Source: a virus. From it: a DNA stretch of 53,222 bases. The notes under the pieces are model-generated. The model searched no databases and was not told the origin of the DNA. It was given only the letters and a program-made list of their open reading frames with translations. Both the position numbers and the translations under genes were made by a program. This document shows, piece by piece, positions 1 to 53,222 of the stretch. How positions within the stretch are numbered: position 1 is the stretch's first letter; the number at the start of each line of letters is the position of its first letter. The DNA is taken from the IMG/VR virus record IMGVR_UViG_3300025141_000133, positions 1 through 53,222 of that record; one strand, written 5' to 3'.

Positions 1-150
1 AGCTGAGGAATCATGAACAATAAAAGGATAACCATATGTATCACAATAGAACCTGCCAAAAACTGCAAGTTCTACATCTGGATTCGCATTATAAGCATCA
101 TTACCAGCAGTAACCTTCCCAGTAACCTCTACATCCCCAGCAAATGTGGC
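1..150. repeat. Left terminal near-repeat (matches 51478-51627)
   Basis: Bases 1-150 match 51478-51627 with only a few mismatches. They encode the C-terminal module of the fiber up to an ATFAG repeat. The match breaks at the CAAATGTGGC motif. Confidence 0.95.
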
Positions 151-3100
151 TGTTGTGCCACTATAAGTAGAATTTGTAGTTCCGTTGCTAATTATATATA
201 AAGAAGTGCCAACTCCACCTATTCCTGTGGCTGATTGGTCATTACGAGGGGTTAATGTTGGGTTTGTTGCTGACGCAACTTCATTTAATATTCTACCTCC
301 ACCAGTAGTACTTACTTTTATTGAACCTGCTGCAACTACATTCCCACCAAATGTCGCATTTTGAGAAGAGTCAATAGTTAGACCAGCTACAGTATTTGTT
401 GTAAATTTCATACTATTACTACCATGCTGATACTCAATAGAACCTATATTATTATCGTTGCTATCGCCAAAATTGATTATACCTGCCCCACTAATAGCAG
501 AAAGAAATGATATTCCCATATCACCTGTGCCCTCTAAAACTAATTCATCTGCTCCAGTAGAAGGTGATGCATCAGTCTCACCAGCTTTAATATGAAGTTT
601 TCCTAATGGCGAAGTTTCCCCAATTCCGACGTTGCCTCCATTAAAATATGAATCACCACCAGAATCTAACTGAACTGCAATCGTTCCACCAGCATCACAC
701 ACAAAAAACCTACCAGATGTGTCAGACTCTTCATAAAATCCACCTACCGTAGCATTATCAGAAGAAACCCATCTTTGTAGATATGCATCAGCACTACTAC
801 CTTTTATTTCAAATAATTGAGCTGGACTCGTTGTTCCAATACCGACATTGCCTGTGCTAGCAATCAATGCATAATTATTAGTTGCATTTGATGCCTTACA
901 TAAAAGTCCAATATTTGTAGTTGCACTACCTTCAGCTTCAACCAAAGCTCCGTATACAGTGCCTGATCCATACGTTTGAGCTACATATATTGCTCTTCCA
1001 GCAGTTGATGTTGAAACAGATAGGGGATATCCTGGACTCGTAGTCCCGATACCGACTTTGCCGTCAGCTTGACAATATAAAATATTAGTTGAACCAGCAT
1101 TTGATTGAACATTCAAAGCACAACGTGATGCGTCACTATCACTATCTACAATATGAAAAGCTGGTGTTCCCCCGTTATGTTGTGTGTGTGTATATATACC
1201 ACCATTACGTACTTGTAATTTTGTTTCTTTAGTTCCATATAATACATCTAATCCATAACTCGGACTCGCAGTCCCTATGCCGACATTTCCAGAACTATCA
1301 ATAATCATACGTTCATTAATTCCATCACTACCTCTAGTGATAAATCTTAAATCTGCCCTATCTGCTTCTTTTGATGTGCTTAAAATTGAAGCTATACCTG
1401 AACTAGTTGACCTATGAACAAATGTAAGTCCTGTAGGTGTTCTATTAGATGTATCATCATGATTTACTGTTTGAATACCTGCAAAAGTATTCGAGTTTGT
1501 GCCATCGTATCCAGTTGCAAAAGCCTGTGAATTTTGGATTTGTATTCCTGTATTTCCAGCACTTCCGTGGTCACTATCTCCAACGTCTAATAAAACATCT
1601 GGACTCGTTGTGCCGATACCGACATTTCCACCTCCAGCCGCTATAGCGACATCTCCACTACTATTTTTATTTATATAAATATCTTTATTACCAGGCCCAA
1701 TAATATCTGCAATCTGACCTGATTGCTCTTGAATCTGTAAAATCTGCGTTCCATCACTTGCATCAACTCTAAACTTATCTCCTGCACCCTTAATATGAAG
1801 AATAGTACCTGGACTCGATGTCCCGATGCCCACATCGCCTCCATTAAAATATGAATCACCACTAACTTCAAAGTCATTCTTTATAATAGTATTTCCACTA
1901 ACTTCAAAGTCATCCGCAACTGTTACATCCCCTGCAAATGTGGCGTTTTGGGATGAGTTAATAGTTAAAGCGAGAGTGCCATTACCGCTTGTTCCAGTAT
2001 AAAACTCTAATTTTCCTAAAGCATTTCCACCATAAGAACGCATATAACCACCACAATGAGCCCTGCCTTCTCCACCTATTCTTTGGTTTCCACTTGAATT
2101 TCCGTCTCCTATATTTGCACCATTTATATATAAACCATTAACAGAAGTAGTTGTAATATTTCCACCAGAAACTGTTATATCACCAGCAAATGTGGCGTTA
2201 TGGGACGAATCAAGAGTAAGGCATAAATCTGAACTCGTTTCTCCATCTGTATAGAATTTTATAAACTTACTCGTACCTCCCATTTGTATTCTTGAATATG
2301 CAGAACTACCTGCGTCGTATACATTTGCTACCCACATCCCACTAGTACCGATAGAACTAAAAGAACCATGACCTGAGGATGTTATTGCACCAGAATTTAT
2401 TGTCCCAGCAAATGTGGCGTCGCCTGTATTGGTTATTGTAACCATATCCGCACCAGTACTATTCTCAAGTAACATTAAATTTCCTGAACCATCCTGTCTA
2501 TATCCGAATGCTACACTTGAACTATTAGTTCTTCCAAAAGTATTGCCTTCAATATCAAGGGCTTGACCTGCTTGAAATCCTCTTTTGGCTTGTACCATGC
2601 CATCAAAAGAATGAGTACCTGTACCATCAACAGTTAAATTTCCAGTAAATGTGGCGTCACCTCCATCTGCAATCTCCATACCTGCAGCCATAGAATCATC
2701 AACCACCCAAGCAGAGTTTCCATCTTGAGCCGATAATCTTATGTCAGAATTATGTGGTGAGAGTCTCCCCTTTTCAGAACCTCCCCTATAAATACTTAAC
2801 CAAATTTGATGTGTGTCATTTTCAAGTCTAAGACCTTCCATGTCAAGTGTACCACTTGCAGGTTGGACTTTCATTAGACCAGTAGAATTAACACTCCCAG
2901 CAAATGTGGCAAGTGTTGGTTCAAGTCTAAGAACCTCTGTCCCTCCTGCTATCAATGAAAGGTCATCCTGACCGTTTGAACCTATACCAGTATTTGTATC
3001 TGATGACCTCGGATAAAAACTTGGTACAGTGGCAGATACATTATTAGAAAGGTTAAATGTGGGCTGATTCTGACCAAGACCTCCAAAGACGGTAGATGTA

Positions 3101-3822
3101 ACATATATGCTACTAAGTCCCCCTGTCACAATTCTTAAAGTATTATCAGCACTTTCATAAAATCCTGTATTTCCGTCACCAAATTTGAGAGCCAAATCAT
3201 TTTCTGCTCCAAGAGATGAAATCTTTACATTCCCAGCAAATGTGACAGCTTTAGTTTGTTTTGCTATTCTCATAGCTTCTGTCCAACTATTATTAGTATA
3301 TTCAGACTGAATTACAAAATCAATATATGCACCTACTCCGTCTGTACCAAATGCCCAATCTTGAGCAGTACTTGCAGTATCTATAACAATTTGTTTTAGC
3401 ATAGAAGTACCACTTGGTTGAGTGACATTTAAAATTCCTACACCATTTCCTCCTCCAATATGAAGAGTTTTAGTCGAAGCTATCTCTACATCACCAGCAA
3501 ATGTGGCACCTTGATGTGAGTCGAGAGTAAGAGCAAGTGCATTATCTGTGTAGAATTTTTGAGTATCTGCTGTAAAGTTTATATAATTAGTGGTATTGCC
3601 ACTATGTCTAATGTTCTCAGAAACATACAGAGTACCATCTACAGTTAAAGTACTACCAACTTGCAATGAACTTGCAAGGGATGCTGTGGCGATAGAGTTA
3701 GCATTAGTAAACAAGTCTACTGTGTTTGTAATAGTACTTACGGCTACATTATTTATTTTTCCAGTTACGTCACCTGTAAAAGCGTCGCCATAACCTTGTA
3801 GTCTTTTCCAACTTTTAGGCAT
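1..3822 (-). CDS. Long modular tail fiber, allele A (3' end cut by window edge)
   Basis: An uninterrupted minus-strand frame of exactly 1274 codons starts at ATG 3822 (MPKSWKRLQGYGD) and runs off base 1, so the stop lies outside. The first ~110 residues match the fiber at 51253-53022 almost exactly, and the last ~50 (VTGKVTAGNDAYNANPDVEL onward) match its C-terminal part. Between them lies a different central region with at least eight ATFAG-type repeats and about six VGIGTTSP-type repeats (near bases 630, 840, 1050, 1275, 1615 and 1825), as in many tail fibers and adhesins. It probably forms a trimeric receptor-binding fiber. Rejoining base 1 to 51477 adds 74 residues in frame, giving about 1348 aa. 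It overlaps the upstream 66-aa gene by 8 bases. No S74 chaperone domain is visible. Confidence 0.85.
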   Translation of the reverse strand, partial: MPKSWKRLQGYGDAFTGDVTGKINNVAVSTITNTVDLFTNANSIATASLASSLQVGSTLTVDGTLYVSENIRHSGNTTNYINFTADTQKFYTDNALALTLDSHQGATFAGDVEIASTKTLHIGGGNGVGILNVTQPSGTSMLKQIVIDTASTAQDWAFGTDGVGAYIDFVIQSEYTNNSWTEAMRIAKQTKAVTFAGNVKISSLGAENDLALKFGDGNTGFYESADNTLRIVTGGLSSIYVTSTVFGGLGQNQPTFNLSNNVSATVPSFYPRSSDTNTGIGSNGQDDLSLIAGGTEVLRLEPTLATFAGSVNSTGLMKVQPASGTLDMEGLRLENDTHQIWLSIYRGGSEKGRLSPHNSDIRLSAQDGNSAWVVDDSMAAGMEIADGGDATFTGNLTVDGTGTHSFDGMVQAKRGFQAGQALDIEGNTFGRTNSSSVAFGYRQDGSGNLMLLENSTGADMVTITNTGDATFAGTINSGAITSSGHGSFSSIGTSGMWVANVYDAGSSAYSRIQMGGTSKFIKFYTDGETSSDLCLTLDSSHNATFAGDITVSGGNITTTSVNGLYINGANIGDGNSSGNQRIGGEGRAHCGGYMRSYGGNALGKLEFYTGTSGNGTLALTINSSQNATFAGDVTVADDFEVSGNTIIKNDFEVSGDSYFNGGDVGIGTSSPGTILHIKGAGDKFRVDASDGTQILQIQEQSGQIADIIGPGNKDIYINKNSSGDVAIAAGGGNVGIGTTSPDVLLDVGDSDHGSAGNTGIQIQNSQAFATGYDGTNSNTFAGIQTVNHDDTSNRTPTGLTFVHRSTSSGIASILSTSKEADRADLRFITRGSDGINERMIIDSSGNVGIGTASPSYGLDVLYGTKETKLQVRNGGIYTHTQHNGGTPAFHIVDSDSDASRCALNVQSNAGSTNILYCQADGKVGIGTTSPGYPLSVSTSTAGRAIYVAQTYGSGTVYGALVEAEGSATTNIGLLCKASNATNNYALIASTGNVGIGTTSPAQLFEIKGSSADAYLQRWVSSDNATVGGFYEESDTSGRFFVCDAGGTIAVQLDSGGDSYFNGGNVGIGETSPLGKLHIKAGETDASPSTGADELVLEGTGDMGISFLSAISGAGIINFGDSNDNNIGSIEYQHGSNSMKFTTNTVAGLTIDSSQNATFGGNVVAAGSIKVSTTGGGRILNEVASATNPTLTPRNDQSATGIGGVGTSLYIISNGTTNSTYSGTTATFAGDVEVTGKVTAGNDAYNANPDVELAVFGRFYCDTYGYPFIVHDSSA
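136..3510 (-). repeat. CAAATGTGGC repeat family inside the fiber genes
   Basis: The core CAGCAAATGTGGC (minus-strand coding for ATFAG) recurs near 141, 1934, 2186, 2406, 2905 and 3498 in allele A, with variants near 345, 2645 and 3237, and near 51618, 52446 and 52701 in B with a variant near 52589. It is conserved at DNA level even in silent positions, more than the protein requires, and both allele boundaries fall on it. Confidence 0.85.
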
Positions 3823-4022
3823 TAGTATCCTCTTGTGCTATTTCATAATCAGGATCATTCTCAGCCAATGCATCAAATGTTCTCTTTAGTTTATCGTATA
3901 ATTTTACAACCCAATAATCTCTTGATAGTCGCATCTCTACATTTCCGATAAGTCGTTGTAGTATTTCGGACTCTTCCACCGATAATCTGATTGTTTTAAA
4001 TTTATGCTTATCCACTTTTATG
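3490..4022. repeat. Near-repeat of the right end (matches 52693-53222)
   Basis: Bases ~3490-4022 match ~52693-53222 (roughly 96% by eye, with one 3-base indel). They cover the 66-aa gene and the fiber N-terminus up to an ATFAG repeat. The window stops at the equivalent of base 4022, so the shared block probably continues outside it. Confidence 0.95.
3815..4015 (-). CDS. Small hypothetical protein, 66 aa (copy 1)
   Basis: A charged, mostly helical 66-aa protein lies immediately upstream of tail fiber A and overlaps its start by 8 bases, suggesting translational coupling. A copy with an identical protein sequence sits at 53015-53215 before tail fiber B. The few nucleotide differences between the copies are silent or lie in the overlap, so the protein is under purifying selection. 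I do not recognise a family. A fiber chaperone or assembly role is possible from position alone. Confidence 0.7.
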   Translation of the reverse strand: MDKHKFKTIRLSVEESEILQRLIGNVEMRLSRDYWVVKLYDKLKRTFDALAENDPDYEIAQEDTNA

Positions 4023-4036
4023 CATTGACTGAGATG

Positions 4037-4054
4037 GGGTAGATGTTTCTACCC
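4037..4054 (-). promoter_or_regulatory. Intergenic hairpin before the 66-aa/fiber pair
   Basis: A perfect 7-bp stem (GGGTAGA / TCTACCC) with a 4-base loop lies in the 71-base gap between the 130-aa gene and the 66-aa gene. No U-tract follows on the minus strand, so it is not a standard terminator. It could protect or process the fiber message. Confidence 0.4.
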
Positions 4055-4086
4055 AACCCCTTCCATGAACCTATTTCCCACCTTGT

Positions 4087-4479
4087 TTATTCTTCGAAAG
4101 CCTCGTAAATACGTGGTTTTACTTTTGACTTCTGTGCAGGTGACAGTCCAAGTGTATCAATCATCGATTGTTTAAACCCTTCTTCTGTCATTATTTCTAC
4201 ATCAACCATAGTATCTGGTGCGAGTTTTAAATCACTCTGCATTAGCCAAACTCTGCGGGCACCCCACATTACTTTTCCTTCAGTAGTTGCTGTAATATAA
4301 TTACCATCCGACGGATTGTAACCATTCTCCTCTAACGATAATTTCAAATCAGCTGTATCGGACATATCATTAAAAGTAAATTTTGCACCACTCGCAGAGT
4401 CATGCACAATTATACCCTCATCACCCGCACTACTTCCAAGTTTAAGATCACTAAGCTTAACAGATTGTATGTTTGCCAT
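4087..4479 (-). CDS. Probable virion protein, 130 aa
   Basis: An acidic 130-aa protein starts one base after the upstream fiber-like gene ends. Its N-terminus (SVKLSDLKLGSSAGDEGIIV) and overall character resemble small phage structural or neck proteins. I do not recognise a specific family. Placement between two fiber genes in the late block suggests a tail-associated structural role. Confidence 0.65.
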   Translation of the reverse strand: MANIQSVKLSDLKLGSSAGDEGIIVHDSASGAKFTFNDMSDTADLKLSLEENGYNPSDGNYITATTEGKVMWGARRVWLMQSDLKLAPDTMVDVEIMTEEGFKQSMIDTLGLSPAQKSKVKPRIYEAFEE

Positions 4480-4480
4480 G

Positions 4481-5518
4481 CTATGCCACCACTATCCACG
4501 GATTGTCACTGCTATCGTATCCGATAGTCCCAACATCCTGAGTAGGTGTACTAGATGAATCAATACCTGTCGCAGCTGCTTGTTGTTTAGTAGCAATATG
4601 ATTAACTAAAGTAACGCCTAAGTTATCTACATCACCAAGTGCATCAGAAATGTCTCTAAGTGTGTCCAGGTTTGCTGGTGTTCCTGACCCTAAGACCGTT
4701 GCTACTGCAGCCGCCTTAGCCTCTGCCAAAGTCTCACCACCAAGTTTATCAGCATCTATTGTTTGGGCTGTTGACCCAAACTTTAGTTTACCACCAGCAA
4801 CGGTAATTGCTTGGTCAATCACAGAAGCAAGTCCGACATCTGTTTTAGTAGTATTTTCGTTTAAATAGTCAGCATCAGCCACACCTATTCCAGCCTTTGT
4901 TACTGTTCCGCCACCTACGCCTGCCCCAGATAATACACCCTCATTACTAATTGAAATACCACTGTTCTTTAAATTGGCATGTGCATTAGCTACTTTTAGA
5001 ATATTACTAGCAAAAGCCGCATCAGTAACCACTTTAGCATCTGTACCTGCAGATGCACCTGACGTGACAGTTGCGACCGCAACGCTATTAATAGACCCAG
5101 TGACATTACCACCTAAAATTTCCGCCGTTGTATCCTGATTAGCTGTTGCCCCTGAAGCGGCTCCAGACTTAACAGTTCCTACAGCCTCTCCATCTATTGT
5201 ACCCGTAAGGTTACCACCTAAGATTGTACTTGTTGAGTCTTGGTTGGCAGAATCACCAAGAGCGGCACCTGTCTTAACATCGCTCATTGTAGTTCCATCA
5301 ACTGTTACACTTGTTGCTATTGTACCAGTTAAGTTTCCACCAAGTATTGTTGCTCTACTTTCGTTTGCGACGTTTTGTAGTGACAGCGTACTTTTAACCG
5401 CAGCCGCATTAGCTCCTGTCACCATAGCTGCCATTGGGAATTCTGACGAATCTAATGTCCCCGTAAATGATCCTGTGACATCATCGCCATAACCCTGTAA
5501 TCTCTTCCATGTTGGCAT
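4481..5518 (-). CDS. Short tail fiber / appendage protein
   Basis: This 345-aa protein is low in complexity and rich in Gly, Ala, Thr and Val. It begins MPTWKRLQGYGDDVTG, the same N-terminal signature as fibers A and B, so the first ~20 residues probably form a common virion-attachment element. Residues ~55-165 contain four repeats of the form LGGN(L/V)TG(T/S)I followed by an SGA(A/S) turn, typical of beta-helical fiber shafts. The C-terminus ends in a DVGTIGYDSSDNPWIVVA element resembling the short motifs that close small fiber proteins. A strong Shine-Dalgarno (GGAGGAAGT) precedes ATG 5518. Confidence 0.8.
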   Translation of the reverse strand: MPTWKRLQGYGDDVTGSFTGTLDSSEFPMAAMVTGANAAAVKSTLSLQNVANESRATILGGNLTGTIATSVTVDGTTMSDVKTGAALGDSANQDSTSTILGGNLTGTIDGEAVGTVKSGAASGATANQDTTAEILGGNVTGSINSVAVATVTSGASAGTDAKVVTDAAFASNILKVANAHANLKNSGISISNEGVLSGAGVGGGTVTKAGIGVADADYLNENTTKTDVGLASVIDQAITVAGGKLKFGSTAQTIDADKLGGETLAEAKAAAVATVLGSGTPANLDTLRDISDALGDVDNLGVTLVNHIATKQQAAATGIDSSSTPTQDVGTIGYDSSDNPWIVVA

Positions 5519-5559
5519 TGTACTTCCTCCTATCTATTATTATGGTTATTTATTCCAAC

Positions 5560-5805
5560 TTATTTGTAAATCTTTAGCTGGCCTGTATTCTTGTCGTACC
5601 ATAAATCTCCTTCTGTAAGACCCTCAGTTGGGGTATCCTCCCCCTGAAAGAATCTATCAGCTATTTCTTTGACTGCACCCTCAAGATTTGTTGAGGTAAG
5701 ACTTGTCCCACTGGGATCAAACGTAGTATTCTCTGCCTTGGAAGCTCTAGAAGTATTTACAACTACCGAAATTCGTTTAGCCTGATTAACCTTTACTTCA
5801 GCCAT
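5560..5805 (-). CDS. Small fiber-associated virion protein, 81 aa
   Basis: This 81-aa protein has a STNLEGAVKEIADRF segment and a C-terminal GDLWYDKNTGQLKIYK element. Both motifs recur at the ends of phage tail-fiber and structural proteins. It abuts the next upstream gene (stop 5806) and precedes the short fiber, so a tail-fiber accessory or connector role is likely. No catalytic motif is visible. Confidence 0.65.
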   Translation of the reverse strand: MAEVKVNQAKRISVVVNTSRASKAENTTFDPSGTSLTSTNLEGAVKEIADRFFQGEDTPTEGLTEGDLWYDKNTGQLKIYK

Positions 5806-6171
5806 CTATTCCCCCTCGCCCCAGTCTTTCGATACAACAGGCAAAACAGTCACTCGCCCACTAACAAGAATTGTTCTTGTACCACTTCCGCCATCATCGT
5901 CACCTACAATATCATAATAATATTTCTCCCCAGTAAGATCACTAGTATCACTATCAGGTAACTCTAATTTTATCTCACCCTCTTCCTCATTGATTATTGT
6001 AATAGTGAACTCTACTGGATCTGATGTATTATCTCCTGGAGTTGGCCTTATTTCACTCTTAAATTCATAATCTTCGAGGTCTAGCGGCCCCCCTGCATCG
6101 TCGTTAAAAGTCATTGTTACCTCAAAATCTGTGCCTTTGGTAATTACAATGTCGTAAATACTAGTAGCCAT
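5806..6171 (-). CDS. Beta-sandwich tail protein (BppU N-terminal-like)
   Basis: This 121-aa protein follows the pattern IVITKGTDFEVTMTFNDD, then an L-DLEDYEF strand and a Y-Y-YDI/V segment. That is the layout of small Ig-like or baseplate-upper-protein N-terminal domains in phages, where a ligand or fiber is anchored on a beta sandwich. Its start overlaps the stop of the 116-aa gene at 6171. The family call is by pattern only. The job is probably tail or baseplate decoration. Confidence 0.55.
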   Translation of the reverse strand: MATSIYDIVITKGTDFEVTMTFNDDAGGPLDLEDYEFKSEIRPTPGDNTSDPVEFTITIINEEEGEIKLELPDSDTSDLTGEKYYYDIVGDDDGGSGTRTILVSGRVTVLPVVSKDWGEGE

Positions 6172-6521
6172 TAGTAATCCACCTGTTTAATTGCGTAAGA
6201 ACTACCATCACGACTTTTATTAACGTATTTTTTTCCACGCATTACCGCCTGATCCCACTCACTTCTCCAATATTGAATAGGTGCCATATTACCAGATTTA
6301 GCAGATAACTTTTCAATAACTCTTGCTACTAGTCCATCATGAAACCTACTTGGTATTTCAGGTATGTCTGACATAGCAGATAGTGTAGTAGGTCGTCTAC
6401 TTAAATGAACACGTATTTGTTTGTCATCTTCATTAATTGTCGCTATTTTATTCTCTACGTCATCCCAATAGGCAACACCTAATTTGTTGTTCTTAATCCA
6501 CCATACCTTAGTCTTAGCCAT
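6171..6521 (-). CDS. Head-tail connector-type protein, 116 aa
   Basis: The N-terminus (KTKVWWIKNNKLGVAYWDD) and the central SDIPEIPSRFHDGLVARVI segment are typical of small adaptor or connector proteins of podoviruses that assemble around the portal exit. It overlaps its neighbours by one base on each side, as expected for a stoichiometric structural cluster. The role in head completion or tail joining is inferred from this motif and from its place between capsid and tail genes. Confidence 0.6.
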   Translation of the reverse strand: MAKTKVWWIKNNKLGVAYWDDVENKIATINEDDKQIRVHLSRRPTTLSAMSDIPEIPSRFHDGLVARVIEKLSAKSGNMAPIQYWRSEWDQAVMRGKKYVNKSRDGSSYAIKQVDY

Positions 6522-7102
6522 TATGATGCACCTCCGCTTGTTTTAGTGACACTCCATATAGAAGACCATTCAGAAGTACCCTGCTCATTAGTAGCACGTA
6601 CTCTCCAGAAATATTCAGCATCTGTTACTATCATAACGGAATGAGTAGAACTGGTAACAGTTGTATCTACTAATATATACTGACCGAAATCAATTGTAGT
6701 TGATAATTGAATCTGGTAAGAATCAGCTGAATAAGAATCCTTCCAATCAAATACAAAAGGTGAAACAGAGGTAGAAGAAGCATTTGCTGGTGATAATAGG
6801 TCTGGTACTCTAGGAACTTCAACTACAGGAGAAATTGTACCTAGGAATCTATCCATAGGTGTGTTTTCAAAATCAACCTGGTGTATCTCTAATACATCAT
6901 CCGCAGCAGATACCCCAGAAAGATCATCAAGACCATAATACATCTTACCATTTATAGTAAGTAAAGTATCTGATTGCCTGTCTAGCATTGAAGTATGTTC
7001 TATAAAGTCATCTAATGCTCGATTTAGCATACTCATAATTTGAGTTTCTGCAATATCTGGAAACAACTGCCTTACTTCTTCTATCATTTGTTGTACAGTC
7101 AT
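6521..7102 (-). CDS. Head-tail adaptor N-domain fused to fibronectin III-like domain
   Basis: Residues 1-90 (QLFPDIAETQIMSMLNRALD, then a YYGLDD segment and VLEIHQVDF) look like the helical-plus-beta adaptor found between portal and nozzle in podoviruses. Residues ~97-190 form a separate Ig-like domain with the fibronectin type III pattern: PxLLSPAN, then a strand with FDWKDSYSADSYQIQLS, then AEYFWRVRATNEQG. Adaptors usually lack the second domain. It could decorate the neck or bind carbohydrate. The next gene upstream ends 11 bases away. Confidence 0.6.
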   Translation of the reverse strand: MTVQQMIEEVRQLFPDIAETQIMSMLNRALDDFIEHTSMLDRQSDTLLTINGKMYYGLDDLSGVSAADDVLEIHQVDFENTPMDRFLGTISPVVEVPRVPDLLSPANASSTSVSPFVFDWKDSYSADSYQIQLSTTIDFGQYILVDTTVTSSTHSVMIVTDAEYFWRVRATNEQGTSEWSSIWSVTKTSGGAS

Positions 7103-7113
7103 ATTACTTATAC

Positions 7114-7551
7114 CTATGGTGCATCAAATAAATATTCTATGACAGCAGCAACACTTGCACCTGTCGATTTAACTTTAATATAACCTTCGGCCAGTCCAAA
7201 ACCAAACGCCCCATATGGATGAAGCAAGATAGCCTCACCCTCCATTAGCTTAAAATGCTGTGTAGTTCCCGCATCTATTGACACTACTACTCCATCTATA
7301 GCTCCCCCATCGTGAGACACGCACTTTAGATAAACAGTTTCAACTAAATCCGTCCCTGATTTTAATGTCACATAGTTATTATCTGGTATGGCCTTAGCAC
7401 CGTCATATTCAAGATTCGAGACAGTTGTTTTCCCGCTTCCACTTAAAGATTTACCAACATCGCTATGAATTATACTATGCACACCGCTATTTTCGTCAGT
7501 CAATTCTTCTACTGGGGTCACACTTACTGACCACCTGATACTATCCGCCAC
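7114..7551 (-). CDS. Probable virion protein, 145 aa
   Basis: A mainly beta 145-aa protein with no motif I can name. Its start overlaps the end of the 362-aa gene by 11 bases. It lies in the cluster between the capsid and fibers, so a minor capsid, neck or decoration protein is the best guess. Confidence 0.55.
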   Translation of the reverse strand: MADSIRWSVSVTPVEELTDENSGVHSIIHSDVGKSLSGSGKTTVSNLEYDGAKAIPDNNYVTLKSGTDLVETVYLKCVSHDGGAIDGVVVSIDAGTTQHFKLMEGEAILLHPYGAFGFGLAEGYIKVKSTGASVAAVIEYLFDAP

Positions 7552-8629
7552 CTTGCTGTCCCCCCATCAATAACTGGAGCTCTTGAGTATATAGCCCTTG
7601 TAATCCCTGTAATTCCTGACCCATCATTCCATGCTCAGTCATTATAATTTGTATGTTATTAGTAAATGTCTGTACTTTAGTACCTATTTCGGCTGTATAC
7701 TGTTGGAGATCAGCAGAATACTTCTGTAGTACACTTGTATATTCCTGGTATTCTTTTTGCAGAACCGAACTTCCTTCAGCCTGAGCTTCAGCAGCTGCAG
7801 CTTGTGCGTTTATTACAGCATTTTGAAGCAACGCCGAATATTCTACCTGCTCCTCATTAAATTGATTTAATTCGTTCTGAACCAGTGCTTGAATCTCTCC
7901 TATTTTTGCCTGAGCCAATTCTATATCTTCTTCCGTATCAATTAAAGTAGCTAAGGCAGTAAATTGACTAGAGGCGATACTATTATTATATGTTGGAGGA
8001 TTTGCAACAGTAGCAACAGTAACAGTAGTTATGTCTGTAACCGAGAATACTGGTGCTGATGGTTTTTCAGGTATTGTAATAGACGAAAGATCTAAAGCAG
8101 CGGGTAAGGTAACACGTGTATCTATCATTTGCCTCATCTTACCACGTATTGCTGCTCCTAGTACTACCAAAGGTTCATATTCTGTGGGAAAGTTTGATAT
8201 AGTTGTAAGATCGTATTCTACAAACGGAGATTCTATGTAGTGCACTTCGCCAGTTGTATTTACACCTGCTTCAAGGATATATAATTTACCACCCTTAGAA
8301 TAGAATACTGGATCAGTAACCGTTGCATACTCAAGAGAATTAGGATCTTTAACTCTTCTGTAATTTTGTACAGCTATTTCTCTAGCATTATACTTATCCG
8401 AGCCCTCTACACCCACTATTCGCTTGCCAGCTAGAGCCAATCCATCTGTGGTTACTGCAGCAGGTTCAGGACTAACTAATTTTAGACGATCAATAGGTAT
8501 AAGCTCAAACACTTCTTTAGCAGAAGCAGTAAGCCACTCTCCGAGGGCTATTAACCAATCAGAAAGCTCCATACTGTCATGTTTAGACCCTATGTAGTCT
8601 TCAACTCTATTTTGAAATGTGACTGCCAT
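7541..8629 (-). CDS. Head-tail interface protein with C-terminal coiled coil
   Basis: This 362-aa protein is the first gene after the major capsid protein. The N-terminal half (MELSDWLIALGEWLTASAKE, then YNAREIAVQNYRRVKDPNSL) is globular. Residues ~225-330 are a long Gln/Glu/Ala-rich coiled coil (AQAKIGEIQALVQNEL, EYQEYTSVLQKYSADLQQY), and the tail is Gln/Gly-rich. Position and shape fit a structural protein of the head-tail junction. No enzymatic motif is visible. A hairpin at 8640-8671 separates it from the capsid gene and may lower its expression. Confidence 0.6.
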   Translation of the reverse strand: MAVTFQNRVEDYIGSKHDSMELSDWLIALGEWLTASAKEVFELIPIDRLKLVSPEPAAVTTDGLALAGKRIVGVEGSDKYNAREIAVQNYRRVKDPNSLEYATVTDPVFYSKGGKLYILEAGVNTTGEVHYIESPFVEYDLTTISNFPTEYEPLVVLGAAIRGKMRQMIDTRVTLPAALDLSSITIPEKPSAPVFSVTDITTVTVATVANPPTYNNSIASSQFTALATLIDTEEDIELAQAKIGEIQALVQNELNQFNEEQVEYSALLQNAVINAQAAAAEAQAEGSSVLQKEYQEYTSVLQKYSADLQQYTAEIGTKVQTFTNNIQIIMTEHGMMGQELQGLQGLYTQELQLLMGGQQGGG

Positions 8630-8639
8630 TGTAGTTATT

Positions 8640-8671
8640 GAGAGTGGAGGATTTAAGATCCCCCCACTCTC
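8640..8671 (-). terminator. Hairpin after the capsid gene (attenuator or RNA stabiliser)
   Basis: On the minus strand GAGAGTGG pairs with CCACTCTC, extended by GGAT/ATCC with one bulged G, around a short loop. It lies in the 78-base gap directly after the major capsid gene. No U-run follows, so a partial terminator or a 3'-end-protecting RNA structure is more likely than full termination. Confidence 0.45.
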
Positions 8672-8707
8672 ATAACCTTATGTATTATTCTTATTCTCCA
8701 CAGCTTA

Positions 8708-10012
8708 CTAAGCTGGGGCATTCCATTTCAGGATGCAATGAGTTTCAGGAAGACTAATTTCTAGACCTGCTTCGGTCAGAACCATGTCTTTCCGTCCATC
8801 TTTATCAAGATCCTGTATGTTGGTTTTGATCTGAGTGTCACGTGACTTACCGTTACCCGATAATGGGCGATAAGCTACATTACTCATATCAACCATGACT
8901 GCATAATCTTCATATGGCCCACGCAACAGAGGTTCTTGCACTAAGTGCAAATTACCAAAGATAGTATTAACACGTGTAACCTCATGACCAAATGCACCAG
9001 GAATATTAGCGATATCCAACTTGTATCCCCCTGATGGAACTGTATTGCCAAGGAAAGAACCAGCATCTAGTTTATTAAACCAGCTGATTACTTTTCTAGA
9101 AGCAAGTACAAGTTTATTACCAGAGTTTCCAGACTCAGGATGGAAGATGTTTTCCATAGCCTCTAGGAAGTCATCATATGTAGAGCCAGCTTCTCCGTAT
9201 GTAAAGGGATAAGTTGTGCTATTAGCTTCGGTGTATGGTAAGATACCCCAAGAATAACGAAGCGGAGCTCCAGTACTATCCTCATCAGCAGCACCCACAC
9301 CAAATAACATAGCATTTTCTATGTCCATTTTATGTTCCATGAGTTTTTCCTGCCATACCCTACGATATTCATCGGGTCTACCACGATACTCAGTGGAAAG
9401 TGCGGTACCTGAGAACAGAGGGATAGCTGTTTTAAATATCTGACAGTATCCTTCTCTGTTGTACAGTTCGTCTTTCCAACCATCAGGTGCACCTGTTGCT
9501 TCAGCAAATGCGGAACCAACAACTAAACCCCCAGCATCATCGGCGATAGTAGCGTCAATATCTTGAAGTGCAGTAAGCGTAAGCGTGGCTTCTGAAGCAT
9601 CACTAACATCAATATCAGTTATCTTTGCATTATATACAGCAGCTGGCCCTGAAAAAGCGACAACCTGCCCTTCAAGAAAGAATGAAGGCTGTGTTGGAGT
9701 ACTTACAGTTTTACCATACTTATCAATTACGGAATCTACAATTAGGTCAAAAGACGCACCCTTTGCTACATCAACTGCTTGGGCGGCCTTTACACTAAAT
9801 GTACGTCTTTGCCACTGATGTCTCTGTTCCATAAACTTAAAAACAGGATCATTTGTGGGCTTTTTTGCAACTTTCGACAAGTAAACAAAGAACGGTGACT
9901 GCTGTGGAGCAAGTTCTGCTACACGTTCACCAAAATTGAAGACTCGTCGTGCGTCATTAATCTCAACACCCTGTACGGTACCATCGGGTGATAAGGAATA
10001 TTGATCAGCCAT
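8708..10012 (-). CDS. Major capsid protein
   Basis: This 434-aa protein forms the head shell. The N-terminal segment RRVFNFGERVAELAPQQSPF, with a following FKFMEQRHQWQRRTF, and the C-terminal pattern (HLVQEPLLRGPYEDYAVMVD, then VAYRPLSGNGKSRDTQIKTN and LTEAGLEISLPETHCILKW) resemble HK97-fold capsid proteins of the SU10-like class. It follows the scaffold gene by 13 bases in the usual portal-scaffold-capsid order. Assignment rests on motif and order, and no structure comparison was possible. Confidence 0.8.
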   Translation of the reverse strand: MADQYSLSPDGTVQGVEINDARRVFNFGERVAELAPQQSPFFVYLSKVAKKPTNDPVFKFMEQRHQWQRRTFSVKAAQAVDVAKGASFDLIVDSVIDKYGKTVSTPTQPSFFLEGQVVAFSGPAAVYNAKITDIDVSDASEATLTLTALQDIDATIADDAGGLVVGSAFAEATGAPDGWKDELYNREGYCQIFKTAIPLFSGTALSTEYRGRPDEYRRVWQEKLMEHKMDIENAMLFGVGAADEDSTGAPLRYSWGILPYTEANSTTYPFTYGEAGSTYDDFLEAMENIFHPESGNSGNKLVLASRKVISWFNKLDAGSFLGNTVPSGGYKLDIANIPGAFGHEVTRVNTIFGNLHLVQEPLLRGPYEDYAVMVDMSNVAYRPLSGNGKSRDTQIKTNIQDLDKDGRKDMVLTEAGLEISLPETHCILKWNAPA

Positions 10013-10025
10013 TATTTGTTACTCC

Positions 10026-10976
10026 TTATGTCCAAGGATTCCGATTGTCGAAATCCTGCACCATTGACTCCATAAGGCGATCTTCTTCTGTTTTACCAGC
10101 TTGTGCATCATGCCCAGGCGTAACACCTACAGGCCTGGGAATAGATAGTCGTTCTTTTTCTCGCTGCATAGCTTCAGCTTTGCTTTTAACAGTAATCTCC
10201 TCTCTAGACGGAGCATGTCGCAACTTCCAGAGATTAACCAGGTTATCTAGAGAAATAGACTCAGGAGCACTCATTTCTGTCATGAAGCTCTGAGCTTCTT
10301 CTCCCGAAAAACCTCGGTTTGTTGTTAAATCACCATAGAGATTACGCATTTGTGCAACACGCTGTTGCTCAGCCTGAGCTCGTTGACGGACAGTTGCTTC
10401 TTGTTCATAAGCAACCCTCTGTGCTTCTTGCTGAGCCTCATAATAAGCAAGAGTGTCATCACGATAACCATCTACTGATTCTCGATACTTATAGCTAACG
10501 CTATCAGGATCACTATATGCATCAATGGCGTCATAATTAGTGGGCTTTTCAGGACGTTCTGGTTTCTTCAATGATGATCCAGTGGACTCTTGGATTTGAT
10601 CATTGGACAACTGTTCCTCAAGAGCTTTTACTACTTGCGGATTCTGATTGAGATAGTTGGCTATTGGAGCTACTTGCTCCAACTCCGTCATCCGATTGTA
10701 GATCTCTTTAGTTTCGTTGACCTGTGTATCATACTTACTTTGCCAGTATTTGTAACTATCAGGATTATCTTTATCAGATATCTCCTCTCTAGGTGCAGGA
10801 ATTGACGGTTCTTCTTCCACAGATGCCATATCTATTCTATCATCACTTACCAATTCTGCAAATGGGTCTTCTCCACTTGGATCAGGAGCTACTATATCAT
10901 CTACAATTGATTCAGATGTTGTAACAGACAGACTTTCCTGCTCTGTCATATCCACGTTCTGTGCTTCTTGTGCCAT
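10026..10976 (-). CDS. Capsid scaffold protein
   Basis: A 316-aa, highly charged, largely helical protein lies between the portal and major capsid genes. It has an acidic disordered N-terminus (residues 1-75), a Gln/Glu/Ala-rich coiled coil (about 175-215: YYEAQQEAQRVAYEQEATV), and a C-terminal helical segment ending DFDNRNPWT. Composition, length and order are those of an internal scaffolding protein that guides capsid assembly. No protease is recognised nearby. Confidence 0.75.
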   Translation of the reverse strand: MAQEAQNVDMTEQESLSVTTSESIVDDIVAPDPSGEDPFAELVSDDRIDMASVEEEPSIPAPREEISDKDNPDSYKYWQSKYDTQVNETKEIYNRMTELEQVAPIANYLNQNPQVVKALEEQLSNDQIQESTGSSLKKPERPEKPTNYDAIDAYSDPDSVSYKYRESVDGYRDDTLAYYEAQQEAQRVAYEQEATVRQRAQAEQQRVAQMRNLYGDLTTNRGFSGEEAQSFMTEMSAPESISLDNLVNLWKLRHAPSREEITVKSKAEAMQREKERLSIPRPVGVTPGHDAQAGKTEEDRLMESMVQDFDNRNPWT

Positions 10977-10985
10977 TTTAACCTC

Positions 10986-13319
10986 CTACGACTCTCTTGG
11001 TTTGATTGCCGTTGCTTTGATTTTGGCTAGTTCATCTCCCAAACGTGATTCATAAAGCTGTGCAGCTTTACGAACCTCAGTTGAGCTTTTATGTAAATCT
11101 GTCTTAAATTTTTCTACTTCTACACGTTTATCAGTTGAGCTTTTATGTAGATCTGTCTTAAATTTTTCTACTTCCACACGTTTCTTAGCATGTACGGACT
11201 CTCTTTCTGCTGTTTGCAGATCCCCACTAAGTTTCTTATTCTCTTCAACCAGTGAGGATATTTGTGATTGAAGCTGATTAATCATACTCATTCTCTCTAA
11301 TACGCCTTCCGCATCAACAATTTCAGTCTTCTTAAGTACTTCAGTCTGATCGATAAGACCAGCTTGAAACATTTGCATATAAGTATCAAGAAGTGCCCAT
11401 CTATTAGATGGGAGAGTTGATCCTGCTACAACAACGATATCATACATACCAACAGTAATATCATTAATTTTTCCAATTTCATCCCCAGTAAACTCATCAT
11501 AGACAGCCTGGTTAATTTGTGTCTCTTGAGTAATATTATTAGGTTGCATAAGCCGAATTATCTTTTCCTCTGTATAAAGTTGCTGAATTAAAGGGATAGC
11601 TACTATGGCAACCTGATTTAGTACTTGTTCCATATCATCACGACGGGATTTGATACGTCTTTGACCAAATTCATCCATAACGACAGTTCCACGATAAGTA
11701 GATGGAGCTGTTTTTGCTGAGCCTTGCATCATTTCAAATATGCCAAATCCATACTCAAGATCATGTTTAGCATCAGCTTCGTTCTTATATAGCTCATTAG
11801 GTAGTGGTATCGGCCCAGCTACAACAGGAGTACCTAATTCACCATCAAATTCTATTACTGCAGTTCCTGCTTTGCCCCATTCTTCCTCTATTTCACGTTT
11901 ATTAACAGAACCTCTAGGGACGAGTAGCTTTACGTTAGTACTAGTAGATGCGTGAGCAATGATAAGAGAACGTATTTTATTAACATATTCCTGAAGAGGC
12001 CTATATATCCTAACATCACTCTCTGGATAAGGATTGCGATCATGGATATTCATCATAACAACAATCGGATAATCCTCACAAGGAAGAATCCTAGTATAAA
12101 GCAACCTGTCACCAGCAGAGACAACAACTTTAATTCTATCCTGAGCTATCTTGTTAACGTATATCTCTCCTTCCTGCATCAATTCTGACTTTGTAATCTC
12201 TTTGAGATAAGTAGTACTACCAGGAATAACCATAGGATCATCATCAGAAGCAGGGCCAGGAACCATTTGGGGCTGAGGCTCACCCATAGGCTGACCAGAC
12301 ATTGGATCTATTTGAGGTGGGGGCATTATCATATGGAAAACACCACCAGTTTGCTCTATAATCTGTAATAATTCATTAACACCCTCTGGAACAGTAACAA
12401 TCTCCCTATTACCTGGATTATCTTCTTTTTCTACAATAACAGCGGGTTGTTCTCCATAAGCACTAAATTTTTCTTCGGTATTGAATATTTGCTCATAATT
12501 AGCGTTTGGATCATAAGTATGAAAGTAATCTACCGTTATACGTGTATATCTCTCGATAAACTCTACTTTCTTATGCACACCATCGTCACTAAAGTCACCT
12601 AAGAATGTTTGACTTTCAGTATTGTCTAGTTTAGTAATAGGATATGAATGTAAAGAAGATGCGTCTCCAGTATCCCACTTATCTGCTGCTTCTATAATAT
12701 CAGAAAACTCAGGATAAGTATTATGAGCTTGCTCTTCTGTAATGATTTTAACTATTAAAATGTTGGCAGCATCCCTACACATGTTATCTTTTGAATTAGG
12801 GTCAATATAAAGGTCTAAAGGGTTAACAGCCTCCACAAGAACTTCTCCCTTGCCCATATCAGCATGTGGATCCTGATAAACCTGTAAAACACCCATACCG
12901 CCTACATAATAGTCATCAATAACTCTTTTAAGTGCTGAATTGCCATCTGAGTTCTCCCAAATCCAAGTAAAGAGGTCTGACATGATTTTAGCCACTCGAG
13001 TATCAGAATCTTCCCTACCAGTAGCCCTGAACGAAGGTTTATTATAAGCAAGTAATGCTTTTGCAGTTTCTACAATAGGATGCATACGATTAACCACTAT
13101 TGGATTTTGTCCTCGTTTCTTGAGTATCTCTGTTTGTTCTTGAGTCCATTGTGCTCCTGATCTGAATTCTTGTGCTTCCTTAAACTTTTGTGCCCAGGAA
13201 TACCTGGGATTTGAATATCTTTGCACTAATTCCCTAGATCGCTCAACTTCAGGGTGAATACCTTCAAATGCTGGATCACCAGCCTCTGCCTCAAGATTTT
13301 CCATTTGAGGCTGACTCAT
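10986..13319 (-). CDS. Portal protein (P22-like)
   Basis: A large portal of about 777 aa, comparable in size to P22-type portals, forms the DNA entry ring at one capsid vertex. Features seen: an N-terminal RYSNPRYSWAQKFKEAQEF segment, VVNRMHPIVETAKALLAYNK, DYYVGGMGVLQVYQDPHADM, VEAVNPLDLYIDPNSKD, and a late GTVVMDEFGQRRIKSRRDDM helix. The C-terminal barrel is a coiled coil (residues ~690-770) containing an 18-residue tandem duplication. The frame opens from a TTG at 13370 that overlaps the terminase end, but ATG 13319 is the first ATG. Neither has a clear Shine-Dalgarno, so the start is uncertain. Confidence 0.85.
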   Translation of the reverse strand: MSQPQMENLEAEAGDPAFEGIHPEVERSRELVQRYSNPRYSWAQKFKEAQEFRSGAQWTQEQTEILKKRGQNPIVVNRMHPIVETAKALLAYNKPSFRATGREDSDTRVAKIMSDLFTWIWENSDGNSALKRVIDDYYVGGMGVLQVYQDPHADMGKGEVLVEAVNPLDLYIDPNSKDNMCRDAANILIVKIITEEQAHNTYPEFSDIIEAADKWDTGDASSLHSYPITKLDNTESQTFLGDFSDDGVHKKVEFIERYTRITVDYFHTYDPNANYEQIFNTEEKFSAYGEQPAVIVEKEDNPGNREIVTVPEGVNELLQIIEQTGGVFHMIMPPPQIDPMSGQPMGEPQPQMVPGPASDDDPMVIPGSTTYLKEITKSELMQEGEIYVNKIAQDRIKVVVSAGDRLLYTRILPCEDYPIVVMMNIHDRNPYPESDVRIYRPLQEYVNKIRSLIIAHASTSTNVKLLVPRGSVNKREIEEEWGKAGTAVIEFDGELGTPVVAGPIPLPNELYKNEADAKHDLEYGFGIFEMMQGSAKTAPSTYRGTVVMDEFGQRRIKSRRDDMEQVLNQVAIVAIPLIQQLYTEEKIIRLMQPNNITQETQINQAVYDEFTGDEIGKINDITVGMYDIVVVAGSTLPSNRWALLDTYMQMFQAGLIDQTEVLKKTEIVDAEGVLERMSMINQLQSQISSLVEENKKLSGDLQTAERESVHAKKRVEVEKFKTDLHKSSTDKRVEVEKFKTDLHKSSTEVRKAAQLYESRLGDELAKIKATAIKPRES
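11078..11184 (-). repeat. 54-bp tandem duplication in the portal C-terminus
   Basis: Two adjacent 54-base units differ at only about two positions. They encode two copies of KRVEVEKFKTDLHKSST in the portal's C-terminal coiled coil. The copies are in frame (18 codons each), so the helix is lengthened rather than broken. The low divergence points to a recent event. Confidence 0.9.
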
Positions 13320-13354
13320 CTGTTTACCGAGGGTGTTTCTAGGGTGTTGCACCA

Positions 13355-14833
13355 CTAAAGTACTGCCCAATCATAGTTTACAGCTGATTTGCTGGAATTA
13401 TCGGAAACTGAGGCTGTTTCAGAAGAATGAGGTGTATAAACCCCTTTCATAGCATAAAACAGCCCATCTAGCAAATCATCGTGCTTTCCTCGGGGATACA
13501 TCAAGAGTTCTCCCTTCAAGTCCTCCATTTTGTCATCTATGAATATTTTTTTCCTATAGAAGTGAGGTTCCATACTTTCTAACCTTACTGACTTATGAGT
13601 TCTAGGATTTTCTTTAATTCTTAAACCAGGGATAAATATATCCTTCTCTTGGCAACGACGTTCAAGATAGTCCCGTATCATCTCCTGGTAGCCAACAGAT
13701 TCGATTCTTACCTTCTGTGGCTTATATTTTTTGTACTGAGACATGATAGACTCAGCTAAATCTACTGGTTTTGCATGTTTTCGGTAATATGGGAGTATAT
13801 AACGATTATCATTGGCATCTATGGCAATTGTTACAATAGTAGAGTAATCTGCGGTCTGTTTTGTGCTAGAAGCAGGATCTACGCCTATAAACGTGTAAAC
13901 AGGTATATCTACACCATTTTTCAGCTTTAATGTGTGTAATCCATATTTACCAAGTTCAAGAGTGCCATCATAGTACTGTAAGTAGTCTTCGCTGAATAAT
14001 TGGTCTTCATCTCCTACTACTTCACACTGATATTCACGATAGAAGACTGATGAACGGTTAATATCAGAGAGCGAGATCTTTTTCTCCATAAGAGCATCAT
14101 AACTCAACTGTTCGGGCCAGAGCACTTTCTTTTTCTTATCATCTATGACAGCCTGATATCTTAACGTCTTCCACCCTTTCATGCCATCTAAGGTTTCAAC
14201 TATGCACCTTTGATGCTGTGGTGTGCCAATAACAATGACTCTTCCTGTTTGTGCATCAAGTGCAGGTTCAACAGACTGCAATAACCAACGTAAGTTCCAT
14301 TCCATTGCCGTATCTGTCTTAGTATTGTTCTCATCCTCTGGATCATCCAATACTATGAGCGTTGGACGCTGATCTCCGTACTTTAACCCTCTTATCTGCT
14401 GACCTGTACCTTTACAGGTGATAACAGAGCCATCTTTCAATTCTACGGTGTCTTTTGTCCATATCCTGGATGAATGCTGTCCCCAGTACCCAAACATCGT
14501 TCTCAAGGGCATAGAATACTCAAGTGCGTTCTTAATCGTGTGTAAAAGGTTCAAAGCGTGTCCCTGAGTCTTAGAAGAGAGTACTATTACCTTCTTTTTC
14601 TGGTCATCAAAGAAAATATGGTGTAATGGGAATACGCCAGCTGCAAGAGAAGTTTTAGCGTGTCCCCTAGGAGCAACAATGTTCATGCGTTTGTATTTCT
14701 TATTTATGAACATTTCACAGATGTCCTTATGAAATTCAGGTGACGGAAGAGAAAACATATTAGGTAAGCATGCTTTACCAAATTTTAGTATGTCACCCTT
14801 CAGTTGGTGCAGTATTTGGTCTTTCCTACTCAT
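13355..14833 (-). CDS. terL: Terminase large subunit (packaging ATPase-nuclease)
   Basis: This 492-aa motor protein pumps DNA into the prohead and cuts concatemers. Walker A is at residues 54-62 (APRGHAKTS) and Walker B at 159-166 (LIVLDDPE, with catalytic Glu). A GTPQH coupling motif follows. The RNase H-like nuclease begins at GVDPASS (Asp in the first metal site) and ends at KHDDLLDGLFYAM. The length is normal for the family. Its ATG overlaps the TerS stop as ATGA, and its end overlaps the longest form of the portal frame. Confidence 0.95.
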   Translation of the reverse strand: MSRKDQILHQLKGDILKFGKACLPNMFSLPSPEFHKDICEMFINKKYKRMNIVAPRGHAKTSLAAGVFPLHHIFFDDQKKKVIVLSSKTQGHALNLLHTIKNALEYSMPLRTMFGYWGQHSSRIWTKDTVELKDGSVITCKGTGQQIRGLKYGDQRPTLIVLDDPEDENNTKTDTAMEWNLRWLLQSVEPALDAQTGRVIVIGTPQHQRCIVETLDGMKGWKTLRYQAVIDDKKKKVLWPEQLSYDALMEKKISLSDINRSSVFYREYQCEVVGDEDQLFSEDYLQYYDGTLELGKYGLHTLKLKNGVDIPVYTFIGVDPASSTKQTADYSTIVTIAIDANDNRYILPYYRKHAKPVDLAESIMSQYKKYKPQKVRIESVGYQEMIRDYLERRCQEKDIFIPGLRIKENPRTHKSVRLESMEPHFYRKKIFIDDKMEDLKGELLMYPRGKHDDLLDGLFYAMKGVYTPHSSETASVSDNSSKSAVNYDWAVL

Positions 14834-15636
14834 GCTGCGATGGTTTCCATTCCCTTTTTATCAAGTTTTAGTGGTTCTACAGGCTCACTTAACCCTGCAG
14901 CCTCCTCAATAGACTGTAACGAGACGAATTCAGCCTCAAAGGTGTCAATTTGCTTCTGTTTCTCCTTCATACCGAATATTTCGACCAAATCTTCTGCTGC
15001 CCTGAGCAAATTAGCAGCCTGTTCCTTCTTTCGAGCTAAATTAGCAGCTTCGAGGATCATATCTATGACAGTGCCCTTAGTAACACCCTTCTTAGACATT
15101 AACCTCTCTAACTCTTTGTCTACCATTTCTTGGATATATTGTTTTTTGAGTAATGCTTTAGCCTTAGCTGCTGGTATGGGCTCCTTTTTGTTGAAAATTT
15201 TTCCCAGCCTGTCGTAGCTGATGTTGTCTGCGATAAACATTTGTGCGTATGCCCTAACAAAATTCTTGTAACAAGTCCTTGTCTTATTGAGTTCCCAGCT
15301 ACTCTTAGACGAGATTTGGTTAAACTCTCCTGTTTCTTTGTGCGGTAGGTACTTGAGCTTCCGCTTTCCAGTGAAACACTGCCCGAAGGGAAAGACAAGA
15401 TTGATAGAAGGTTTGTTCCTATCAGTGTATTCGCGCCTTTTGAGGCATTCTGCAACGTAACCGTCATCTGTTATGCCCCACTCACCTGGTAAACAGTCCT
15501 GCCAGTACTTATATTCAATTTTTTGCTGTTTAGCCTCTTTTTCTGGGTATATGAAGTACTCTTTCTCATTATATCTCTTTTTACCCGTCTGAAGTGCCCA
15601 GGGCTGGTCTATATGCTTTCTTACTATCTTGTCCAT
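14830..15636 (-). CDS. terS: Probable terminase small subunit
   Basis: This 268-aa protein lies directly upstream of TerL with a 4-base ATGA overlap. Residues ~130-235 have the layout of small terminase subunits: a DNA-binding-type helical part (ISYDRLGKIFNKKEPIP), then KALLKKQYIQEMVDKELERL and a long helix (TVIDMILEAANLARKKEQAA) ending in LVEIFGMKEKQKQID. The N-terminal ~120 residues are basic and unusual. It should recognise viral DNA and regulate the motor. The identity rests on this pattern and gene order. Confidence 0.7.
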   Translation of the reverse strand: MDKIVRKHIDQPWALQTGKKRYNEKEYFIYPEKEAKQQKIEYKYWQDCLPGEWGITDDGYVAECLKRREYTDRNKPSINLVFPFGQCFTGKRKLKYLPHKETGEFNQISSKSSWELNKTRTCYKNFVRAYAQMFIADNISYDRLGKIFNKKEPIPAAKAKALLKKQYIQEMVDKELERLMSKKGVTKGTVIDMILEAANLARKKEQAANLLRAAEDLVEIFGMKEKQKQIDTFEAEFVSLQSIEEAAGLSEPVEPLKLDKKGMETIAA

Positions 15637-15896
15637 TAGAAATCAATGACTTCCCATCCCTTGGGTATTGGTGTGTCTAGAATTTTATCTAAGTCTCCCT
15701 CGAAATCAATATCACTGTAATCAGTAGTGTGTTTACTAATGTTACTTATGTTAAGTATAGTACTAGTCTGGTTACTATCGTTAACACTAGTATTAATATC
15801 TAATAACTTAGCACTCTTGTTAACTACTCTACTAACTAAATTGGTAACTAAACTACTAAACACGTGCTTCTCTGTATACTGACTTACAAGTATCAC
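15636..15896 (-). CDS. Small hypothetical protein, about 75-86 aa
   Basis: A Ser/Thr/Asn-rich protein ends with an acidic segment (DIDFEGDLDKIL and PKGWEVIDF). Its stop overlaps the TerS start as TAATG, which supports real translation. The frame opens at GTG 15896, inside the zinc-ribbon gene, and a second GTG near 15862 is possible. Bases 15700-15860 are AT-rich with many TTAGT, GTTAAC and ACTAGT repeats, so the middle may be drifting sequence. No function is recognised. Confidence 0.5.
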   Translation of the reverse strand: MILVSQYTEKHVFSSLVTNLVSRVVNKSAKLLDINTSVNDSNQTSTILNISNISKHTTDYSDIDFEGDLDKILDTPIPKGWEVIDF

Positions 15897-16062
15897 AAGT
15901 TAAAACATATTCGTAGTTATCACTGGTTCCATTAGATTCTGTACGTATACTGCTATCCTTGTTGAACCATAGTGATCTCTCTAGCTTGGTTTCTATACAT
16001 TCAGGACAGAAAGGTGTCCCAGAAGCAATATACTTTATTTCGGCTTGTCCTAAATGTGACAT
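15856..16062 (-). CDS. Zinc-ribbon protein at the head of the late block
   Basis: A 68-aa protein from ATG 16062. Two cysteine pairs, FCPEC and TCDTC, separated by about 35 residues form a classic zinc ribbon. The frame extends to a TTG at 16077, but ATG 16062 fits better with the promoter-like sequence just upstream. It is the first gene of the leftward late block. A transcription- or packaging-related DNA-binding role is possible but not shown. Confidence 0.6.
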   Translation of the reverse strand: MSHLGQAEIKYIASGTPFCPECIETKLERSLWFNKDSSIRTESNGTSDNYEYVLTCDTCKSVYREARV

Positions 16063-16075
16063 TGCAATTAGAACC

Positions 16076-16104
16076 AATATAAGACTAATATATTAAAAAA
16101 TCAA
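16076..16104 (-). promoter_or_regulatory. Candidate sigma70-type promoter for the late block
   Basis: On the minus strand TTGATT (16104-16099) is followed after exactly 17 bases by TATATT (16081-16076), a good match to -35/-10 elements. Transcription would start near 16069, only about 7 bases before ATG 16062, giving a nearly leaderless message. The region is very AT-rich, so a chance match is possible. Confidence 0.4.
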
Positions 16105-16342
16105 TGACAAAAGTATGAAAAATTAATTCCCAAAATATACTACGAATGTGAGAGCATGATATATACACATACTACCCCCAAAGTATTCGTACATGGTGGG
16201 TGTACATTTCGTTGAAAAACACGTAACTCGTTTAATCAGTTGCATATCTCCCCACCGTGTGCAGTTCCACCTGACTACTCCGCAACTCGTGTAGAGTGTC
16301 AGTCACTTAAACTGTGCTGTTGAAGCACGGAAGGAGCATGAT
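16105..16342. promoter_or_regulatory. Divergent control region between late and early blocks
   Basis: This non-coding region separates the leftward and rightward genes. The left part is AT-rich and the right part (from about 16170) is GC-richer, like the gene it leads into. It holds a CTCCCCAC motif at 16248-16255 flanked by TGCA on both sides, and a Shine-Dalgarno (GGAAGGAG) just before ATG 16343. A TTGAAA at 16212 is a possible -35, but no convincing -10 follows. Confidence 0.4.
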
Positions 16343-16663
16343 ATGGACTTTCTATCAATGCTACGTAGTATGGGTGAACTCAGAGGTTCTTTCTGGGTAT
16401 CACGTCCCAATGATCCAACGGACATCGCAGGCGAGGGTTTCAGTGTCGTCCCGTTATCCGAGCTCCAAGTTGGTGATAACCTATTCGTGAACACCAAGAC
16501 CATCTCTGAGGCTGAGCAGGTTCTCGTCTGTGATGCTATTAACACACTCAGAGCACAGGAAGGTGTCGCTCCGTTTCATCTGATGGACTCTGAATGTAAG
16601 GAGTCTACCATACATGATGCGGGTGATGTCGTTTGTGTGTGGTTAGCGCCCGAGCTATCATAG
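16343..16663 (+). CDS. GC-rich single gene with its own terminator (moron-like), 106 aa
   Basis: A 106-aa soluble protein with no motif I can name. GGAAGGAG about 7 bases upstream supports ATG 16343. A sampled 60-base stretch (16381-16440) is 32/60 G+C, against 21/60 in the neighbouring early gene at 17701-17760. It sits alone between the divergent control region and a strong intrinsic terminator at 16680-16724, so it is a separate transcription unit. Composition and isolation suggest acquisition from elsewhere. Residues WLAPELS end the protein. No toxin or membrane signature is visible. Confidence 0.65.
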   Translation: MDFLSMLRSMGELRGSFWVSRPNDPTDIAGEGFSVVPLSELQVGDNLFVNTKTISEAEQVLVCDAINTLRAQEGVAPFHLMDSECKESTIHDAGDVVCVWLAPELS

Positions 16664-16679
16664 AGTAGTCACCCTTAAC

Positions 16680-16724
16680 GCAGTGTCTCATGTCGCTTGT
16701 ATGGCATGAGGCACTGCTTTTTTT
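16680..16724 (+). terminator. Strong intrinsic terminator
   Basis: A 13-bp stem (16680-16692 GCAGTGTCTCATG with 16705-16717 CATGAGGCACTGC, one G-U pair) encloses a 12-base loop and is followed by seven T's. It ends the 106-aa gene and would insulate the early operon from it. Confidence 0.92.
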
Positions 16725-16815
16725 ACATACCAGACAAAAAAAGGGTTCTTCAACACAGCTCCCCACAGTGTTCAGGAGTTCAGTAGCATTTCACTTAGAA
16801 TAAGGAGGAAACAAG
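16725..16815 (+). promoter_or_regulatory. Leader of the rightward early operon
   Basis: About 90 bases between the terminator and the first early gene must hold the early promoter. I see no clear -35/-10 pair. A CTCCCCAC motif (16759-16766) lies in the loop between AACAC (16752-16756) and GTGTT (16768-16772), which could form a small hairpin. AAGGAGG before ATG 16816 is the Shine-Dalgarno. Confidence 0.35.
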
Positions 16816-17286
16816 ATGAAACACATAGAAGGGATACTACATCGAATATATTGCAAGATCCGCTTTAAGTATGGTAAGCACTTAGCAATCATAGCATGTC
16901 CAGGCAATGAGCCATTACATTTTCACCATGATGGTTGTCCAGCATGTGAATACTATGAAGACATGGAAGAGTTAGCTAAGGAGGGGGAGGGTGGAGTTCC
17001 ATGCAAAATGCCAGACGATATCATTCTCGACTTAGCAAAAACACTCGAATTGGTAGCTACTCATTGTAATTGTAATGATGGTACTGCTGAGACAGTAGGA
17101 TTAAACTGGAGCTATTTGCACAAGTTAGACAATAGAACACAACATTGGTTAGGCAAGGTTTATGGCGAAGCGAAGCAGGACTCGTTAGTTGATGCAGATA
17201 GTGACCAATATAAGTACATAAAAGAACAAGAGTTATTAGACATGTTAGATGATACGAAGAAAGAACTGGAGGAAATGGTCTGGTAA
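16816..17286 (+). CDS. Cysteine/histidine-rich early protein, 156 aa
   Basis: First gene of the early operon, with a strong AAGGAGG site. Residues 25-45 (IIACPGNEPLHFHHDGCPAC) and a later CxC-type pair (THCNCNDG) look like metal-binding positions. The rest is helical and acidic, ending in a Lys/Glu-rich helix. No catalytic family is recognised. Being transcribed first suggests an early host-directed or regulatory role, by position only. Confidence 0.65.
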   Translation: MKHIEGILHRIYCKIRFKYGKHLAIIACPGNEPLHFHHDGCPACEYYEDMEELAKEGEGGVPCKMPDDIILDLAKTLELVATHCNCNDGTAETVGLNWSYLHKLDNRTQHWLGKVYGEAKQDSLVDADSDQYKYIKEQELLDMLDDTKKELEEMVW

Positions 17287-17343
17287 AGTAATGACAACTG
17301 GGTAGTATTACTAACCACATGTAACTTAAAAAAGGAGAAGGTC

Positions 17344-17508
17344 ATGAAGAAAAGAAACAGAGCAAACCTAATCACAGTAGATCAATTCGGTAGTGTACTA
17401 TTAATCAAAGCCAAAGGTAACAGCATAGGCGAGCTTAAAGCAAATGCATGTAAACAAATAAGGAGGACAAATAGAAATGCAGGTAAAATTACACCTAAAC
17501 GGTTCTGA
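17344..17508 (+). CDS. Small basic early protein, 54 aa
   Basis: ATG 17344 follows AAGGAGAAGGTC, a good Shine-Dalgarno. The 54-aa product (MKKRNRANLITVDQFGS...) is strongly basic, with a short central beta-like part (SVLLIKAKGNSIGELKA). It overlaps the next gene by 32 bases in another frame. The basic charge suggests nucleic-acid binding, but nothing more can be said. Confidence 0.55.
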   Translation: MKKRNRANLITVDQFGSVLLIKAKGNSIGELKANACKQIRRTNRNAGKITPKRF

Positions 17509-17680
17509 AGAGTTAACACTAACCACATTTAATATGAAGCAAAAGGATGAATTAAATGATCTAATATCCTTATTTGGTAAATTACTACAAGAGACCGAAG
17601 TAAATGCTTATTTCCTTGATCATGAGAATACTAAGGTCTACAGGATATACAAGCAAGTATCTAAAAAGAAGGAGGAATAA
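17477..17680 (+). CDS. Hypothetical early protein, 67 aa
   Basis: Preceded by AAGGAGGA at a suitable distance. The 67-aa protein has an N-terminal beta hairpin-like segment (QVKLHLNGSEELTLTTF), then a helix, and ends in Lys/Glu. Its stop overlaps the next start as TAATG. It overlaps the 54-aa gene upstream. Family unknown. Confidence 0.65.
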   Translation: MQVKLHLNGSEELTLTTFNMKQKDELNDLISLFGKLLQETEVNAYFLDHENTKVYRIYKQVSKKKEE

Positions 17681-17958
17681 TGGACAAGCTAAAAAAGTGG
17701 GCAAATAGAATATCTGCTTATCGGTTGATTCAAAGAAAGCTGGAACAAACTGATGATTACAAGCACTTATTAAGACAGAAGTTAGTCTATGAACAACGGT
17801 TTAAGAAGTTTAAGAGTAGTAACGGCTGGTACGATACTGCTAAAATGCCTCCAAGTCTAAGGTATAGCTTTTATAACCAGTACATACCTCTGAAACACGG
17901 GCTACAGCTAAATGGCAAAATATCTTATCCTAATGATAATATAGCATGGGAGAAATAA
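17680..17958 (+). CDS. Hypothetical early protein, 92 aa
   Basis: Basic 92-aa protein, helical in the first half (KLKKWANRISAYRLIQRKLE) and rich in Tyr, Pro and Lys in the second. It is coupled to both neighbours by TAATG overlaps. No family recognised. Confidence 0.65.
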   Translation: MDKLKKWANRISAYRLIQRKLEQTDDYKHLLRQKLVYEQRFKKFKSSNGWYDTAKMPPSLRYSFYNQYIPLKHGLQLNGKISYPNDNIAWEK

Positions 17959-18164
17959 TGGAAATTTGCAACGATCCACTCTGTGATCAATTTAGACGTA
18001 CTTACATCCAAAAAAGCCTTGAATACGACTATCCTCATTGTAATGGCAACTATGACGTATCTGAAGATCCAGCAGAAACAATAGCAGTATTACAGAAACA
18101 AAGAGACACCATAAATGATCGCATAGATGAAATTATACGTCAATACTATGTAAAAAAGAGGTAA
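17958..18164 (+). CDS. Hypothetical early protein, 68 aa
   Basis: The frame opens at ATG 17946, but ATG 17958 overlaps the upstream stop (TAATG) and has GGGAG seven bases before it, so I use it. Cysteines in CNDPLCDQF and a HCNGN segment may bind metal. The C-terminal half is a helix (LQKQRDTINDRIDEIIRQYY). Function unknown. Confidence 0.6.
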   Translation: MEICNDPLCDQFRRTYIQKSLEYDYPHCNGNYDVSEDPAETIAVLQKQRDTINDRIDEIIRQYYVKKR

Positions 18165-18167
18165 TAA

Positions 18168-18491
18168 ATGAAACTTTCATCTTCAGCAGTAACTCAGCAA
18201 ATTGTTAAAATAAAAGCTAATCAAGAAAAATCTCGATTATGCCTATTAATGCTTGAATTTTATGCATATATGGAAAAACAGGGATTTCCAGAGTTTTGGA
18301 AGAATTGTAAAGGAATAAAATATCCTACACATAATCTTGACAAACGTGACCATAATCTATATTGGTGGTTTAAATGGAAAGATGGTACTGAAACTAAATT
18401 ATTAGCAGATAAGTATAATATGCAATTTAAAGACTTAAAAGGATTTAAGTTAAAGAAGGATGAAAATAATAAGGGGAATAAAAATGGCTAA
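18168..18491 (+). CDS. Hypothetical early protein, 107 aa
   Basis: Basic 107-aa protein with an aromatic central part (FWKNCKGIKYPTHNL, NLYWWFKWKDG) and a Lys-rich end. GAGGTAATAA precedes the ATG. It overlaps the next gene by 8 bases. No family recognised; the charge fits nucleic-acid binding. Confidence 0.6.
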   Translation: MKLSSSAVTQQIVKIKANQEKSRLCLLMLEFYAYMEKQGFPEFWKNCKGIKYPTHNLDKRDHNLYWWFKWKDGTETKLLADKYNMQFKDLKGFKLKKDENNKGNKNG

Positions 18492-18723
18492 TTGGTGGGA
18501 TGTAAGAATATGTTCACAGTGTAAAAATGATATGGAAGAAAAGTGTGTTGAAACAAGAGTAACAGACAGAGGCGACATAGTATGGGAGACATTTCTCGAA
18601 TGCCCTAAATGCGACATACAATACGACGATGCAGATTTATATGATATGTACCAATTAGATCATGATGTTGATTCGTATAGGGAACACTTAGACTCAATAG
18701 GAAATAAAAACAACGGAGGATAA
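18484..18723 (+). CDS. Zinc-ribbon early protein, 79 aa
   Basis: A zinc ribbon made of CSQCK near the N-terminus and CPKCD about 35 residues later, with WWD and YDDADLYDMY around it. ATG 18484 (MANWWDV) has AAGGGG upstream, whereas an in-frame ATG at 18460 lies deep in the previous gene and is less likely. Small zinc ribbons like this often act as nucleic-acid-binding or transcription-modulating proteins. The specific target is unknown. Confidence 0.65.
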   Translation: MANWWDVRICSQCKNDMEEKCVETRVTDRGDIVWETFLECPKCDIQYDDADLYDMYQLDHDVDSYREHLDSIGNKNNGG

Positions 18724-18727
18724 ACAG

Positions 18728-18811
18728 ATGATAGAAGGAATAGGATTACTCATTATAGGAGCAATAACAGTTAAGTTAGTATATGATTTATTTGAAGATG
18801 ATGTACTGTAA
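18728..18811 (+). CDS. 27-aa single-pass membrane microprotein
   Basis: A GGAGG site 8 bases before ATG 18728 supports translation. The product is one hydrophobic helix (IGLLIIGAITVKLVYDLF) with an acidic tail (EDDVL), as expected for a small inner-membrane peptide. It lies between two well-supported early genes. Function unknown; a host membrane target is possible. Confidence 0.55.
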   Translation: MIEGIGLLIIGAITVKLVYDLFEDDVL

Positions 18812-18820
18812 AGAGAAAAA

Positions 18821-18997
18821 ATGAAAGAAGATCACGAAATAATAGCAGATTGGATTGCTTATGAATCAAACGACAGACAAGAAGAAATAGAGTGGCTTTT
18901 ATTAAAGCTATATCCTAAAAATGGAAACAAAAAGATTAAAGATGATTTTAAAGATATTCTTGAAACATATAAGGAAGCCAATGGGGAGGAAGAATGA
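18821..18997 (+). CDS. Hypothetical early protein, 58 aa
   Basis: Helical, charged 58-aa protein (MKEDHEIIADWIAYESNDRQ...). Its end carries the Shine-Dalgarno (GGGGAGGAAG) for the next gene and overlaps it as ATGA. The only upstream site is a weak purine run. No family recognised. Confidence 0.55.
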   Translation: MKEDHEIIADWIAYESNDRQEEIEWLLLKLYPKNGNKKIKDDFKDILETYKEANGEEE

Positions 18998-19185
18998 GTA
19001 AATGTCATATATGTAGGAAACATCCCATAAAACATAAAGATTATAGATTCATAGATAGTTGTGGATTGCAAGGTAGCACACTTGTATGTGAATGGTGTGT
19101 AGGCTTAAATGATGTAGCCATAAAAGACATCATAAGAGACGAATTAAACCCAAAAGATTTTTATGTAAAGTTAGAACAAACATAA
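18994..19185 (+). CDS. Zinc-finger early protein, 63 aa
   Basis: Begins MSKCHICRKHPIKHKD, a CxxC pair, with a second pair in LVCEWCVGLND about 30 residues on: a compact treble-clef or ribbon zinc finger. GGGGAGGAAG precedes the ATG. This is one of five or more small zinc-binding proteins in the early operon. Specific role unknown. Confidence 0.65.
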   Translation: MSKCHICRKHPIKHKDYRFIDSCGLQGSTLVCEWCVGLNDVAIKDIIRDELNPKDFYVKLEQT

Positions 19186-19198
19186 TAAGGAGAAGCTA

Positions 19199-19612
19199 AT
19201 GAGTACAATGGGTACATATTACGAAGAAATGAAAGAGGAAAATAATTGGGACGAAGCGGATAAACATTATGAGTCGGAACAAGCAAAAAAGAATTATTGG
19301 AAGGAAGTAGCTATTAAATCCCGTATACTGGGATTAGAACGAATAACTAACCTCTCAGCTCAAAACTTGGCAGAATTGGAAGAGGAAATGGCTGATTATA
19401 GGAAGCAGACGGCTAGAGACTTCGAAAAAGAGGAAGCGAATTGGAAAGAGGAGAAAAATATTATAAGAAAGTATTTAAGTGCTAGAATAATCGAAGTAAA
19501 GAAGGAGCCATGGGAGTATTGGTGTGATCAGGAGCTTGATTTCTTAGAAACAGAGTTAGACCATCTTAATGAAGAATGTACAATATGTAAAAGATACTCA
19601 GGAGGAAAATAA
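19199..19612 (+). CDS. Coiled-coil early protein, 137 aa
   Basis: Very Glu/Lys/Trp-rich helical protein (residues 40-110 form a long coiled coil) with a CTICKRYSGGK end, where a CxxC may bind metal. AAGGAGAAGC precedes ATG 19199. It abuts the next start by one base. Function unknown. Confidence 0.65.
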   Translation: MSTMGTYYEEMKEENNWDEADKHYESEQAKKNYWKEVAIKSRILGLERITNLSAQNLAELEEEMADYRKQTARDFEKEEANWKEEKNIIRKYLSARIIEVKKEPWEYWCDQELDFLETELDHLNEECTICKRYSGGK

Positions 19613-19873
19613 ATGCCAAGAAATAATAGCCTATGGGCAGTAATAGAAGAACTAAGAGCAGAAATAGAGCAGATTGAAACACATTATGAAAATGCAATGC
19701 AAAGTCTGCAGGAACTAGATGTTGAAAATGCTAAACAAAAACAAATAATAGAAGAACAGAAAAGTAGTATGGATATGTTTATGTCGGGTGCAGAGAGAGG
19801 TAATAGAGAGGATAAAGCAGAAGAAAGAAGACAACACGAAAAAGAGCAAGAAGAAGGAGACAATCATGAGTGA
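19613..19873 (+). CDS. Coiled-coil early protein, 86 aa
   Basis: Helical throughout (EELRAEIEQIETHYENAMQS, then QKQIIEEQKSSMDMF) with a Glu/Arg-rich tail. It starts right after the previous gene's stop and overlaps the next gene by 8 bases, in a run of coupled genes. Partner or scaffold type; no enzymatic motif. Confidence 0.6.
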   Translation: MPRNNSLWAVIEELRAEIEQIETHYENAMQSLQELDVENAKQKQIIEEQKSSMDMFMSGAERGNREDKAEERRQHEKEQEEGDNHE

Positions 19874-20246
19874 AAAACAAGTAAAATACCAACATGGAGA
19901 TGTATTAATACGACCAACTGACAACGAATTAGCAGAAGAATCTTTGAGTAGCGGGAAAACAATTCAGTTAGGTGGCGGTGGCGACGATAGAATCGTGTTA
20001 GCAAAAGGCGAAGCAACTGGACATGCACATGCCATTGATATGTTAAACCTTCCCAGCGATGTAGTTGTTACAACATATGGATCGGAATGGCGTAATAATG
20101 TTGATTTGCTTGGTATAAAAGGTGGTGATGTCGTGCTTACCCACGAAGAGCATAAGCCTATAACACTTCCACCTGGCAATTATGAGGTTACTATTGTCAG
20201 AGAGTTCGACCACTTGGCTGGACGTGCCAGAAACGTGTGGGATTAA
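19866..20246 (+). CDS. GDVLI/GEATGHAH small beta-barrel-type protein
   Basis: The frame extends to 19788, but ATG 19866 has AAGGAGAC seven bases upstream and gives the expected size (126 aa). Hallmarks are QHGDVLIRP, VLAKGEATGHAHAI, LTHEEHKPITLPPGNYEV and VREFDHL near the C-terminus. This pattern is common to a small, widespread, uncharacterised family in phages and bacteria. Several His and Glu residues (GHAH, HEEH) could bind a metal. It is coupled to the next gene, whose C-terminus looks like the DUF6745 type. I know of no established function. Confidence 0.7.
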   Translation: MSEKQVKYQHGDVLIRPTDNELAEESLSSGKTIQLGGGGDDRIVLAKGEATGHAHAIDMLNLPSDVVVTTYGSEWRNNVDLLGIKGGDVVLTHEEHKPITLPPGNYEVTIVREFDHLAGRARNVWD

Positions 20247-20248
20247 AT

Positions 20249-21118
20249 ATGAATCCACGTAAATTACTAGCAGAAGGTGAATCTGGGAGTGCATTTTCGT
20301 CTCGAGGGCCTCAAGGCTATAGGTGCAGTACTTACCATGCCGTGAAGTTTTCAAATAACATTGTAAGAGTTTATGTACCTCGTTACTATTATAGCCATAA
20401 CCGTGCAACTAAACCCATAGCCATTTTTAGGCAAGACAGTATAACAATATGTGATGAGTTTGGAATTCTTCCGCTTTTCCGCTTAGGATGGCTTCCTATT
20501 CACGGTTATAGAGTAATGCGTGGGGTGGGTATAATGCATATTTTTGGTAGAGGTTCAGTCCCTACGTTTGATGGTGCCCGTTTTGATTATAACGGGAACC
20601 TATTAAGCAATGTACCAAAAGATATTCAGAAAAAATACGTACTTGCTCAGACAGAAGACAGAGAAATACGTAACCGTAATGCACGAGCCCGTTATCACGA
20701 TAAAAAGGCAATTGCAAGATTGCGGAAGGCAACAGAGGGGTTGTATGATGATTGTAAGTTAGATGATATACCACTCAACGATGTCTTTAAGCTTCGCAAT
20801 TCGGCAAGCAGGAACATACTACTCAATCATTTTGGTGTAGAAAAGATACTCAGTTCTTTAGATTCAACGGAACTGGATAAGGATATGATTGATGGTCGTT
20901 CGTACCGTCTTGTGTCATTTGAAATGCCAGATTATGGTTCTGGTACTTCACTTGCAACATACTTGGAAATGGAAAATCCAAGCACGGGTGAAAAGCACCT
21001 TGAAGGTGTACCCAATTACGGTGAAGGTTGGAATGCAATTCCAGAGAATACTGTAATAGCTGCACTTGCATGGAGAGACGGCGAATCCGACTACATAAAA
21101 CCAGTAGTCTTAAGATAA
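20249..21118 (+). CDS. DUF6745-like protein, 289 aa
   Basis: ATG 20249 lies 3 bases after the upstream stop; a GTG at 20237 is the other option. The C-terminal ~75 residues (SYRLVSFEMP, then EMENPSTGEKHLEGVPNYGE and VIAALAWRDGESDYIKPVVL) match the recurring end of DUF6745-type proteins: a small beta domain, NPSTGE, then an AxAW turn. The N-terminal part is Tyr/Arg-rich and not recognised. Sampled GC is 47-52%, above the surrounding early genes, suggesting the pair with 19866-20246 may have been acquired together. Function unknown. Confidence 0.6.
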   Translation: MNPRKLLAEGESGSAFSSRGPQGYRCSTYHAVKFSNNIVRVYVPRYYYSHNRATKPIAIFRQDSITICDEFGILPLFRLGWLPIHGYRVMRGVGIMHIFGRGSVPTFDGARFDYNGNLLSNVPKDIQKKYVLAQTEDREIRNRNARARYHDKKAIARLRKATEGLYDDCKLDDIPLNDVFKLRNSASRNILLNHFGVEKILSSLDSTELDKDMIDGRSYRLVSFEMPDYGSGTSLATYLEMENPSTGEKHLEGVPNYGEGWNAIPENTVIAALAWRDGESDYIKPVVLR

Positions 21119-21141
21119 TGAAGTGTCAATAGTCCTATAAC

Positions 21142-21221
21142 TTTAAACCGAGCAAAGACCTCACGGAAGTTGAGTTAAGCTCATTAAAGGTACGTGGATA
21201 GCAACCACAGCTCGGTTTAAA
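21142..21221 (+). ncRNA. Structured RNA candidate S1
   Basis: A perfect 12-bp closing stem (TTTAAACCGAGC with GCTCGGTTTAAA) encloses 56 bases. Inside, ACCT/AGGT can pair around a TGAG/CTCA hairpin, and GTGG pairs with CCAC, giving a three-way-junction-like fold. No U-tract follows and no reading frame crosses it. It fills the whole gap between the DUF6745-like gene and the next gene, so it is either a leader element or a separate small RNA. Confidence 0.5.
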
Positions 21222-21240
21222 CACTTAATAGAGGTTAATA

Positions 21241-21489
21241 ATGACTAAAGAACAATATGCTGATAAACTACTCAGATACATACAATCACTATTGATGTAC
21301 CCCTCCAGTCACTCATCTGAATTTTATTTGACAAAAATAAAAGAATATTTTGAGGAGTTCGGTGATTCGTATACACCAAATGCTCAAGATATAGAATTGG
21401 CTGATAAACCACTCAACGAAGATTGGGAGAAGAGGTTGGTTAAATTAGAGAAGTTCTTAGAAAAGAACACCAAAAGGAGAACAAAATGA
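21241..21489 (+). CDS. Hypothetical early protein, 82 aa
   Basis: Helical 82-aa protein (KLLRYIQSLLMYPSSHSSEF, then a Lys/Glu-rich end). GAGGTTAATA precedes the ATG, and its stop overlaps the next start (ATGA). It is the first gene downstream of structured RNA S1, which may regulate it. Family unknown. Confidence 0.65.
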   Translation: MTKEQYADKLLRYIQSLLMYPSSHSSEFYLTKIKEYFEEFGDSYTPNAQDIELADKPLNEDWEKRLVKLEKFLEKNTKRRTK

Positions 21490-21686
21490 AATGCTGTATA
21501 TGTAAAAATGAAATAGAACCTGATGCTATATCAGGTTGGGATAAAGGGCATAATCCATATCCAGTAAGAGATAAAGGAAAGTGTTGTGGTGAATGTAATG
21601 ATACAATAGTACTTCCAAGAAGATTATCTGATTATTTTATAGCCTCCCCATTAAACTGGCAACGCGAGCAAGAAATTGCTAAATAA
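21486..21686 (+). CDS. Phage zinc-finger protein (CxxC ... GHNPYPV ... CCGECN)
   Basis: This 66-aa protein follows a pattern often seen in phages: CCICKNEIE, GWDKGHNPYPVRDKGKCC, GECNDTIVLPRR. Four to five cysteines should bind one zinc. Such proteins are common but uncharacterised. AAAGGAGAAC precedes the ATG, in overlap with the previous gene. Confidence 0.75.
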   Translation: MKCCICKNEIEPDAISGWDKGHNPYPVRDKGKCCGECNDTIVLPRRLSDYFIASPLNWQREQEIAK

Positions 21687-21700
21687 AGGAGAAATAAGAA

Positions 21701-21904
21701 ATGATCCAGAAAACTAAACTAAAAAAGAAGTTTAACGAAGCAGGATTACAAATAACTAAAGAAGCTATCGAATTATTAGACCGCATAATCGATAAACAAG
21801 TACACAATTGGATAAGAAAAACGAAAGAAAGTAACGTCAAAAGGTTAACAGGTACATTAATATGGATTGTAGTTGGTTCATACAGCAAGGAGTCGGATAA
21901 TTGA
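21701..21904 (+). CDS. Possible histone-fold-like small protein, 67 aa
   Basis: A basic 67-aa protein follows a helix-loop-long helix-loop-helix layout: TKLKKKFNEAG, loop LQIT, a ~25-residue helix from KEAIELLDRIIDKQVHNW to SN, loop VKRLTG, short helix TLIWIVVG. That order and spacing resemble a histone fold (archaeal and bacterial minihistones), and the KR pair in the last loop fits DNA contact. It is a sequence-pattern suggestion only; another small helical bundle is possible. AAAGGAGAAA precedes the ATG. Confidence 0.55.
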   Translation: MIQKTKLKKKFNEAGLQITKEAIELLDRIIDKQVHNWIRKTKESNVKRLTGTLIWIVVGSYSKESDN

Positions 21905-21918
21905 AAAAGGAGGAAACA

Positions 21919-22257
21919 ATGATAGTAAGTGAGTGTTGTAATGCATTACCTTATCCTGAAGTATATGAAAACATGGGAAAATGCAGTAAATGCAAGGAAG
22001 ATTCAATGTTTTATGAAGAAGACGAATTCGATGAAGAAATAGAACAAATCGTCGATTGTAAATTATTAGAAGAAGAGCTTGAAAAAGCTCATAAACAAGT
22101 AAAAATCGCTAAAGATGCCTTTAAGTTTTTATCTGGACATCCTACTTCATCCCTAAACTATAAGTATATATCAAAACAAGCACTTGACGAAATGTTCCCA
22201 AAAGCTGAAGTGTTGGTGAGAGAAAGAAAAAAGGGATTAGACGTAATAATTAAATAA
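21919..22257 (+). CDS. Zinc-ribbon / coiled-coil early protein, 112 aa
   Basis: ATG 21919 has AGGAGGAAAC directly upstream; a TTG at 21901 is less likely. Residues 1-30 form a zinc ribbon (SECCNALPYPE, then GKCSKCKED), a form common in small phage proteins. An acidic linker and a helix (KLLEEELEKAHKQVKIAKDA) follow. Role unknown. Confidence 0.65.
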   Translation: MIVSECCNALPYPEVYENMGKCSKCKEDSMFYEEDEFDEEIEQIVDCKLLEEELEKAHKQVKIAKDAFKFLSGHPTSSLNYKYISKQALDEMFPKAEVLVRERKKGLDVIIK

Positions 22258-22303
22258 TTAAATACATCTCCCCACAGGATTCCCAATTATAGGAGTAAAT
22301 AAT

Positions 22304-22474
22304 ATGACAGTTGGTCTACAAATCACAAAATGGTTATCATCAAAAAAAGATCTAAAGTGGCTAAAAAGTGAGCAAAGACGCTTAAAAACAAAAGGAATTG
22401 AAACAGTAATAGTAGAAGAAAAAAACGGTACAGATAAGAAACACGCACTATGTAGGACTAAGGAGAGTAAATAA
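22304..22474 (+). CDS. Small basic early protein, 56 aa
   Basis: ATG 22304 with ATAGGAGTA upstream. The product is Lys-rich (KWLSSKKDLKWLKSEQRRLK, then a short ETVIVEE strand). Its stop overlaps the DUF932 start as TAATG, so the two are probably co-translated. A CTCCCCAC motif lies 29 bases upstream. Function unknown. Confidence 0.6.
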   Translation: MTVGLQITKWLSSKKDLKWLKSEQRRLKTKGIETVIVEEKNGTDKKHALCRTKESK

Positions 22475-23526
22475 TGCACGAAATAATGAACGATAATGCA
22501 ATGTTTTCAGTAGGTGATCTACCATGGCATAAACTAGGTAAAGTGCTAGATATACCACCATCAACTGAAGAAGCACTGGAACTAGCAGAGCTCAATTGGA
22601 AAGTACATAAACAAGAAACATACATACAAGCCAAAGAAGCTGAAGATAATCTCATAGGATGTGTTCAGCCATTTGATGAAGTCTTGCTAGATACAGGGGA
22701 AGACTTCAAAACTGGTTATTATTGTACCTATAGAATCCAGGATGATATGCCAGTAATACTCGGACATGTATCCAGCCGTTATGAAGTACTTCAGAACATA
22801 GAAGCATTTCAGCCATTTGATGAAGTCTTGTTAGATGCAGGTTACACTTATGAGACAGCAGGAGCAGTAAAAGATGGTAAAAGAGTATGGATATTAGCAA
22901 AAGCACCTGAAAGTGCATTAGTAGGGGATGACAAAATAGAACCATACGTATTATTATTTAATTCACATGATGGCTCTACAGCAGTTATAATGAAACCTAC
23001 AATAGTAAGAGTAGTTTGTAACAATACATTAGAAGTAGCATTAAAATCAAGCTGGCAGGTCAAAATAAAGCACACAACAGGAGTAAAAGACCGTCTAGAC
23101 AACTTAACCAAAGCACTTTCATCCGTAGAGGGTAACATAAGAAAATCTGTAGAAGTTATGAATATGATGACAGATATCAGTATGGGTGTACATGATGCAA
23201 CTGAATACTTCGAAAACGTATTTCCTAAATTAGTTAATAGAGGTATTGAGACCAGAAATCCACTAACTGGTAGAAAAGATCCTGATTTCCAACAAGCTAT
23301 TTATGATAAACTTCTCACAAACTTTGTAGCTGGTAGGGGAAATAAAGGCTATAATCTTTGGCATGCTTATAACGCAGTAACAGAGTATGTTGATCATAAT
23401 AAGTCGTACAAAGATTGGGTCGAATCAGTAGGATTCGGATGGGGATCTAAGGTAAAGCTAGATGCATTCACAGAAGCTAATAATTTAGTGAGTGCTGACA
23501 CAAAAGTGATTGAATACGTTAATTAA
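22474..23526 (+). CDS. DUF932 phage/plasmid-like protein, 350 aa
   Basis: Typical size and hallmarks of the DUF932 family: LPWHKLG near the N-terminus, GHVSSRYEVLQNIEAFQPFD, TAGAVKDGKRVWILAK, then PTIVRVVCNNTLEVAL, and a C-terminal NLWHAYNAVTEYVDH. The family is common beside phage replication and recombination genes, but its reaction is unknown. Odd feature: QPFDEVLLD occurs twice, at residues ~65-75 and ~113-123, encoded by a 31-base near-repeat 144 bases apart. In relatives I would expect only the second. Confidence 0.85.
   Translation: MHEIMNDNAMFSVGDLPWHKLGKVLDIPPSTEEALELAELNWKVHKQETYIQAKEAEDNLIGCVQPFDEVLLDTGEDFKTGYYCTYRIQDDMPVILGHVSSRYEVLQNIEAFQPFDEVLLDAGYTYETAGAVKDGKRVWILAKAPESALVGDDKIEPYVLLFNSHDGSTAVIMKPTIVRVVCNNTLEVALKSSWQVKIKHTTGVKDRLDNLTKALSSVEGNIRKSVEVMNMMTDISMGVHDATEYFENVFPKLVNRGIETRNPLTGRKDPDFQQAIYDKLLTNFVAGRGNKGYNLWHAYNAVTEYVDHNKSYKDWVESVGFGWGSKVKLDAFTEANNLVSADTKVIEYVN
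22666..22841 (+). repeat. Dispersed 31-bp direct repeat inside the DUF932 gene
   Basis: Bases 22666-22696 and 22810-22841 are nearly identical (two or three mismatches), in frame and 144 bases (48 codons) apart. Each encodes QPFDEVLLD followed by (T/A)G. The first copy probably arose by local recombination or gene conversion from the second. Confidence 0.85.
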
Positions 23527-23570
23527 ATGTATTATATTTAGGCACCATCTAAGTTAAATAAGGAGACTAA

Positions 23571-24287
23571 ATGGTTAAATCAACGGACAAGTTCTACCCT
23601 ACCTCATCTCGGGAAGTAAAAACAGACAATCCGCACATATTATTATTGTACGGCCCACCTAAAATAGGTAAAACTACTATGCTATCAAAGCTAGACGGCT
23701 GTTTAATAGTAGATACAGAAAAAGGAAGTCATATGATTAAAGGACTCATAGCAGAAGTAAACAGCTATGAAGAATTTAAGTCTTTCATTGCTGAAGCATA
23801 TGAACACAGGAAAGAATGGGGGATAACAGAGAGGTACCTGGCTGTAGATACTATAGATAAACTAGTAGACTGGATAGAGCAGGAAATAGTAGCAAATCAC
23901 AATAATGAACATCAACAGAAAATAGAATACTTTGGTGATCTAGCCTATGGTAAAGGATATGCTATACAAAGAGACAAAATAACCAAAATCATAAACCATC
24001 TAGAAATGATCACAAAGTACATCATCATTATTGGACATAGAAAGCTAGGAAGTACAGATGAAGCAGGTATAGTAAGTCCACAATCACTTGATCTAACTGG
24101 CAAGCTGAAAAACATGCTAATGTCAAGAAGTGATGCAATTGGGTATGTCTTTAGAGATGATGATGAAAACCTTAAAATATCCTTTAAATCCGATGGTACA
24201 CTCGAAGCTGGCAGTAGATGTAAGCATCTCAGAGGAAAGGTAGTAGACTTTGAATGGAATAACATATACATCAATGAAGGAGACTAA
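23571..24287 (+). CDS. RecA-like ATPase, Sak4/AAA_24 type annealase
   Basis: A 238-aa P-loop ATPase. Walker A is at residues 28-35 (GPPKIGKT), a Walker-B-like strand YLAVDTIDKL lies near residue 90, and SSQ/IGHRK and RSDAIGYVFRDDD segments follow. This is the RecA-core form of the phage Sak4 / AAA_24 proteins that anneal or recombine ssDNA together with a phage SSB. The next gene, 4 bases away, looks like that SSB. AAGGAGACTAA precedes the ATG. Assignment to Sak4 rather than another RecA-like family is by context. Confidence 0.75.
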   Translation: MVKSTDKFYPTSSREVKTDNPHILLLYGPPKIGKTTMLSKLDGCLIVDTEKGSHMIKGLIAEVNSYEEFKSFIAEAYEHRKEWGITERYLAVDTIDKLVDWIEQEIVANHNNEHQQKIEYFGDLAYGKGYAIQRDKITKIINHLEMITKYIIIIGHRKLGSTDEAGIVSPQSLDLTGKLKNMLMSRSDAIGYVFRDDDENLKISFKSDGTLEAGSRCKHLRGKVVDFEWNNIYINEGD

Positions 24288-24290
24288 AAA

Positions 24291-24848
24291 ATGGCAATAA
24301 CAGGAACGAATGCACCATCCAAAAGCAGCAACAATGGTAAAGGATATTTCGTAAATCATTTTACCGTTGAGTTAGTAGAACAGCAGTCCAATCAATATAA
24401 AGACACCAGTATCATGGTAAAGGCAGTAGATAACGAAACTGAATTCGTAAAAACCTTCTTCATAAATGGTAATTATGAAAGAGACGAGCAGAATTCTGCT
24501 GTTATTGGCTGGAAATTTCCTGAATTAATAAATGACTTCTTCCATAGAATAGGATCTAAGCTTAATGTAGGAGACAACGGTATAATTTCTGATGAATCAA
24601 TAGATGATGCCAAAGGTAAGGAATTTTATGGTATTGTCTATTACAGTACAGGAAAATACAAATACAATTGCTGGAACCAAATAGCTTCCATTGATGAAGG
24701 AGACGAATACCTCGCAGACGTATTTGAAGTAGAATTAGGCAAAGGCTATCCGAGAGACTTCAAAAAGTACGGTATTAATGATTCGTCAGACACAGAGTTT
24801 AACTATGGTGCTAATGTTAATTCCACAAGCTCCATTGATAATCTATGA
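24291..24848 (+). CDS. Probable single-stranded DNA-binding protein
   Basis: A 185-aa protein with beta-rich N-terminal and central parts (FVNHFTVELVEQ, GKEFYGIVYYSTGKYKYNCW) and an acidic, Ser/Asp-rich C-terminus (SSTSSIDNL). This is the shape of phage OB-fold ssDNA-binding (DUF669-like) proteins, which pair with the Sak4-type ATPase just upstream. GAAGGAGACT precedes the start, and it overlaps the next gene by 4 bases. Confidence 0.65.
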   Translation: MAITGTNAPSKSSNNGKGYFVNHFTVELVEQQSNQYKDTSIMVKAVDNETEFVKTFFINGNYERDEQNSAVIGWKFPELINDFFHRIGSKLNVGDNGIISDESIDDAKGKEFYGIVYYSTGKYKYNCWNQIASIDEGDEYLADVFEVELGKGYPRDFKKYGINDSSDTEFNYGANVNSTSSIDNL

Positions 24849-25108
24849 TTACTGTAGATTCAATGCTAATCGAATGGTTAGAAAGCAGGGTAACAAATGG
24901 TTGCCCTGCCATAGCAACTCATGAATTCGATGATGCAAGACACTATATGAATAGGAAGTATAAACGAATGCATACTACTGCTACCATAGAACGTGCGTGG
25001 AGAAAACTCAGAGAAGAAAAACAAATAAAAACATTAGATGCAAGCATACTAGGGAGCAAAGAAAAAAGATGGTGGATAGTGAAAATCAATACATTGAAAT
25101 CGCAGTAG
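24845..25108 (+). CDS. Small winged-helix-like protein, 87 aa
   Basis: Begins at the ATGA overlap with the SSB-like gene. The 87 residues read as helix (VDSMLIEWLESRV), helix (DARHYMNRKYKRM), helix (TATIERAWRKLREEKQI) and a short hairpin (KRWWIVKI), a plausible winged-helix DNA-binding fold. It overlaps the primase start by about 40 bases. An accessory replication or initiator role is possible from the context. Confidence 0.6.
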   Translation: MITVDSMLIEWLESRVTNGCPAIATHEFDDARHYMNRKYKRMHTTATIERAWRKLREEKQIKTLDASILGSKEKRWWIVKINTLKSQ

Positions 25109-26868
25109 GACACCCAAGAAATCGTGGCACAATAATAAGAAAATCAGAATTACAAAACTATATGACAAACGGACAACCATTATTCCGTTCATATTATAGT
25201 TATGATAATGAAGTAGTAGAACACTTTAAGTCACGAAAAACAATCAAAAACTTTGCAGGTAAGTATTATCTTGATAGAATCATATTCGACATAGATAAAG
25301 GAACGAATAGTGATAAGCTTACTCTGCAAAAAGTAATTACATTTATAGATGGGTTAAAAGTAATACATAGTGTTCCAAAAGACTGGATCCAAATATGGTT
25401 CAGTGGCAGAGGCTATCACATAGTAATCCCAGATATATTTGGATTTGAACCCAGCAGTACACTCCCTCAAATAGTAAAGATAAATCTAGAAACTAATTTT
25501 CCTGAAGCCGACAATATTTATGATGGAGCCAGGCTTATAAGAGTTGGTTTTACTGTAAATGAAAAGACAGACGGATATTATAAGACACCTATAACATATA
25601 AAGAGCTTACTACATTAAGCACAGAAGAGATAAAAGAACTATCCAAAACAATAAGAGGCGATTATATATTCAATAAGATAGATAGTGATACTACCTTACT
25701 GCCTATTATTAAATCAAAAGAGATAAAAAGAGTAAGTAAAGAACAAACAGAGTTTGATCCAACAGGTGTAATAACATGTGTACAAAACATGTGGAAAGAA
25801 GGAGACGTACCTGGTAATAGGCATAAGAAACTTCTTAGAATGGCAAGTCACTACTTTAGAAATGGTATCCCAATGGATGGCACTAACTCCATGTTAACTA
25901 GTTGGGCAGATAGCTTAGACTCCTCTGAAGTAAAAAGAATCGTTAAAGATGTCTGGAACAAAGGATATAGGTACGGATGTTTTGATTCTGTAATGGATAA
26001 ATACTGCGAATCAAAATGTATGCTATATTCTAATAAGCAAAAGAATGTTGACGGCTTAGTACCAATCTTAACTGCACAGCAAATGGAGCAAAATTATATC
26101 CATAGGCTAAGAAATAATGTTAAGAACAAAGGATTTAATTTGGCAGATATCTATAATCTATCAGGAGCAGACTACTGGATACTACCAGGAGATATGGTAA
26201 TAATAGAAGGAGATACAGGCTTAGGTAAAACATCATTTGTACAGAATTGGGTAGTAGGTACAGAATATTTAAAAGTACTGTGGCTTACTCTAGAAAATAC
26301 TGTAGATCTTATGTACAGAAGATTCTTACAGATAGCAATGGGTAAAACAAAAGAAGAAGTAGACAATCACTATCTTAATAATGATAACACATGGAGTGAC
26401 GTATTATCGCATATTAACTGTATGTCAATTCCACCTACTATTAAATCAATAGAACAACAAGTAGCACAACTATCCCCACAAATATTAGTAGTAGATACTA
26501 TAGACTGCATAAGAGTATCAAAATACGTTCATGATGGTATGTTTAAGATTGATTCTATCATAGAAGGCCTACGTAACATAGCAACTCAAAAGGACATTAT
26601 AGTAATTGGTGTAAGTCACATAAGTAAAGCTGATTCTAGAATGGGAGCTCTTGATGTACATAGTGGTAAGGGGTCTAGTTCTATTGCTCAAAAGGCTGAC
26701 AAAGTAATATCCATTGAAGGAAAACGTAACGCAATTAATAGAACAATTATAAGTCAAAAGAACAGGGATGATTCACGTTTCAGGATATCATGTGATTTTG
26801 ATTTTTCTACGTTTAGGTTTAAGCAAGTAGAATTACCATTCACAGTGTTTCCCTCAGATAATAAATAA
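25069..26868 (+). CDS. AEP-type primase fused to DnaB-like helicase
   Basis: About 599 aa from ATG 25069; the frame is open further upstream inside the previous gene. N-terminal archaeo-eukaryotic primase: DxD at residues 74-76 (IIFDIDKG), SGRGYH at 112-117, and an ARLIRVGFTVN segment near 155-165. Residues ~300-330 have C-x10-C-x3-C, often metal-binding in primase linkers. The C-terminal RecA-like helicase has Walker A near 380 (EGDTGLGKTS), LVVDTIDCIR, and a QKADKVISIEG segment. It should unwind the fork and make primers. No DNA polymerase was found nearby, so the host enzyme is probably used. Confidence 0.85.
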   Translation: MVDSENQYIEIAVGHPRNRGTIIRKSELQNYMTNGQPLFRSYYSYDNEVVEHFKSRKTIKNFAGKYYLDRIIFDIDKGTNSDKLTLQKVITFIDGLKVIHSVPKDWIQIWFSGRGYHIVIPDIFGFEPSSTLPQIVKINLETNFPEADNIYDGARLIRVGFTVNEKTDGYYKTPITYKELTTLSTEEIKELSKTIRGDYIFNKIDSDTTLLPIIKSKEIKRVSKEQTEFDPTGVITCVQNMWKEGDVPGNRHKKLLRMASHYFRNGIPMDGTNSMLTSWADSLDSSEVKRIVKDVWNKGYRYGCFDSVMDKYCESKCMLYSNKQKNVDGLVPILTAQQMEQNYIHRLRNNVKNKGFNLADIYNLSGADYWILPGDMVIIEGDTGLGKTSFVQNWVVGTEYLKVLWLTLENTVDLMYRRFLQIAMGKTKEEVDNHYLNNDNTWSDVLSHINCMSIPPTIKSIEQQVAQLSPQILVVDTIDCIRVSKYVHDGMFKIDSIIEGLRNIATQKDIIVIGVSHISKADSRMGALDVHSGKGSSSIAQKADKVISIEGKRNAINRTIISQKNRDDSRFRISCDFDFSTFRFKQVELPFTVFPSDNK

Positions 26869-26880
26869 AGGAACATAACT

Positions 26881-27099
26881 ATGGCAAAAGTGAAAGGAAT
26901 GTTATTACAAATCAATCACTTAGGCAGCAGCTCAAAGGAAACATCAGGAATACAGTTAATAATCTTTCACTTATTCTCTTTCACACTTATCCACAGCGAA
27001 ATAGCAGGTAGCCACTTAAGCTTCGGATTTGGACTAATACCTGTTGAAATATCTATGCAGTTTAGTTTTTGGGAAGGTAGGTATGGACAATATAAGTAA
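26881..27099 (+). CDS. Hypothetical hydrophobic early protein, 72 aa
   Basis: AAAGGAACA precedes ATG 26881. Residues 22-40 are hydrophobic (IQLIIFHLFSFTLIHSEI), with a beta-like or amphipathic end rich in Phe and Gly. It may associate with membranes. No family recognised. Confidence 0.55.
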   Translation: MAKVKGMLLQINHLGSSSKETSGIQLIIFHLFSFTLIHSEIAGSHLSFGFGLIPVEISMQFSFWEGRYGQYK

Positions 27100-27337
27100 A
27101 GAAGGAAGCATGATAATAAGGTTCTCCATAAATGAAGTATCAAAATTACTATACGCTTTAAGGTATGTCATAACCAATAAAACTCAAAAGTCAAATGAAA
27201 GCAGAGAATGGATAGACAGTTATGGAGAACTAATATCAGACATAGAAGGAATGTTAAAAAAATATGAAAAAGCAGAATCAGCAGAGAGGAAGAAGGAATC
27301 GTCAGAGGGGAGCAGAGTTACAGAGACAAGTAGTTAA
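27083..27337 (+). CDS. Hypothetical early protein, 84 aa
   Basis: ATG 27083 has GGAAGGTAGGT upstream; ATG 27110 (GAAGGAAGC upstream) is a good alternative and 27044 is unlikely. Helical protein (INEVSKLLYALRYVI, then SYGELISDIEGMLKKYEKA) with a Glu/Lys/Ser tail. It overlaps the nuclease gene by ~74 bases. Function unknown. Confidence 0.55.
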   Translation: MDNISKEGSMIIRFSINEVSKLLYALRYVITNKTQKSNESREWIDSYGELISDIEGMLKKYEKAESAERKKESSEGSRVTETSS

Positions 27338-27629
27338 GACTGCCAAAATATATGGTTTAGATGCTTGGAATAGAGATCGAGGTGGTGCTCAGCACGAACA
27401 AGGAGATGTTGAGATAAGCACAATCTACTTTGGCTGCAAACGTCGAAAAAGCTGTGCCCAGTGGCTATATCCTGAGAAAGATGAATGGGGAGTATTCTTT
27501 AGAGAAGACAATGGTAAACTAATGGTATCTATTCCAGCTGAGTTCTTGTTTGATCTTATGTCTGAATTTCTATATACCTCAACTGACCATATTAGAGATA
27601 GGATTAACCCAAATTGGAGAGATAAATAA
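27264..27629 (+). CDS. PD-(D/E)XK nuclease, Holliday-junction-resolvase-like
   Basis: A 121-aa protein with the core order of small Hjc/VRR-type nucleases: a basic start (RGRRNRQRG), an AELQRQVVKTAKIYG helix with catalytic Glu, AWNRDRGGAQHEQGDVEIS with the motif Asp, then a strand with CKRR (the K of the E-x-K motif appears as GCKRR). It probably resolves branched replication or packaging intermediates. The C-terminal half (VSIPAEFLFDLMSEFLY) closes the fold. The substrate is inferred. Its stop overlaps the next start as TAATG. Confidence 0.7.
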   Translation: MKKQNQQRGRRNRQRGAELQRQVVKTAKIYGLDAWNRDRGGAQHEQGDVEISTIYFGCKRRKSCAQWLYPEKDEWGVFFREDNGKLMVSIPAEFLFDLMSEFLYTSTDHIRDRINPNWRDK

Positions 27630-27760
27630 TGCAGATAGCAACATGGATAGCAGATATATGGTTATTAGCATGCAGTTTGATACTCATAGTAGTCTCTATT
27701 TTCTTTATAGCACTAGGAGTTGTAGCAATTGGAGACTACATAACAAACAGAAAAAGATAA
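27629..27760 (+). CDS. 43-aa single-pass membrane protein
   Basis: Starts in the TAATG overlap with the nuclease. Product: a short N-terminus, one long hydrophobic helix (residues 11-36, WLLACSLILIVVSIFFIALG and on) and a basic C-terminus (YITNRKR), typical of a small inner-membrane protein with its tail in the cytoplasm. Directly followed by the structured-RNA cluster. Role unknown. Confidence 0.6.
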   Translation: MQIATWIADIWLLACSLILIVVSIFFIALGVVAIGDYITNRKR

Positions 27761-27766
27761 TTATTA

Positions 27767-27841
27767 ATGGAGTCTAAAATGCTCAAGAAACAAACTCATA
27801 AGCAAAGGTAGTTGGCGTGGTGGTAACAGCCAAGACTCCAT
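27767..27841 (+). ncRNA. Structured RNA candidate S2
   Basis: A 9-bp perfect stem (ATGGAGTCT with AGACTCCAT) encloses about 57 bases. Inside, TGCT can pair with AGCA, and TTGGC with GCCAA. It is non-coding, lies 6 bases after the 43-aa gene, and is the first of three such elements in tandem. No U-run follows. Confidence 0.5.
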
Positions 27842-27846
27842 AATTA

Positions 27847-27910
27847 GAGGGAGAGTGCTCTTCACTTCAACCGCATGTCCAAAGCGATGCTCCTAAGAGT
27901 GCTTTCCCTC
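27847..27910 (+). ncRNA. Structured RNA candidate S3
   Basis: A 16-bp closing stem (27847-27862 with 27895-27910) contains three G-U pairs, so it pairs well as RNA but poorly as a DNA palindrome. Its 32-base interior has a CGC/GCG or GCAT/ATGC inner pairing. It lies 5 bases after S2 and 9 bases before S4. The wobble pairs on one strand argue that the plus-strand transcript is the functional form. Confidence 0.55.
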
Positions 27911-27919
27911 ATAATATTA

Positions 27920-28003
27920 AAGGAAGGAGTGCCTACTCCGTAAGGACTGGCAAGGTTAATGGTCTCATCCATGACCTCCTCGACCTATAAGTGCTCCTTC
28001 CTT
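27920..28003 (+). ncRNA. Structured RNA candidate S4
   Basis: A 13-bp closing stem (AAGGAAGGAGTGC with GTGCTCCTTCCTT, two G-U pairs) encloses 58 bases with inner pairings: a small TCC/GGA hairpin with a GTAA (GNRA-type) loop, and AGGT/ACCT around GGTC/GACC. This resembles the multi-branch plan of S1. No U-run follows, and the next gene starts 30 bases downstream. Confidence 0.55.
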
Positions 28004-28033
28004 CCCTATTAGAAACAGAAAAGGAGACGAACA

Positions 28034-28213
28034 ATGGCAAAAGCAGGGAGACCCAAAGGAACCACAAGAGCTAACGGATACAAAGTGTCAAGCGGAAGAC
28101 CTAAAGGAGCAAAAAACATAATCCGTAAGACAGAAGGATCAAAGAACAGAACCCGCAAGACAAAAGGTTGGAATCTATATAAACTACCTAAATCTTGGGG
28201 TAAGTGGATCTAA
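28034..28213 (+). CDS. AT-hook-like basic DNA-binding protein, 59 aa
   Basis: AAAAGGAGACG precedes ATG 28034. The 59-aa product is extremely basic and has two GRPKG cores (AGRPKGTT near residue 5 and SGRPKGAK near 21), the sequence that makes an AT-hook grip the minor groove, plus two RKT repeats. It is the last gene before the early terminator. Likely a nucleoid- or genome-binding protein. A disordered RNA-binding protein is the other option. Confidence 0.65.
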   Translation: MAKAGRPKGTTRANGYKVSSGRPKGAKNIIRKTEGSKNRTRKTKGWNLYKLPKSWGKWI

Positions 28214-28227
28214 ACTAAAAACAAAGT

Positions 28228-28284
28228 ACGTCTAAGGGGTGTAAAGGCTGTTACAGCTTTTATATCCCCCTAGGCGTTTTTTTT
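28228..28284 (+). terminator. Strong intrinsic terminator of the early operon
   Basis: A long GC-rich stem (ACGTCTAAGGGG... paired with ...CCCCCTAGGCGT, arms ~23 bases with a few wobbles and a bulge) around a TTA loop, followed by eight T's from 28277. It closes the rightward block. Confidence 0.92.
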
Positions 28285-28467
28285 ACACGTAGCAGTAGCT
28301 CTAATTGCTCGTATATGGAACTTTTACTAGAAATAGGTAGGTAGGGTTAGGTTCTATATAAAAATCCGAAATTTGGCAAAAAAACCAAAACCAGATTTCG
28401 ATTATTCAGTTTCTAAGTAAAAAGGTACTACCACCAGATTTTGGTTGAGTTTTCAGTGATGGTTTAC
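28285..28467. other. Convergent intergenic region
   Basis: About 180 non-coding bases between the early terminator and the end of the giant gene. It contains an inverted repeat (AATCCGAAATTTGG near 28364 with CCAGATTTCGATT ending near 28409), and AACCAAAA/TTTTGGTT arms. On the minus strand, TTTTGGTT leads into a run of T's, so a leftward late terminator probably lies here, though the stem has a long loop. No gene is seen. Confidence 0.4.
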
Positions 28468-31400
28468 TTATTTAGCTTCTCCTAGAGATTCTTCTGATAG
28501 TATGTCTTCTTCTGAACCTCTATGATACTGTATAATTCCCGTTGGTGCTAATGCTGGTTCTTCTCTTCTCTTAATAAGTTCTTTGCTTATCCTATGAATA
28601 GGAACACCAGTAGCTTTTTCTACCAGCATAGAGGGATATTCTAGTGTACCTTTGATATCTCTGGCTATTCTACCGAAAGGAAACCACGTCCATACATGAT
28701 AATCTGCAAATCTACCCCAATCGTTCTTAAGTAAAGCACCCAATGGCCCCAAGATATGTCTAGCAATAGGAGGAGAAACAGCCTGTAGAGGAGCTATTGG
28801 TTTTGGAAGAGTACCAAAGAAGGCACGGTCACGCTCATGCTCATTACCAAAAAGGAGATCAGACATATCCTGTACATAATTCCAAGGAGGTGGCAAAGTA
28901 GACTCAAACATAGTAAGCGGGAACGCAGTAGCCATCGAGAACATAAATAAATCTGCCAGCCCCATACGCTTGAAACGATCAAACTCAGGAGTACCAGGTT
29001 GATAATCATATAACTTAGCACCCTTATATATATCTTTTCTAAACTTTAATGAGTTCCAAGCCCATAACTGAAATCTTGAGTAAACTCTGCCAAGTGACGT
29101 TCTAGAAAAAGCAGGTCGAGCTGCATTATTATATAAATACTGAGTACCCTCTACACCCTTCATAGCCATCTCAATTAACCAGGGATCATCACGTTCAAAT
29201 GCTACCTTATTAGCAGATAGCACTTCCATAGCATTAATATAATGAGCTAAGAACGCTCTTCTTCTTAGCTTCTGCTCCATAAACTTCATAAACCATGCTG
29301 ACTTCTCTATCCAAGCCTTAGTAAAGCCATGCTTATTACCAATCTCAAATACTGAAGCTCTAGAGATCTCAGTACCATCCTTATTGACTCGTGCAATAAG
29401 ATCATTGATAAAGTTAGCACCCCTCTTACTTCGGAGAGCTGGGTTAGCTTTTAGTTCAGATCTTAAAAATGATTCAATAGCACCATGTCTCTGGGTAAAC
29501 GCAGTATAATAGTCCCAATCACGACTTTCAGGATCACCTTTCTTCATAGGAATGTTGGAATTAAGAAAATCAAGACTACCAGCACTTTTCCAGTGTCTAA
29601 AGCCAGTAGATATCAGAGTATTGAGAGAACCTCCCCAAAAGTTATTTGCCATTGTTTTTGTATGTGTTAATAATGTCATAAGCTCCCACTTAGCTTCTAA
29701 ATTAGAGAAAAGATTAAGCTTGTAGGAAAGATCGTCTTCATTTAGAGTACCATCTTCATTCTTCCTTACCCAACCCTTTCCACCAAACCACTTAGTTGCT
29801 ATCTTATCCATCTTTTTCTTAACATGTTGATCAGATAGTAAATAGTAAAGAGTATTCTTAACAGGAAAATTTCTGTCTGCTATCCAGTTTTCTGGCATAC
29901 TAGACTTATACCCTAAAATATCTCTTAAATGTAAACGTCCAAATCTTGCCCATTGTTTTACTTGATCGGGCTTAAAAGTAGTTTTTGCAGTTTCGGAAAA
30001 GTCTTCCATAATTCTATGACCTGAAAGAGTAAACATTAGATTATAGTTTGCTTTTATAATCTGATTTATATAAGTACGATAAGCATCCATATCTTTAGCC
30101 CAGCTAGGAATAACATGACCATGTCTCGCCCTTGAAAGAGCATGGGACGGTCTTCTAAAAAGTCCTATACGCTCTACGTCTTTTTCTGTCATACCTTCAG
30201 TCATAATAAATTCTGCCATAGGATGAAGAGCCCCACCATCATCAAGCTGTGCCCTCATTGCTGTTGTTTCTAAGCTTACTCTGAGCTTTGCTAGTGCGGT
30301 TGCTGACTTACCTTCTGCCTTCGCTTTTTCTATTCGAGCTTCAATATACTGATCTTTAATTTTCTTAATATGGTCTCTATGGGGCCAATAATGTTCTACT
30401 TCAATCTCTCCTACTCCCTTAAAAGCAAATTTCCCCTTGGGTTTGTTAGTTCTAGGATGAATAGTTTCATCCAGATACCTTGACATTATATTTGCTCGTT
30501 TATCGGGATGCATGTCTTTAATCCTAACGCCATTAATTGTCATACGAGAGACAGCATACTCGTTAGATAAACGTAAAAGGTTTTCTAGTCCTACCTTTTT
30601 TAAATCAGCTTCTTTCCCTTGAAAAAGTACATCAGATATTTCTCGCTTTATTATCTCAGAGAATTTAATGTTTCCACTTTTATCTCTATAAGGAGCCACC
30701 CATTCATCATAATCATACTCACCTTTTATCCACTGATCTTTCATATTTGTGTTCAGCTTAGTAATCTTTCTATTTATAATCTCAATTATTTCTTTTCCTG
30801 TTTTAGTAACACGACCTTTCTTTTTACCCTCACTAGGAAAGTTATATATCTTATCCTTATAAATTTCGTATAGTTCATCAGCTTCTTTAGCATATTTTTC
30901 ATATTGTGGTTCGTTATGTTTACTTGCTAATGCCCTTTCTCTATACGCTATAGCTATATTTACTAGATCAGGAGCATCTTTTTCTAAGAGAAAAAGAAAT
31001 TCAAACTCATCGTTTACTCTTTTAGCCCACCTATCTGTAGTATTGGAAAACCATAGATTAGATTTGATACCCATGTCAACCATGCGACCATAGTGAGCTA
31101 TAGGAATAGCTACGTCCTTCTTGTATACCTTCCCGTCAGCAGCACGTACAGGTACGTTCTTTCTAGCAAACCAATTCAAATTGTAAGCAAGGTGCTTCTG
31201 AGAAATAGTGTCAGGAAAAAAGTAAAAATGAAACCACTTAAGAGCATAACCAGGATCATCCTTAGCCATATCTAATAAGAAATTGCGACCATGAAGACCA
31301 CGCCAATAATTTATAAAGACTTTTACATCCTCAATAGTAGCAGCACCTGGGAGAACACCAGCACCAGGAATTGGAATACCAAAGGTACCGCGAAGAGAAG

Positions 31401-34400
31401 TAATGCCAGGAAAAGATTTACTTATATTATGAAGTAAAGTAGGATGTTTTTGAAATATCCAACGTAGTTCCTTTCGTAATCTTTTAACCTCACGTGTTTC
31501 ATTTACTATACGCTTGTCTCTTGTTTTTACATCTACCCAACTATAGTCTTCAATACCTTCCCACATCTTTTTACTCATTTCATCGGCTGATGCTTCTGCT
31601 TTATCTCCAGTAACTTCTTTCTCAACCTCTTTCATTATTCTTTGTACTTTTGGGTCTTTAGAAGGTTTTTTACCCATAAATACAGCAACTTCTTCGCTAG
31701 TTATTGGTTCTCCAAGCTTGGTAGCAAGTTTATGATAATCATTTAGCCACCCTTCTATAATAGGCCTTGGTACTACAGGAGATTCAAATCCAAACGATCT
31801 AAGGTTATCACTGTAAGTAGAACCACTCATTGTTCCGATAAAATATTCAAAAAATGCTCTTTTACCAGTTGCTTCTCCTATTGTCTCAACATAACTCCTA
31901 ATAAGTGCATTAATCTCGTTGATAACTGGTGCTTTTCTTTCTACTGTACGTTCCCGTTTCTTTTTATTAATATCTAACATTCTTTGAGCATACTGTGTTA
32001 ATAGTTTATCAGCAGTCTTAAATATTTCTGTCAATTCTTCTGTTGTACCACCAGAATCAAGAAATGCTTTATTAGCCTTGAATACACGTCTTACGCTAGT
32101 GAGAGCAGCTAATGTTTTTGAATAGTAATCTCTTTTCTTGTCAAGATCTTTTATATTCTTTAAGTATTCAATAGGATCTTCACCTCGAGCAGTAGCAACT
32201 TTAAATTGAAGTTTACTTAGTACTTTCTCTCTAAAATAAATTGCTTCTTCAGAAGTACCATGAACAATTTCCTCTAATACTTTGCCAGCTTTAACTATTT
32301 CCTTTTCAGAGAGCCATTTAGATGGATCAGGATCATGTCTAACATTCCTAATAGCAGTAGCACGATACTCATCTAATGGAGATAACAGATCTCTTTTTAT
32401 ACCTTTACTCTCTATAGCACCTTCAGCCTGCCCATATCCTAAATAAGAGTTAGCAAGATCAGACTTTTCAGAAAGAGTTAAGCTTCTTTTTTTTGTATAA
32501 TCCCATCCACTAACCGCTTTATTTAGTTCTTCCATGCCACGATATATAGTACCACGAATAAGACCTACTGACTTCTCATTTTCTAATACATTTGCTACTC
32601 TTTTACCATCAGGAGTTACTATTTCAATCTTATCAAAAGCAGCTTTAAAAAGTATCTCTGTAAGTTTCTCTGGGTTTATTATGCCAGTATATTTAGCTGC
32701 GTCCGCTGCCATGTTTTGGATAGCCCTAGCATATAACCTTAGTTTCTTTCCTCCGTCCTTATTTGGTTTTAATACTATATAGAGCTCACCTTTTGGGTAT
32801 TCAACACTAATATTCTTCTTGGCCGCTGCTCTGATGTTTTTACTTCTTTTCCACTGACCTCTAGGAATAGTAAATGGTATTCTTTTTTCCTTGCCTTCAG
32901 TAATATCCTGAAGCATATGAATTCTTCTCTTCAAGTTGTTTGCAAGTCCTAACAACTTGTTACCTTTACGTGCATTATGAGAAATATAGAATCTTGTTAG
33001 TGGGTCTAACATACCAAATGGTGTCTTAGCCATATCTAGGTCTAAGTTACCTTCTTCCGAGAATATTTCTTCTAATTCTCTAGTTACAGGTTTCAGGAAT
33101 TTTTTGCCTTTATGCCATTCTTTAGATTGTTTTTTGATACTTTCTTTAAGTGACTTCGGTAGGTTCTGGTAAATATGTACCTTATCAATATCTAAGTCCA
33201 TCCCACCAAGGTAACCCATGTCCTCTGGGTGAAGTAGGATACCAGCTCCTTTCCTACCTGTGAATCCCATAAATTTGAGTATCCTAGTGCCAGAAACAGA
33301 GTCAGATGGCACACGAATAATAGCAAGCTCAAGAGCCTCATTAACTGACTCTATATCTGTTTTGATAGCTTTCCTATCTTTTGTAGGTACTCTTCTGAGT
33401 TTATTCTTTAATTCTGTACGACGAGATAGAAGCTGATCTAAGGTAAGGTTGGCTCTTATTCCATCAGCTTTTACAATAGTATAATTAGTTACAAAATTCT
33501 TCCACTTATTGTTTAAATAAAACTCACCAGGCCTCAAATTGATATCCTTTTGTAACCAAGGATCGTAGGGGACACCAATAGCTGTGCCACTATGTCCTAC
33601 TACGGGTTTTACAATACGTCTAGTAGCATACTTGGCTAGTATGCGATCAGTAGTAAATCTTACTAACTTAAAGTTAATTATTGGAGCAGATAAGGCACCT
33701 GCTTCTCCTAACATTATATCTGCTCTTCTTATAATATCTGTATCGAGCTCGCTTTCTTCAAACGTATTATTATCTAGTTCTTCAGTACGATTAGTAATTG
33801 GTTTCCCCTGAGCATGTAATAACATTTTCCAAAACTTTCTATACAGTGGGCTATCAGAAACAGTAACACCATCTACTAAGTCTATGATGCGGTCTAAGCT
33901 AACCTTTTCAAATCGTTCCTCTAGAATTTCACCTTCTGCCTCAAGAAATTCCTTTATATGCTTCTCTTCTCCAGTTTTAATATACTTATCCCATTTAGCA
34001 TTAACTTCTGGATCACCTGCAACAGCAGGAAGCAGAACTTTCTCAACAGCCTCGGCTACCACTTTTTTATCTATCTGAGAATTGTTGGCATTGCCTAGTA
34101 ATTGTTTGACTATCTGTACATTACTGGTTGCTCTTCTGACATGTTCATAGTTCCCTGGACTAATAGTAAGCCCACTATGTGGTATTGTATATATTTCAGG
34201 ATTAGGATCTATAACCTTAGTGTTCTCTGTATAAAAGTCTAGTTCACCCTTTTCATTAAGGTTTATGTCATACTTACTTCTCCTACCTAATTGTTTAGTA
34301 GCCGTGTCAAATATATAACCGTGCATATTCTTAGATTGTAGTTCTGTTGAAGCTTCTTTACCTGCTGAAAAATAAGCATATTTACCTAGTATTAGCCCTC

Positions 34401-37400
34401 TTCGCTTTCCAAAAAGCGTCTTAAGGGTGCTAGCAGGAACTTGAATTTCAGGTGATGGACTCTGATCAGTATATCTCATGAATCCTTTAAGAACAGCTCC
34501 ATCCTTAGGAATGCCAGCGTCCTTCGCCATAGCATTGAAGACATCATCACGTACTAAAAATACACCGTCAAGATGTGCGTCATAAGATTTGTTAAGCATA
34601 TCTTTTAAAATTTCTCTGTTCCATGACATTTTACCAAGCTTACCAGGAATAGCGTTAACGATAGCTAATCTAAATCCGTCTTTCATATCAGGAATATGTT
34701 GATACATAAGAGGATCCATAGTTGGCTCACCAGAATCAATAATTTGCATCCTTTGATTAAGTGTAATAGGGTCAGTAATAAATTGTCCTTCTCCTGATGT
34801 ATTATATTTAATTATGTCTTTTAGTGGCATACCACCATTCATTCTTTCTATAACTGCAGCAGTTGAATAGACAGACTGTGCATATATCTCTTCTGATTCC
34901 CTGTTCTCTATTTTCTTTCCTTTCTCTCTACCGTGGTTTATCATTATCCTAAATTTAGCAAGACCTTTATTGTACTGTGATCTTGCATTGTTGACAACAT
35001 TAGGATCGCTTATTTCCTCTATGAATGCGCGTGCCCAAGCAACAGCATTCTCAGGTTCAATCTGATGCGGAATAAAAATCATACGATTCTTATCTTTTAC
35101 ACCACTTAAGTATGTATAGCCACTTTTATGCTCTGAAAGAAAGATATTAGCTAAAGGATATCTCTTTTCTACTGTTGTAAAACCGCCTCTTTCAGTGGCT
35201 TCTTTACGGTTAACAATGAAATCGAATCCATCAAACTCCATGTCAAATAATTTTTCAACACTATAACGACGTTTAGGTGTCCCGTTACGGTTCCTTCCTA
35301 CAGTATCTACCCATTCTGCGTATTCTACTACTTTTCTAATTGATTTCTTAACACCTTCAGCTAACGGTAGCATCTCAAGGAATGATTGTGGCCGATCTCG
35401 TACTATTATATGAGCTTTTTGGCTCATATCTCCTCTGTCCTTTGTGTCTAGGAGAGTAAAATAACTTTGTGTTTCCCTCAGACTAGTCCTACGCCTGTTA
35501 AAGTACCGTCTTATACCATTCCATTCTTGGCTACCCTCTTCAAATGAAACTTCCCAACTACTTTTAAGATCATCCATAAACTTAAAAAAGTCTATGTTTT
35601 GTGTGATGTCTTGCGTTCTTTTATCCATCCATAACTGTATAGATTTCCTAGAACTTGTGGGATTAGCTTTCTGAATTGTACTTATTGTAGTTTCTAAAGA
35701 GTTATCAAATATATAAGAGTTTGTGTCATGATCCTCCACAGTATCTTTTATTTCTCTATTTTTTGTTTGTAAAGAGGTTTCAGCTGGTCTGTCTTCTGGT
35801 GATGTTACTTGCTCAGATGAAGCTAATTCTGGTTTAGCTTTATCAGGCTTGTTTATTAATTCAAATTGAAATTGCCATCTATTCTTATTCTGTTGGTATC
35901 CGCTTTTATCCCAACCTTCTAATTTTGACCATTCTTTAGGAGTAATATCACTTACTTTATAAGGAGCTTTAGTAACTCTGACAGTCACAGCTTTCTTAGA
36001 GTTTTTATCGTAAAAATCAAGTATATCGCCTACTTTTAAATTTTTAACATCTGATAAGTTTCTAGTAGTAGCAGTTCTATCTCCAGATAGAATTAAATCC
36101 ATAGTAGATTTCCCACTAAATTCTGGTCGCATCTTTCTACCGCCAGTACCATCCTTAAAATGCATTGGCATGGAGGGGGCGTCTCTGTGGAGGATAGATA
36201 TGGGGGCTGGAGCTTCTGCAGATATAGAAATAGCATCACGAAGAACACTTTTCATATTCGCTATTGCATCTGGATCATTAGCAATAGCACGATTACCAGC
36301 CACATTAAGAGTCTTAATATTATTTTCTTTTAACCAGCTAGATAATTCTTCTACAGTTGGATTAGCAATATAAGGTTTACCAATCTCAAGGGATTGATTC
36401 TTAGTAAGTTTTGAACCAGGAGAAGTTTCTTTACCAAACAAGACAGTACCATCAGAATCTTTTATATTTTGTATTGTACGTTTACGATAAACCTTAGGAT
36501 CAGCTTCGCCTTCTACCAACCCATATTCCTTTAATAATTTAGGCTTCTTTCCCTTAGAAGTTTGAAATCCAGGAGGAGCAGTACCACCTGTCTCCAATCC
36601 TATCTCTTTACCTACTTCAAGACCTATCTGATCTGCCCCAATCTGGCCCCCAGAAATAATCTTAGTTACACCTGCAGGTTTGACTTCAGCTGGAGTAGCT
36701 GCTGCTGCTTCTTCTTTTTCTACAACACGATTAATCTCTTCAACCCCTTTGCGCCATTTTGCAACTACTTCTTTAGGAGTTTTCTCTTTAATTTCTCTGG
36801 TATTATAATACTCTTCAGCGCTTTCTTTACCTTCGGTTCGTAATGTATATTCATACATTTCTAACATTTTCTTTATACTATGAACATTTATTCCTCTTTG
36901 AGCCCTTGAGTATCCCCAACTTGCAGGGTAGTCTATAAACTCATTCCGTATTGGCTCAGGCAATTCAGCAAGTTCAGCGGGAGACATAGTCTGTATTTTT
37001 TGGTTTAGATCAGCAAATTCTTGTGCTAATTTTTGAGCTTTAGGGTTATTTTTGACTGTTGGATGATCAGAGTTCCAGTTTATTTGCCGAATATCACTGT
37101 AACCAATATCTAATTCTAATGTCTCGGCATTTAATCGAGCAATCTCATCTATTATTTCTTGATTTTTTACGGATGGTTTTTTAGGAGATGGTGGAGGTTC
37201 AATTAATTCTCCTGTTTTAATGTCTCTTATATCGCCTTCAGCTGTTGCTACTACTCCTTCTTCTCCAATAGCTTTGAGATGTTCATAAGGATGCCAGCCA
37301 GTTTCCATATTATCATACCGTACAACCCAGCCCACTGCTGTTTCTCTTATCCTTTGAACTTGTGTGCCCTCCATCTCTTTTATCCCTTCAGGAAGGTCAA

Positions 37401-38700
37401 CTAAAATTGCGTTAGGGTTAAATTCAGGTGCATCAGGTATAAATTTTTGTTTTATGAAGCTCTCTTTCTTTTTTCCTTCAACGTCAACAATAACTTTATA
37501 GCCTTTTTGGGTTTTCTTGATGATTTCTGCTTTCTTGCCTGAATGTATTCCACCTATTACATCTACTATAGCTCCTTGAGGTACAATCCCTAGACTCTCA
37601 AACTCTTGTAGAAATGCCTCAGTCATATCAGCACGGTTTTCACTGGCCTTTAGAATTTCTTGTCTAGTTCCTTCTGGGAGATCTGACCAGCCAGTCATCT
37701 TAGTAGGATCTTGCCAATCTTCTCGGGACATAAAGTTTGGGTTCTCAGGATCGTTCATTATTTTGGCTGCGTGTACCTTTTCTGCTGGTACAGCATGAGC
37801 ACCAAACCATGCACCTAATAGATATTCATAAACCTGTAGCTCTGTGGCATCTCCTCTCATTGTTGAGGGTAATCCTGTAAAAGCAGCACCTGCCATACCT
37901 CTTACTACTTTCTCTGCTGTTACTACAACTTGTGGATCTGTATCCTTTAGAAGTTTTCCAAGTTTAACATAGTTGCCTATGCCACCAAACACAGCACCCA
38001 TTTGAGCACCGCCTATAAATCCTTCCATCATAGCATCAGTACCCTGTTGCCAGTTAGAAACTGCTGAAGCTGCAGCAAGATGAAACCCACCACCTACGAT
38101 AGCCCTGCCAGCCGTTCCTTCACGTAAAAACTTAACAGCTTTGAGTGCTTCTACGTTTCCTAGTAGCTTACCGACGCCTTTAGTGGCTACGTCAGCAGCT
38201 ATCATAGGTACAGATGGTATCTTTACACCCCATTTACTAGGTCTGACCTTTAGGACATCTTTTATAGCGCCAGGAATCTTGGTCTTACCTAAAGTTGCTT
38301 CAGCTAGACTTAATGTTTTAGCACTTTTAGCAGCCTTAGTAGCAAGAGAAGCCCCGCCCATAGCTGTTCTACCCAATAAACCTAGACCAGGTATAAAACC
38401 TACAAAGCCAAGTAAATGACCTATATTACGTGATATTGCTTCTGCTGTGTTTCGGGGATCGTCACCAGTATGGATTGTAGTAAGGCCAGAAGCAAAACCA
38501 GAAAGTGCCTGACCAACCGTATTAAAAAGGTTAAAGTCAGCACCATCAGGGTCTTGTTCTATATTTACACCGAGATTTTGAGCTCGTTGTTGGAGTGCTT
38601 CGACTTGTTCCTGAGTAAACCAATCAGGATGTTCTCGATAGAGACGACTATCGTGTAAAAGTTGCTTCTCTAAGAGTTCTTGTTGATAAGAAGATAACAT
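28468..38700 (-). CDS. Giant polyvalent virion protein with predicted two-barrel RNA polymerase domain
   Basis: A 3410-aa frame, last in the late block. N-terminus (1-330): hydrophobic, Gly/Ala-rich internal-virion-like region, related in plan to the 272-aa protein upstream. ~370-420: KOW-like (AIVDVIGGIHSGKKAEII). ~678-830: SLOG of the cpYpsA type (ISGGQIGADQIGLEVG at 682, later TLNVAGNRAI). ~857-970: ASCH-like (MDLILSGDRTATTR). ~1690-1900: RNA-polymerase-like: KPVVGHSG (K1698), R1796-V-P1798, LLHP, then D1835-L-D1837-I-D1839-K, matching the RxP...LHP...DxDGD plan of beta' and the DFDID form of crAss/YonO enzymes. The C-terminal ~1200 residues are charged, helical and unrecognised. Probably packaged and ejected with DNA to transcribe early genes. 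The RNAP call is by motif only. Confidence 0.8.
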   Translation of the reverse strand: MLSSYQQELLEKQLLHDSRLYREHPDWFTQEQVEALQQRAQNLGVNIEQDPDGADFNLFNTVGQALSGFASGLTTIHTGDDPRNTAEAISRNIGHLLGFVGFIPGLGLLGRTAMGGASLATKAAKSAKTLSLAEATLGKTKIPGAIKDVLKVRPSKWGVKIPSVPMIAADVATKGVGKLLGNVEALKAVKFLREGTAGRAIVGGGFHLAAASAVSNWQQGTDAMMEGFIGGAQMGAVFGGIGNYVKLGKLLKDTDPQVVVTAEKVVRGMAGAAFTGLPSTMRGDATELQVYEYLLGAWFGAHAVPAEKVHAAKIMNDPENPNFMSREDWQDPTKMTGWSDLPEGTRQEILKASENRADMTEAFLQEFESLGIVPQGAIVDVIGGIHSGKKAEIIKKTQKGYKVIVDVEGKKKESFIKQKFIPDAPEFNPNAILVDLPEGIKEMEGTQVQRIRETAVGWVVRYDNMETGWHPYEHLKAIGEEGVVATAEGDIRDIKTGELIEPPPSPKKPSVKNQEIIDEIARLNAETLELDIGYSDIRQINWNSDHPTVKNNPKAQKLAQEFADLNQKIQTMSPAELAELPEPIRNEFIDYPASWGYSRAQRGINVHSIKKMLEMYEYTLRTEGKESAEEYYNTREIKEKTPKEVVAKWRKGVEEINRVVEKEEAAAATPAEVKPAGVTKIISGGQIGADQIGLEVGKEIGLETGGTAPPGFQTSKGKKPKLLKEYGLVEGEADPKVYRKRTIQNIKDSDGTVLFGKETSPGSKLTKNQSLEIGKPYIANPTVEELSSWLKENNIKTLNVAGNRAIANDPDAIANMKSVLRDAISISAEAPAPISILHRDAPSMPMHFKDGTGGRKMRPEFSGKSTMDLILSGDRTATTRNLSDVKNLKVGDILDFYDKNSKKAVTVRVTKAPYKVSDITPKEWSKLEGWDKSGYQQNKNRWQFQFELINKPDKAKPELASSEQVTSPEDRPAETSLQTKNREIKDTVEDHDTNSYIFDNSLETTISTIQKANPTSSRKSIQLWMDKRTQDITQNIDFFKFMDDLKSSWEVSFEEGSQEWNGIRRYFNRRRTSLRETQSYFTLLDTKDRGDMSQKAHIIVRDRPQSFLEMLPLAEGVKKSIRKVVEYAEWVDTVGRNRNGTPKRRYSVEKLFDMEFDGFDFIVNRKEATERGGFTTVEKRYPLANIFLSEHKSGYTYLSGVKDKNRMIFIPHQIEPENAVAWARAFIEEISDPNVVNNARSQYNKGLAKFRIMINHGREKGKKIENRESEEIYAQSVYSTAAVIERMNGGMPLKDIIKYNTSGEGQFITDPITLNQRMQIIDSGEPTMDPLMYQHIPDMKDGFRLAIVNAIPGKLGKMSWNREILKDMLNKSYDAHLDGVFLVRDDVFNAMAKDAGIPKDGAVLKGFMRYTDQSPSPEIQVPASTLKTLFGKRRGLILGKYAYFSAGKEASTELQSKNMHGYIFDTATKQLGRRSKYDINLNEKGELDFYTENTKVIDPNPEIYTIPHSGLTISPGNYEHVRRATSNVQIVKQLLGNANNSQIDKKVVAEAVEKVLLPAVAGDPEVNAKWDKYIKTGEEKHIKEFLEAEGEILEERFEKVSLDRIIDLVDGVTVSDSPLYRKFWKMLLHAQGKPITNRTEELDNNTFEESELDTDIIRRADIMLGEAGALSAPIINFKLVRFTTDRILAKYATRRIVKPVVGHSGTAIGVPYDPWLQKDINLRPGEFYLNNKWKNFVTNYTIVKADGIRANLTLDQLLSRRTELKNKLRRVPTKDRKAIKTDIESVNEALELAIIRVPSDSVSGTRILKFMGFTGRKGAGILLHPEDMGYLGGMDLDIDKVHIYQNLPKSLKESIKKQSKEWHKGKKFLKPVTRELEEIFSEEGNLDLDMAKTPFGMLDPLTRFYISHNARKGNKLLGLANNLKRRIHMLQDITEGKEKRIPFTIPRGQWKRSKNIRAAAKKNISVEYPKGELYIVLKPNKDGGKKLRLYARAIQNMAADAAKYTGIINPEKLTEILFKAAFDKIEIVTPDGKRVANVLENEKSVGLIRGTIYRGMEELNKAVSGWDYTKKRSLTLSEKSDLANSYLGYGQAEGAIESKGIKRDLLSPLDEYRATAIRNVRHDPDPSKWLSEKEIVKAGKVLEEIVHGTSEEAIYFREKVLSKLQFKVATARGEDPIEYLKNIKDLDKKRDYYSKTLAALTSVRRVFKANKAFLDSGGTTEELTEIFKTADKLLTQYAQRMLDINKKKRERTVERKAPVINEINALIRSYVETIGEATGKRAFFEYFIGTMSGSTYSDNLRSFGFESPVVPRPIIEGWLNDYHKLATKLGEPITSEEVAVFMGKKPSKDPKVQRIMKEVEKEVTGDKAEASADEMSKKMWEGIEDYSWVDVKTRDKRIVNETREVKRLRKELRWIFQKHPTLLHNISKSFPGITSLRGTFGIPIPGAGVLPGAATIEDVKVFINYWRGLHGRNFLLDMAKDDPGYALKWFHFYFFPDTISQKHLAYNLNWFARKNVPVRAADGKVYKKDVAIPIAHYGRMVDMGIKSNLWFSNTTDRWAKRVNDEFEFLFLLEKDAPDLVNIAIAYRERALASKHNEPQYEKYAKEADELYEIYKDKIYNFPSEGKKKGRVTKTGKEIIEIINRKITKLNTNMKDQWIKGEYDYDEWVAPYRDKSGNIKFSEIIKREISDVLFQGKEADLKKVGLENLLRLSNEYAVSRMTINGVRIKDMHPDKRANIMSRYLDETIHPRTNKPKGKFAFKGVGEIEVEHYWPHRDHIKKIKDQYIEARIEKAKAEGKSATALAKLRVSLETTAMRAQLDDGGALHPMAEFIMTEGMTEKDVERIGLFRRPSHALSRARHGHVIPSWAKDMDAYRTYINQIIKANYNLMFTLSGHRIMEDFSETAKTTFKPDQVKQWARFGRLHLRDILGYKSSMPENWIADRNFPVKNTLYYLLSDQHVKKKMDKIATKWFGGKGWVRKNEDGTLNEDDLSYKLNLFSNLEAKWELMTLLTHTKTMANNFWGGSLNTLISTGFRHWKSAGSLDFLNSNIPMKKGDPESRDWDYYTAFTQRHGAIESFLRSELKANPALRSKRGANFINDLIARVNKDGTEISRASVFEIGNKHGFTKAWIEKSAWFMKFMEQKLRRRAFLAHYINAMEVLSANKVAFERDDPWLIEMAMKGVEGTQYLYNNAARPAFSRTSLGRVYSRFQLWAWNSLKFRKDIYKGAKLYDYQPGTPEFDRFKRMGLADLFMFSMATAFPLTMFESTLPPPWNYVQDMSDLLFGNEHERDRAFFGTLPKPIAPLQAVSPPIARHILGPLGALLKNDWGRFADYHVWTWFPFGRIARDIKGTLEYPSMLVEKATGVPIHRISKELIKRREEPALAPTGIIQYHRGSEEDILSEESLGEAK

Positions 38701-38722
38701 ACTAAGTGTGACACCTAATATG

Positions 38723-39541
38723 TTATGGAATCATCGGTAATAAGCCAAGTAATCCAAGTCCAGCTTTTTCCTCTGGAGTTCCACCCATTATACTAGGAAC
38801 AGCTGCTAGTCCACTTAGTTGCCAGCCCGAATAAGGTATTGTAGAGGTAACTGGCCCTTGTCCTAGTGTAACACCAGGTCTTCTTACAGGCATCATAAAC
38901 CCACCTATTGCACCTTGTATACCACTTCCTATTGGAGCAAAGATATCTCCTTCTCCTATTTGTTCCAGTGCTTGCTGACTACCAAACATACCTGCACTTA
39001 CCATAGCACGTCTTGTTCTATCACCACGTTCAAGCAACCATTTAGCTGCTTTCTGAGCATTTTCATGTGTTGCTGCGTCATTCAGTGCCTTTGCTACTGA
39101 ACCAGTAGTAGTGTCAGCACCCTTCTTAGCCATCTTAGATATCGTTTTAGCAAGAGTTCCTTCAGCTTTCAACAAGCTTTTACCTGCTGCCAGTGATGAC
39201 AAACCTTTCATTCCTGATGTTGCTAGCTTCTTACCAACTGCAAATGGGCCTGTCATTAAACCCGCAAGGCTACCACCCCAACCTATATATTTTTCAAATT
39301 CGGTAAGTGGTTGTGTCATCATAGAGTCAGGAAATAATCCAAATGTCATTGTGTCAGCAAGATTAGAGAAGAATACTTTAGCTGCCCTAGTTGTGCTGAA
39401 CTCTGGCTGAAATTGTATTCCTGCAGCTGCTGCTGCTGTTGCTATTGATGCTATCTCTTCATCTGTATAGGCACCTGGGTCATTTTTATAGGAACGTATA
39501 ATGAGTGACAGCGTCTCGTGTTCGCTTAGTTTTTTAATCAT
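38723..39541 (-). CDS. Internal/ejection virion protein, 272 aa
   Basis: Hydrophobic, Gly/Ala-rich protein directly before the giant gene (22-base gap). Its first ~120 residues share a plan with the giant's N-terminus: Y-x-x-DP-x-x-(Y/F)T-x-E-(E/Q), a GI-(Q/E)-(F/Q) strand, then a hydrophobic segment ending in a (G)-P-x-G region. I infer that the two are paralogous parts of an internal core, probably forming or entering a DNA-ejection conduit through the membrane. AAAGGAAAAC precedes the ATG. Confidence 0.65.
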   Translation of the reverse strand: MIKKLSEHETLSLIIRSYKNDPGAYTDEEIASIATAAAAAGIQFQPEFSTTRAAKVFFSNLADTMTFGLFPDSMMTQPLTEFEKYIGWGGSLAGLMTGPFAVGKKLATSGMKGLSSLAAGKSLLKAEGTLAKTISKMAKKGADTTTGSVAKALNDAATHENAQKAAKWLLERGDRTRRAMVSAGMFGSQQALEQIGEGDIFAPIGSGIQGAIGGFMMPVRRPGVTLGQGPVTSTIPYSGWQLSGLAAVPSIMGGTPEEKAGLGLLGLLPMIP

Positions 39542-39573
39542 GTTAGTTTTCCTTTGTTATTTTCTTGTTAATT

Positions 39574-40773
39574 TTAACTTGACCTCCTAGCTGCTCTTAT
39601 CGATTCGAGAGGATAAGGATTATTCATGTAAGGTGGTAGGTTGTTTCTAAGCTTACTCTTATGATACTTTCCGTTATTTATATATATATCAAAATATTGA
39701 TCAAAATTCACTTTGGTATTCTCGTCATATTCTGTGACTACATCCACAAATTCCCAGCTACGTCCATCATCCCAAGCTATTTCGCCAAATTCTGTTCTAT
39801 CCGCGTCATAGCTACTTATGTGTTGAGTTTGAGGATCAAAAAAGTAAATTTTACCTTTCTTAAGTTTACCCGATCCCTGCTGCTTATCCTGTCCTATTCG
39901 TTTAATTCGTATTAATCCTCTTGTCGTTCCCTCGGACATCAGGTTATTTGAGATTGTCTGTGGATCAGTAGAAACCCCTGCACCTTGTGTGTTTGTAGCA
40001 GACGGATTTATGTTTGCAGCACCAGGTAGCGGAGCGAAGTAATTATTAGTGTTGGTGCTAGCGTAGGGATTCTGGTTTGGATCTGTTTGAAAACCAGGGG
40101 GAATTGGTGCATTTTCACTCAGAAATCTATTTCTTTCGTATTCATCTCGATCCTCAATTAGATTATCTATATCGTCTATTGAAGTTAAACCTGCTTTGGT
40201 TTTTATAATGAAATCCATCATAGTATTTACACCACCAGGGATCATTGTGCGTATATTTGTAACTGGATCAGTATAGTAAAATAAGTTGCTATGTTGAGGA
40301 TCTCCCATACTATCCACTATAAAATCCTCATACTGTATATTTTTGAGTCTTCTTGCACCTTGGTGGCTGCGGAATTGATCCGTATATTTAACGAGGTTAG
40401 CTATAAGATTTTCCTTCGCTGCGGCTTGTGCATTTTGAGTCTTCAGAGTGTTTACGTCTGTTAAAGTTCGCAACTCCATGTCCGACACCACCCGTTTTTT
40501 ATATTTTGCATCTTCCTTAAGTCCTTCAGCAGATGCCTGATCTGCGAATGTACCTTCGTCATGCGCCTTTTGATTACGGATTTCTTGCCTATTCGCAATA
40601 TCAGCATCTTTCTGCTGAGCGAATGTACCTTCTTCATGCTCATCTCGAAGACGTGCTTCTGCGGTTTCATACAGCTTTAAACGATCTCTTTCTAGAAGAT
40701 GCTCTAGAACACTAAGTTTTGCCTCCTCTTTTTCTCGCATTCCTCGATTAAAATCAAATTTATAATTACCCAT
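39574..40773 (-). CDS. Internal virion / tail-core protein, 399 aa
   Basis: The N-terminal ~150 residues form a very charged coiled coil with a repeated element, DEHEEGTFAQQKDADIANRQ, then a second HDEGTFADQASAEGL. The middle is Asn/Pro-rich and the end is a short beta domain. Size, composition and position between the tail proteins and the giant protein fit an internal core protein. No enzymatic motif. AGGAGAAC precedes the ATG. Confidence 0.6.
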   Translation of the reverse strand: MGNYKFDFNRGMREKEEAKLSVLEHLLERDRLKLYETAEARLRDEHEEGTFAQQKDADIANRQEIRNQKAHDEGTFADQASAEGLKEDAKYKKRVVSDMELRTLTDVNTLKTQNAQAAAKENLIANLVKYTDQFRSHQGARRLKNIQYEDFIVDSMGDPQHSNLFYYTDPVTNIRTMIPGGVNTMMDFIIKTKAGLTSIDDIDNLIEDRDEYERNRFLSENAPIPPGFQTDPNQNPYASTNTNNYFAPLPGAANINPSATNTQGAGVSTDPQTISNNLMSEGTTRGLIRIKRIGQDKQQGSGKLKKGKIYFFDPQTQHISSYDADRTEFGEIAWDDGRSWEFVDVVTEYDENTKVNFDQYFDIYINNGKYHKSKLRNNLPPYMNNPYPLESIRAARRSS

Positions 40774-40847
40774 TTTTATTGTTCTCCTGTAAAATCATTA
40801 ATCCACCGTATTCCAGTCATCGTACGCAAAAAATATTAGCCATCCTT

Positions 40848-41456
40848 TTATGAATAAAGATCTCCCCCAACCCCTAGAGGCACACCATCATCATCAATCT
40901 GAGTGCCGCCTGAACCGAACATTGAGCCTATAAGACTGCCCGCCGACGATATAAGTTTCCCAGGCATGCCACCAGTAGCGAAGTTAAAAGCGCCTTCAGC
41001 GAGCCCTGCTTGCAGTCCTGCTCTTTCTGTAGCAAGATCACCAGCAATACCACTAGCGCTTATTCCCTGGCCTGTAAATGCACTTGCCGAATTCATTAAA
41101 TTTGTACCCATACCTATACCTTGAGTATACATATTTTCCAAGCCAGTACGTGTTTGCTCACCTATACTACTCTTATTCTGAAATTGTTTTCTAAGGGCAG
41201 CAGCTATACCACCGCTTTCGCCAGTCATTGCCATTTGATTTCCTATTTGGTTAGCACCAAAAGCCATCGAATCTCTTAACTCTCGGTTTAGTCTTGCCCC
41301 ATACTGAGAATAAAAAGGATCTGAAAAGTCTAATAGCCCCTGTCCTTTGTCAAAGATGTTTTGACCTTTATCCATTAAACCACTAGACTGTCTATTTAGT
41401 ATACCTTGTTGGTTTTTTAAGGTATCTAAGCCCATTATTTTTGTTAACGCAGACAT
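40848..41456 (-). CDS. Internal virion protein, T7 gp14-like in style
   Basis: 202 aa, Gly/Ala/Ser-rich with moderately hydrophobic stretches (GGMPGKLISSAGSLIGSMFG) and a mid-helix segment (GARLNRELRDSMAFGANQ). Such small, membrane-active proteins sit in podovirus cores and help DNA cross the envelope. The role is inferred from composition and from lying between nozzle and core genes; homology to T7 gp14 is not shown. Confidence 0.55.
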   Translation of the reverse strand: MSALTKIMGLDTLKNQQGILNRQSSGLMDKGQNIFDKGQGLLDFSDPFYSQYGARLNRELRDSMAFGANQIGNQMAMTGESGGIAAALRKQFQNKSSIGEQTRTGLENMYTQGIGMGTNLMNSASAFTGQGISASGIAGDLATERAGLQAGLAEGAFNFATGGMPGKLISSAGSLIGSMFGSGGTQIDDDGVPLGVGGDLYS

Positions 41457-41457
41457 A

Positions 41458-41706
41458 TTAACTCTCCTTTAGTGTTAAATTAACTCCAGCCCATCCTTCT
41501 TTAGTACGAGCTTCTATCTCATGACCACCAGAACTCTTCTTAACAACTTTTATATCTCCTGGCTTACCTGATGAACTTTTATCTGCATCCGTGCTAATCT
41601 TATTCACAGACTGTATAATATTATTAATATCATCATAAATTTGTTTTACTATTCTATTCATAGAAGGATCTTCTACATTTGGCATTCTTTTATTAGAAAG
41701 ACTCAT
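41458..41706 (-). CDS. Small virion protein with KPGDIKVVKK...GW motif
   Basis: 82 aa: a helical N-terminus, then GKPGDIKVVKKSSGGHEIEA and TKEGWAGVNLTL. This GDIRVVK...KTxEGW tail is a recurring small domain in phage structural proteins. It overlaps the next upstream gene (41703) by 4 bases and abuts the next downstream gene. Confidence 0.65.
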   Translation of the reverse strand: MSLSNKRMPNVEDPSMNRIVKQIYDDINNIIQSVNKISTDADKSSSGKPGDIKVVKKSSGGHEIEARTKEGWAGVNLTLKES

Positions 41707-44700
41707 TTTACTGGTAGTGGCCTATAAATGATACCTATTGAATCTACTTCACCTGTATTGCCAACTGGCACAACCTTTACCTGGATTGCCTTAGCCTTTT
41801 TATCGTTAGTTGCTATTTTCTCGCTTGTTAATGATGTGTTGGGTGCACTTCCATTCATACCATAAGTGGCTGTACCAGAACCTACCAATCTTATTTTATA
41901 GAACATCTTATCCTGAGTATCTGCTCCTAATGTGATCAATTTTGTTTGGTATTCCCATGTTCTACGAGTGTCAGCATTAGCGAGATAATGTATAAGTTCA
42001 TGACTTGTTCCTATATATGATTCCCCATTCTTTCCTGACACATAACATTGAGGAACATGAGTTTGACTTAAATCTAATAAATCCCATCTTTTTCTTGATA
42101 GATTATAAGCCCAGCACGAATATCTAGTAAACCCAGTATTTTGTGGATCTCCAGCTTTAAAGAAAACTAGTAAGCTAGTTCTAAAAGGATCAAATGCTAG
42201 TACTGGATCAACAGTAACATCTCTATGCTGCCAGGGATAATTGGCGGTATCAGCATCATCGATTATGGCATCTCCTATAATTTGCGGGCTAGAACCAGTA
42301 TGCATATAGATATTATGATCGCTACAAAAGAACATTCCATATTCTGTTGTTAGTACAGCTCTTTGACTTGTACATCCAATACCCTCAAATATATCTTCTA
42401 CGAAAAAGTTATTTGGTTCTATCCTATATGTATTACTCTTATCAAAAGCATAGACTCTTCCGCCAAAAGTAGCTAGTGCAGTAGGAACAGTAGGTAATCT
42501 TAAAAAGTCTTTTGACCAATCAAAAGTATCATACTTATATGGTTTAGACCTAAACAAGTATTGTTTTGCGTCATCGATATTAGGATGTGCACACTGTCCT
42601 ACAAAAAGTTGAGAGTTAGCTTCAGTAGCAAGCCCATATGATACAATAGGATTTGTTAATAGCTCATCAATCCCAGTAATAGCATCATAAGAAGCACCAG
42701 GATCTGTATCATCTGTAAATTCATACGTAGCATTAACGTCACCATTATTATCTGTTGTTACATCCCATGCATTATCTGAAAGAGAAATGTTTTTAACTAA
42801 GCGAAAGAACACGTTAGGCTCAGTTTCAGTGTCATCAGCATTTTCGGAACGATAAATTGAGATGCCAGTAAGTCTTTTATCAATATTCCCTATTTTTGTT
42901 AATGTGAGTGTTATATTAGCATCCACCCCATCTTCATCAATAGCTATTCCGTCTAAAGGATAAGTATGCTCAGTAAGTACTGATTCTTGATAACCGTCAT
43001 ATATAAAACTTGCTTTCCAAAATACTCTTTTCTCAGTACCAGTAGCCTGATCAGCAATAGCAAGAGAAAAAGGAACTACACCTAATTGATCAAGAGAGTA
43101 AGTACCAAAGTCATGGGTTAATGTATCAATTTTAGGTGTTTCTTCTTGTCTGGCTAGATATAGTAACGGTTCTGTTGTTCCAGTAGAATGCCCGATTAAT
43201 GATTTATAGACATCTTCAGTGTAGAAAGTTGTCCAGGTTTGTACTGTACCAGCATATGTGTTATCATTAACCCCTTGAAAAACTTTTATTACAGTGCCAT
43301 CTGCTACATATAGAGAGTGATAAATGGGTGCTTCTCTTTCCGTCTGTATCATATTTACATATCCTGACGTTATTTGATGATTATTCGAGCTTCCTTCTGT
43401 ATCAAAGACACTCATAGAAGCATAGTCATCTATTACTTTATTTTCATGATCCTCATGTATTTTATTAACAACTTTTTCAGCTACTATATTACCCCAAGAT
43501 ACTTTCAGTAGAGGGCCATTGAAGTTCGAAGCGACCATGTTATCATTATATTGACAATACCACCCAACAACACTACCACTACATTTAATCAAACTTCGTA
43601 TAAAGGTTTTAGGCTTTTGCTCGTCACCGCTAGAACTTACGTTTCCACTGTTATATTCTATCCATCCTCCATCTTCATTTGCTCCTATAAGTCTTGGTGA
43701 TCTTTTTGTAAGAGTAAGATCATTATCGTTAGCCCCTGGTTTAGGAGCATTATAGATGGCACAGGAAGCTACTCTGTTTGGCGAGTAAGCTGCGAACCAT
43801 ACTTTATTATCTGTAGTTATTATATCACTGAACGTAAGTAACCAACCAGCCCAATCGGGCATAACAAACCTATGACTATATGTTATTGAAAAGTCGTCCC
43901 AATCCATCTCATGTAACTTATAAATTTTGTTATCAGCATTTATACGATCTAGTATATATAACTTTTCATCATCGTCATCATAATGTATCCCACATATACT
44001 TGTGAATAATACACTATTAGTATCAATAGCTTCAGTATCGGCATTTATTCTGTATAGGGTTGATGAGCCAAAGGCAGCTCCAAATATCCAATCGTGTTCA
44101 ACTGGAAGAAGACGGACACGCTCTAAGTAATCAAAAAATGTTAAAGCGGTAAGAGATGTTATACCAGCTGTTGTTACTACAAATTCATCTATCTCAGTTC
44201 CTAATCTCTCATTCTTTATATAGCCCGCCCATGTAGGTGGAAGGTCACTTCCTAGCCCTATATGAACTTCTTTATTATGTACTGTCATTACAGAATTACT
44301 ACCTACTGCTCTACTTGTTATACTTTGTGTACTAGGATCTTCTATGTCCTCTATTAATCCTACTCCATTGTGATTAAGATAGACAAGATTATTAGTATCA
44401 TTATTTCTAATGATTTTCCCTGATTGGATATTATTTGCAATGGCAGGAACAGATGTCCAGTCCCACCGATCACCCAGAGTAAATCCTGTGGTGGAGCTAA
44501 ATTTTATCTTTAAACCAAAGTCATCACTAAGAACTATGTAGCTTGTAGAGCATGCTACACCCGTTGCCTCGTAAGTTTGACCCCCGTCATTTGACCATTT
44601 GAATGTATTTTGGGAAATGCTACTATCAATTATTACTGTATAGCTTGTATTTTCTGTACCAACATAAGTACCATCGATTGTCAAGCCATTTGATGATATG

Positions 44701-44711
44701 GGTGTAGCCAT
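41703..44711 (-). CDS. Tail nozzle / tubular protein B-like
   Basis: This 1002-aa protein is of the size of podovirus nozzle proteins. Repeated beta blade-like segments (VFWKASFIYDGYQESVLTEH, then FGGRVYAFDKSNTYRI, GIGCTSQRAVLTTEYGMFFC and RYSCWAYNLSRKRWDLLDL) are typical of T7 gp12-type and related nozzle proteins. It should seal the tail tip and open to release DNA. TTAGGAGAA for its ATG lies in the end of the 79-aa gene upstream. Confidence 0.75.
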   Translation of the reverse strand: MATPISSNGLTIDGTYVGTENTSYTVIIDSSISQNTFKWSNDGGQTYEATGVACSTSYIVLSDDFGLKIKFSSTTGFTLGDRWDWTSVPAIANNIQSGKIIRNNDTNNLVYLNHNGVGLIEDIEDPSTQSITSRAVGSNSVMTVHNKEVHIGLGSDLPPTWAGYIKNERLGTEIDEFVVTTAGITSLTALTFFDYLERVRLLPVEHDWIFGAAFGSSTLYRINADTEAIDTNSVLFTSICGIHYDDDDEKLYILDRINADNKIYKLHEMDWDDFSITYSHRFVMPDWAGWLLTFSDIITTDNKVWFAAYSPNRVASCAIYNAPKPGANDNDLTLTKRSPRLIGANEDGGWIEYNSGNVSSSGDEQKPKTFIRSLIKCSGSVVGWYCQYNDNMVASNFNGPLLKVSWGNIVAEKVVNKIHEDHENKVIDDYASMSVFDTEGSSNNHQITSGYVNMIQTEREAPIYHSLYVADGTVIKVFQGVNDNTYAGTVQTWTTFYTEDVYKSLIGHSTGTTEPLLYLARQEETPKIDTLTHDFGTYSLDQLGVVPFSLAIADQATGTEKRVFWKASFIYDGYQESVLTEHTYPLDGIAIDEDGVDANITLTLTKIGNIDKRLTGISIYRSENADDTETEPNVFFRLVKNISLSDNAWDVTTDNNGDVNATYEFTDDTDPGASYDAITGIDELLTNPIVSYGLATEANSQLFVGQCAHPNIDDAKQYLFRSKPYKYDTFDWSKDFLRLPTVPTALATFGGRVYAFDKSNTYRIEPNNFFVEDIFEGIGCTSQRAVLTTEYGMFFCSDHNIYMHTGSSPQIIGDAIIDDADTANYPWQHRDVTVDPVLAFDPFRTSLLVFFKAGDPQNTGFTRYSCWAYNLSRKRWDLLDLSQTHVPQCYVSGKNGESYIGTSHELIHYLANADTRRTWEYQTKLITLGADTQDKMFYKIRLVGSGTATYGMNGSAPNTSLTSEKIATNDKKAKAIQVKVVPVGNTGEVDSIGIIYRPLPVK

Positions 44712-44713
44712 TA

Positions 44714-44953
44714 TTAACCTTGCGATTCTCCTAAGAATTCTAGGGTTCCATATATACCTGTAGGTTCAGCAGTATTTTCCCAGCCACCGCCAGTGGCATA
44801 CTTATCAGATGGTACTCCTTTTAGAATGCCATCATGTGTTACGCTGTCTAGGTTTAAGCTGTAATTAGCTGCGTCTTCAGGGATATCCCTTATGGAAGGC
44901 GTAGTCATAGTGCCTGTTATGAATTTACTTATTTCGTGTACTTTTTTGGGCAT
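44714..44953 (-). CDS. Small nozzle-leading protein, 79 aa
   Basis: Contains FITGTMTTPSIRDIPEDAAN and a DGILKGVPSD segment, which in related phages normally open the nozzle protein itself. Here they stand in a separate gene ending just before the nozzle start. Either the nozzle N-terminus is split into its own polypeptide or this is a co-assembled partner. The separation is exact (TAATAATG), with the next gene's Shine-Dalgarno inside it, so it looks like a genuine split rather than a sequencing error. Confidence 0.6.
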   Translation of the reverse strand: MPKKVHEISKFITGTMTTPSIRDIPEDAANYSLNLDSVTHDGILKGVPSDKYATGGGWENTAEPTGIYGTLEFLGESQG

Positions 44954-44956
44954 TAT

Positions 44957-46750
44957 TTATCGTCTTGGATAGTCTTCATGTTCCATTGGCCAGTTCCAAT
45001 TAGGTTCTGTCCCTCGGAGGGATGCATCGAGGCTAGTTGGTCTTGTATAAAGATGATTATCTCCCAAAAAAGTCTCCATATCATCATATGCCGTATGCCA
45101 AGTTCTCCAACGATCGTCTGGATTCGCATCCTGACCTCTGGTTTGGTATGCGTCACGCATATTATTCAATAGTGCATCAAACTGGTTAGGATCAGAAACT
45201 TGATTTTTCCATCTATTTAGAGCCTCGTCAACCACTTTAGTATCGCCTGCCGATAAGTTCGGCTGTTCGTTAACAACCAATCCCTCTACACCACGCATAA
45301 TTTTCCGAGCTAAGAATTCCCTGTCGAAATTGTCTAGATTTCCCGTGTGTTCTTTCTGCATTTTTCTAAATAGTTCTTTATTCGGAGGATATATATCTGC
45401 AGAAGTAGCATAATCCATTCGTGTTCTTTTTTGGGGGTTAGGGACTACTCCACCCTCTTGCATACTATAAGGATTACTATATTTATTTCTGTGATTATCA
45501 CGATATTTTTGCATATTCTGTTCCATCCAAGATGACCTTCCACCATTAGGAACTATCCCACCTTCTTGCATTTCTGGAACTTTCGATTCTGTCCACACAC
45601 CACCTTCGTTTCTTATTTTATATTGTTCTGGCACACCATACAAGTAATCTTCGATATAGTTCCTATCTCCCCACCCCCTCATATGCTGATATATGTTAAG
45701 GGGATCTACGTGTCTCCAGGCTTCTTTGGTGATAGGGGAATTTTTTGAATACCCCTCCTCAACGGGATAATTCAGAGCTGCCTCATAAACTCGTCGTGTC
45801 TCATTTACTGACCCAGGGTGCTGTTCACTAACCCCCACTGGTTGTGGGCCAGGGCCCGAATAACTTCCTTCGACATAACGACCATTTTCCCATCTTCCTG
45901 AACGATCAAAGCCTCCATCATTCTTTGGATCCCATCTCTTGCGATCTCCTTCCGCCTTTTCAGCTGTTTCAGTTGGGTATAAACGTCCATCCCAAGTAAA
46001 ATTCTTTTTACCTTCTGCCTCGGCATTTGCAAGTGATTCATTAAATTCTCCTTCTCCAATATACGATCTCTGTTTGCCTACTACACCTTCTTCAGTTTTA
46101 TATAAACGTCCATCCCAAGTAAAGGTCTTTTTGCCTGCTGCCTTGGCATCTGCAAATGCTTTATTAAATTCTCCTTCTCCAATATATGGTCTCTGTTTGC
46201 CTACTCTCGCCATTTCTTCAGTTACTACTCCACCTTCTTGCATACCTTTCATCATAGGCCATTTCAAGTCAGAGCTGGTATCACCGAAGTGTGACTTCAT
46301 CCGTCTCACGTTTTCATACTTCTTCCTCAGCGTCTGCTCCACTCTGTCCTCTTCCATTTCCTTCGCCCGTATATATTGTTCCTCCCATGCTGACGGTGAT
46401 GGCGGTCTATCGCCTTCCATGCGCCCCAATCCCTCGTATCTTGGACGCTGCCTTCCAAATCCTTTCTCCTGCGAGGGGGTCTTTGCTAGTTCAGGATATT
46501 GGTTTAAGACATTGCTTACTTTATCTCTAGGTACTACTAGTTCTCCTGGCTCTAATAGTGTAGGTACTTTATCACCCCTACCTTCTCCTGGAACCATACC
46601 ACCACGTTGCATACCGTCCATATACTTAGTTAGTTCTTTGCCGTACCCTCTCTCGGGCCAATTTTCCGACGCGCCTGATTCTTGATAGGGGAGGAAGGAT
46701 CTTCGTATTCCCCCTCCCATATACTTAGTTAGTTCTTTGCCGTAATTCAT
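44957..46750 (-). CDS. Disordered repeat-rich virion protein with tape-measure-like motifs
   Basis: 597 aa, charged and largely disordered. GGMVPGEGRGDKVPTLLEPG near residue 50 is the recurring C-terminal motif of many tail tape-measure proteins, and four MQxGG(V/M/I)V motifs punctuate the chain (QRGGMV, QEGGVV, QEGGIV, QEGGVV). Internal repeats: YGKELTKYM twice near the N-terminus, and a ~41-residue unit (VGKQRxYIGEGEFN...FTWDGRLY) twice at 45960-46212. A tape-measure role is odd in a podovirus; I infer a linker or decoration protein. It overlaps the 38-aa gene by ATGA. Confidence 0.65.
   Translation of the reverse strand: MNYGKELTKYMGGGIRRSFLPYQESGASENWPERGYGKELTKYMDGMQRGGMVPGEGRGDKVPTLLEPGELVVPRDKVSNVLNQYPELAKTPSQEKGFGRQRPRYEGLGRMEGDRPPSPSAWEEQYIRAKEMEEDRVEQTLRKKYENVRRMKSHFGDTSSDLKWPMMKGMQEGGVVTEEMARVGKQRPYIGEGEFNKAFADAKAAGKKTFTWDGRLYKTEEGVVGKQRSYIGEGEFNESLANAEAEGKKNFTWDGRLYPTETAEKAEGDRKRWDPKNDGGFDRSGRWENGRYVEGSYSGPGPQPVGVSEQHPGSVNETRRVYEAALNYPVEEGYSKNSPITKEAWRHVDPLNIYQHMRGWGDRNYIEDYLYGVPEQYKIRNEGGVWTESKVPEMQEGGIVPNGGRSSWMEQNMQKYRDNHRNKYSNPYSMQEGGVVPNPQKRTRMDYATSADIYPPNKELFRKMQKEHTGNLDNFDREFLARKIMRGVEGLVVNEQPNLSAGDTKVVDEALNRWKNQVSDPNQFDALLNNMRDAYQTRGQDANPDDRWRTWHTAYDDMETFLGDNHLYTRPTSLDASLRGTEPNWNWPMEHEDYPRR
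45960..46212 (-). repeat. Two ~125-bp repeats in the disordered virion protein
   Basis: Roughly 45960-46084 and 46086-46212 are near-identical direct units (for example ATAAACGTCCATCCCAAGTA occurs in both). They encode VGKQR(S/P)YIGEGEFN... and GKK(N/T)FTWDGRLY. In frame, so the protein has two tandem copies of one domain. Confidence 0.85.
46618..46746 (-). repeat. 25-bp direct repeats at the protein's 5' end
   Basis: The plus-strand string ATACTTAGTTAGTTCTTTGC recurs identically near 46622 and 46720, about 100 bases apart, encoding YGKELTKYM twice. The exact identity of DNA, not just protein, suggests a recent duplication. Confidence 0.85.
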
Positions 46751-46863
46751 TTTGGTTTCCCCTTGATATTCTTCTTTCTTCTACTATCTGGTGGTGTTCC
46801 CTGCCATGGGCCACCGACCTTATTACTAGTAACAATGTTTTTATCTTTGTCCTTCTTTGCCAT
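46747..46863 (-). CDS. 38-aa basic microprotein
   Basis: ATG 46863 shares its first base with the metallophosphoesterase stop (TAATG) and its TGA overlaps the next ATG, so it is locked between two genes by coupling at both ends. Lys/Asp-rich start (MAKKDKDKNIVTSNK), a GGPWQGTPPD turn and a basic end. Being only 38 aa it was easily missed. Function unknown. Confidence 0.6.
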   Translation of the reverse strand: MAKKDKDKNIVTSNKVGGPWQGTPPDSRRKKNIKGKPK

Positions 46864-47822
46864 TACATATAGAATGGGTGCCAAGTACCTGTAGTCTTGG
46901 CAACTCCATTTTCATTAACATAAACGTCTACTATCCAAAATCCTGTATGTGATGACAATCTCTTGCCTCTCATCCAAGCTGTCTGTCTCTGAAATGCTCC
47001 AGCACTATAACAGTGTATGTGTCTATCGAAGAGATACATACTCTTGTGTACATGACCAAACAACATAACATTCGGTTTCTGTCCGCCAGTAAGAGATTCT
47101 ATTATCTTCTGTATCCTGTAACTAACTGCATAACTACTGCCATCTTCTCCATGCCACAACCTAATAGTAGCACTATCCCCGAGAGCAATAGTTCCCTCGT
47201 CATGACCAAGAAATTCAGCGTGTTCGATAGCATCACATATATCCTTTACTATTATAGCACCATTACTTTTTATATACCACCTGTCATGATTACCATCAAT
47301 GATATATAAAGGGGCAGGACACCTAGCCATATATTCAATAGCTGTTTTCTTTTGTTCATGATATCCTATTTTATCAAGTTCATATACATGGCCAGCCCTG
47401 TTGGACATCCCTTCAGTTAAGTCTCCTACCTGACAGATGATGTCACATCCTTCTTTTTCAAATTCTGAAAATGCAATGTCAACAAGCTCATAAAGACAGT
47501 ATTTACTGCCGAAATGAATGTCACCCATTATACCTATTCTTGTTCTGTCGCCCTGTAGATCAATAACTGGTATACTAGGTTGACCTGGTGTAACCCTACC
47601 ACCTTTTGCAATAGCTTCGAGTTCTTTTGGCGAATATTGCTCAGATATCCTTCGTAGTGCTGCACTTTTATCGATATCGGGTATATCAAACCTTTGTTTT
47701 GATTCTCGTATGTAACGCCTTAGTGTACGTGGTTTGATACCATAACTATCACAAGTAATGTCTTCACCATGAAGCAAATAATATCCAAGTATCTCTTCTA
47801 CTCTTTCCTTACTTATTGCCAT
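46863..47822 (-). CDS. Calcineurin-like metallophosphoesterase with N-terminal HTH
   Basis: 319 aa. Residues 1-45 (VEEILGYYLLHGEDITCDSY, then GIKPRTLRRYIRE) look like a helix-turn-helix. The catalytic domain shows the full metallophosphatase set: D101-x-H103 (MGDIHFGS), GD134 (VGDLTEG), GNHD180, H224 (WHGED) and GHVH256-259. It should cleave phosphoesters, possibly nucleic acid or a nucleotide. It sits in the late block between lysis and virion genes, an unusual place for a replication nuclease such as SbcD. Substrate unknown. Confidence 0.8.
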   Translation of the reverse strand: MAISKERVEEILGYYLLHGEDITCDSYGIKPRTLRRYIRESKQRFDIPDIDKSAALRRISEQYSPKELEAIAKGGRVTPGQPSIPVIDLQGDRTRIGIMGDIHFGSKYCLYELVDIAFSEFEKEGCDIICQVGDLTEGMSNRAGHVYELDKIGYHEQKKTAIEYMARCPAPLYIIDGNHDRWYIKSNGAIIVKDICDAIEHAEFLGHDEGTIALGDSATIRLWHGEDGSSYAVSYRIQKIIESLTGGQKPNVMLFGHVHKSMYLFDRHIHCYSAGAFQRQTAWMRGKRLSSHTGFWIVDVYVNENGVAKTTGTWHPFYM

Positions 47823-47823
47823 A

Positions 47824-48330
47824 TTATGACTCTAGTTGTGAAACAGCTCTTCTGAACCATCCGTACCAGAACTTCATCTGTGATGGTTTCTTCTGAACAA
47901 GCTTTGCATAGTGCAAAACATTGTACGCAACCACTCTATCAATTTCAAGCTTCTGGCACGCCTCTGCTGTCATTCGTCCAATTCTGCCATCCACAGTGAT
48001 TAATTTATCTTTTTTGTTCTTATTGTTAGCCGCTTTCTGTAATATCTTGACACCTCTTCCACCTTTGTTGACTACCATATCAAATGTAATTCCTTGCAGA
48101 TGTTCTGGTAGCATAGAGATTTTGTACTTTTTCCAGTAGAACTCCCAATAGATCTTGACTGCATCTGCTTTTGTAAGATCAAGAATATTAGTGTCAGGAA
48201 ATGCTCTCTTACTTATGCCAAACTTAGTCTCACCCCCAGCATCATCTGGGTCTTTACTGTATCCTCCTTCATGATCCAAAACCTTTGCTACTTCTTTCAT
48301 GAAGATTTTACTGTATGCTAAATCAGTCAT
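47824..48330 (-). CDS. Endolysin, GH108 family
   Basis: 168 aa, normal for the family. The catalytic centre is HEGGYSKDPDDAGGETKFGI near residues 20-39, with Glu21 as the expected acid. A C-terminal peptidoglycan-binding domain contains AANNKNKKDKLITVDGRIGR and ends in a Trp-rich WYGWFRRAV. It hydrolyses peptidoglycan at the end of infection and needs the adjacent holin-like proteins. Overlaps the next gene by 4 bases. Confidence 0.9.
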   Translation of the reverse strand: MTDLAYSKIFMKEVAKVLDHEGGYSKDPDDAGGETKFGISKRAFPDTNILDLTKADAVKIYWEFYWKKYKISMLPEHLQGITFDMVVNKGGRGVKILQKAANNKNKKDKLITVDGRIGRMTAEACQKLEIDRVVAYNVLHYAKLVQKKPSQMKFWYGWFRRAVSQLES

Positions 48331-48557
48331 GTTACTTTCTTGATATCCTTTATTGCCTTACCTAGCTTAGTTAGTTTAGCAGAATAGGCAGCTCCTACCC
48401 ACAGTACAATGAGCCCCATTAGTGACTCGTATAAGGAGACGGTCAACACATCAACGTAATAGAGAGCAGAACAGGCAAGAGCTGCCATAATTCCCATTTG
48501 TCTCTTTTTTGAATTTTCCCCAACAAAAAGCCCTACAACATTGTTAATTAGTTTCAT
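48327..48557 (-). CDS. Holin-like membrane protein, 76 aa
   Basis: Two hydrophobic segments (about residues 20-38 MGIMAALACSALYYVDVL and 42-58 SLMGLIVLWVGAAYS) with a Lys-rich C-terminus, typical of small two-helix holins. It overlaps the endolysin start, giving a holin-endolysin pair. AGGAGAATG precedes its ATG. Confidence 0.7.
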   Translation of the reverse strand: MKLINNVVGLFVGENSKKRQMGIMAALACSALYYVDVLTVSLYESLMGLIVLWVGAAYSAKLTKLGKAIKDIKKVT

Positions 48558-48566
48558 TTCATTCTC

Positions 48567-48830
48567 CTATTTTAATAGATTTCTAACGGTAGCATAGAGC
48601 ATACCGACAAATCCAGTTACCATTACCCACAAAACCTTTACGGATGATTTGCGGAAGTTAGTATTTCTGTCTACTGCACCTTGCAACCCCAAATCTTCGT
48701 GCTTTGCGGGGTCTCCCATCAGACATACCTTAATATCATTCACAACACTTGCCAGTTCACTGCTCTCTTGCCTGTGTTTTTTAAGCACATCTAATACAGT
48801 ATGCAAATCTTTTCTTTCGTCTCCATTCAC
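48567..48830 (-). CDS. Single-pass membrane lysis-type protein, 87 aa
   Basis: A charged, helical soluble part (residues 1-60: DLHTVLDVLKKHRQES...) followed by one C-terminal membrane helix (VLWVMVTGFVGMLYATVRNL). This layout is common for phage lysis accessory or pinholin-like proteins. It lies one base after the 196-aa gene and 9 bases before the holin. Exact role in holin timing or envelope disruption is not determined. Confidence 0.6.
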   Translation of the reverse strand: MNGDERKDLHTVLDVLKKHRQESSELASVVNDIKVCLMGDPAKHEDLGLQGAVDRNTNFRKSSVKVLWVMVTGFVGMLYATVRNLLK

Positions 48831-48831
48831 T

Positions 48832-49422
48832 TTAATCTCTGGCCTCTAATGTTTTTTCTACGTCCTCAATAGTTGCACCAAGAGCTGCATCATACGCTGT
48901 CAAAATTGCGTACATCTTTGAGTTTTGTGTAGTATGAATAATAGAAGATACGTTATCTTCAATACTTTGTGTTAGAATATCTACCACCTGTTGGTGCCAG
49001 AGATTAAAGTTTTGAATAAAGTCATCTGGAATACCCGCTCGTTTTGCGTCCGCAATATAACTGGTTACGGTGGCATTCAAATTTCTTGTAACTACTTGGT
49101 TTAGTTGAGCATCGGTCATAATATCAAAATCATTATTCCTTACAAGGTCTTCTAAAGCCTCTTGAAATGCAACAAACTTAATTGTTAAAAATTCTCTAGC
49201 ATTGTCTGAAACTTGTAACCCTGGAATAATCAAATCAACCCACGTATCAGCATGAGTAAATAAAGAATGATTGAGGAGAACAGATGTATCAATGATACCT
49301 GCCTCCATTTTTCTTTGTTCCATCCACTCTTGAATTAAAGTTACACCCATTGGCGATAGACCAGTGATAAATGCAACCACAATAGCAGCCATATTTTTAT
49401 TTATAGCCATTTTACTCATCAT
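48832..49422 (-). CDS. Membrane-anchored protein, about 196 aa
   Basis: The frame opens at TTG 49443, but ATG 49422 overlaps the upstream stop (ATGA). ATG 49410 has the better spacing to GGAAGG, so the start is uncertain by 4 residues. One N-terminal membrane helix (AAIVVAFITGLSPMGVTLIQ) then a long helical soluble domain rich in Asp/Glu. It lies within the lysis cluster; a lysis regulator or envelope-spanning accessory protein is possible. No spanin-type lipobox was seen. Confidence 0.55.
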   Translation of the reverse strand: MMSKMAINKNMAAIVVAFITGLSPMGVTLIQEWMEQRKMEAGIIDTSVLLNHSLFTHADTWVDLIIPGLQVSDNAREFLTIKFVAFQEALEDLVRNNDFDIMTDAQLNQVVTRNLNATVTSYIADAKRAGIPDDFIQNFNLWHQQVVDILTQSIEDNVSSIIHTTQNSKMYAILTAYDAALGATIEDVEKTLEARD

Positions 49423-49607
49423 CCTTCCATTTGGGTAAGCCAATCTTTAGGTTCATTTTCTTCATTGTATATATGCAGAGGACACTGACTGCTATCCAAA
49501 ATAAGTGCGGATAGTTCACCCTCAGATAAGTCATACCCTGATACAAAACACCGACAATCATTGGTGCTAGTAAAACTCGGTTCACTTCTTTTATTGATAT
49601 TATCCAT
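49419..49607 (-). CDS. Hypothetical protein, 62 aa
   Basis: Acidic 62-aa protein with cysteines in CRCFVSGYDL and SSQCPLHIY. Its end overlaps the start of the next gene. No motif recognised. Confidence 0.5.
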   Translation of the reverse strand: MDNINKRSEPSFTSTNDCRCFVSGYDLSEGELSALILDSSQCPLHIYNEENEPKDWLTQMEG

Positions 49608-49623
49608 TCTTACTCTTAATCCA

Positions 49624-49977
49624 TTACTCGTCTACCAGCCACTCTAGTACGATAGCATCTGCAGCAGTAATCTCAGCTTGAGCTATACTTGCCAAGGTTA
49701 CTTTCTTGACATTCAGCTTTATCTCTTCTTTCAACATATCTTCCAGTTCATTTACGTACTTTTTCCACCCTTTAGATTCGGGGTCTATTACAAACCCTTC
49801 TCCATTTTTCTTGCCATATTGCTCGACAATCTTAGTTCGGGTTTCCTCAAATGCTTCTATATGAGGTTGTACTTGTTTAACTGTCTTAGCAAGTCTGAAC
49901 GATGCTTTAGCCTTCATTGGCTGTTGCATTAATCTGCTAAGAGCTTCCGTTGAGTTAATGAGCTCACTTAGTATCAT
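49624..49977 (-). CDS. DUF1617-like protein, 117 aa
   Basis: The N-terminal ~60 residues (SRLMQQPMKAKASFRLAKTV, then EAFEETRTKIVEQYGKKNGE) match the pattern of DUF1617, a small helical family seen in phages. The C-terminal half is a beta-helix-like KLNVKKVTLASI. Function unknown. AAGGAGACAAC precedes the ATG. Confidence 0.6.
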   Translation of the reverse strand: MILSELINSTEALSRLMQQPMKAKASFRLAKTVKQVQPHIEAFEETRTKIVEQYGKKNGEGFVIDPESKGWKKYVNELEDMLKEEIKLNVKKVTLASIAQAEITAADAIVLEWLVDE

Positions 49978-49998
49978 GTTGTCTCCTTAGTTGTGTTA

Positions 49999-50220
49999 TT
50001 AGTCTGATAGTGCTGCTGTCGCTGCGTCTATCTTAGCCTGTATGTCTACTTTTCTTGCTTCTTGGTCTGCGATAGCTGTATCGCACTGAACAAGCTGCCT
50101 CTCAAGTTGTGTCACAGAGAAGTATTCATACTGCTTTACTGACTTTTCGAGCTTGATCTGCCTGTCCTTGAAATCAGGACTGGAAGGTGCATCACCCTCA
50201 AACGTGAATTTATTAGCCAT
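49999..50220 (-). CDS. Coiled-coil virion-accessory protein, 73 aa
   Basis: A short start (MANKFTFEGDAPSSPDF) and then a long coiled coil (VTQLERQLVQCDTAIADQEA...). AAGGAGATAC precedes the ATG. In this position it may be a minor tail or assembly protein; nothing specific is recognised. Confidence 0.6.
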   Translation of the reverse strand: MANKFTFEGDAPSSPDFKDRQIKLEKSVKQYEYFSVTQLERQLVQCDTAIADQEARKVDIQAKIDAATAALSD

Positions 50221-50235
50221 TGTTGTATCTCCTTG

Positions 50236-50454
50236 TTAGATTAACTGTTCAATTACTGACTCATGTCCTGTTATTGCTTCTATTGTTTCAGCATCCAGTC
50301 CGTCAGTTTCAATGTAAACATTTCCTTCTTCCTTTTCAGAATCGAAATCTTCAAGAAAGATAGTTACCTCTGGAAATGCCTGCATAAGTTTTGTTCCCCA
50401 AAAGAACTCATCTTCTTCTGGTGTTTCTTCAAATTTTGTTTTTAGTAGAATCAT
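50236..50454 (-). CDS. Hypothetical acidic protein, 72 aa
   Basis: ATG 50454 lies 2 bases after the adhesin-like gene's stop region and is the best start. A longer frame from 50511 overlaps that gene by 53 bases and its extra 19 residues follow the other gene's coding, so it is less likely. Acidic (KFEETPEEDEFFWGTKLMQA, then DFDSEKEEGNVYIETDGL). Function unknown. Confidence 0.5.
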   Translation of the reverse strand: MILLKTKFEETPEEDEFFWGTKLMQAFPEVTIFLEDFDSEKEEGNVYIETDGLDAETIEAITGHESVIEQLI

Positions 50455-50458
50455 CTGG

Positions 50459-51268
50459 TTAGTAAGGATACCCACTTCCATTCCAATGCTTAAACCAATC
50501 AATATATGCATATTTGCCTGAAGATATTGAGCCCCAACTATTAAACCATGTTGTATATACTACTGAATGATTATTGTCAGCAACATCAATTTCTTGTCTA
50601 CCACCTACATATACTCTATGTTGCTGGTCACCCAAACCTGGCCCATTTCTAATGCAGTAAGTTACCGTATACCAAGTATCAAGACTAAATACACTGGAAA
50701 CAGTGGCTAGATAAGCATTGGTAGGCCCCCTTCTATGGAGTCTCAGTTGCCCATTATTTTTAACTTGAACTTCATAAGACGACGATGGGGGCCAACTAGT
50801 AGAATTGTTCATTTGCAATGTGAATGTCTGTGGCTTATTCATGCCCGAAGATAGCTTAACTCGCCATTCCCATGTTTGATAGTCACCATTACTAAACGCT
50901 GTAGTAAGGTCAACATAAGCCCTTGGTGTAGCCTCGCCAGGATTGTATAGCTTTAATACGCCACCAGTAGCTGTAGCACCATTAGTAACAACCCAAGTTG
51001 GTCTTGTTGCAACATAAGCGTCATCTGTGTCATCTGGCTCTGTACCACTAAATGCCATTTCTGTAAAGGTATCTCTATGGTTCGTCTTGTTATCGTCCCA
51101 ATCATCAATTATTAAGCCTTTGTAGTCTCTGTATATAGCTGACCACTCTGTTCCATCCTTAACATAGGCTTTGGCTCTCTTCCAAGTACTGCCAACCTTT
51201 ACATGTGGTATTGAATCTTCCCACGAACCACCGTTCTTTACATTCAGTCCCATTAGTATTCCAGCCAT
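50459..51268 (-). CDS. Adhesin-like tail protein with lectin-type (LamG-like) domain
   Basis: 269 aa. The first ~50 residues (VGSTWKRAKAYVKDGTEWSA) resemble the VGxxWKxxxAYVK shaft repeat of fibers. Residues ~70-265 form a beta sandwich with LKLYNPGEATPRAYVDL, WEWRVKLSSGMNKP and RVYVGGRQEIDV, in the style of concanavalin/LamG carbohydrate-binding domains. It is the gene directly after tail fiber B, overlapping its end by 16 bases, so the two probably act together in receptor binding. Confidence 0.65.
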   Translation of the reverse strand: MAGILMGLNVKNGGSWEDSIPHVKVGSTWKRAKAYVKDGTEWSAIYRDYKGLIIDDWDDNKTNHRDTFTEMAFSGTEPDDTDDAYVATRPTWVVTNGATATGGVLKLYNPGEATPRAYVDLTTAFSNGDYQTWEWRVKLSSGMNKPQTFTLQMNNSTSWPPSSSYEVQVKNNGQLRLHRRGPTNAYLATVSSVFSLDTWYTVTYCIRNGPGLGDQQHRVYVGGRQEIDVADNNHSVVYTTWFNSWGSISSGKYAYIDWFKHWNGSGYPY

Positions 51269-53022
51269 ATGTCGCCAGATGAACCACCAGAAGGTGCATC
51301 ATCGTCAACATATATTGTAGGACTATTATCAATATCAGAAGTAATTGTAGCCATGTTAGAAACACCGCTCATTTGCCCATCAATCGTAATTCCACCACCA
51401 AATTCGGTCGCGCCCAGGTTCCCTTCTGGGTCTATTTTAACACAATCACCCCCATCGACTTCAAACAAGTTATCACCAGCTGAGGAATCATGAACAATAA
51501 AAGGATAACCATATGTATCACAATAGAACCTGCCAAAAACTGCAAGTTCTACATCTGGATTCGCATTATAAGCATCATTACCAGCAGTAACCTTCCCAGT
51601 AACCCCTACATTCCCAGCAAATGTGGCGTTGCCAGATGTATTTATACTGAATTTCTCAGACCCAGATACTTTGATCTTATGACTTGAACCATTTAATTCT
51701 AATGCTTTGTATGAGCCTCCACCACTTCTATCATATGCTAAAATCTTACCAGTATTACTTGTATACCCCAATTCTATGCCACCACCAGTGACTGTTGGAG
51801 TACCATTACCAGTAATTTGGACTCTTCCAACAGTAGATACAATACCAGTCAATGTAAGGTCACCATTTGTTGCTAGTAGGAAAGCAGGCCATGCTCCCCC
51901 CTGTGAAGGGCCTATGTAGTATTCACTTCCATCTACACCAGCGTTATCCGAATCTGTAAGCCCAGTGGACCAAATTGTAGAGCCAGCAGTTTTGTAATTA
52001 GTGCATCCGAAGCGACTTGTGGCACCTCTATCAATGCTAACCACCGCATGGGCACTTGAATCTATAGTAAATCCTCCTGCAGTTGTATGGACCGTCCCGC
52101 ATGTCAGAATGATTTCATTTTCCACATCATCAACCATCAGGAATGTTTCATTCGCTTCTCCATCCCAATCACCAAGATAAAACTTCCAATCTCCTTGACT
52201 ATCATCAGAGGCGAAATCTAAGAACAAGCCAGCGTCTACATCTTGTGTGCCAGTCACTATTTTACTAGCATCATTGACACCAGTTATTTGTAACTTCGTA
52301 CCAGCACTCGCACCAGCAACCAAACCTAAGGAATCAGTACCAAGAAAACACAGTCCAGTATTTGTGTCACTGCTTCGAAAGATAACTGGTGAACCAAGAC
52401 TGCCATTAGCACTTAGTCCAAGACCAGCAGCAGTAATAGTCCCAGCAAATGTGGCGTTGCTAGAAGTCTCCAAGGTCGCTGCGCTTAAGTGCCCACCAGA
52501 TGCTATACCACCAGAAATATCAACATCGCCAGTGATATCCATTCCATCACCGCCTTCAATCTTCCCATCTACAGCTACCTCATCACCAAATGTGGTGGCG
52601 CTCTCGCATTCTAATCCACCTGTGATTAAAACATCACCACCAGCTTCAGCTTCAAAACATTCATCAACTGTTAAACTACCATCTACAGCTACCTCACCAG
52701 CAAATGTGGCGCCTTGATGTGCGTCGAGAGTAAGAGTAAGTGCATTATCTGTGTAGAATTTTTGAGTATCTGTTGTAAAGTTTATATAATTATTGGTATC
52801 GCCACTATGTCTAATGTTCTCAGAAACATACAGAGTACCATCTACAGTTAAAGTACTACCAACTTGCAATGAACTTGCAAGGGATGCTGCGGCGACAGAG
52901 TTAGCATTAGTAAATAAGTCTACTGTGTTTGTAATAGTACTTACGGCTACATTATTTATTTTTCCAGTTACGTCACCTGTAAAAGTGTCGCCATAACCTT
53001 GTAGTCTTTTCCAACTAGGCAT
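51253..53022 (-). CDS. Tail fiber, allele B, 589 aa
   Basis: Starts MPSWKRLQGYGDTFTG (one Lys shorter than allele A). The first ~110 residues and the last ~125 match allele A, but the centre is different: two VAVDG-type repeats, DMDITGDVDISGG, and unique beta segments, with far fewer repeats than A. Overlap with the adhesin-like gene downstream and the 66-aa gene upstream. The C-terminus ends DAPSGGSSGDIWLEY. Expected to bind a host receptor, with a different specificity from A if the central region is the binding part. Confidence 0.85.
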   Translation of the reverse strand: MPSWKRLQGYGDTFTGDVTGKINNVAVSTITNTVDLFTNANSVAAASLASSLQVGSTLTVDGTLYVSENIRHSGDTNNYINFTTDTQKFYTDNALTLTLDAHQGATFAGEVAVDGSLTVDECFEAEAGGDVLITGGLECESATTFGDEVAVDGKIEGGDGMDITGDVDISGGIASGGHLSAATLETSSNATFAGTITAAGLGLSANGSLGSPVIFRSSDTNTGLCFLGTDSLGLVAGASAGTKLQITGVNDASKIVTGTQDVDAGLFLDFASDDSQGDWKFYLGDWDGEANETFLMVDDVENEIILTCGTVHTTAGGFTIDSSAHAVVSIDRGATSRFGCTNYKTAGSTIWSTGLTDSDNAGVDGSEYYIGPSQGGAWPAFLLATNGDLTLTGIVSTVGRVQITGNGTPTVTGGGIELGYTSNTGKILAYDRSGGGSYKALELNGSSHKIKVSGSEKFSINTSGNATFAGNVGVTGKVTAGNDAYNANPDVELAVFGRFYCDTYGYPFIVHDSSAGDNLFEVDGGDCVKIDPEGNLGATEFGGGITIDGQMSGVSNMATITSDIDNSPTIYVDDDAPSGGSSGDIWLEY

Positions 53023-53215
53023 TAGTATCCTCCTGTGCTATTTCATAATCAGGATCATTCTCAGCCAATGCATCAAATGTTCTCTTTAATTTATCATATA
53101 ATTTTACAACCCAATAATCTCTTGATAGTCGCATCTCTACATTTCCGATAAGTCGTTGTAGTATTTCGGACTCTTCCACCGATAATCTGATTGTTTTAAA
53201 TTTATGCTTATCCAC
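53015..53215 (-). CDS. Small hypothetical protein, 66 aa (copy 2)
   Basis: Protein sequence identical to the copy at 3815-4015, with a few silent base differences. Overlaps the start of tail fiber B by 8 bases. The identical protein with differing silent sites implies separation long enough for base changes but with protein conservation, or exchange between related genomes. Confidence 0.7.
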   Translation of the reverse strand: MDKHKFKTIRLSVEESEILQRLIGNVEMRLSRDYWVVKLYDKLKRTFDALAENDPDYEIAQEDTNA

Positions 53216-53222
53216 TTTTATG

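What the first reader, a model, noticed from the sequence alone, without database searches (positions are those of the whole stretch)
33100..33620. Two-barrel RNA polymerase signature in a 3410-aa phage virion protein
In the giant protein, R1796-V-P1798, then LLHP and a Tyr, then D1835-L-D1837-I-D1839-K follow the same order and spacing as the catalytic half of beta' (RAP...LHP...Y..DFDGD) and of crAss/YonO-type single-chain polymerases (DFDIDK). A segment resembling the post-loop NKLLGLANNL follows. N4 phage also carries a ~3500-aa virion polymerase, but that one is T7-like. A two-barrel polymerase in a ~50-kb podovirus-like genome, fused to other domains, would be unusual.
Basis: partly seen in the sequence, partly recalled or inferred. 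Interest (0 to 1): 0.88.

Follow-up and report, generated by a model that had tools for sequence, protein, structure and literature searches.

The report
Virion-borne two-barrel RNA polymerase family
A 3410-residue protein of an uncultured virus that infects bacteria carries inside it a complete, very divergent copy of the enzyme core that cells use to make RNA, and hundreds of related uncultured viruses carry it too, so a whole group of small viruses probably brings its own RNA polymerase into the host cell.

Summary
The giant ORF (28468-38700, minus, 3410 aa) has R1796-V-P1798, LLHPEDMGY 1822-1830 and DLDIDK 1835-1840 as described. It is not chance. In 7 of 7 distant homologues (25-38% identity) found through terminase relatives, and in 58 of 58 long giants fetched by their C-terminal block alone, RxP...GxDxDxD is intact. 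AlphaFold on 53 homologues gives a confident model of residues 1055-2250 (pLDDT 79, pTM 0.83). [quoted passage not shown] all 50 chains listed by VIA are two-barrel RNA polymerases. Profile comparison with crAss polymerases agrees (E 4e-6; shuffled controls far lower). At least 372 viral contigs encode the family; no library annotates it, and none was found in 50,697 phage records. The most likely role is a virion RNA polymerase, injected with the DNA, that transcribes early genes. The fold is well supported; packaging, catalysis and promoters are inferred. It is a new lineage of a known kind.

The parts
28468..38700 (-). Giant protein, 3410 aa, with the RNA polymerase module in its middle
   Evidence: ORF, translation; 59 complete homologues of 2807-3420 residues, stop to stop
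31951..35538 (-). RNA polymerase module as modelled (aa 1055-2250)
   Evidence: AlphaFold pLDDT 79.1, pTM 0.83; Foldseek 6vr4_A E 1.5e-11; VIA QDE-1 Z 15.4, 6vr4 Z 12.1 over 782 residues
34231..34569 (-). Double-psi barrel A region (aa 1378-1490): D1378-G1379 and lysines K1405, K1440, K1469 invariant in 42 sequences
   Evidence: strand pattern; invariant columns; barrel assignment is inference from order, strands and the alignment range to RNAPs
33169..33525 (-). Double-psi barrel B region (aa 1726-1844)
   Evidence: strand pattern; hhalign to crAss RNAPs over the helix before it and the barrel
33307..33315 (-). R1796-V-P1798
   Evidence: R and P invariant; RxP found in 80/80 homologues fetched by the DxDxD pattern alone
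33184..33198 (-). Catalytic triad D1835-L-D1837-I-D1839
   Evidence: invariant D; 58/58 in the set chosen without the motif
32896..33003 (-). Bridge-helix-like 36-residue helix (aa 1900-1935), containing NKLLGLANNL
   Evidence: helix 846-881 of the model
32638..32748 (-). Trigger-loop-like helix-loop-helix (aa 1985-2021) with invariant D2000
   Evidence: helices 931-945 and 956-967; D636 invariant; role is inference
37741..38700 (-). Conserved N-terminal block (aa 1-320), Gly-rich hydrophobic stretches
   Evidence: conservation profile
36238..36660 (-). Inserted SLOG-type domain (cpYpsA, aa 681-821), found in 1 of 42 members scanned
   Evidence: Pfam PF12694 E 2.9e-22; 1/42 members
28546..29733 (-). 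Most conserved C-terminal block of the giant (aa 2990-3385), helical, no known fold matched
13355..14833 (-). Large terminase, used to find relatives; same strand as the giant
   Evidence: PHROG 38 E 2.9e-86; relatives; co-oriented with the giant in 7/7 other records

Best explanation
Residues about 1055-2250 of the giant protein are a single-chain DNA-dependent RNA polymerase of the two-barrel type: barrel A (1378-1490) with invariant lysines, barrel B (1726-1844) with the Mg-binding D1835/D1837/D1839 triad, a bridge helix and a trigger-loop-like element. The protein is most likely packaged in the virion and injected ahead of or with the DNA, its helical N- and C-terminal parts serving for packaging and for passage through the envelope, and the polymerase then transcribes the rightward early genes (16.8-27.8 kb) before host RNA polymerase is used. 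Shown: sequence motifs, conservation, predicted fold and its match to known RNA polymerases, co-orientation with the structural genes. Inferred: catalysis, DNA as template, packaging, injection, early promoters.
For: Motifs in order. Distant homologues found through terminase relatives keep them; 58/58 in a set chosen by another part of the protein. Invariant residues are those expected of a catalytic core: D1378, G1379, K1405, K1440, K1469, R1796, P1798, the D triad, D2000. Confident model whose best matches are phi14:2 gp66, QDE-1, plant RDR2 and the P74-26 gp62/P23-45 gp64 phage polymerases. Profile-profile match to crAss polymerases E 4e-6 to 8e-6; score 49 against 15-19 for reversed and column-shuffled controls, and still 33 in the same register with residues 778-786 of the model masked. 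The giant lies on the same strand as terminase, portal and capsid genes in the window and on the terminase strand in 7/7 relatives that hold both. No other RNA polymerase was seen in the larger ORFs scanned. Precedents: P23-45 gp96, a giant virion protein with such a polymerase (PMC10770324), and phi14:2 gp66, a virion-packaged one (6vr4).
Against: No experiment, and no virion proteome of any relative. The C-terminal part has no recognised fold, so its role in ejection is a guess. No family library names the region, and plain sequence-profile searches of the PDB find no polymerase; the link rests on fold prediction plus profile-profile comparison. No promoter motif was found.
Confidence: 0.82

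Rival explanations
1. The polymerase is real but is made in the infected cell and used later (a non-virion RNA polymerase, as P23-45 gp64 is), not carried in the particle.
For: The P23-45 phage has such an enzyme (PMC10770324), and P74-26 gp62 is among the closer structures. Packaging is not shown.
Against: The gene is co-oriented with the structural genes in 7/7 relatives and part of a 2800-3400 aa protein whose most conserved parts are outside the polymerase, as expected for a virion component; P23-45 gp64 by contrast is a short stand-alone protein.
Confidence: 0.12
2. The two-barrel module acts on another substrate: an RNA-dependent polymerase like QDE-1/RDR, or a primase/DNA polymerase (PolD-like).
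For: QDE-1 and RDR2 give the highest VIA Z (13.0-15.4); one member has a sub-threshold Pfam RdRP hit, E 0.0058; no DNA polymerase gene was recognised in the larger ORFs scanned.
Against: The best Foldseek match by far is a DNA-dependent phage polymerase; the genome has a separate primase-helicase. A shared fold does not fix the template.
Confidence: 0.06
3. A degenerate, catalytically dead relic kept as a structural domain.
For: Some members have unusual triad spacer letters (DKDSD, DKDAD).
Against: The three aspartates and RxP are kept in 58/58 members at 20-30% overall identity, and barrel-A lysines are invariant in 42.
Confidence: 0.03
4. The motif is a chance match in a tail or internal virion protein.
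For: Single-sequence searches of Pfam, PHROGs and the PDB give no polymerase.
Against: Conservation, fold and profile results above.
Confidence: 0.01

Closest known systems
crAss-like phage virion RNA polymerase, phi14:2 gp66 (PDB 6vr4) and relatives
   Same: Single chain, DxDxD with upstream RxP in the same register, best Foldseek match (E 1.5e-11), 782 residues alignable (Z 12.1), profile-profile E 4e-6 over the barrel B half; crAss records often carry it within very long proteins.
   Different: About 10% identity in the structural alignment; no barrel A match at sequence level; ~50-kb genomes instead of ~97 kb; polymerase in the middle of one 2800-3400 aa protein with unrelated ends.
P23-45 gp96 virion RNA polymerase fused to tape measure protein (PMC10770324)
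   Same: Two-barrel polymerase fused in a giant phage protein; in P23-45 shown to be in the virion and to transcribe pre-early genes.
   Different: gp96 is a tape measure with the polymerase at its N-terminus and a clampless flat shape; here the polymerase is central, no tape-measure or long-tail gene was recognised, and solved matches are nearer to QDE-1, gp66 and P74-26 gp62.
Eukaryotic RNAi polymerases QDE-1 and RDR2
   Same: Highest VIA Z (15.4 and 13.4) across barrel A, barrel B and following helices; many members read G-G-A-D-L-D-G-D, one has a weak Pfam RdRP hit.
   Different: Viral, in a giant protein; template unknown.
N4 virion RNA polymerase (~3500 aa)
   Same: Size class and presumed role of an injected early polymerase (own knowledge).
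   Different: N4's is T7-like, an unrelated fold (own knowledge); the model here matches two-barrel enzymes only.
YonO of SPbeta (PMC5467207)
   Same: Single-chain, distantly related to cellular multi-subunit enzymes.
   Different: Not compared here residue by residue; stand-alone ~100 kDa protein.

Membership tests
Single-chain two-barrel RNA polymerases (superfamily) | DxDxD metal-binding motif in barrel B with upstream RxP | tested here: met
Single-chain two-barrel RNA polymerases (superfamily) | Two double-psi barrels in one chain | tested here: met
   model; fold matches spanning both regions to QDE-1, 6vr4, P74 gp62. Barrels inferred from strands and alignment ranges; coordinates not inspected
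Single-chain two-barrel RNA polymerases (superfamily) | Conserved barrel-A lysines facing the triad | tested here: inconclusive
   K1405, K1440, K1469 invariant; spatial distance could not be measured
Single-chain two-barrel RNA polymerases (superfamily) | Bridge helix and trigger loop | tested here: inconclusive
   helices in the right order; identity not verified by superposition
Single-chain two-barrel RNA polymerases (superfamily) | Template-dependent RNA synthesis | not testable with these tools
   needs biochemistry
crAss-like virion RNA polymerase (gp66 family) | Sequence homology along the core | tested here: inconclusive
   profile match only from the helix before barrel B to the triad
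crAss-like virion RNA polymerase (gp66 family) | Found in virions | not testable with these tools
   no proteomics
P23-45 type tape-measure-fused polymerase | Carrier protein is a tape measure protein | tested here: inconclusive
   no tape-measure or tail-tube family among the larger proteins scanned; P22-like podovirus portals among relatives
N4-type (T7-like) virion RNA polymerase | T7-like right-hand polymerase fold | tested here: inconclusive
   none listed and no T7-type family hit; two-barrel fold found instead
Eukaryotic RNAi polymerases (Pfam RdRP PF05183) | Family score above cut-off | tested here: inconclusive
   1 of 42 members, E 0.0058; fold similarity high

The most novel reading that the evidence does not exclude
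An undescribed, widespread lineage of virion-borne single-chain two-barrel RNA polymerases, carried by small podovirus-like phages of several host phyla, is close to the stock from which eukaryotic RNAi polymerases (QDE-1/RDR) came, and reduces early phage transcription to one injected polypeptide with its own promoter code.
Probability: 0.3. Interest if true: 0.88.

Novelty: new variant of a known kind. Interest (0 to 1): 0.74.

Why it matters
Two-barrel polymerases carried in virions are known from crAss-like phages and from Thermus phage P23-45. Here a third, unannotated lineage turns up in at least 372 public viral contigs, fused inside 2800-3400 aa proteins of roughly 50-kb phages. It widens the set of minimal RNA polymerases that bear on how cellular and RNAi polymerases arose, and it predicts that many uncultured phages start infection independently of host RNA polymerase, which can be tested.

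Tried and rejected
Single-sequence searches: PHROGs, Pfam and PDB gave no polymerase. Profile hmmsearch of the PDB gave only coiled-coil and unrelated noise. Pfam, NCBIfam and PHROGs scans of 42 members named nothing as an RNA polymerase apart from one weak RdRP hit. tblastn of a family member against 50,697 phage records: none at 1e-5; C-terminal part: none at E 1. Fold of the C-terminal part (pLDDT 67) has no credible PDB match. Repeats and sigma-70-like sites in the early region: no clear promoter family, and as many sigma-70-like sites as in shuffles, 49 versus 50. Considered and rejected: chance motif, T7-like N4 homologue, dead relic. Literature searches found no description of this family in the open-access library held; subscription papers and preprints were not searched.

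Full report
OBSERVATION. The ORF at 28468-38700 (minus strand) encodes 3410 residues. Alone this would be thin. A tblastn of residues 1300-2160 against 50,697 phage records gave three hits with E of about 1-2, but two of them (records of one phage) were the 4620-aa protein of the crAss-like phage cr271_1, aligned exactly on YRIPTEGKQSVCIMKVVGFTDDALGSTIVVPDDWVSQTGSDFDID, which belongs to the family annotated as putative RNAP catalytic subunit in crAss records.

A FAMILY. The window's own protein had only near-identical copies. Its large terminase found 80 viral contigs at 48-100% identity; searching 30 of those records with the polymerase region gave seven divergent homologues, 25-38% identical. 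All seven keep RxP...GxDxDxD, and the invariant columns of their alignment are D1378-G1379, K1405, the Y..R..P block ending at P1699, R1796, P1798, S1803-G1804, the three aspartates and D2000. An alignment-based scan then gave 526 matching stretches, 335 of them relatives. Because that scan used the DxDxD segment itself, conservation of DxDxD there proves nothing, but RxP was not part of the pattern and is present in 80/80. For an independent test I fetched giants by their C-terminal block: 372 relatives, 80 kept, plus two from bacterial genomes; of 58 with enough sequence, 58 carry RxP followed by GxDxDxD. A looser pattern (RxP within 55 residues before any DxDxD) occurs in 77 of 1160 shuffled ORFs. 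Most members read G-G-A-D-L-D-G-D.

FOLD. AlphaFold on residues 1055-2250 with 53 sequences gave mean pLDDT 79.1 and pTM 0.83. Foldseek against the PDB: 6vr4_A, the virion-packaged RNA polymerase of crAss-like phage phi14:2, E 1.5e-11, then QDE-1 at 1.3e-6, then cellular polymerase beta' chains and the phage AR9 enzyme. VIA-align 2: QDE-1 Z 15.4 over 586 residues, plant RDR2 Z 13.4, P74 gp62 Z 13.0, 6vr4 Z 12.1 over 782 residues, phage gp64 polymerase (entry 8f72) Z 10.2; all 50 listed chains are RNA polymerases. Among predicted viral proteins the top matches are unnamed A0A516* entries and crAss-like giants. Profile-profile comparison with six crAss polymerases: E 7.8e-6 and 4.2e-6, limited to the helix before barrel B and barrel B. 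Reversed and shuffled controls scored 15-19 against 49 in the same setting; with model residues 778-786 masked the score was still 33 in the same register.

ANATOMY (window residue numbers). Conserved N-terminal block 1-320; variable stretch 320-1050 that in the window holds a cpYpsA SLOG domain at 681-821 (1 of 42 members) and what looks by eye like an ASCH domain at about 866-960 (unverified); polymerase 1055-2250 with barrel A 1378-1490, barrel B 1726-1844, a 36-residue bridge-like helix 1900-1935 and a trigger-loop-like pair of helices 1985-2021 with invariant D2000; then a helical part ending in the most conserved block 2990-3385, which has no credible PDB match. The assignment of bridge helix and trigger loop follows from order and shape and was not checked on coordinates.

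CONTEXT. Terminase, portal and major head protein, metallophosphoesterase and GH108 lysozyme and the giant are all on the minus strand; primase-helicase and Sak4-type annealing protein are on the plus strand at about 23.5-27 kb. In the seven other records that hold both, giant and terminase share a strand. No other RNA polymerase was recognised in the larger ORFs scanned. Two bacterial genome contigs carry relatives: in a Bacteroidetes MAG the phage block sits on one contig with aconitase, citrate lyase and TonB-receptor genes, which suggests a prophage; the other is a Prochlorococcus single-cell contig, which could be a co-sorted virus.

MECHANISM. Following phi14:2 gp66 and P23-45 gp96 (PMC10770324), I propose that the giant is packaged, enters the cell with or before the DNA, and that its polymerase transcribes the early plus-strand genes. 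Packaging, injection, template and promoters are inference. The closest kind is the single-chain two-barrel RNA polymerase; this is a separate lineage by sequence (no library hit, about 10% identity to solved relatives) in a new carrier protein, hence a new variant of a known kind.

Noticed in passing
window 1-155 / 51478-51631 and 3486-4022 / 52689-53222: The two contig ends carry nearly identical stretches (98% and 97%) of tail-fibre-like genes with different middles: either two paralogous fibre genes or the overlap of a circular genome with a variable fibre.
   Followed up: partly
window 36238-36660 (aa 681-821): A cpYpsA (SLOG) domain, followed by what looks like an ASCH domain at aa ~866-960, is inserted in the giant before the polymerase; the SLOG domain is in only 1 of 42 members.
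   Followed up: partly
L274 (JAHISV010000010.1), phage block about 92-142 kb of the contig: A relative sits on the same contig as Bacteroidetes host genes, suggesting a prophage of this group.
   Followed up: partly
L275 (QCPL01000010.1): A relative on a 46-kb contig of a Prochlorococcus single-cell genome; triad reads DKDSD.
   Followed up: no
window 46863-47822: Calcineurin-like phosphoesterase with an extra N-terminal part, on the strand of the structural genes.
   Followed up: no
window 16680-16717: Strong 16-pair stem-loop with a T run just before the first plus-strand gene.
   Followed up: no
window 38723-39541: Protein encoded just upstream of the giant has a very weak SseC-like match (E 0.01), perhaps a second membrane-active virion protein.
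   Followed up: no
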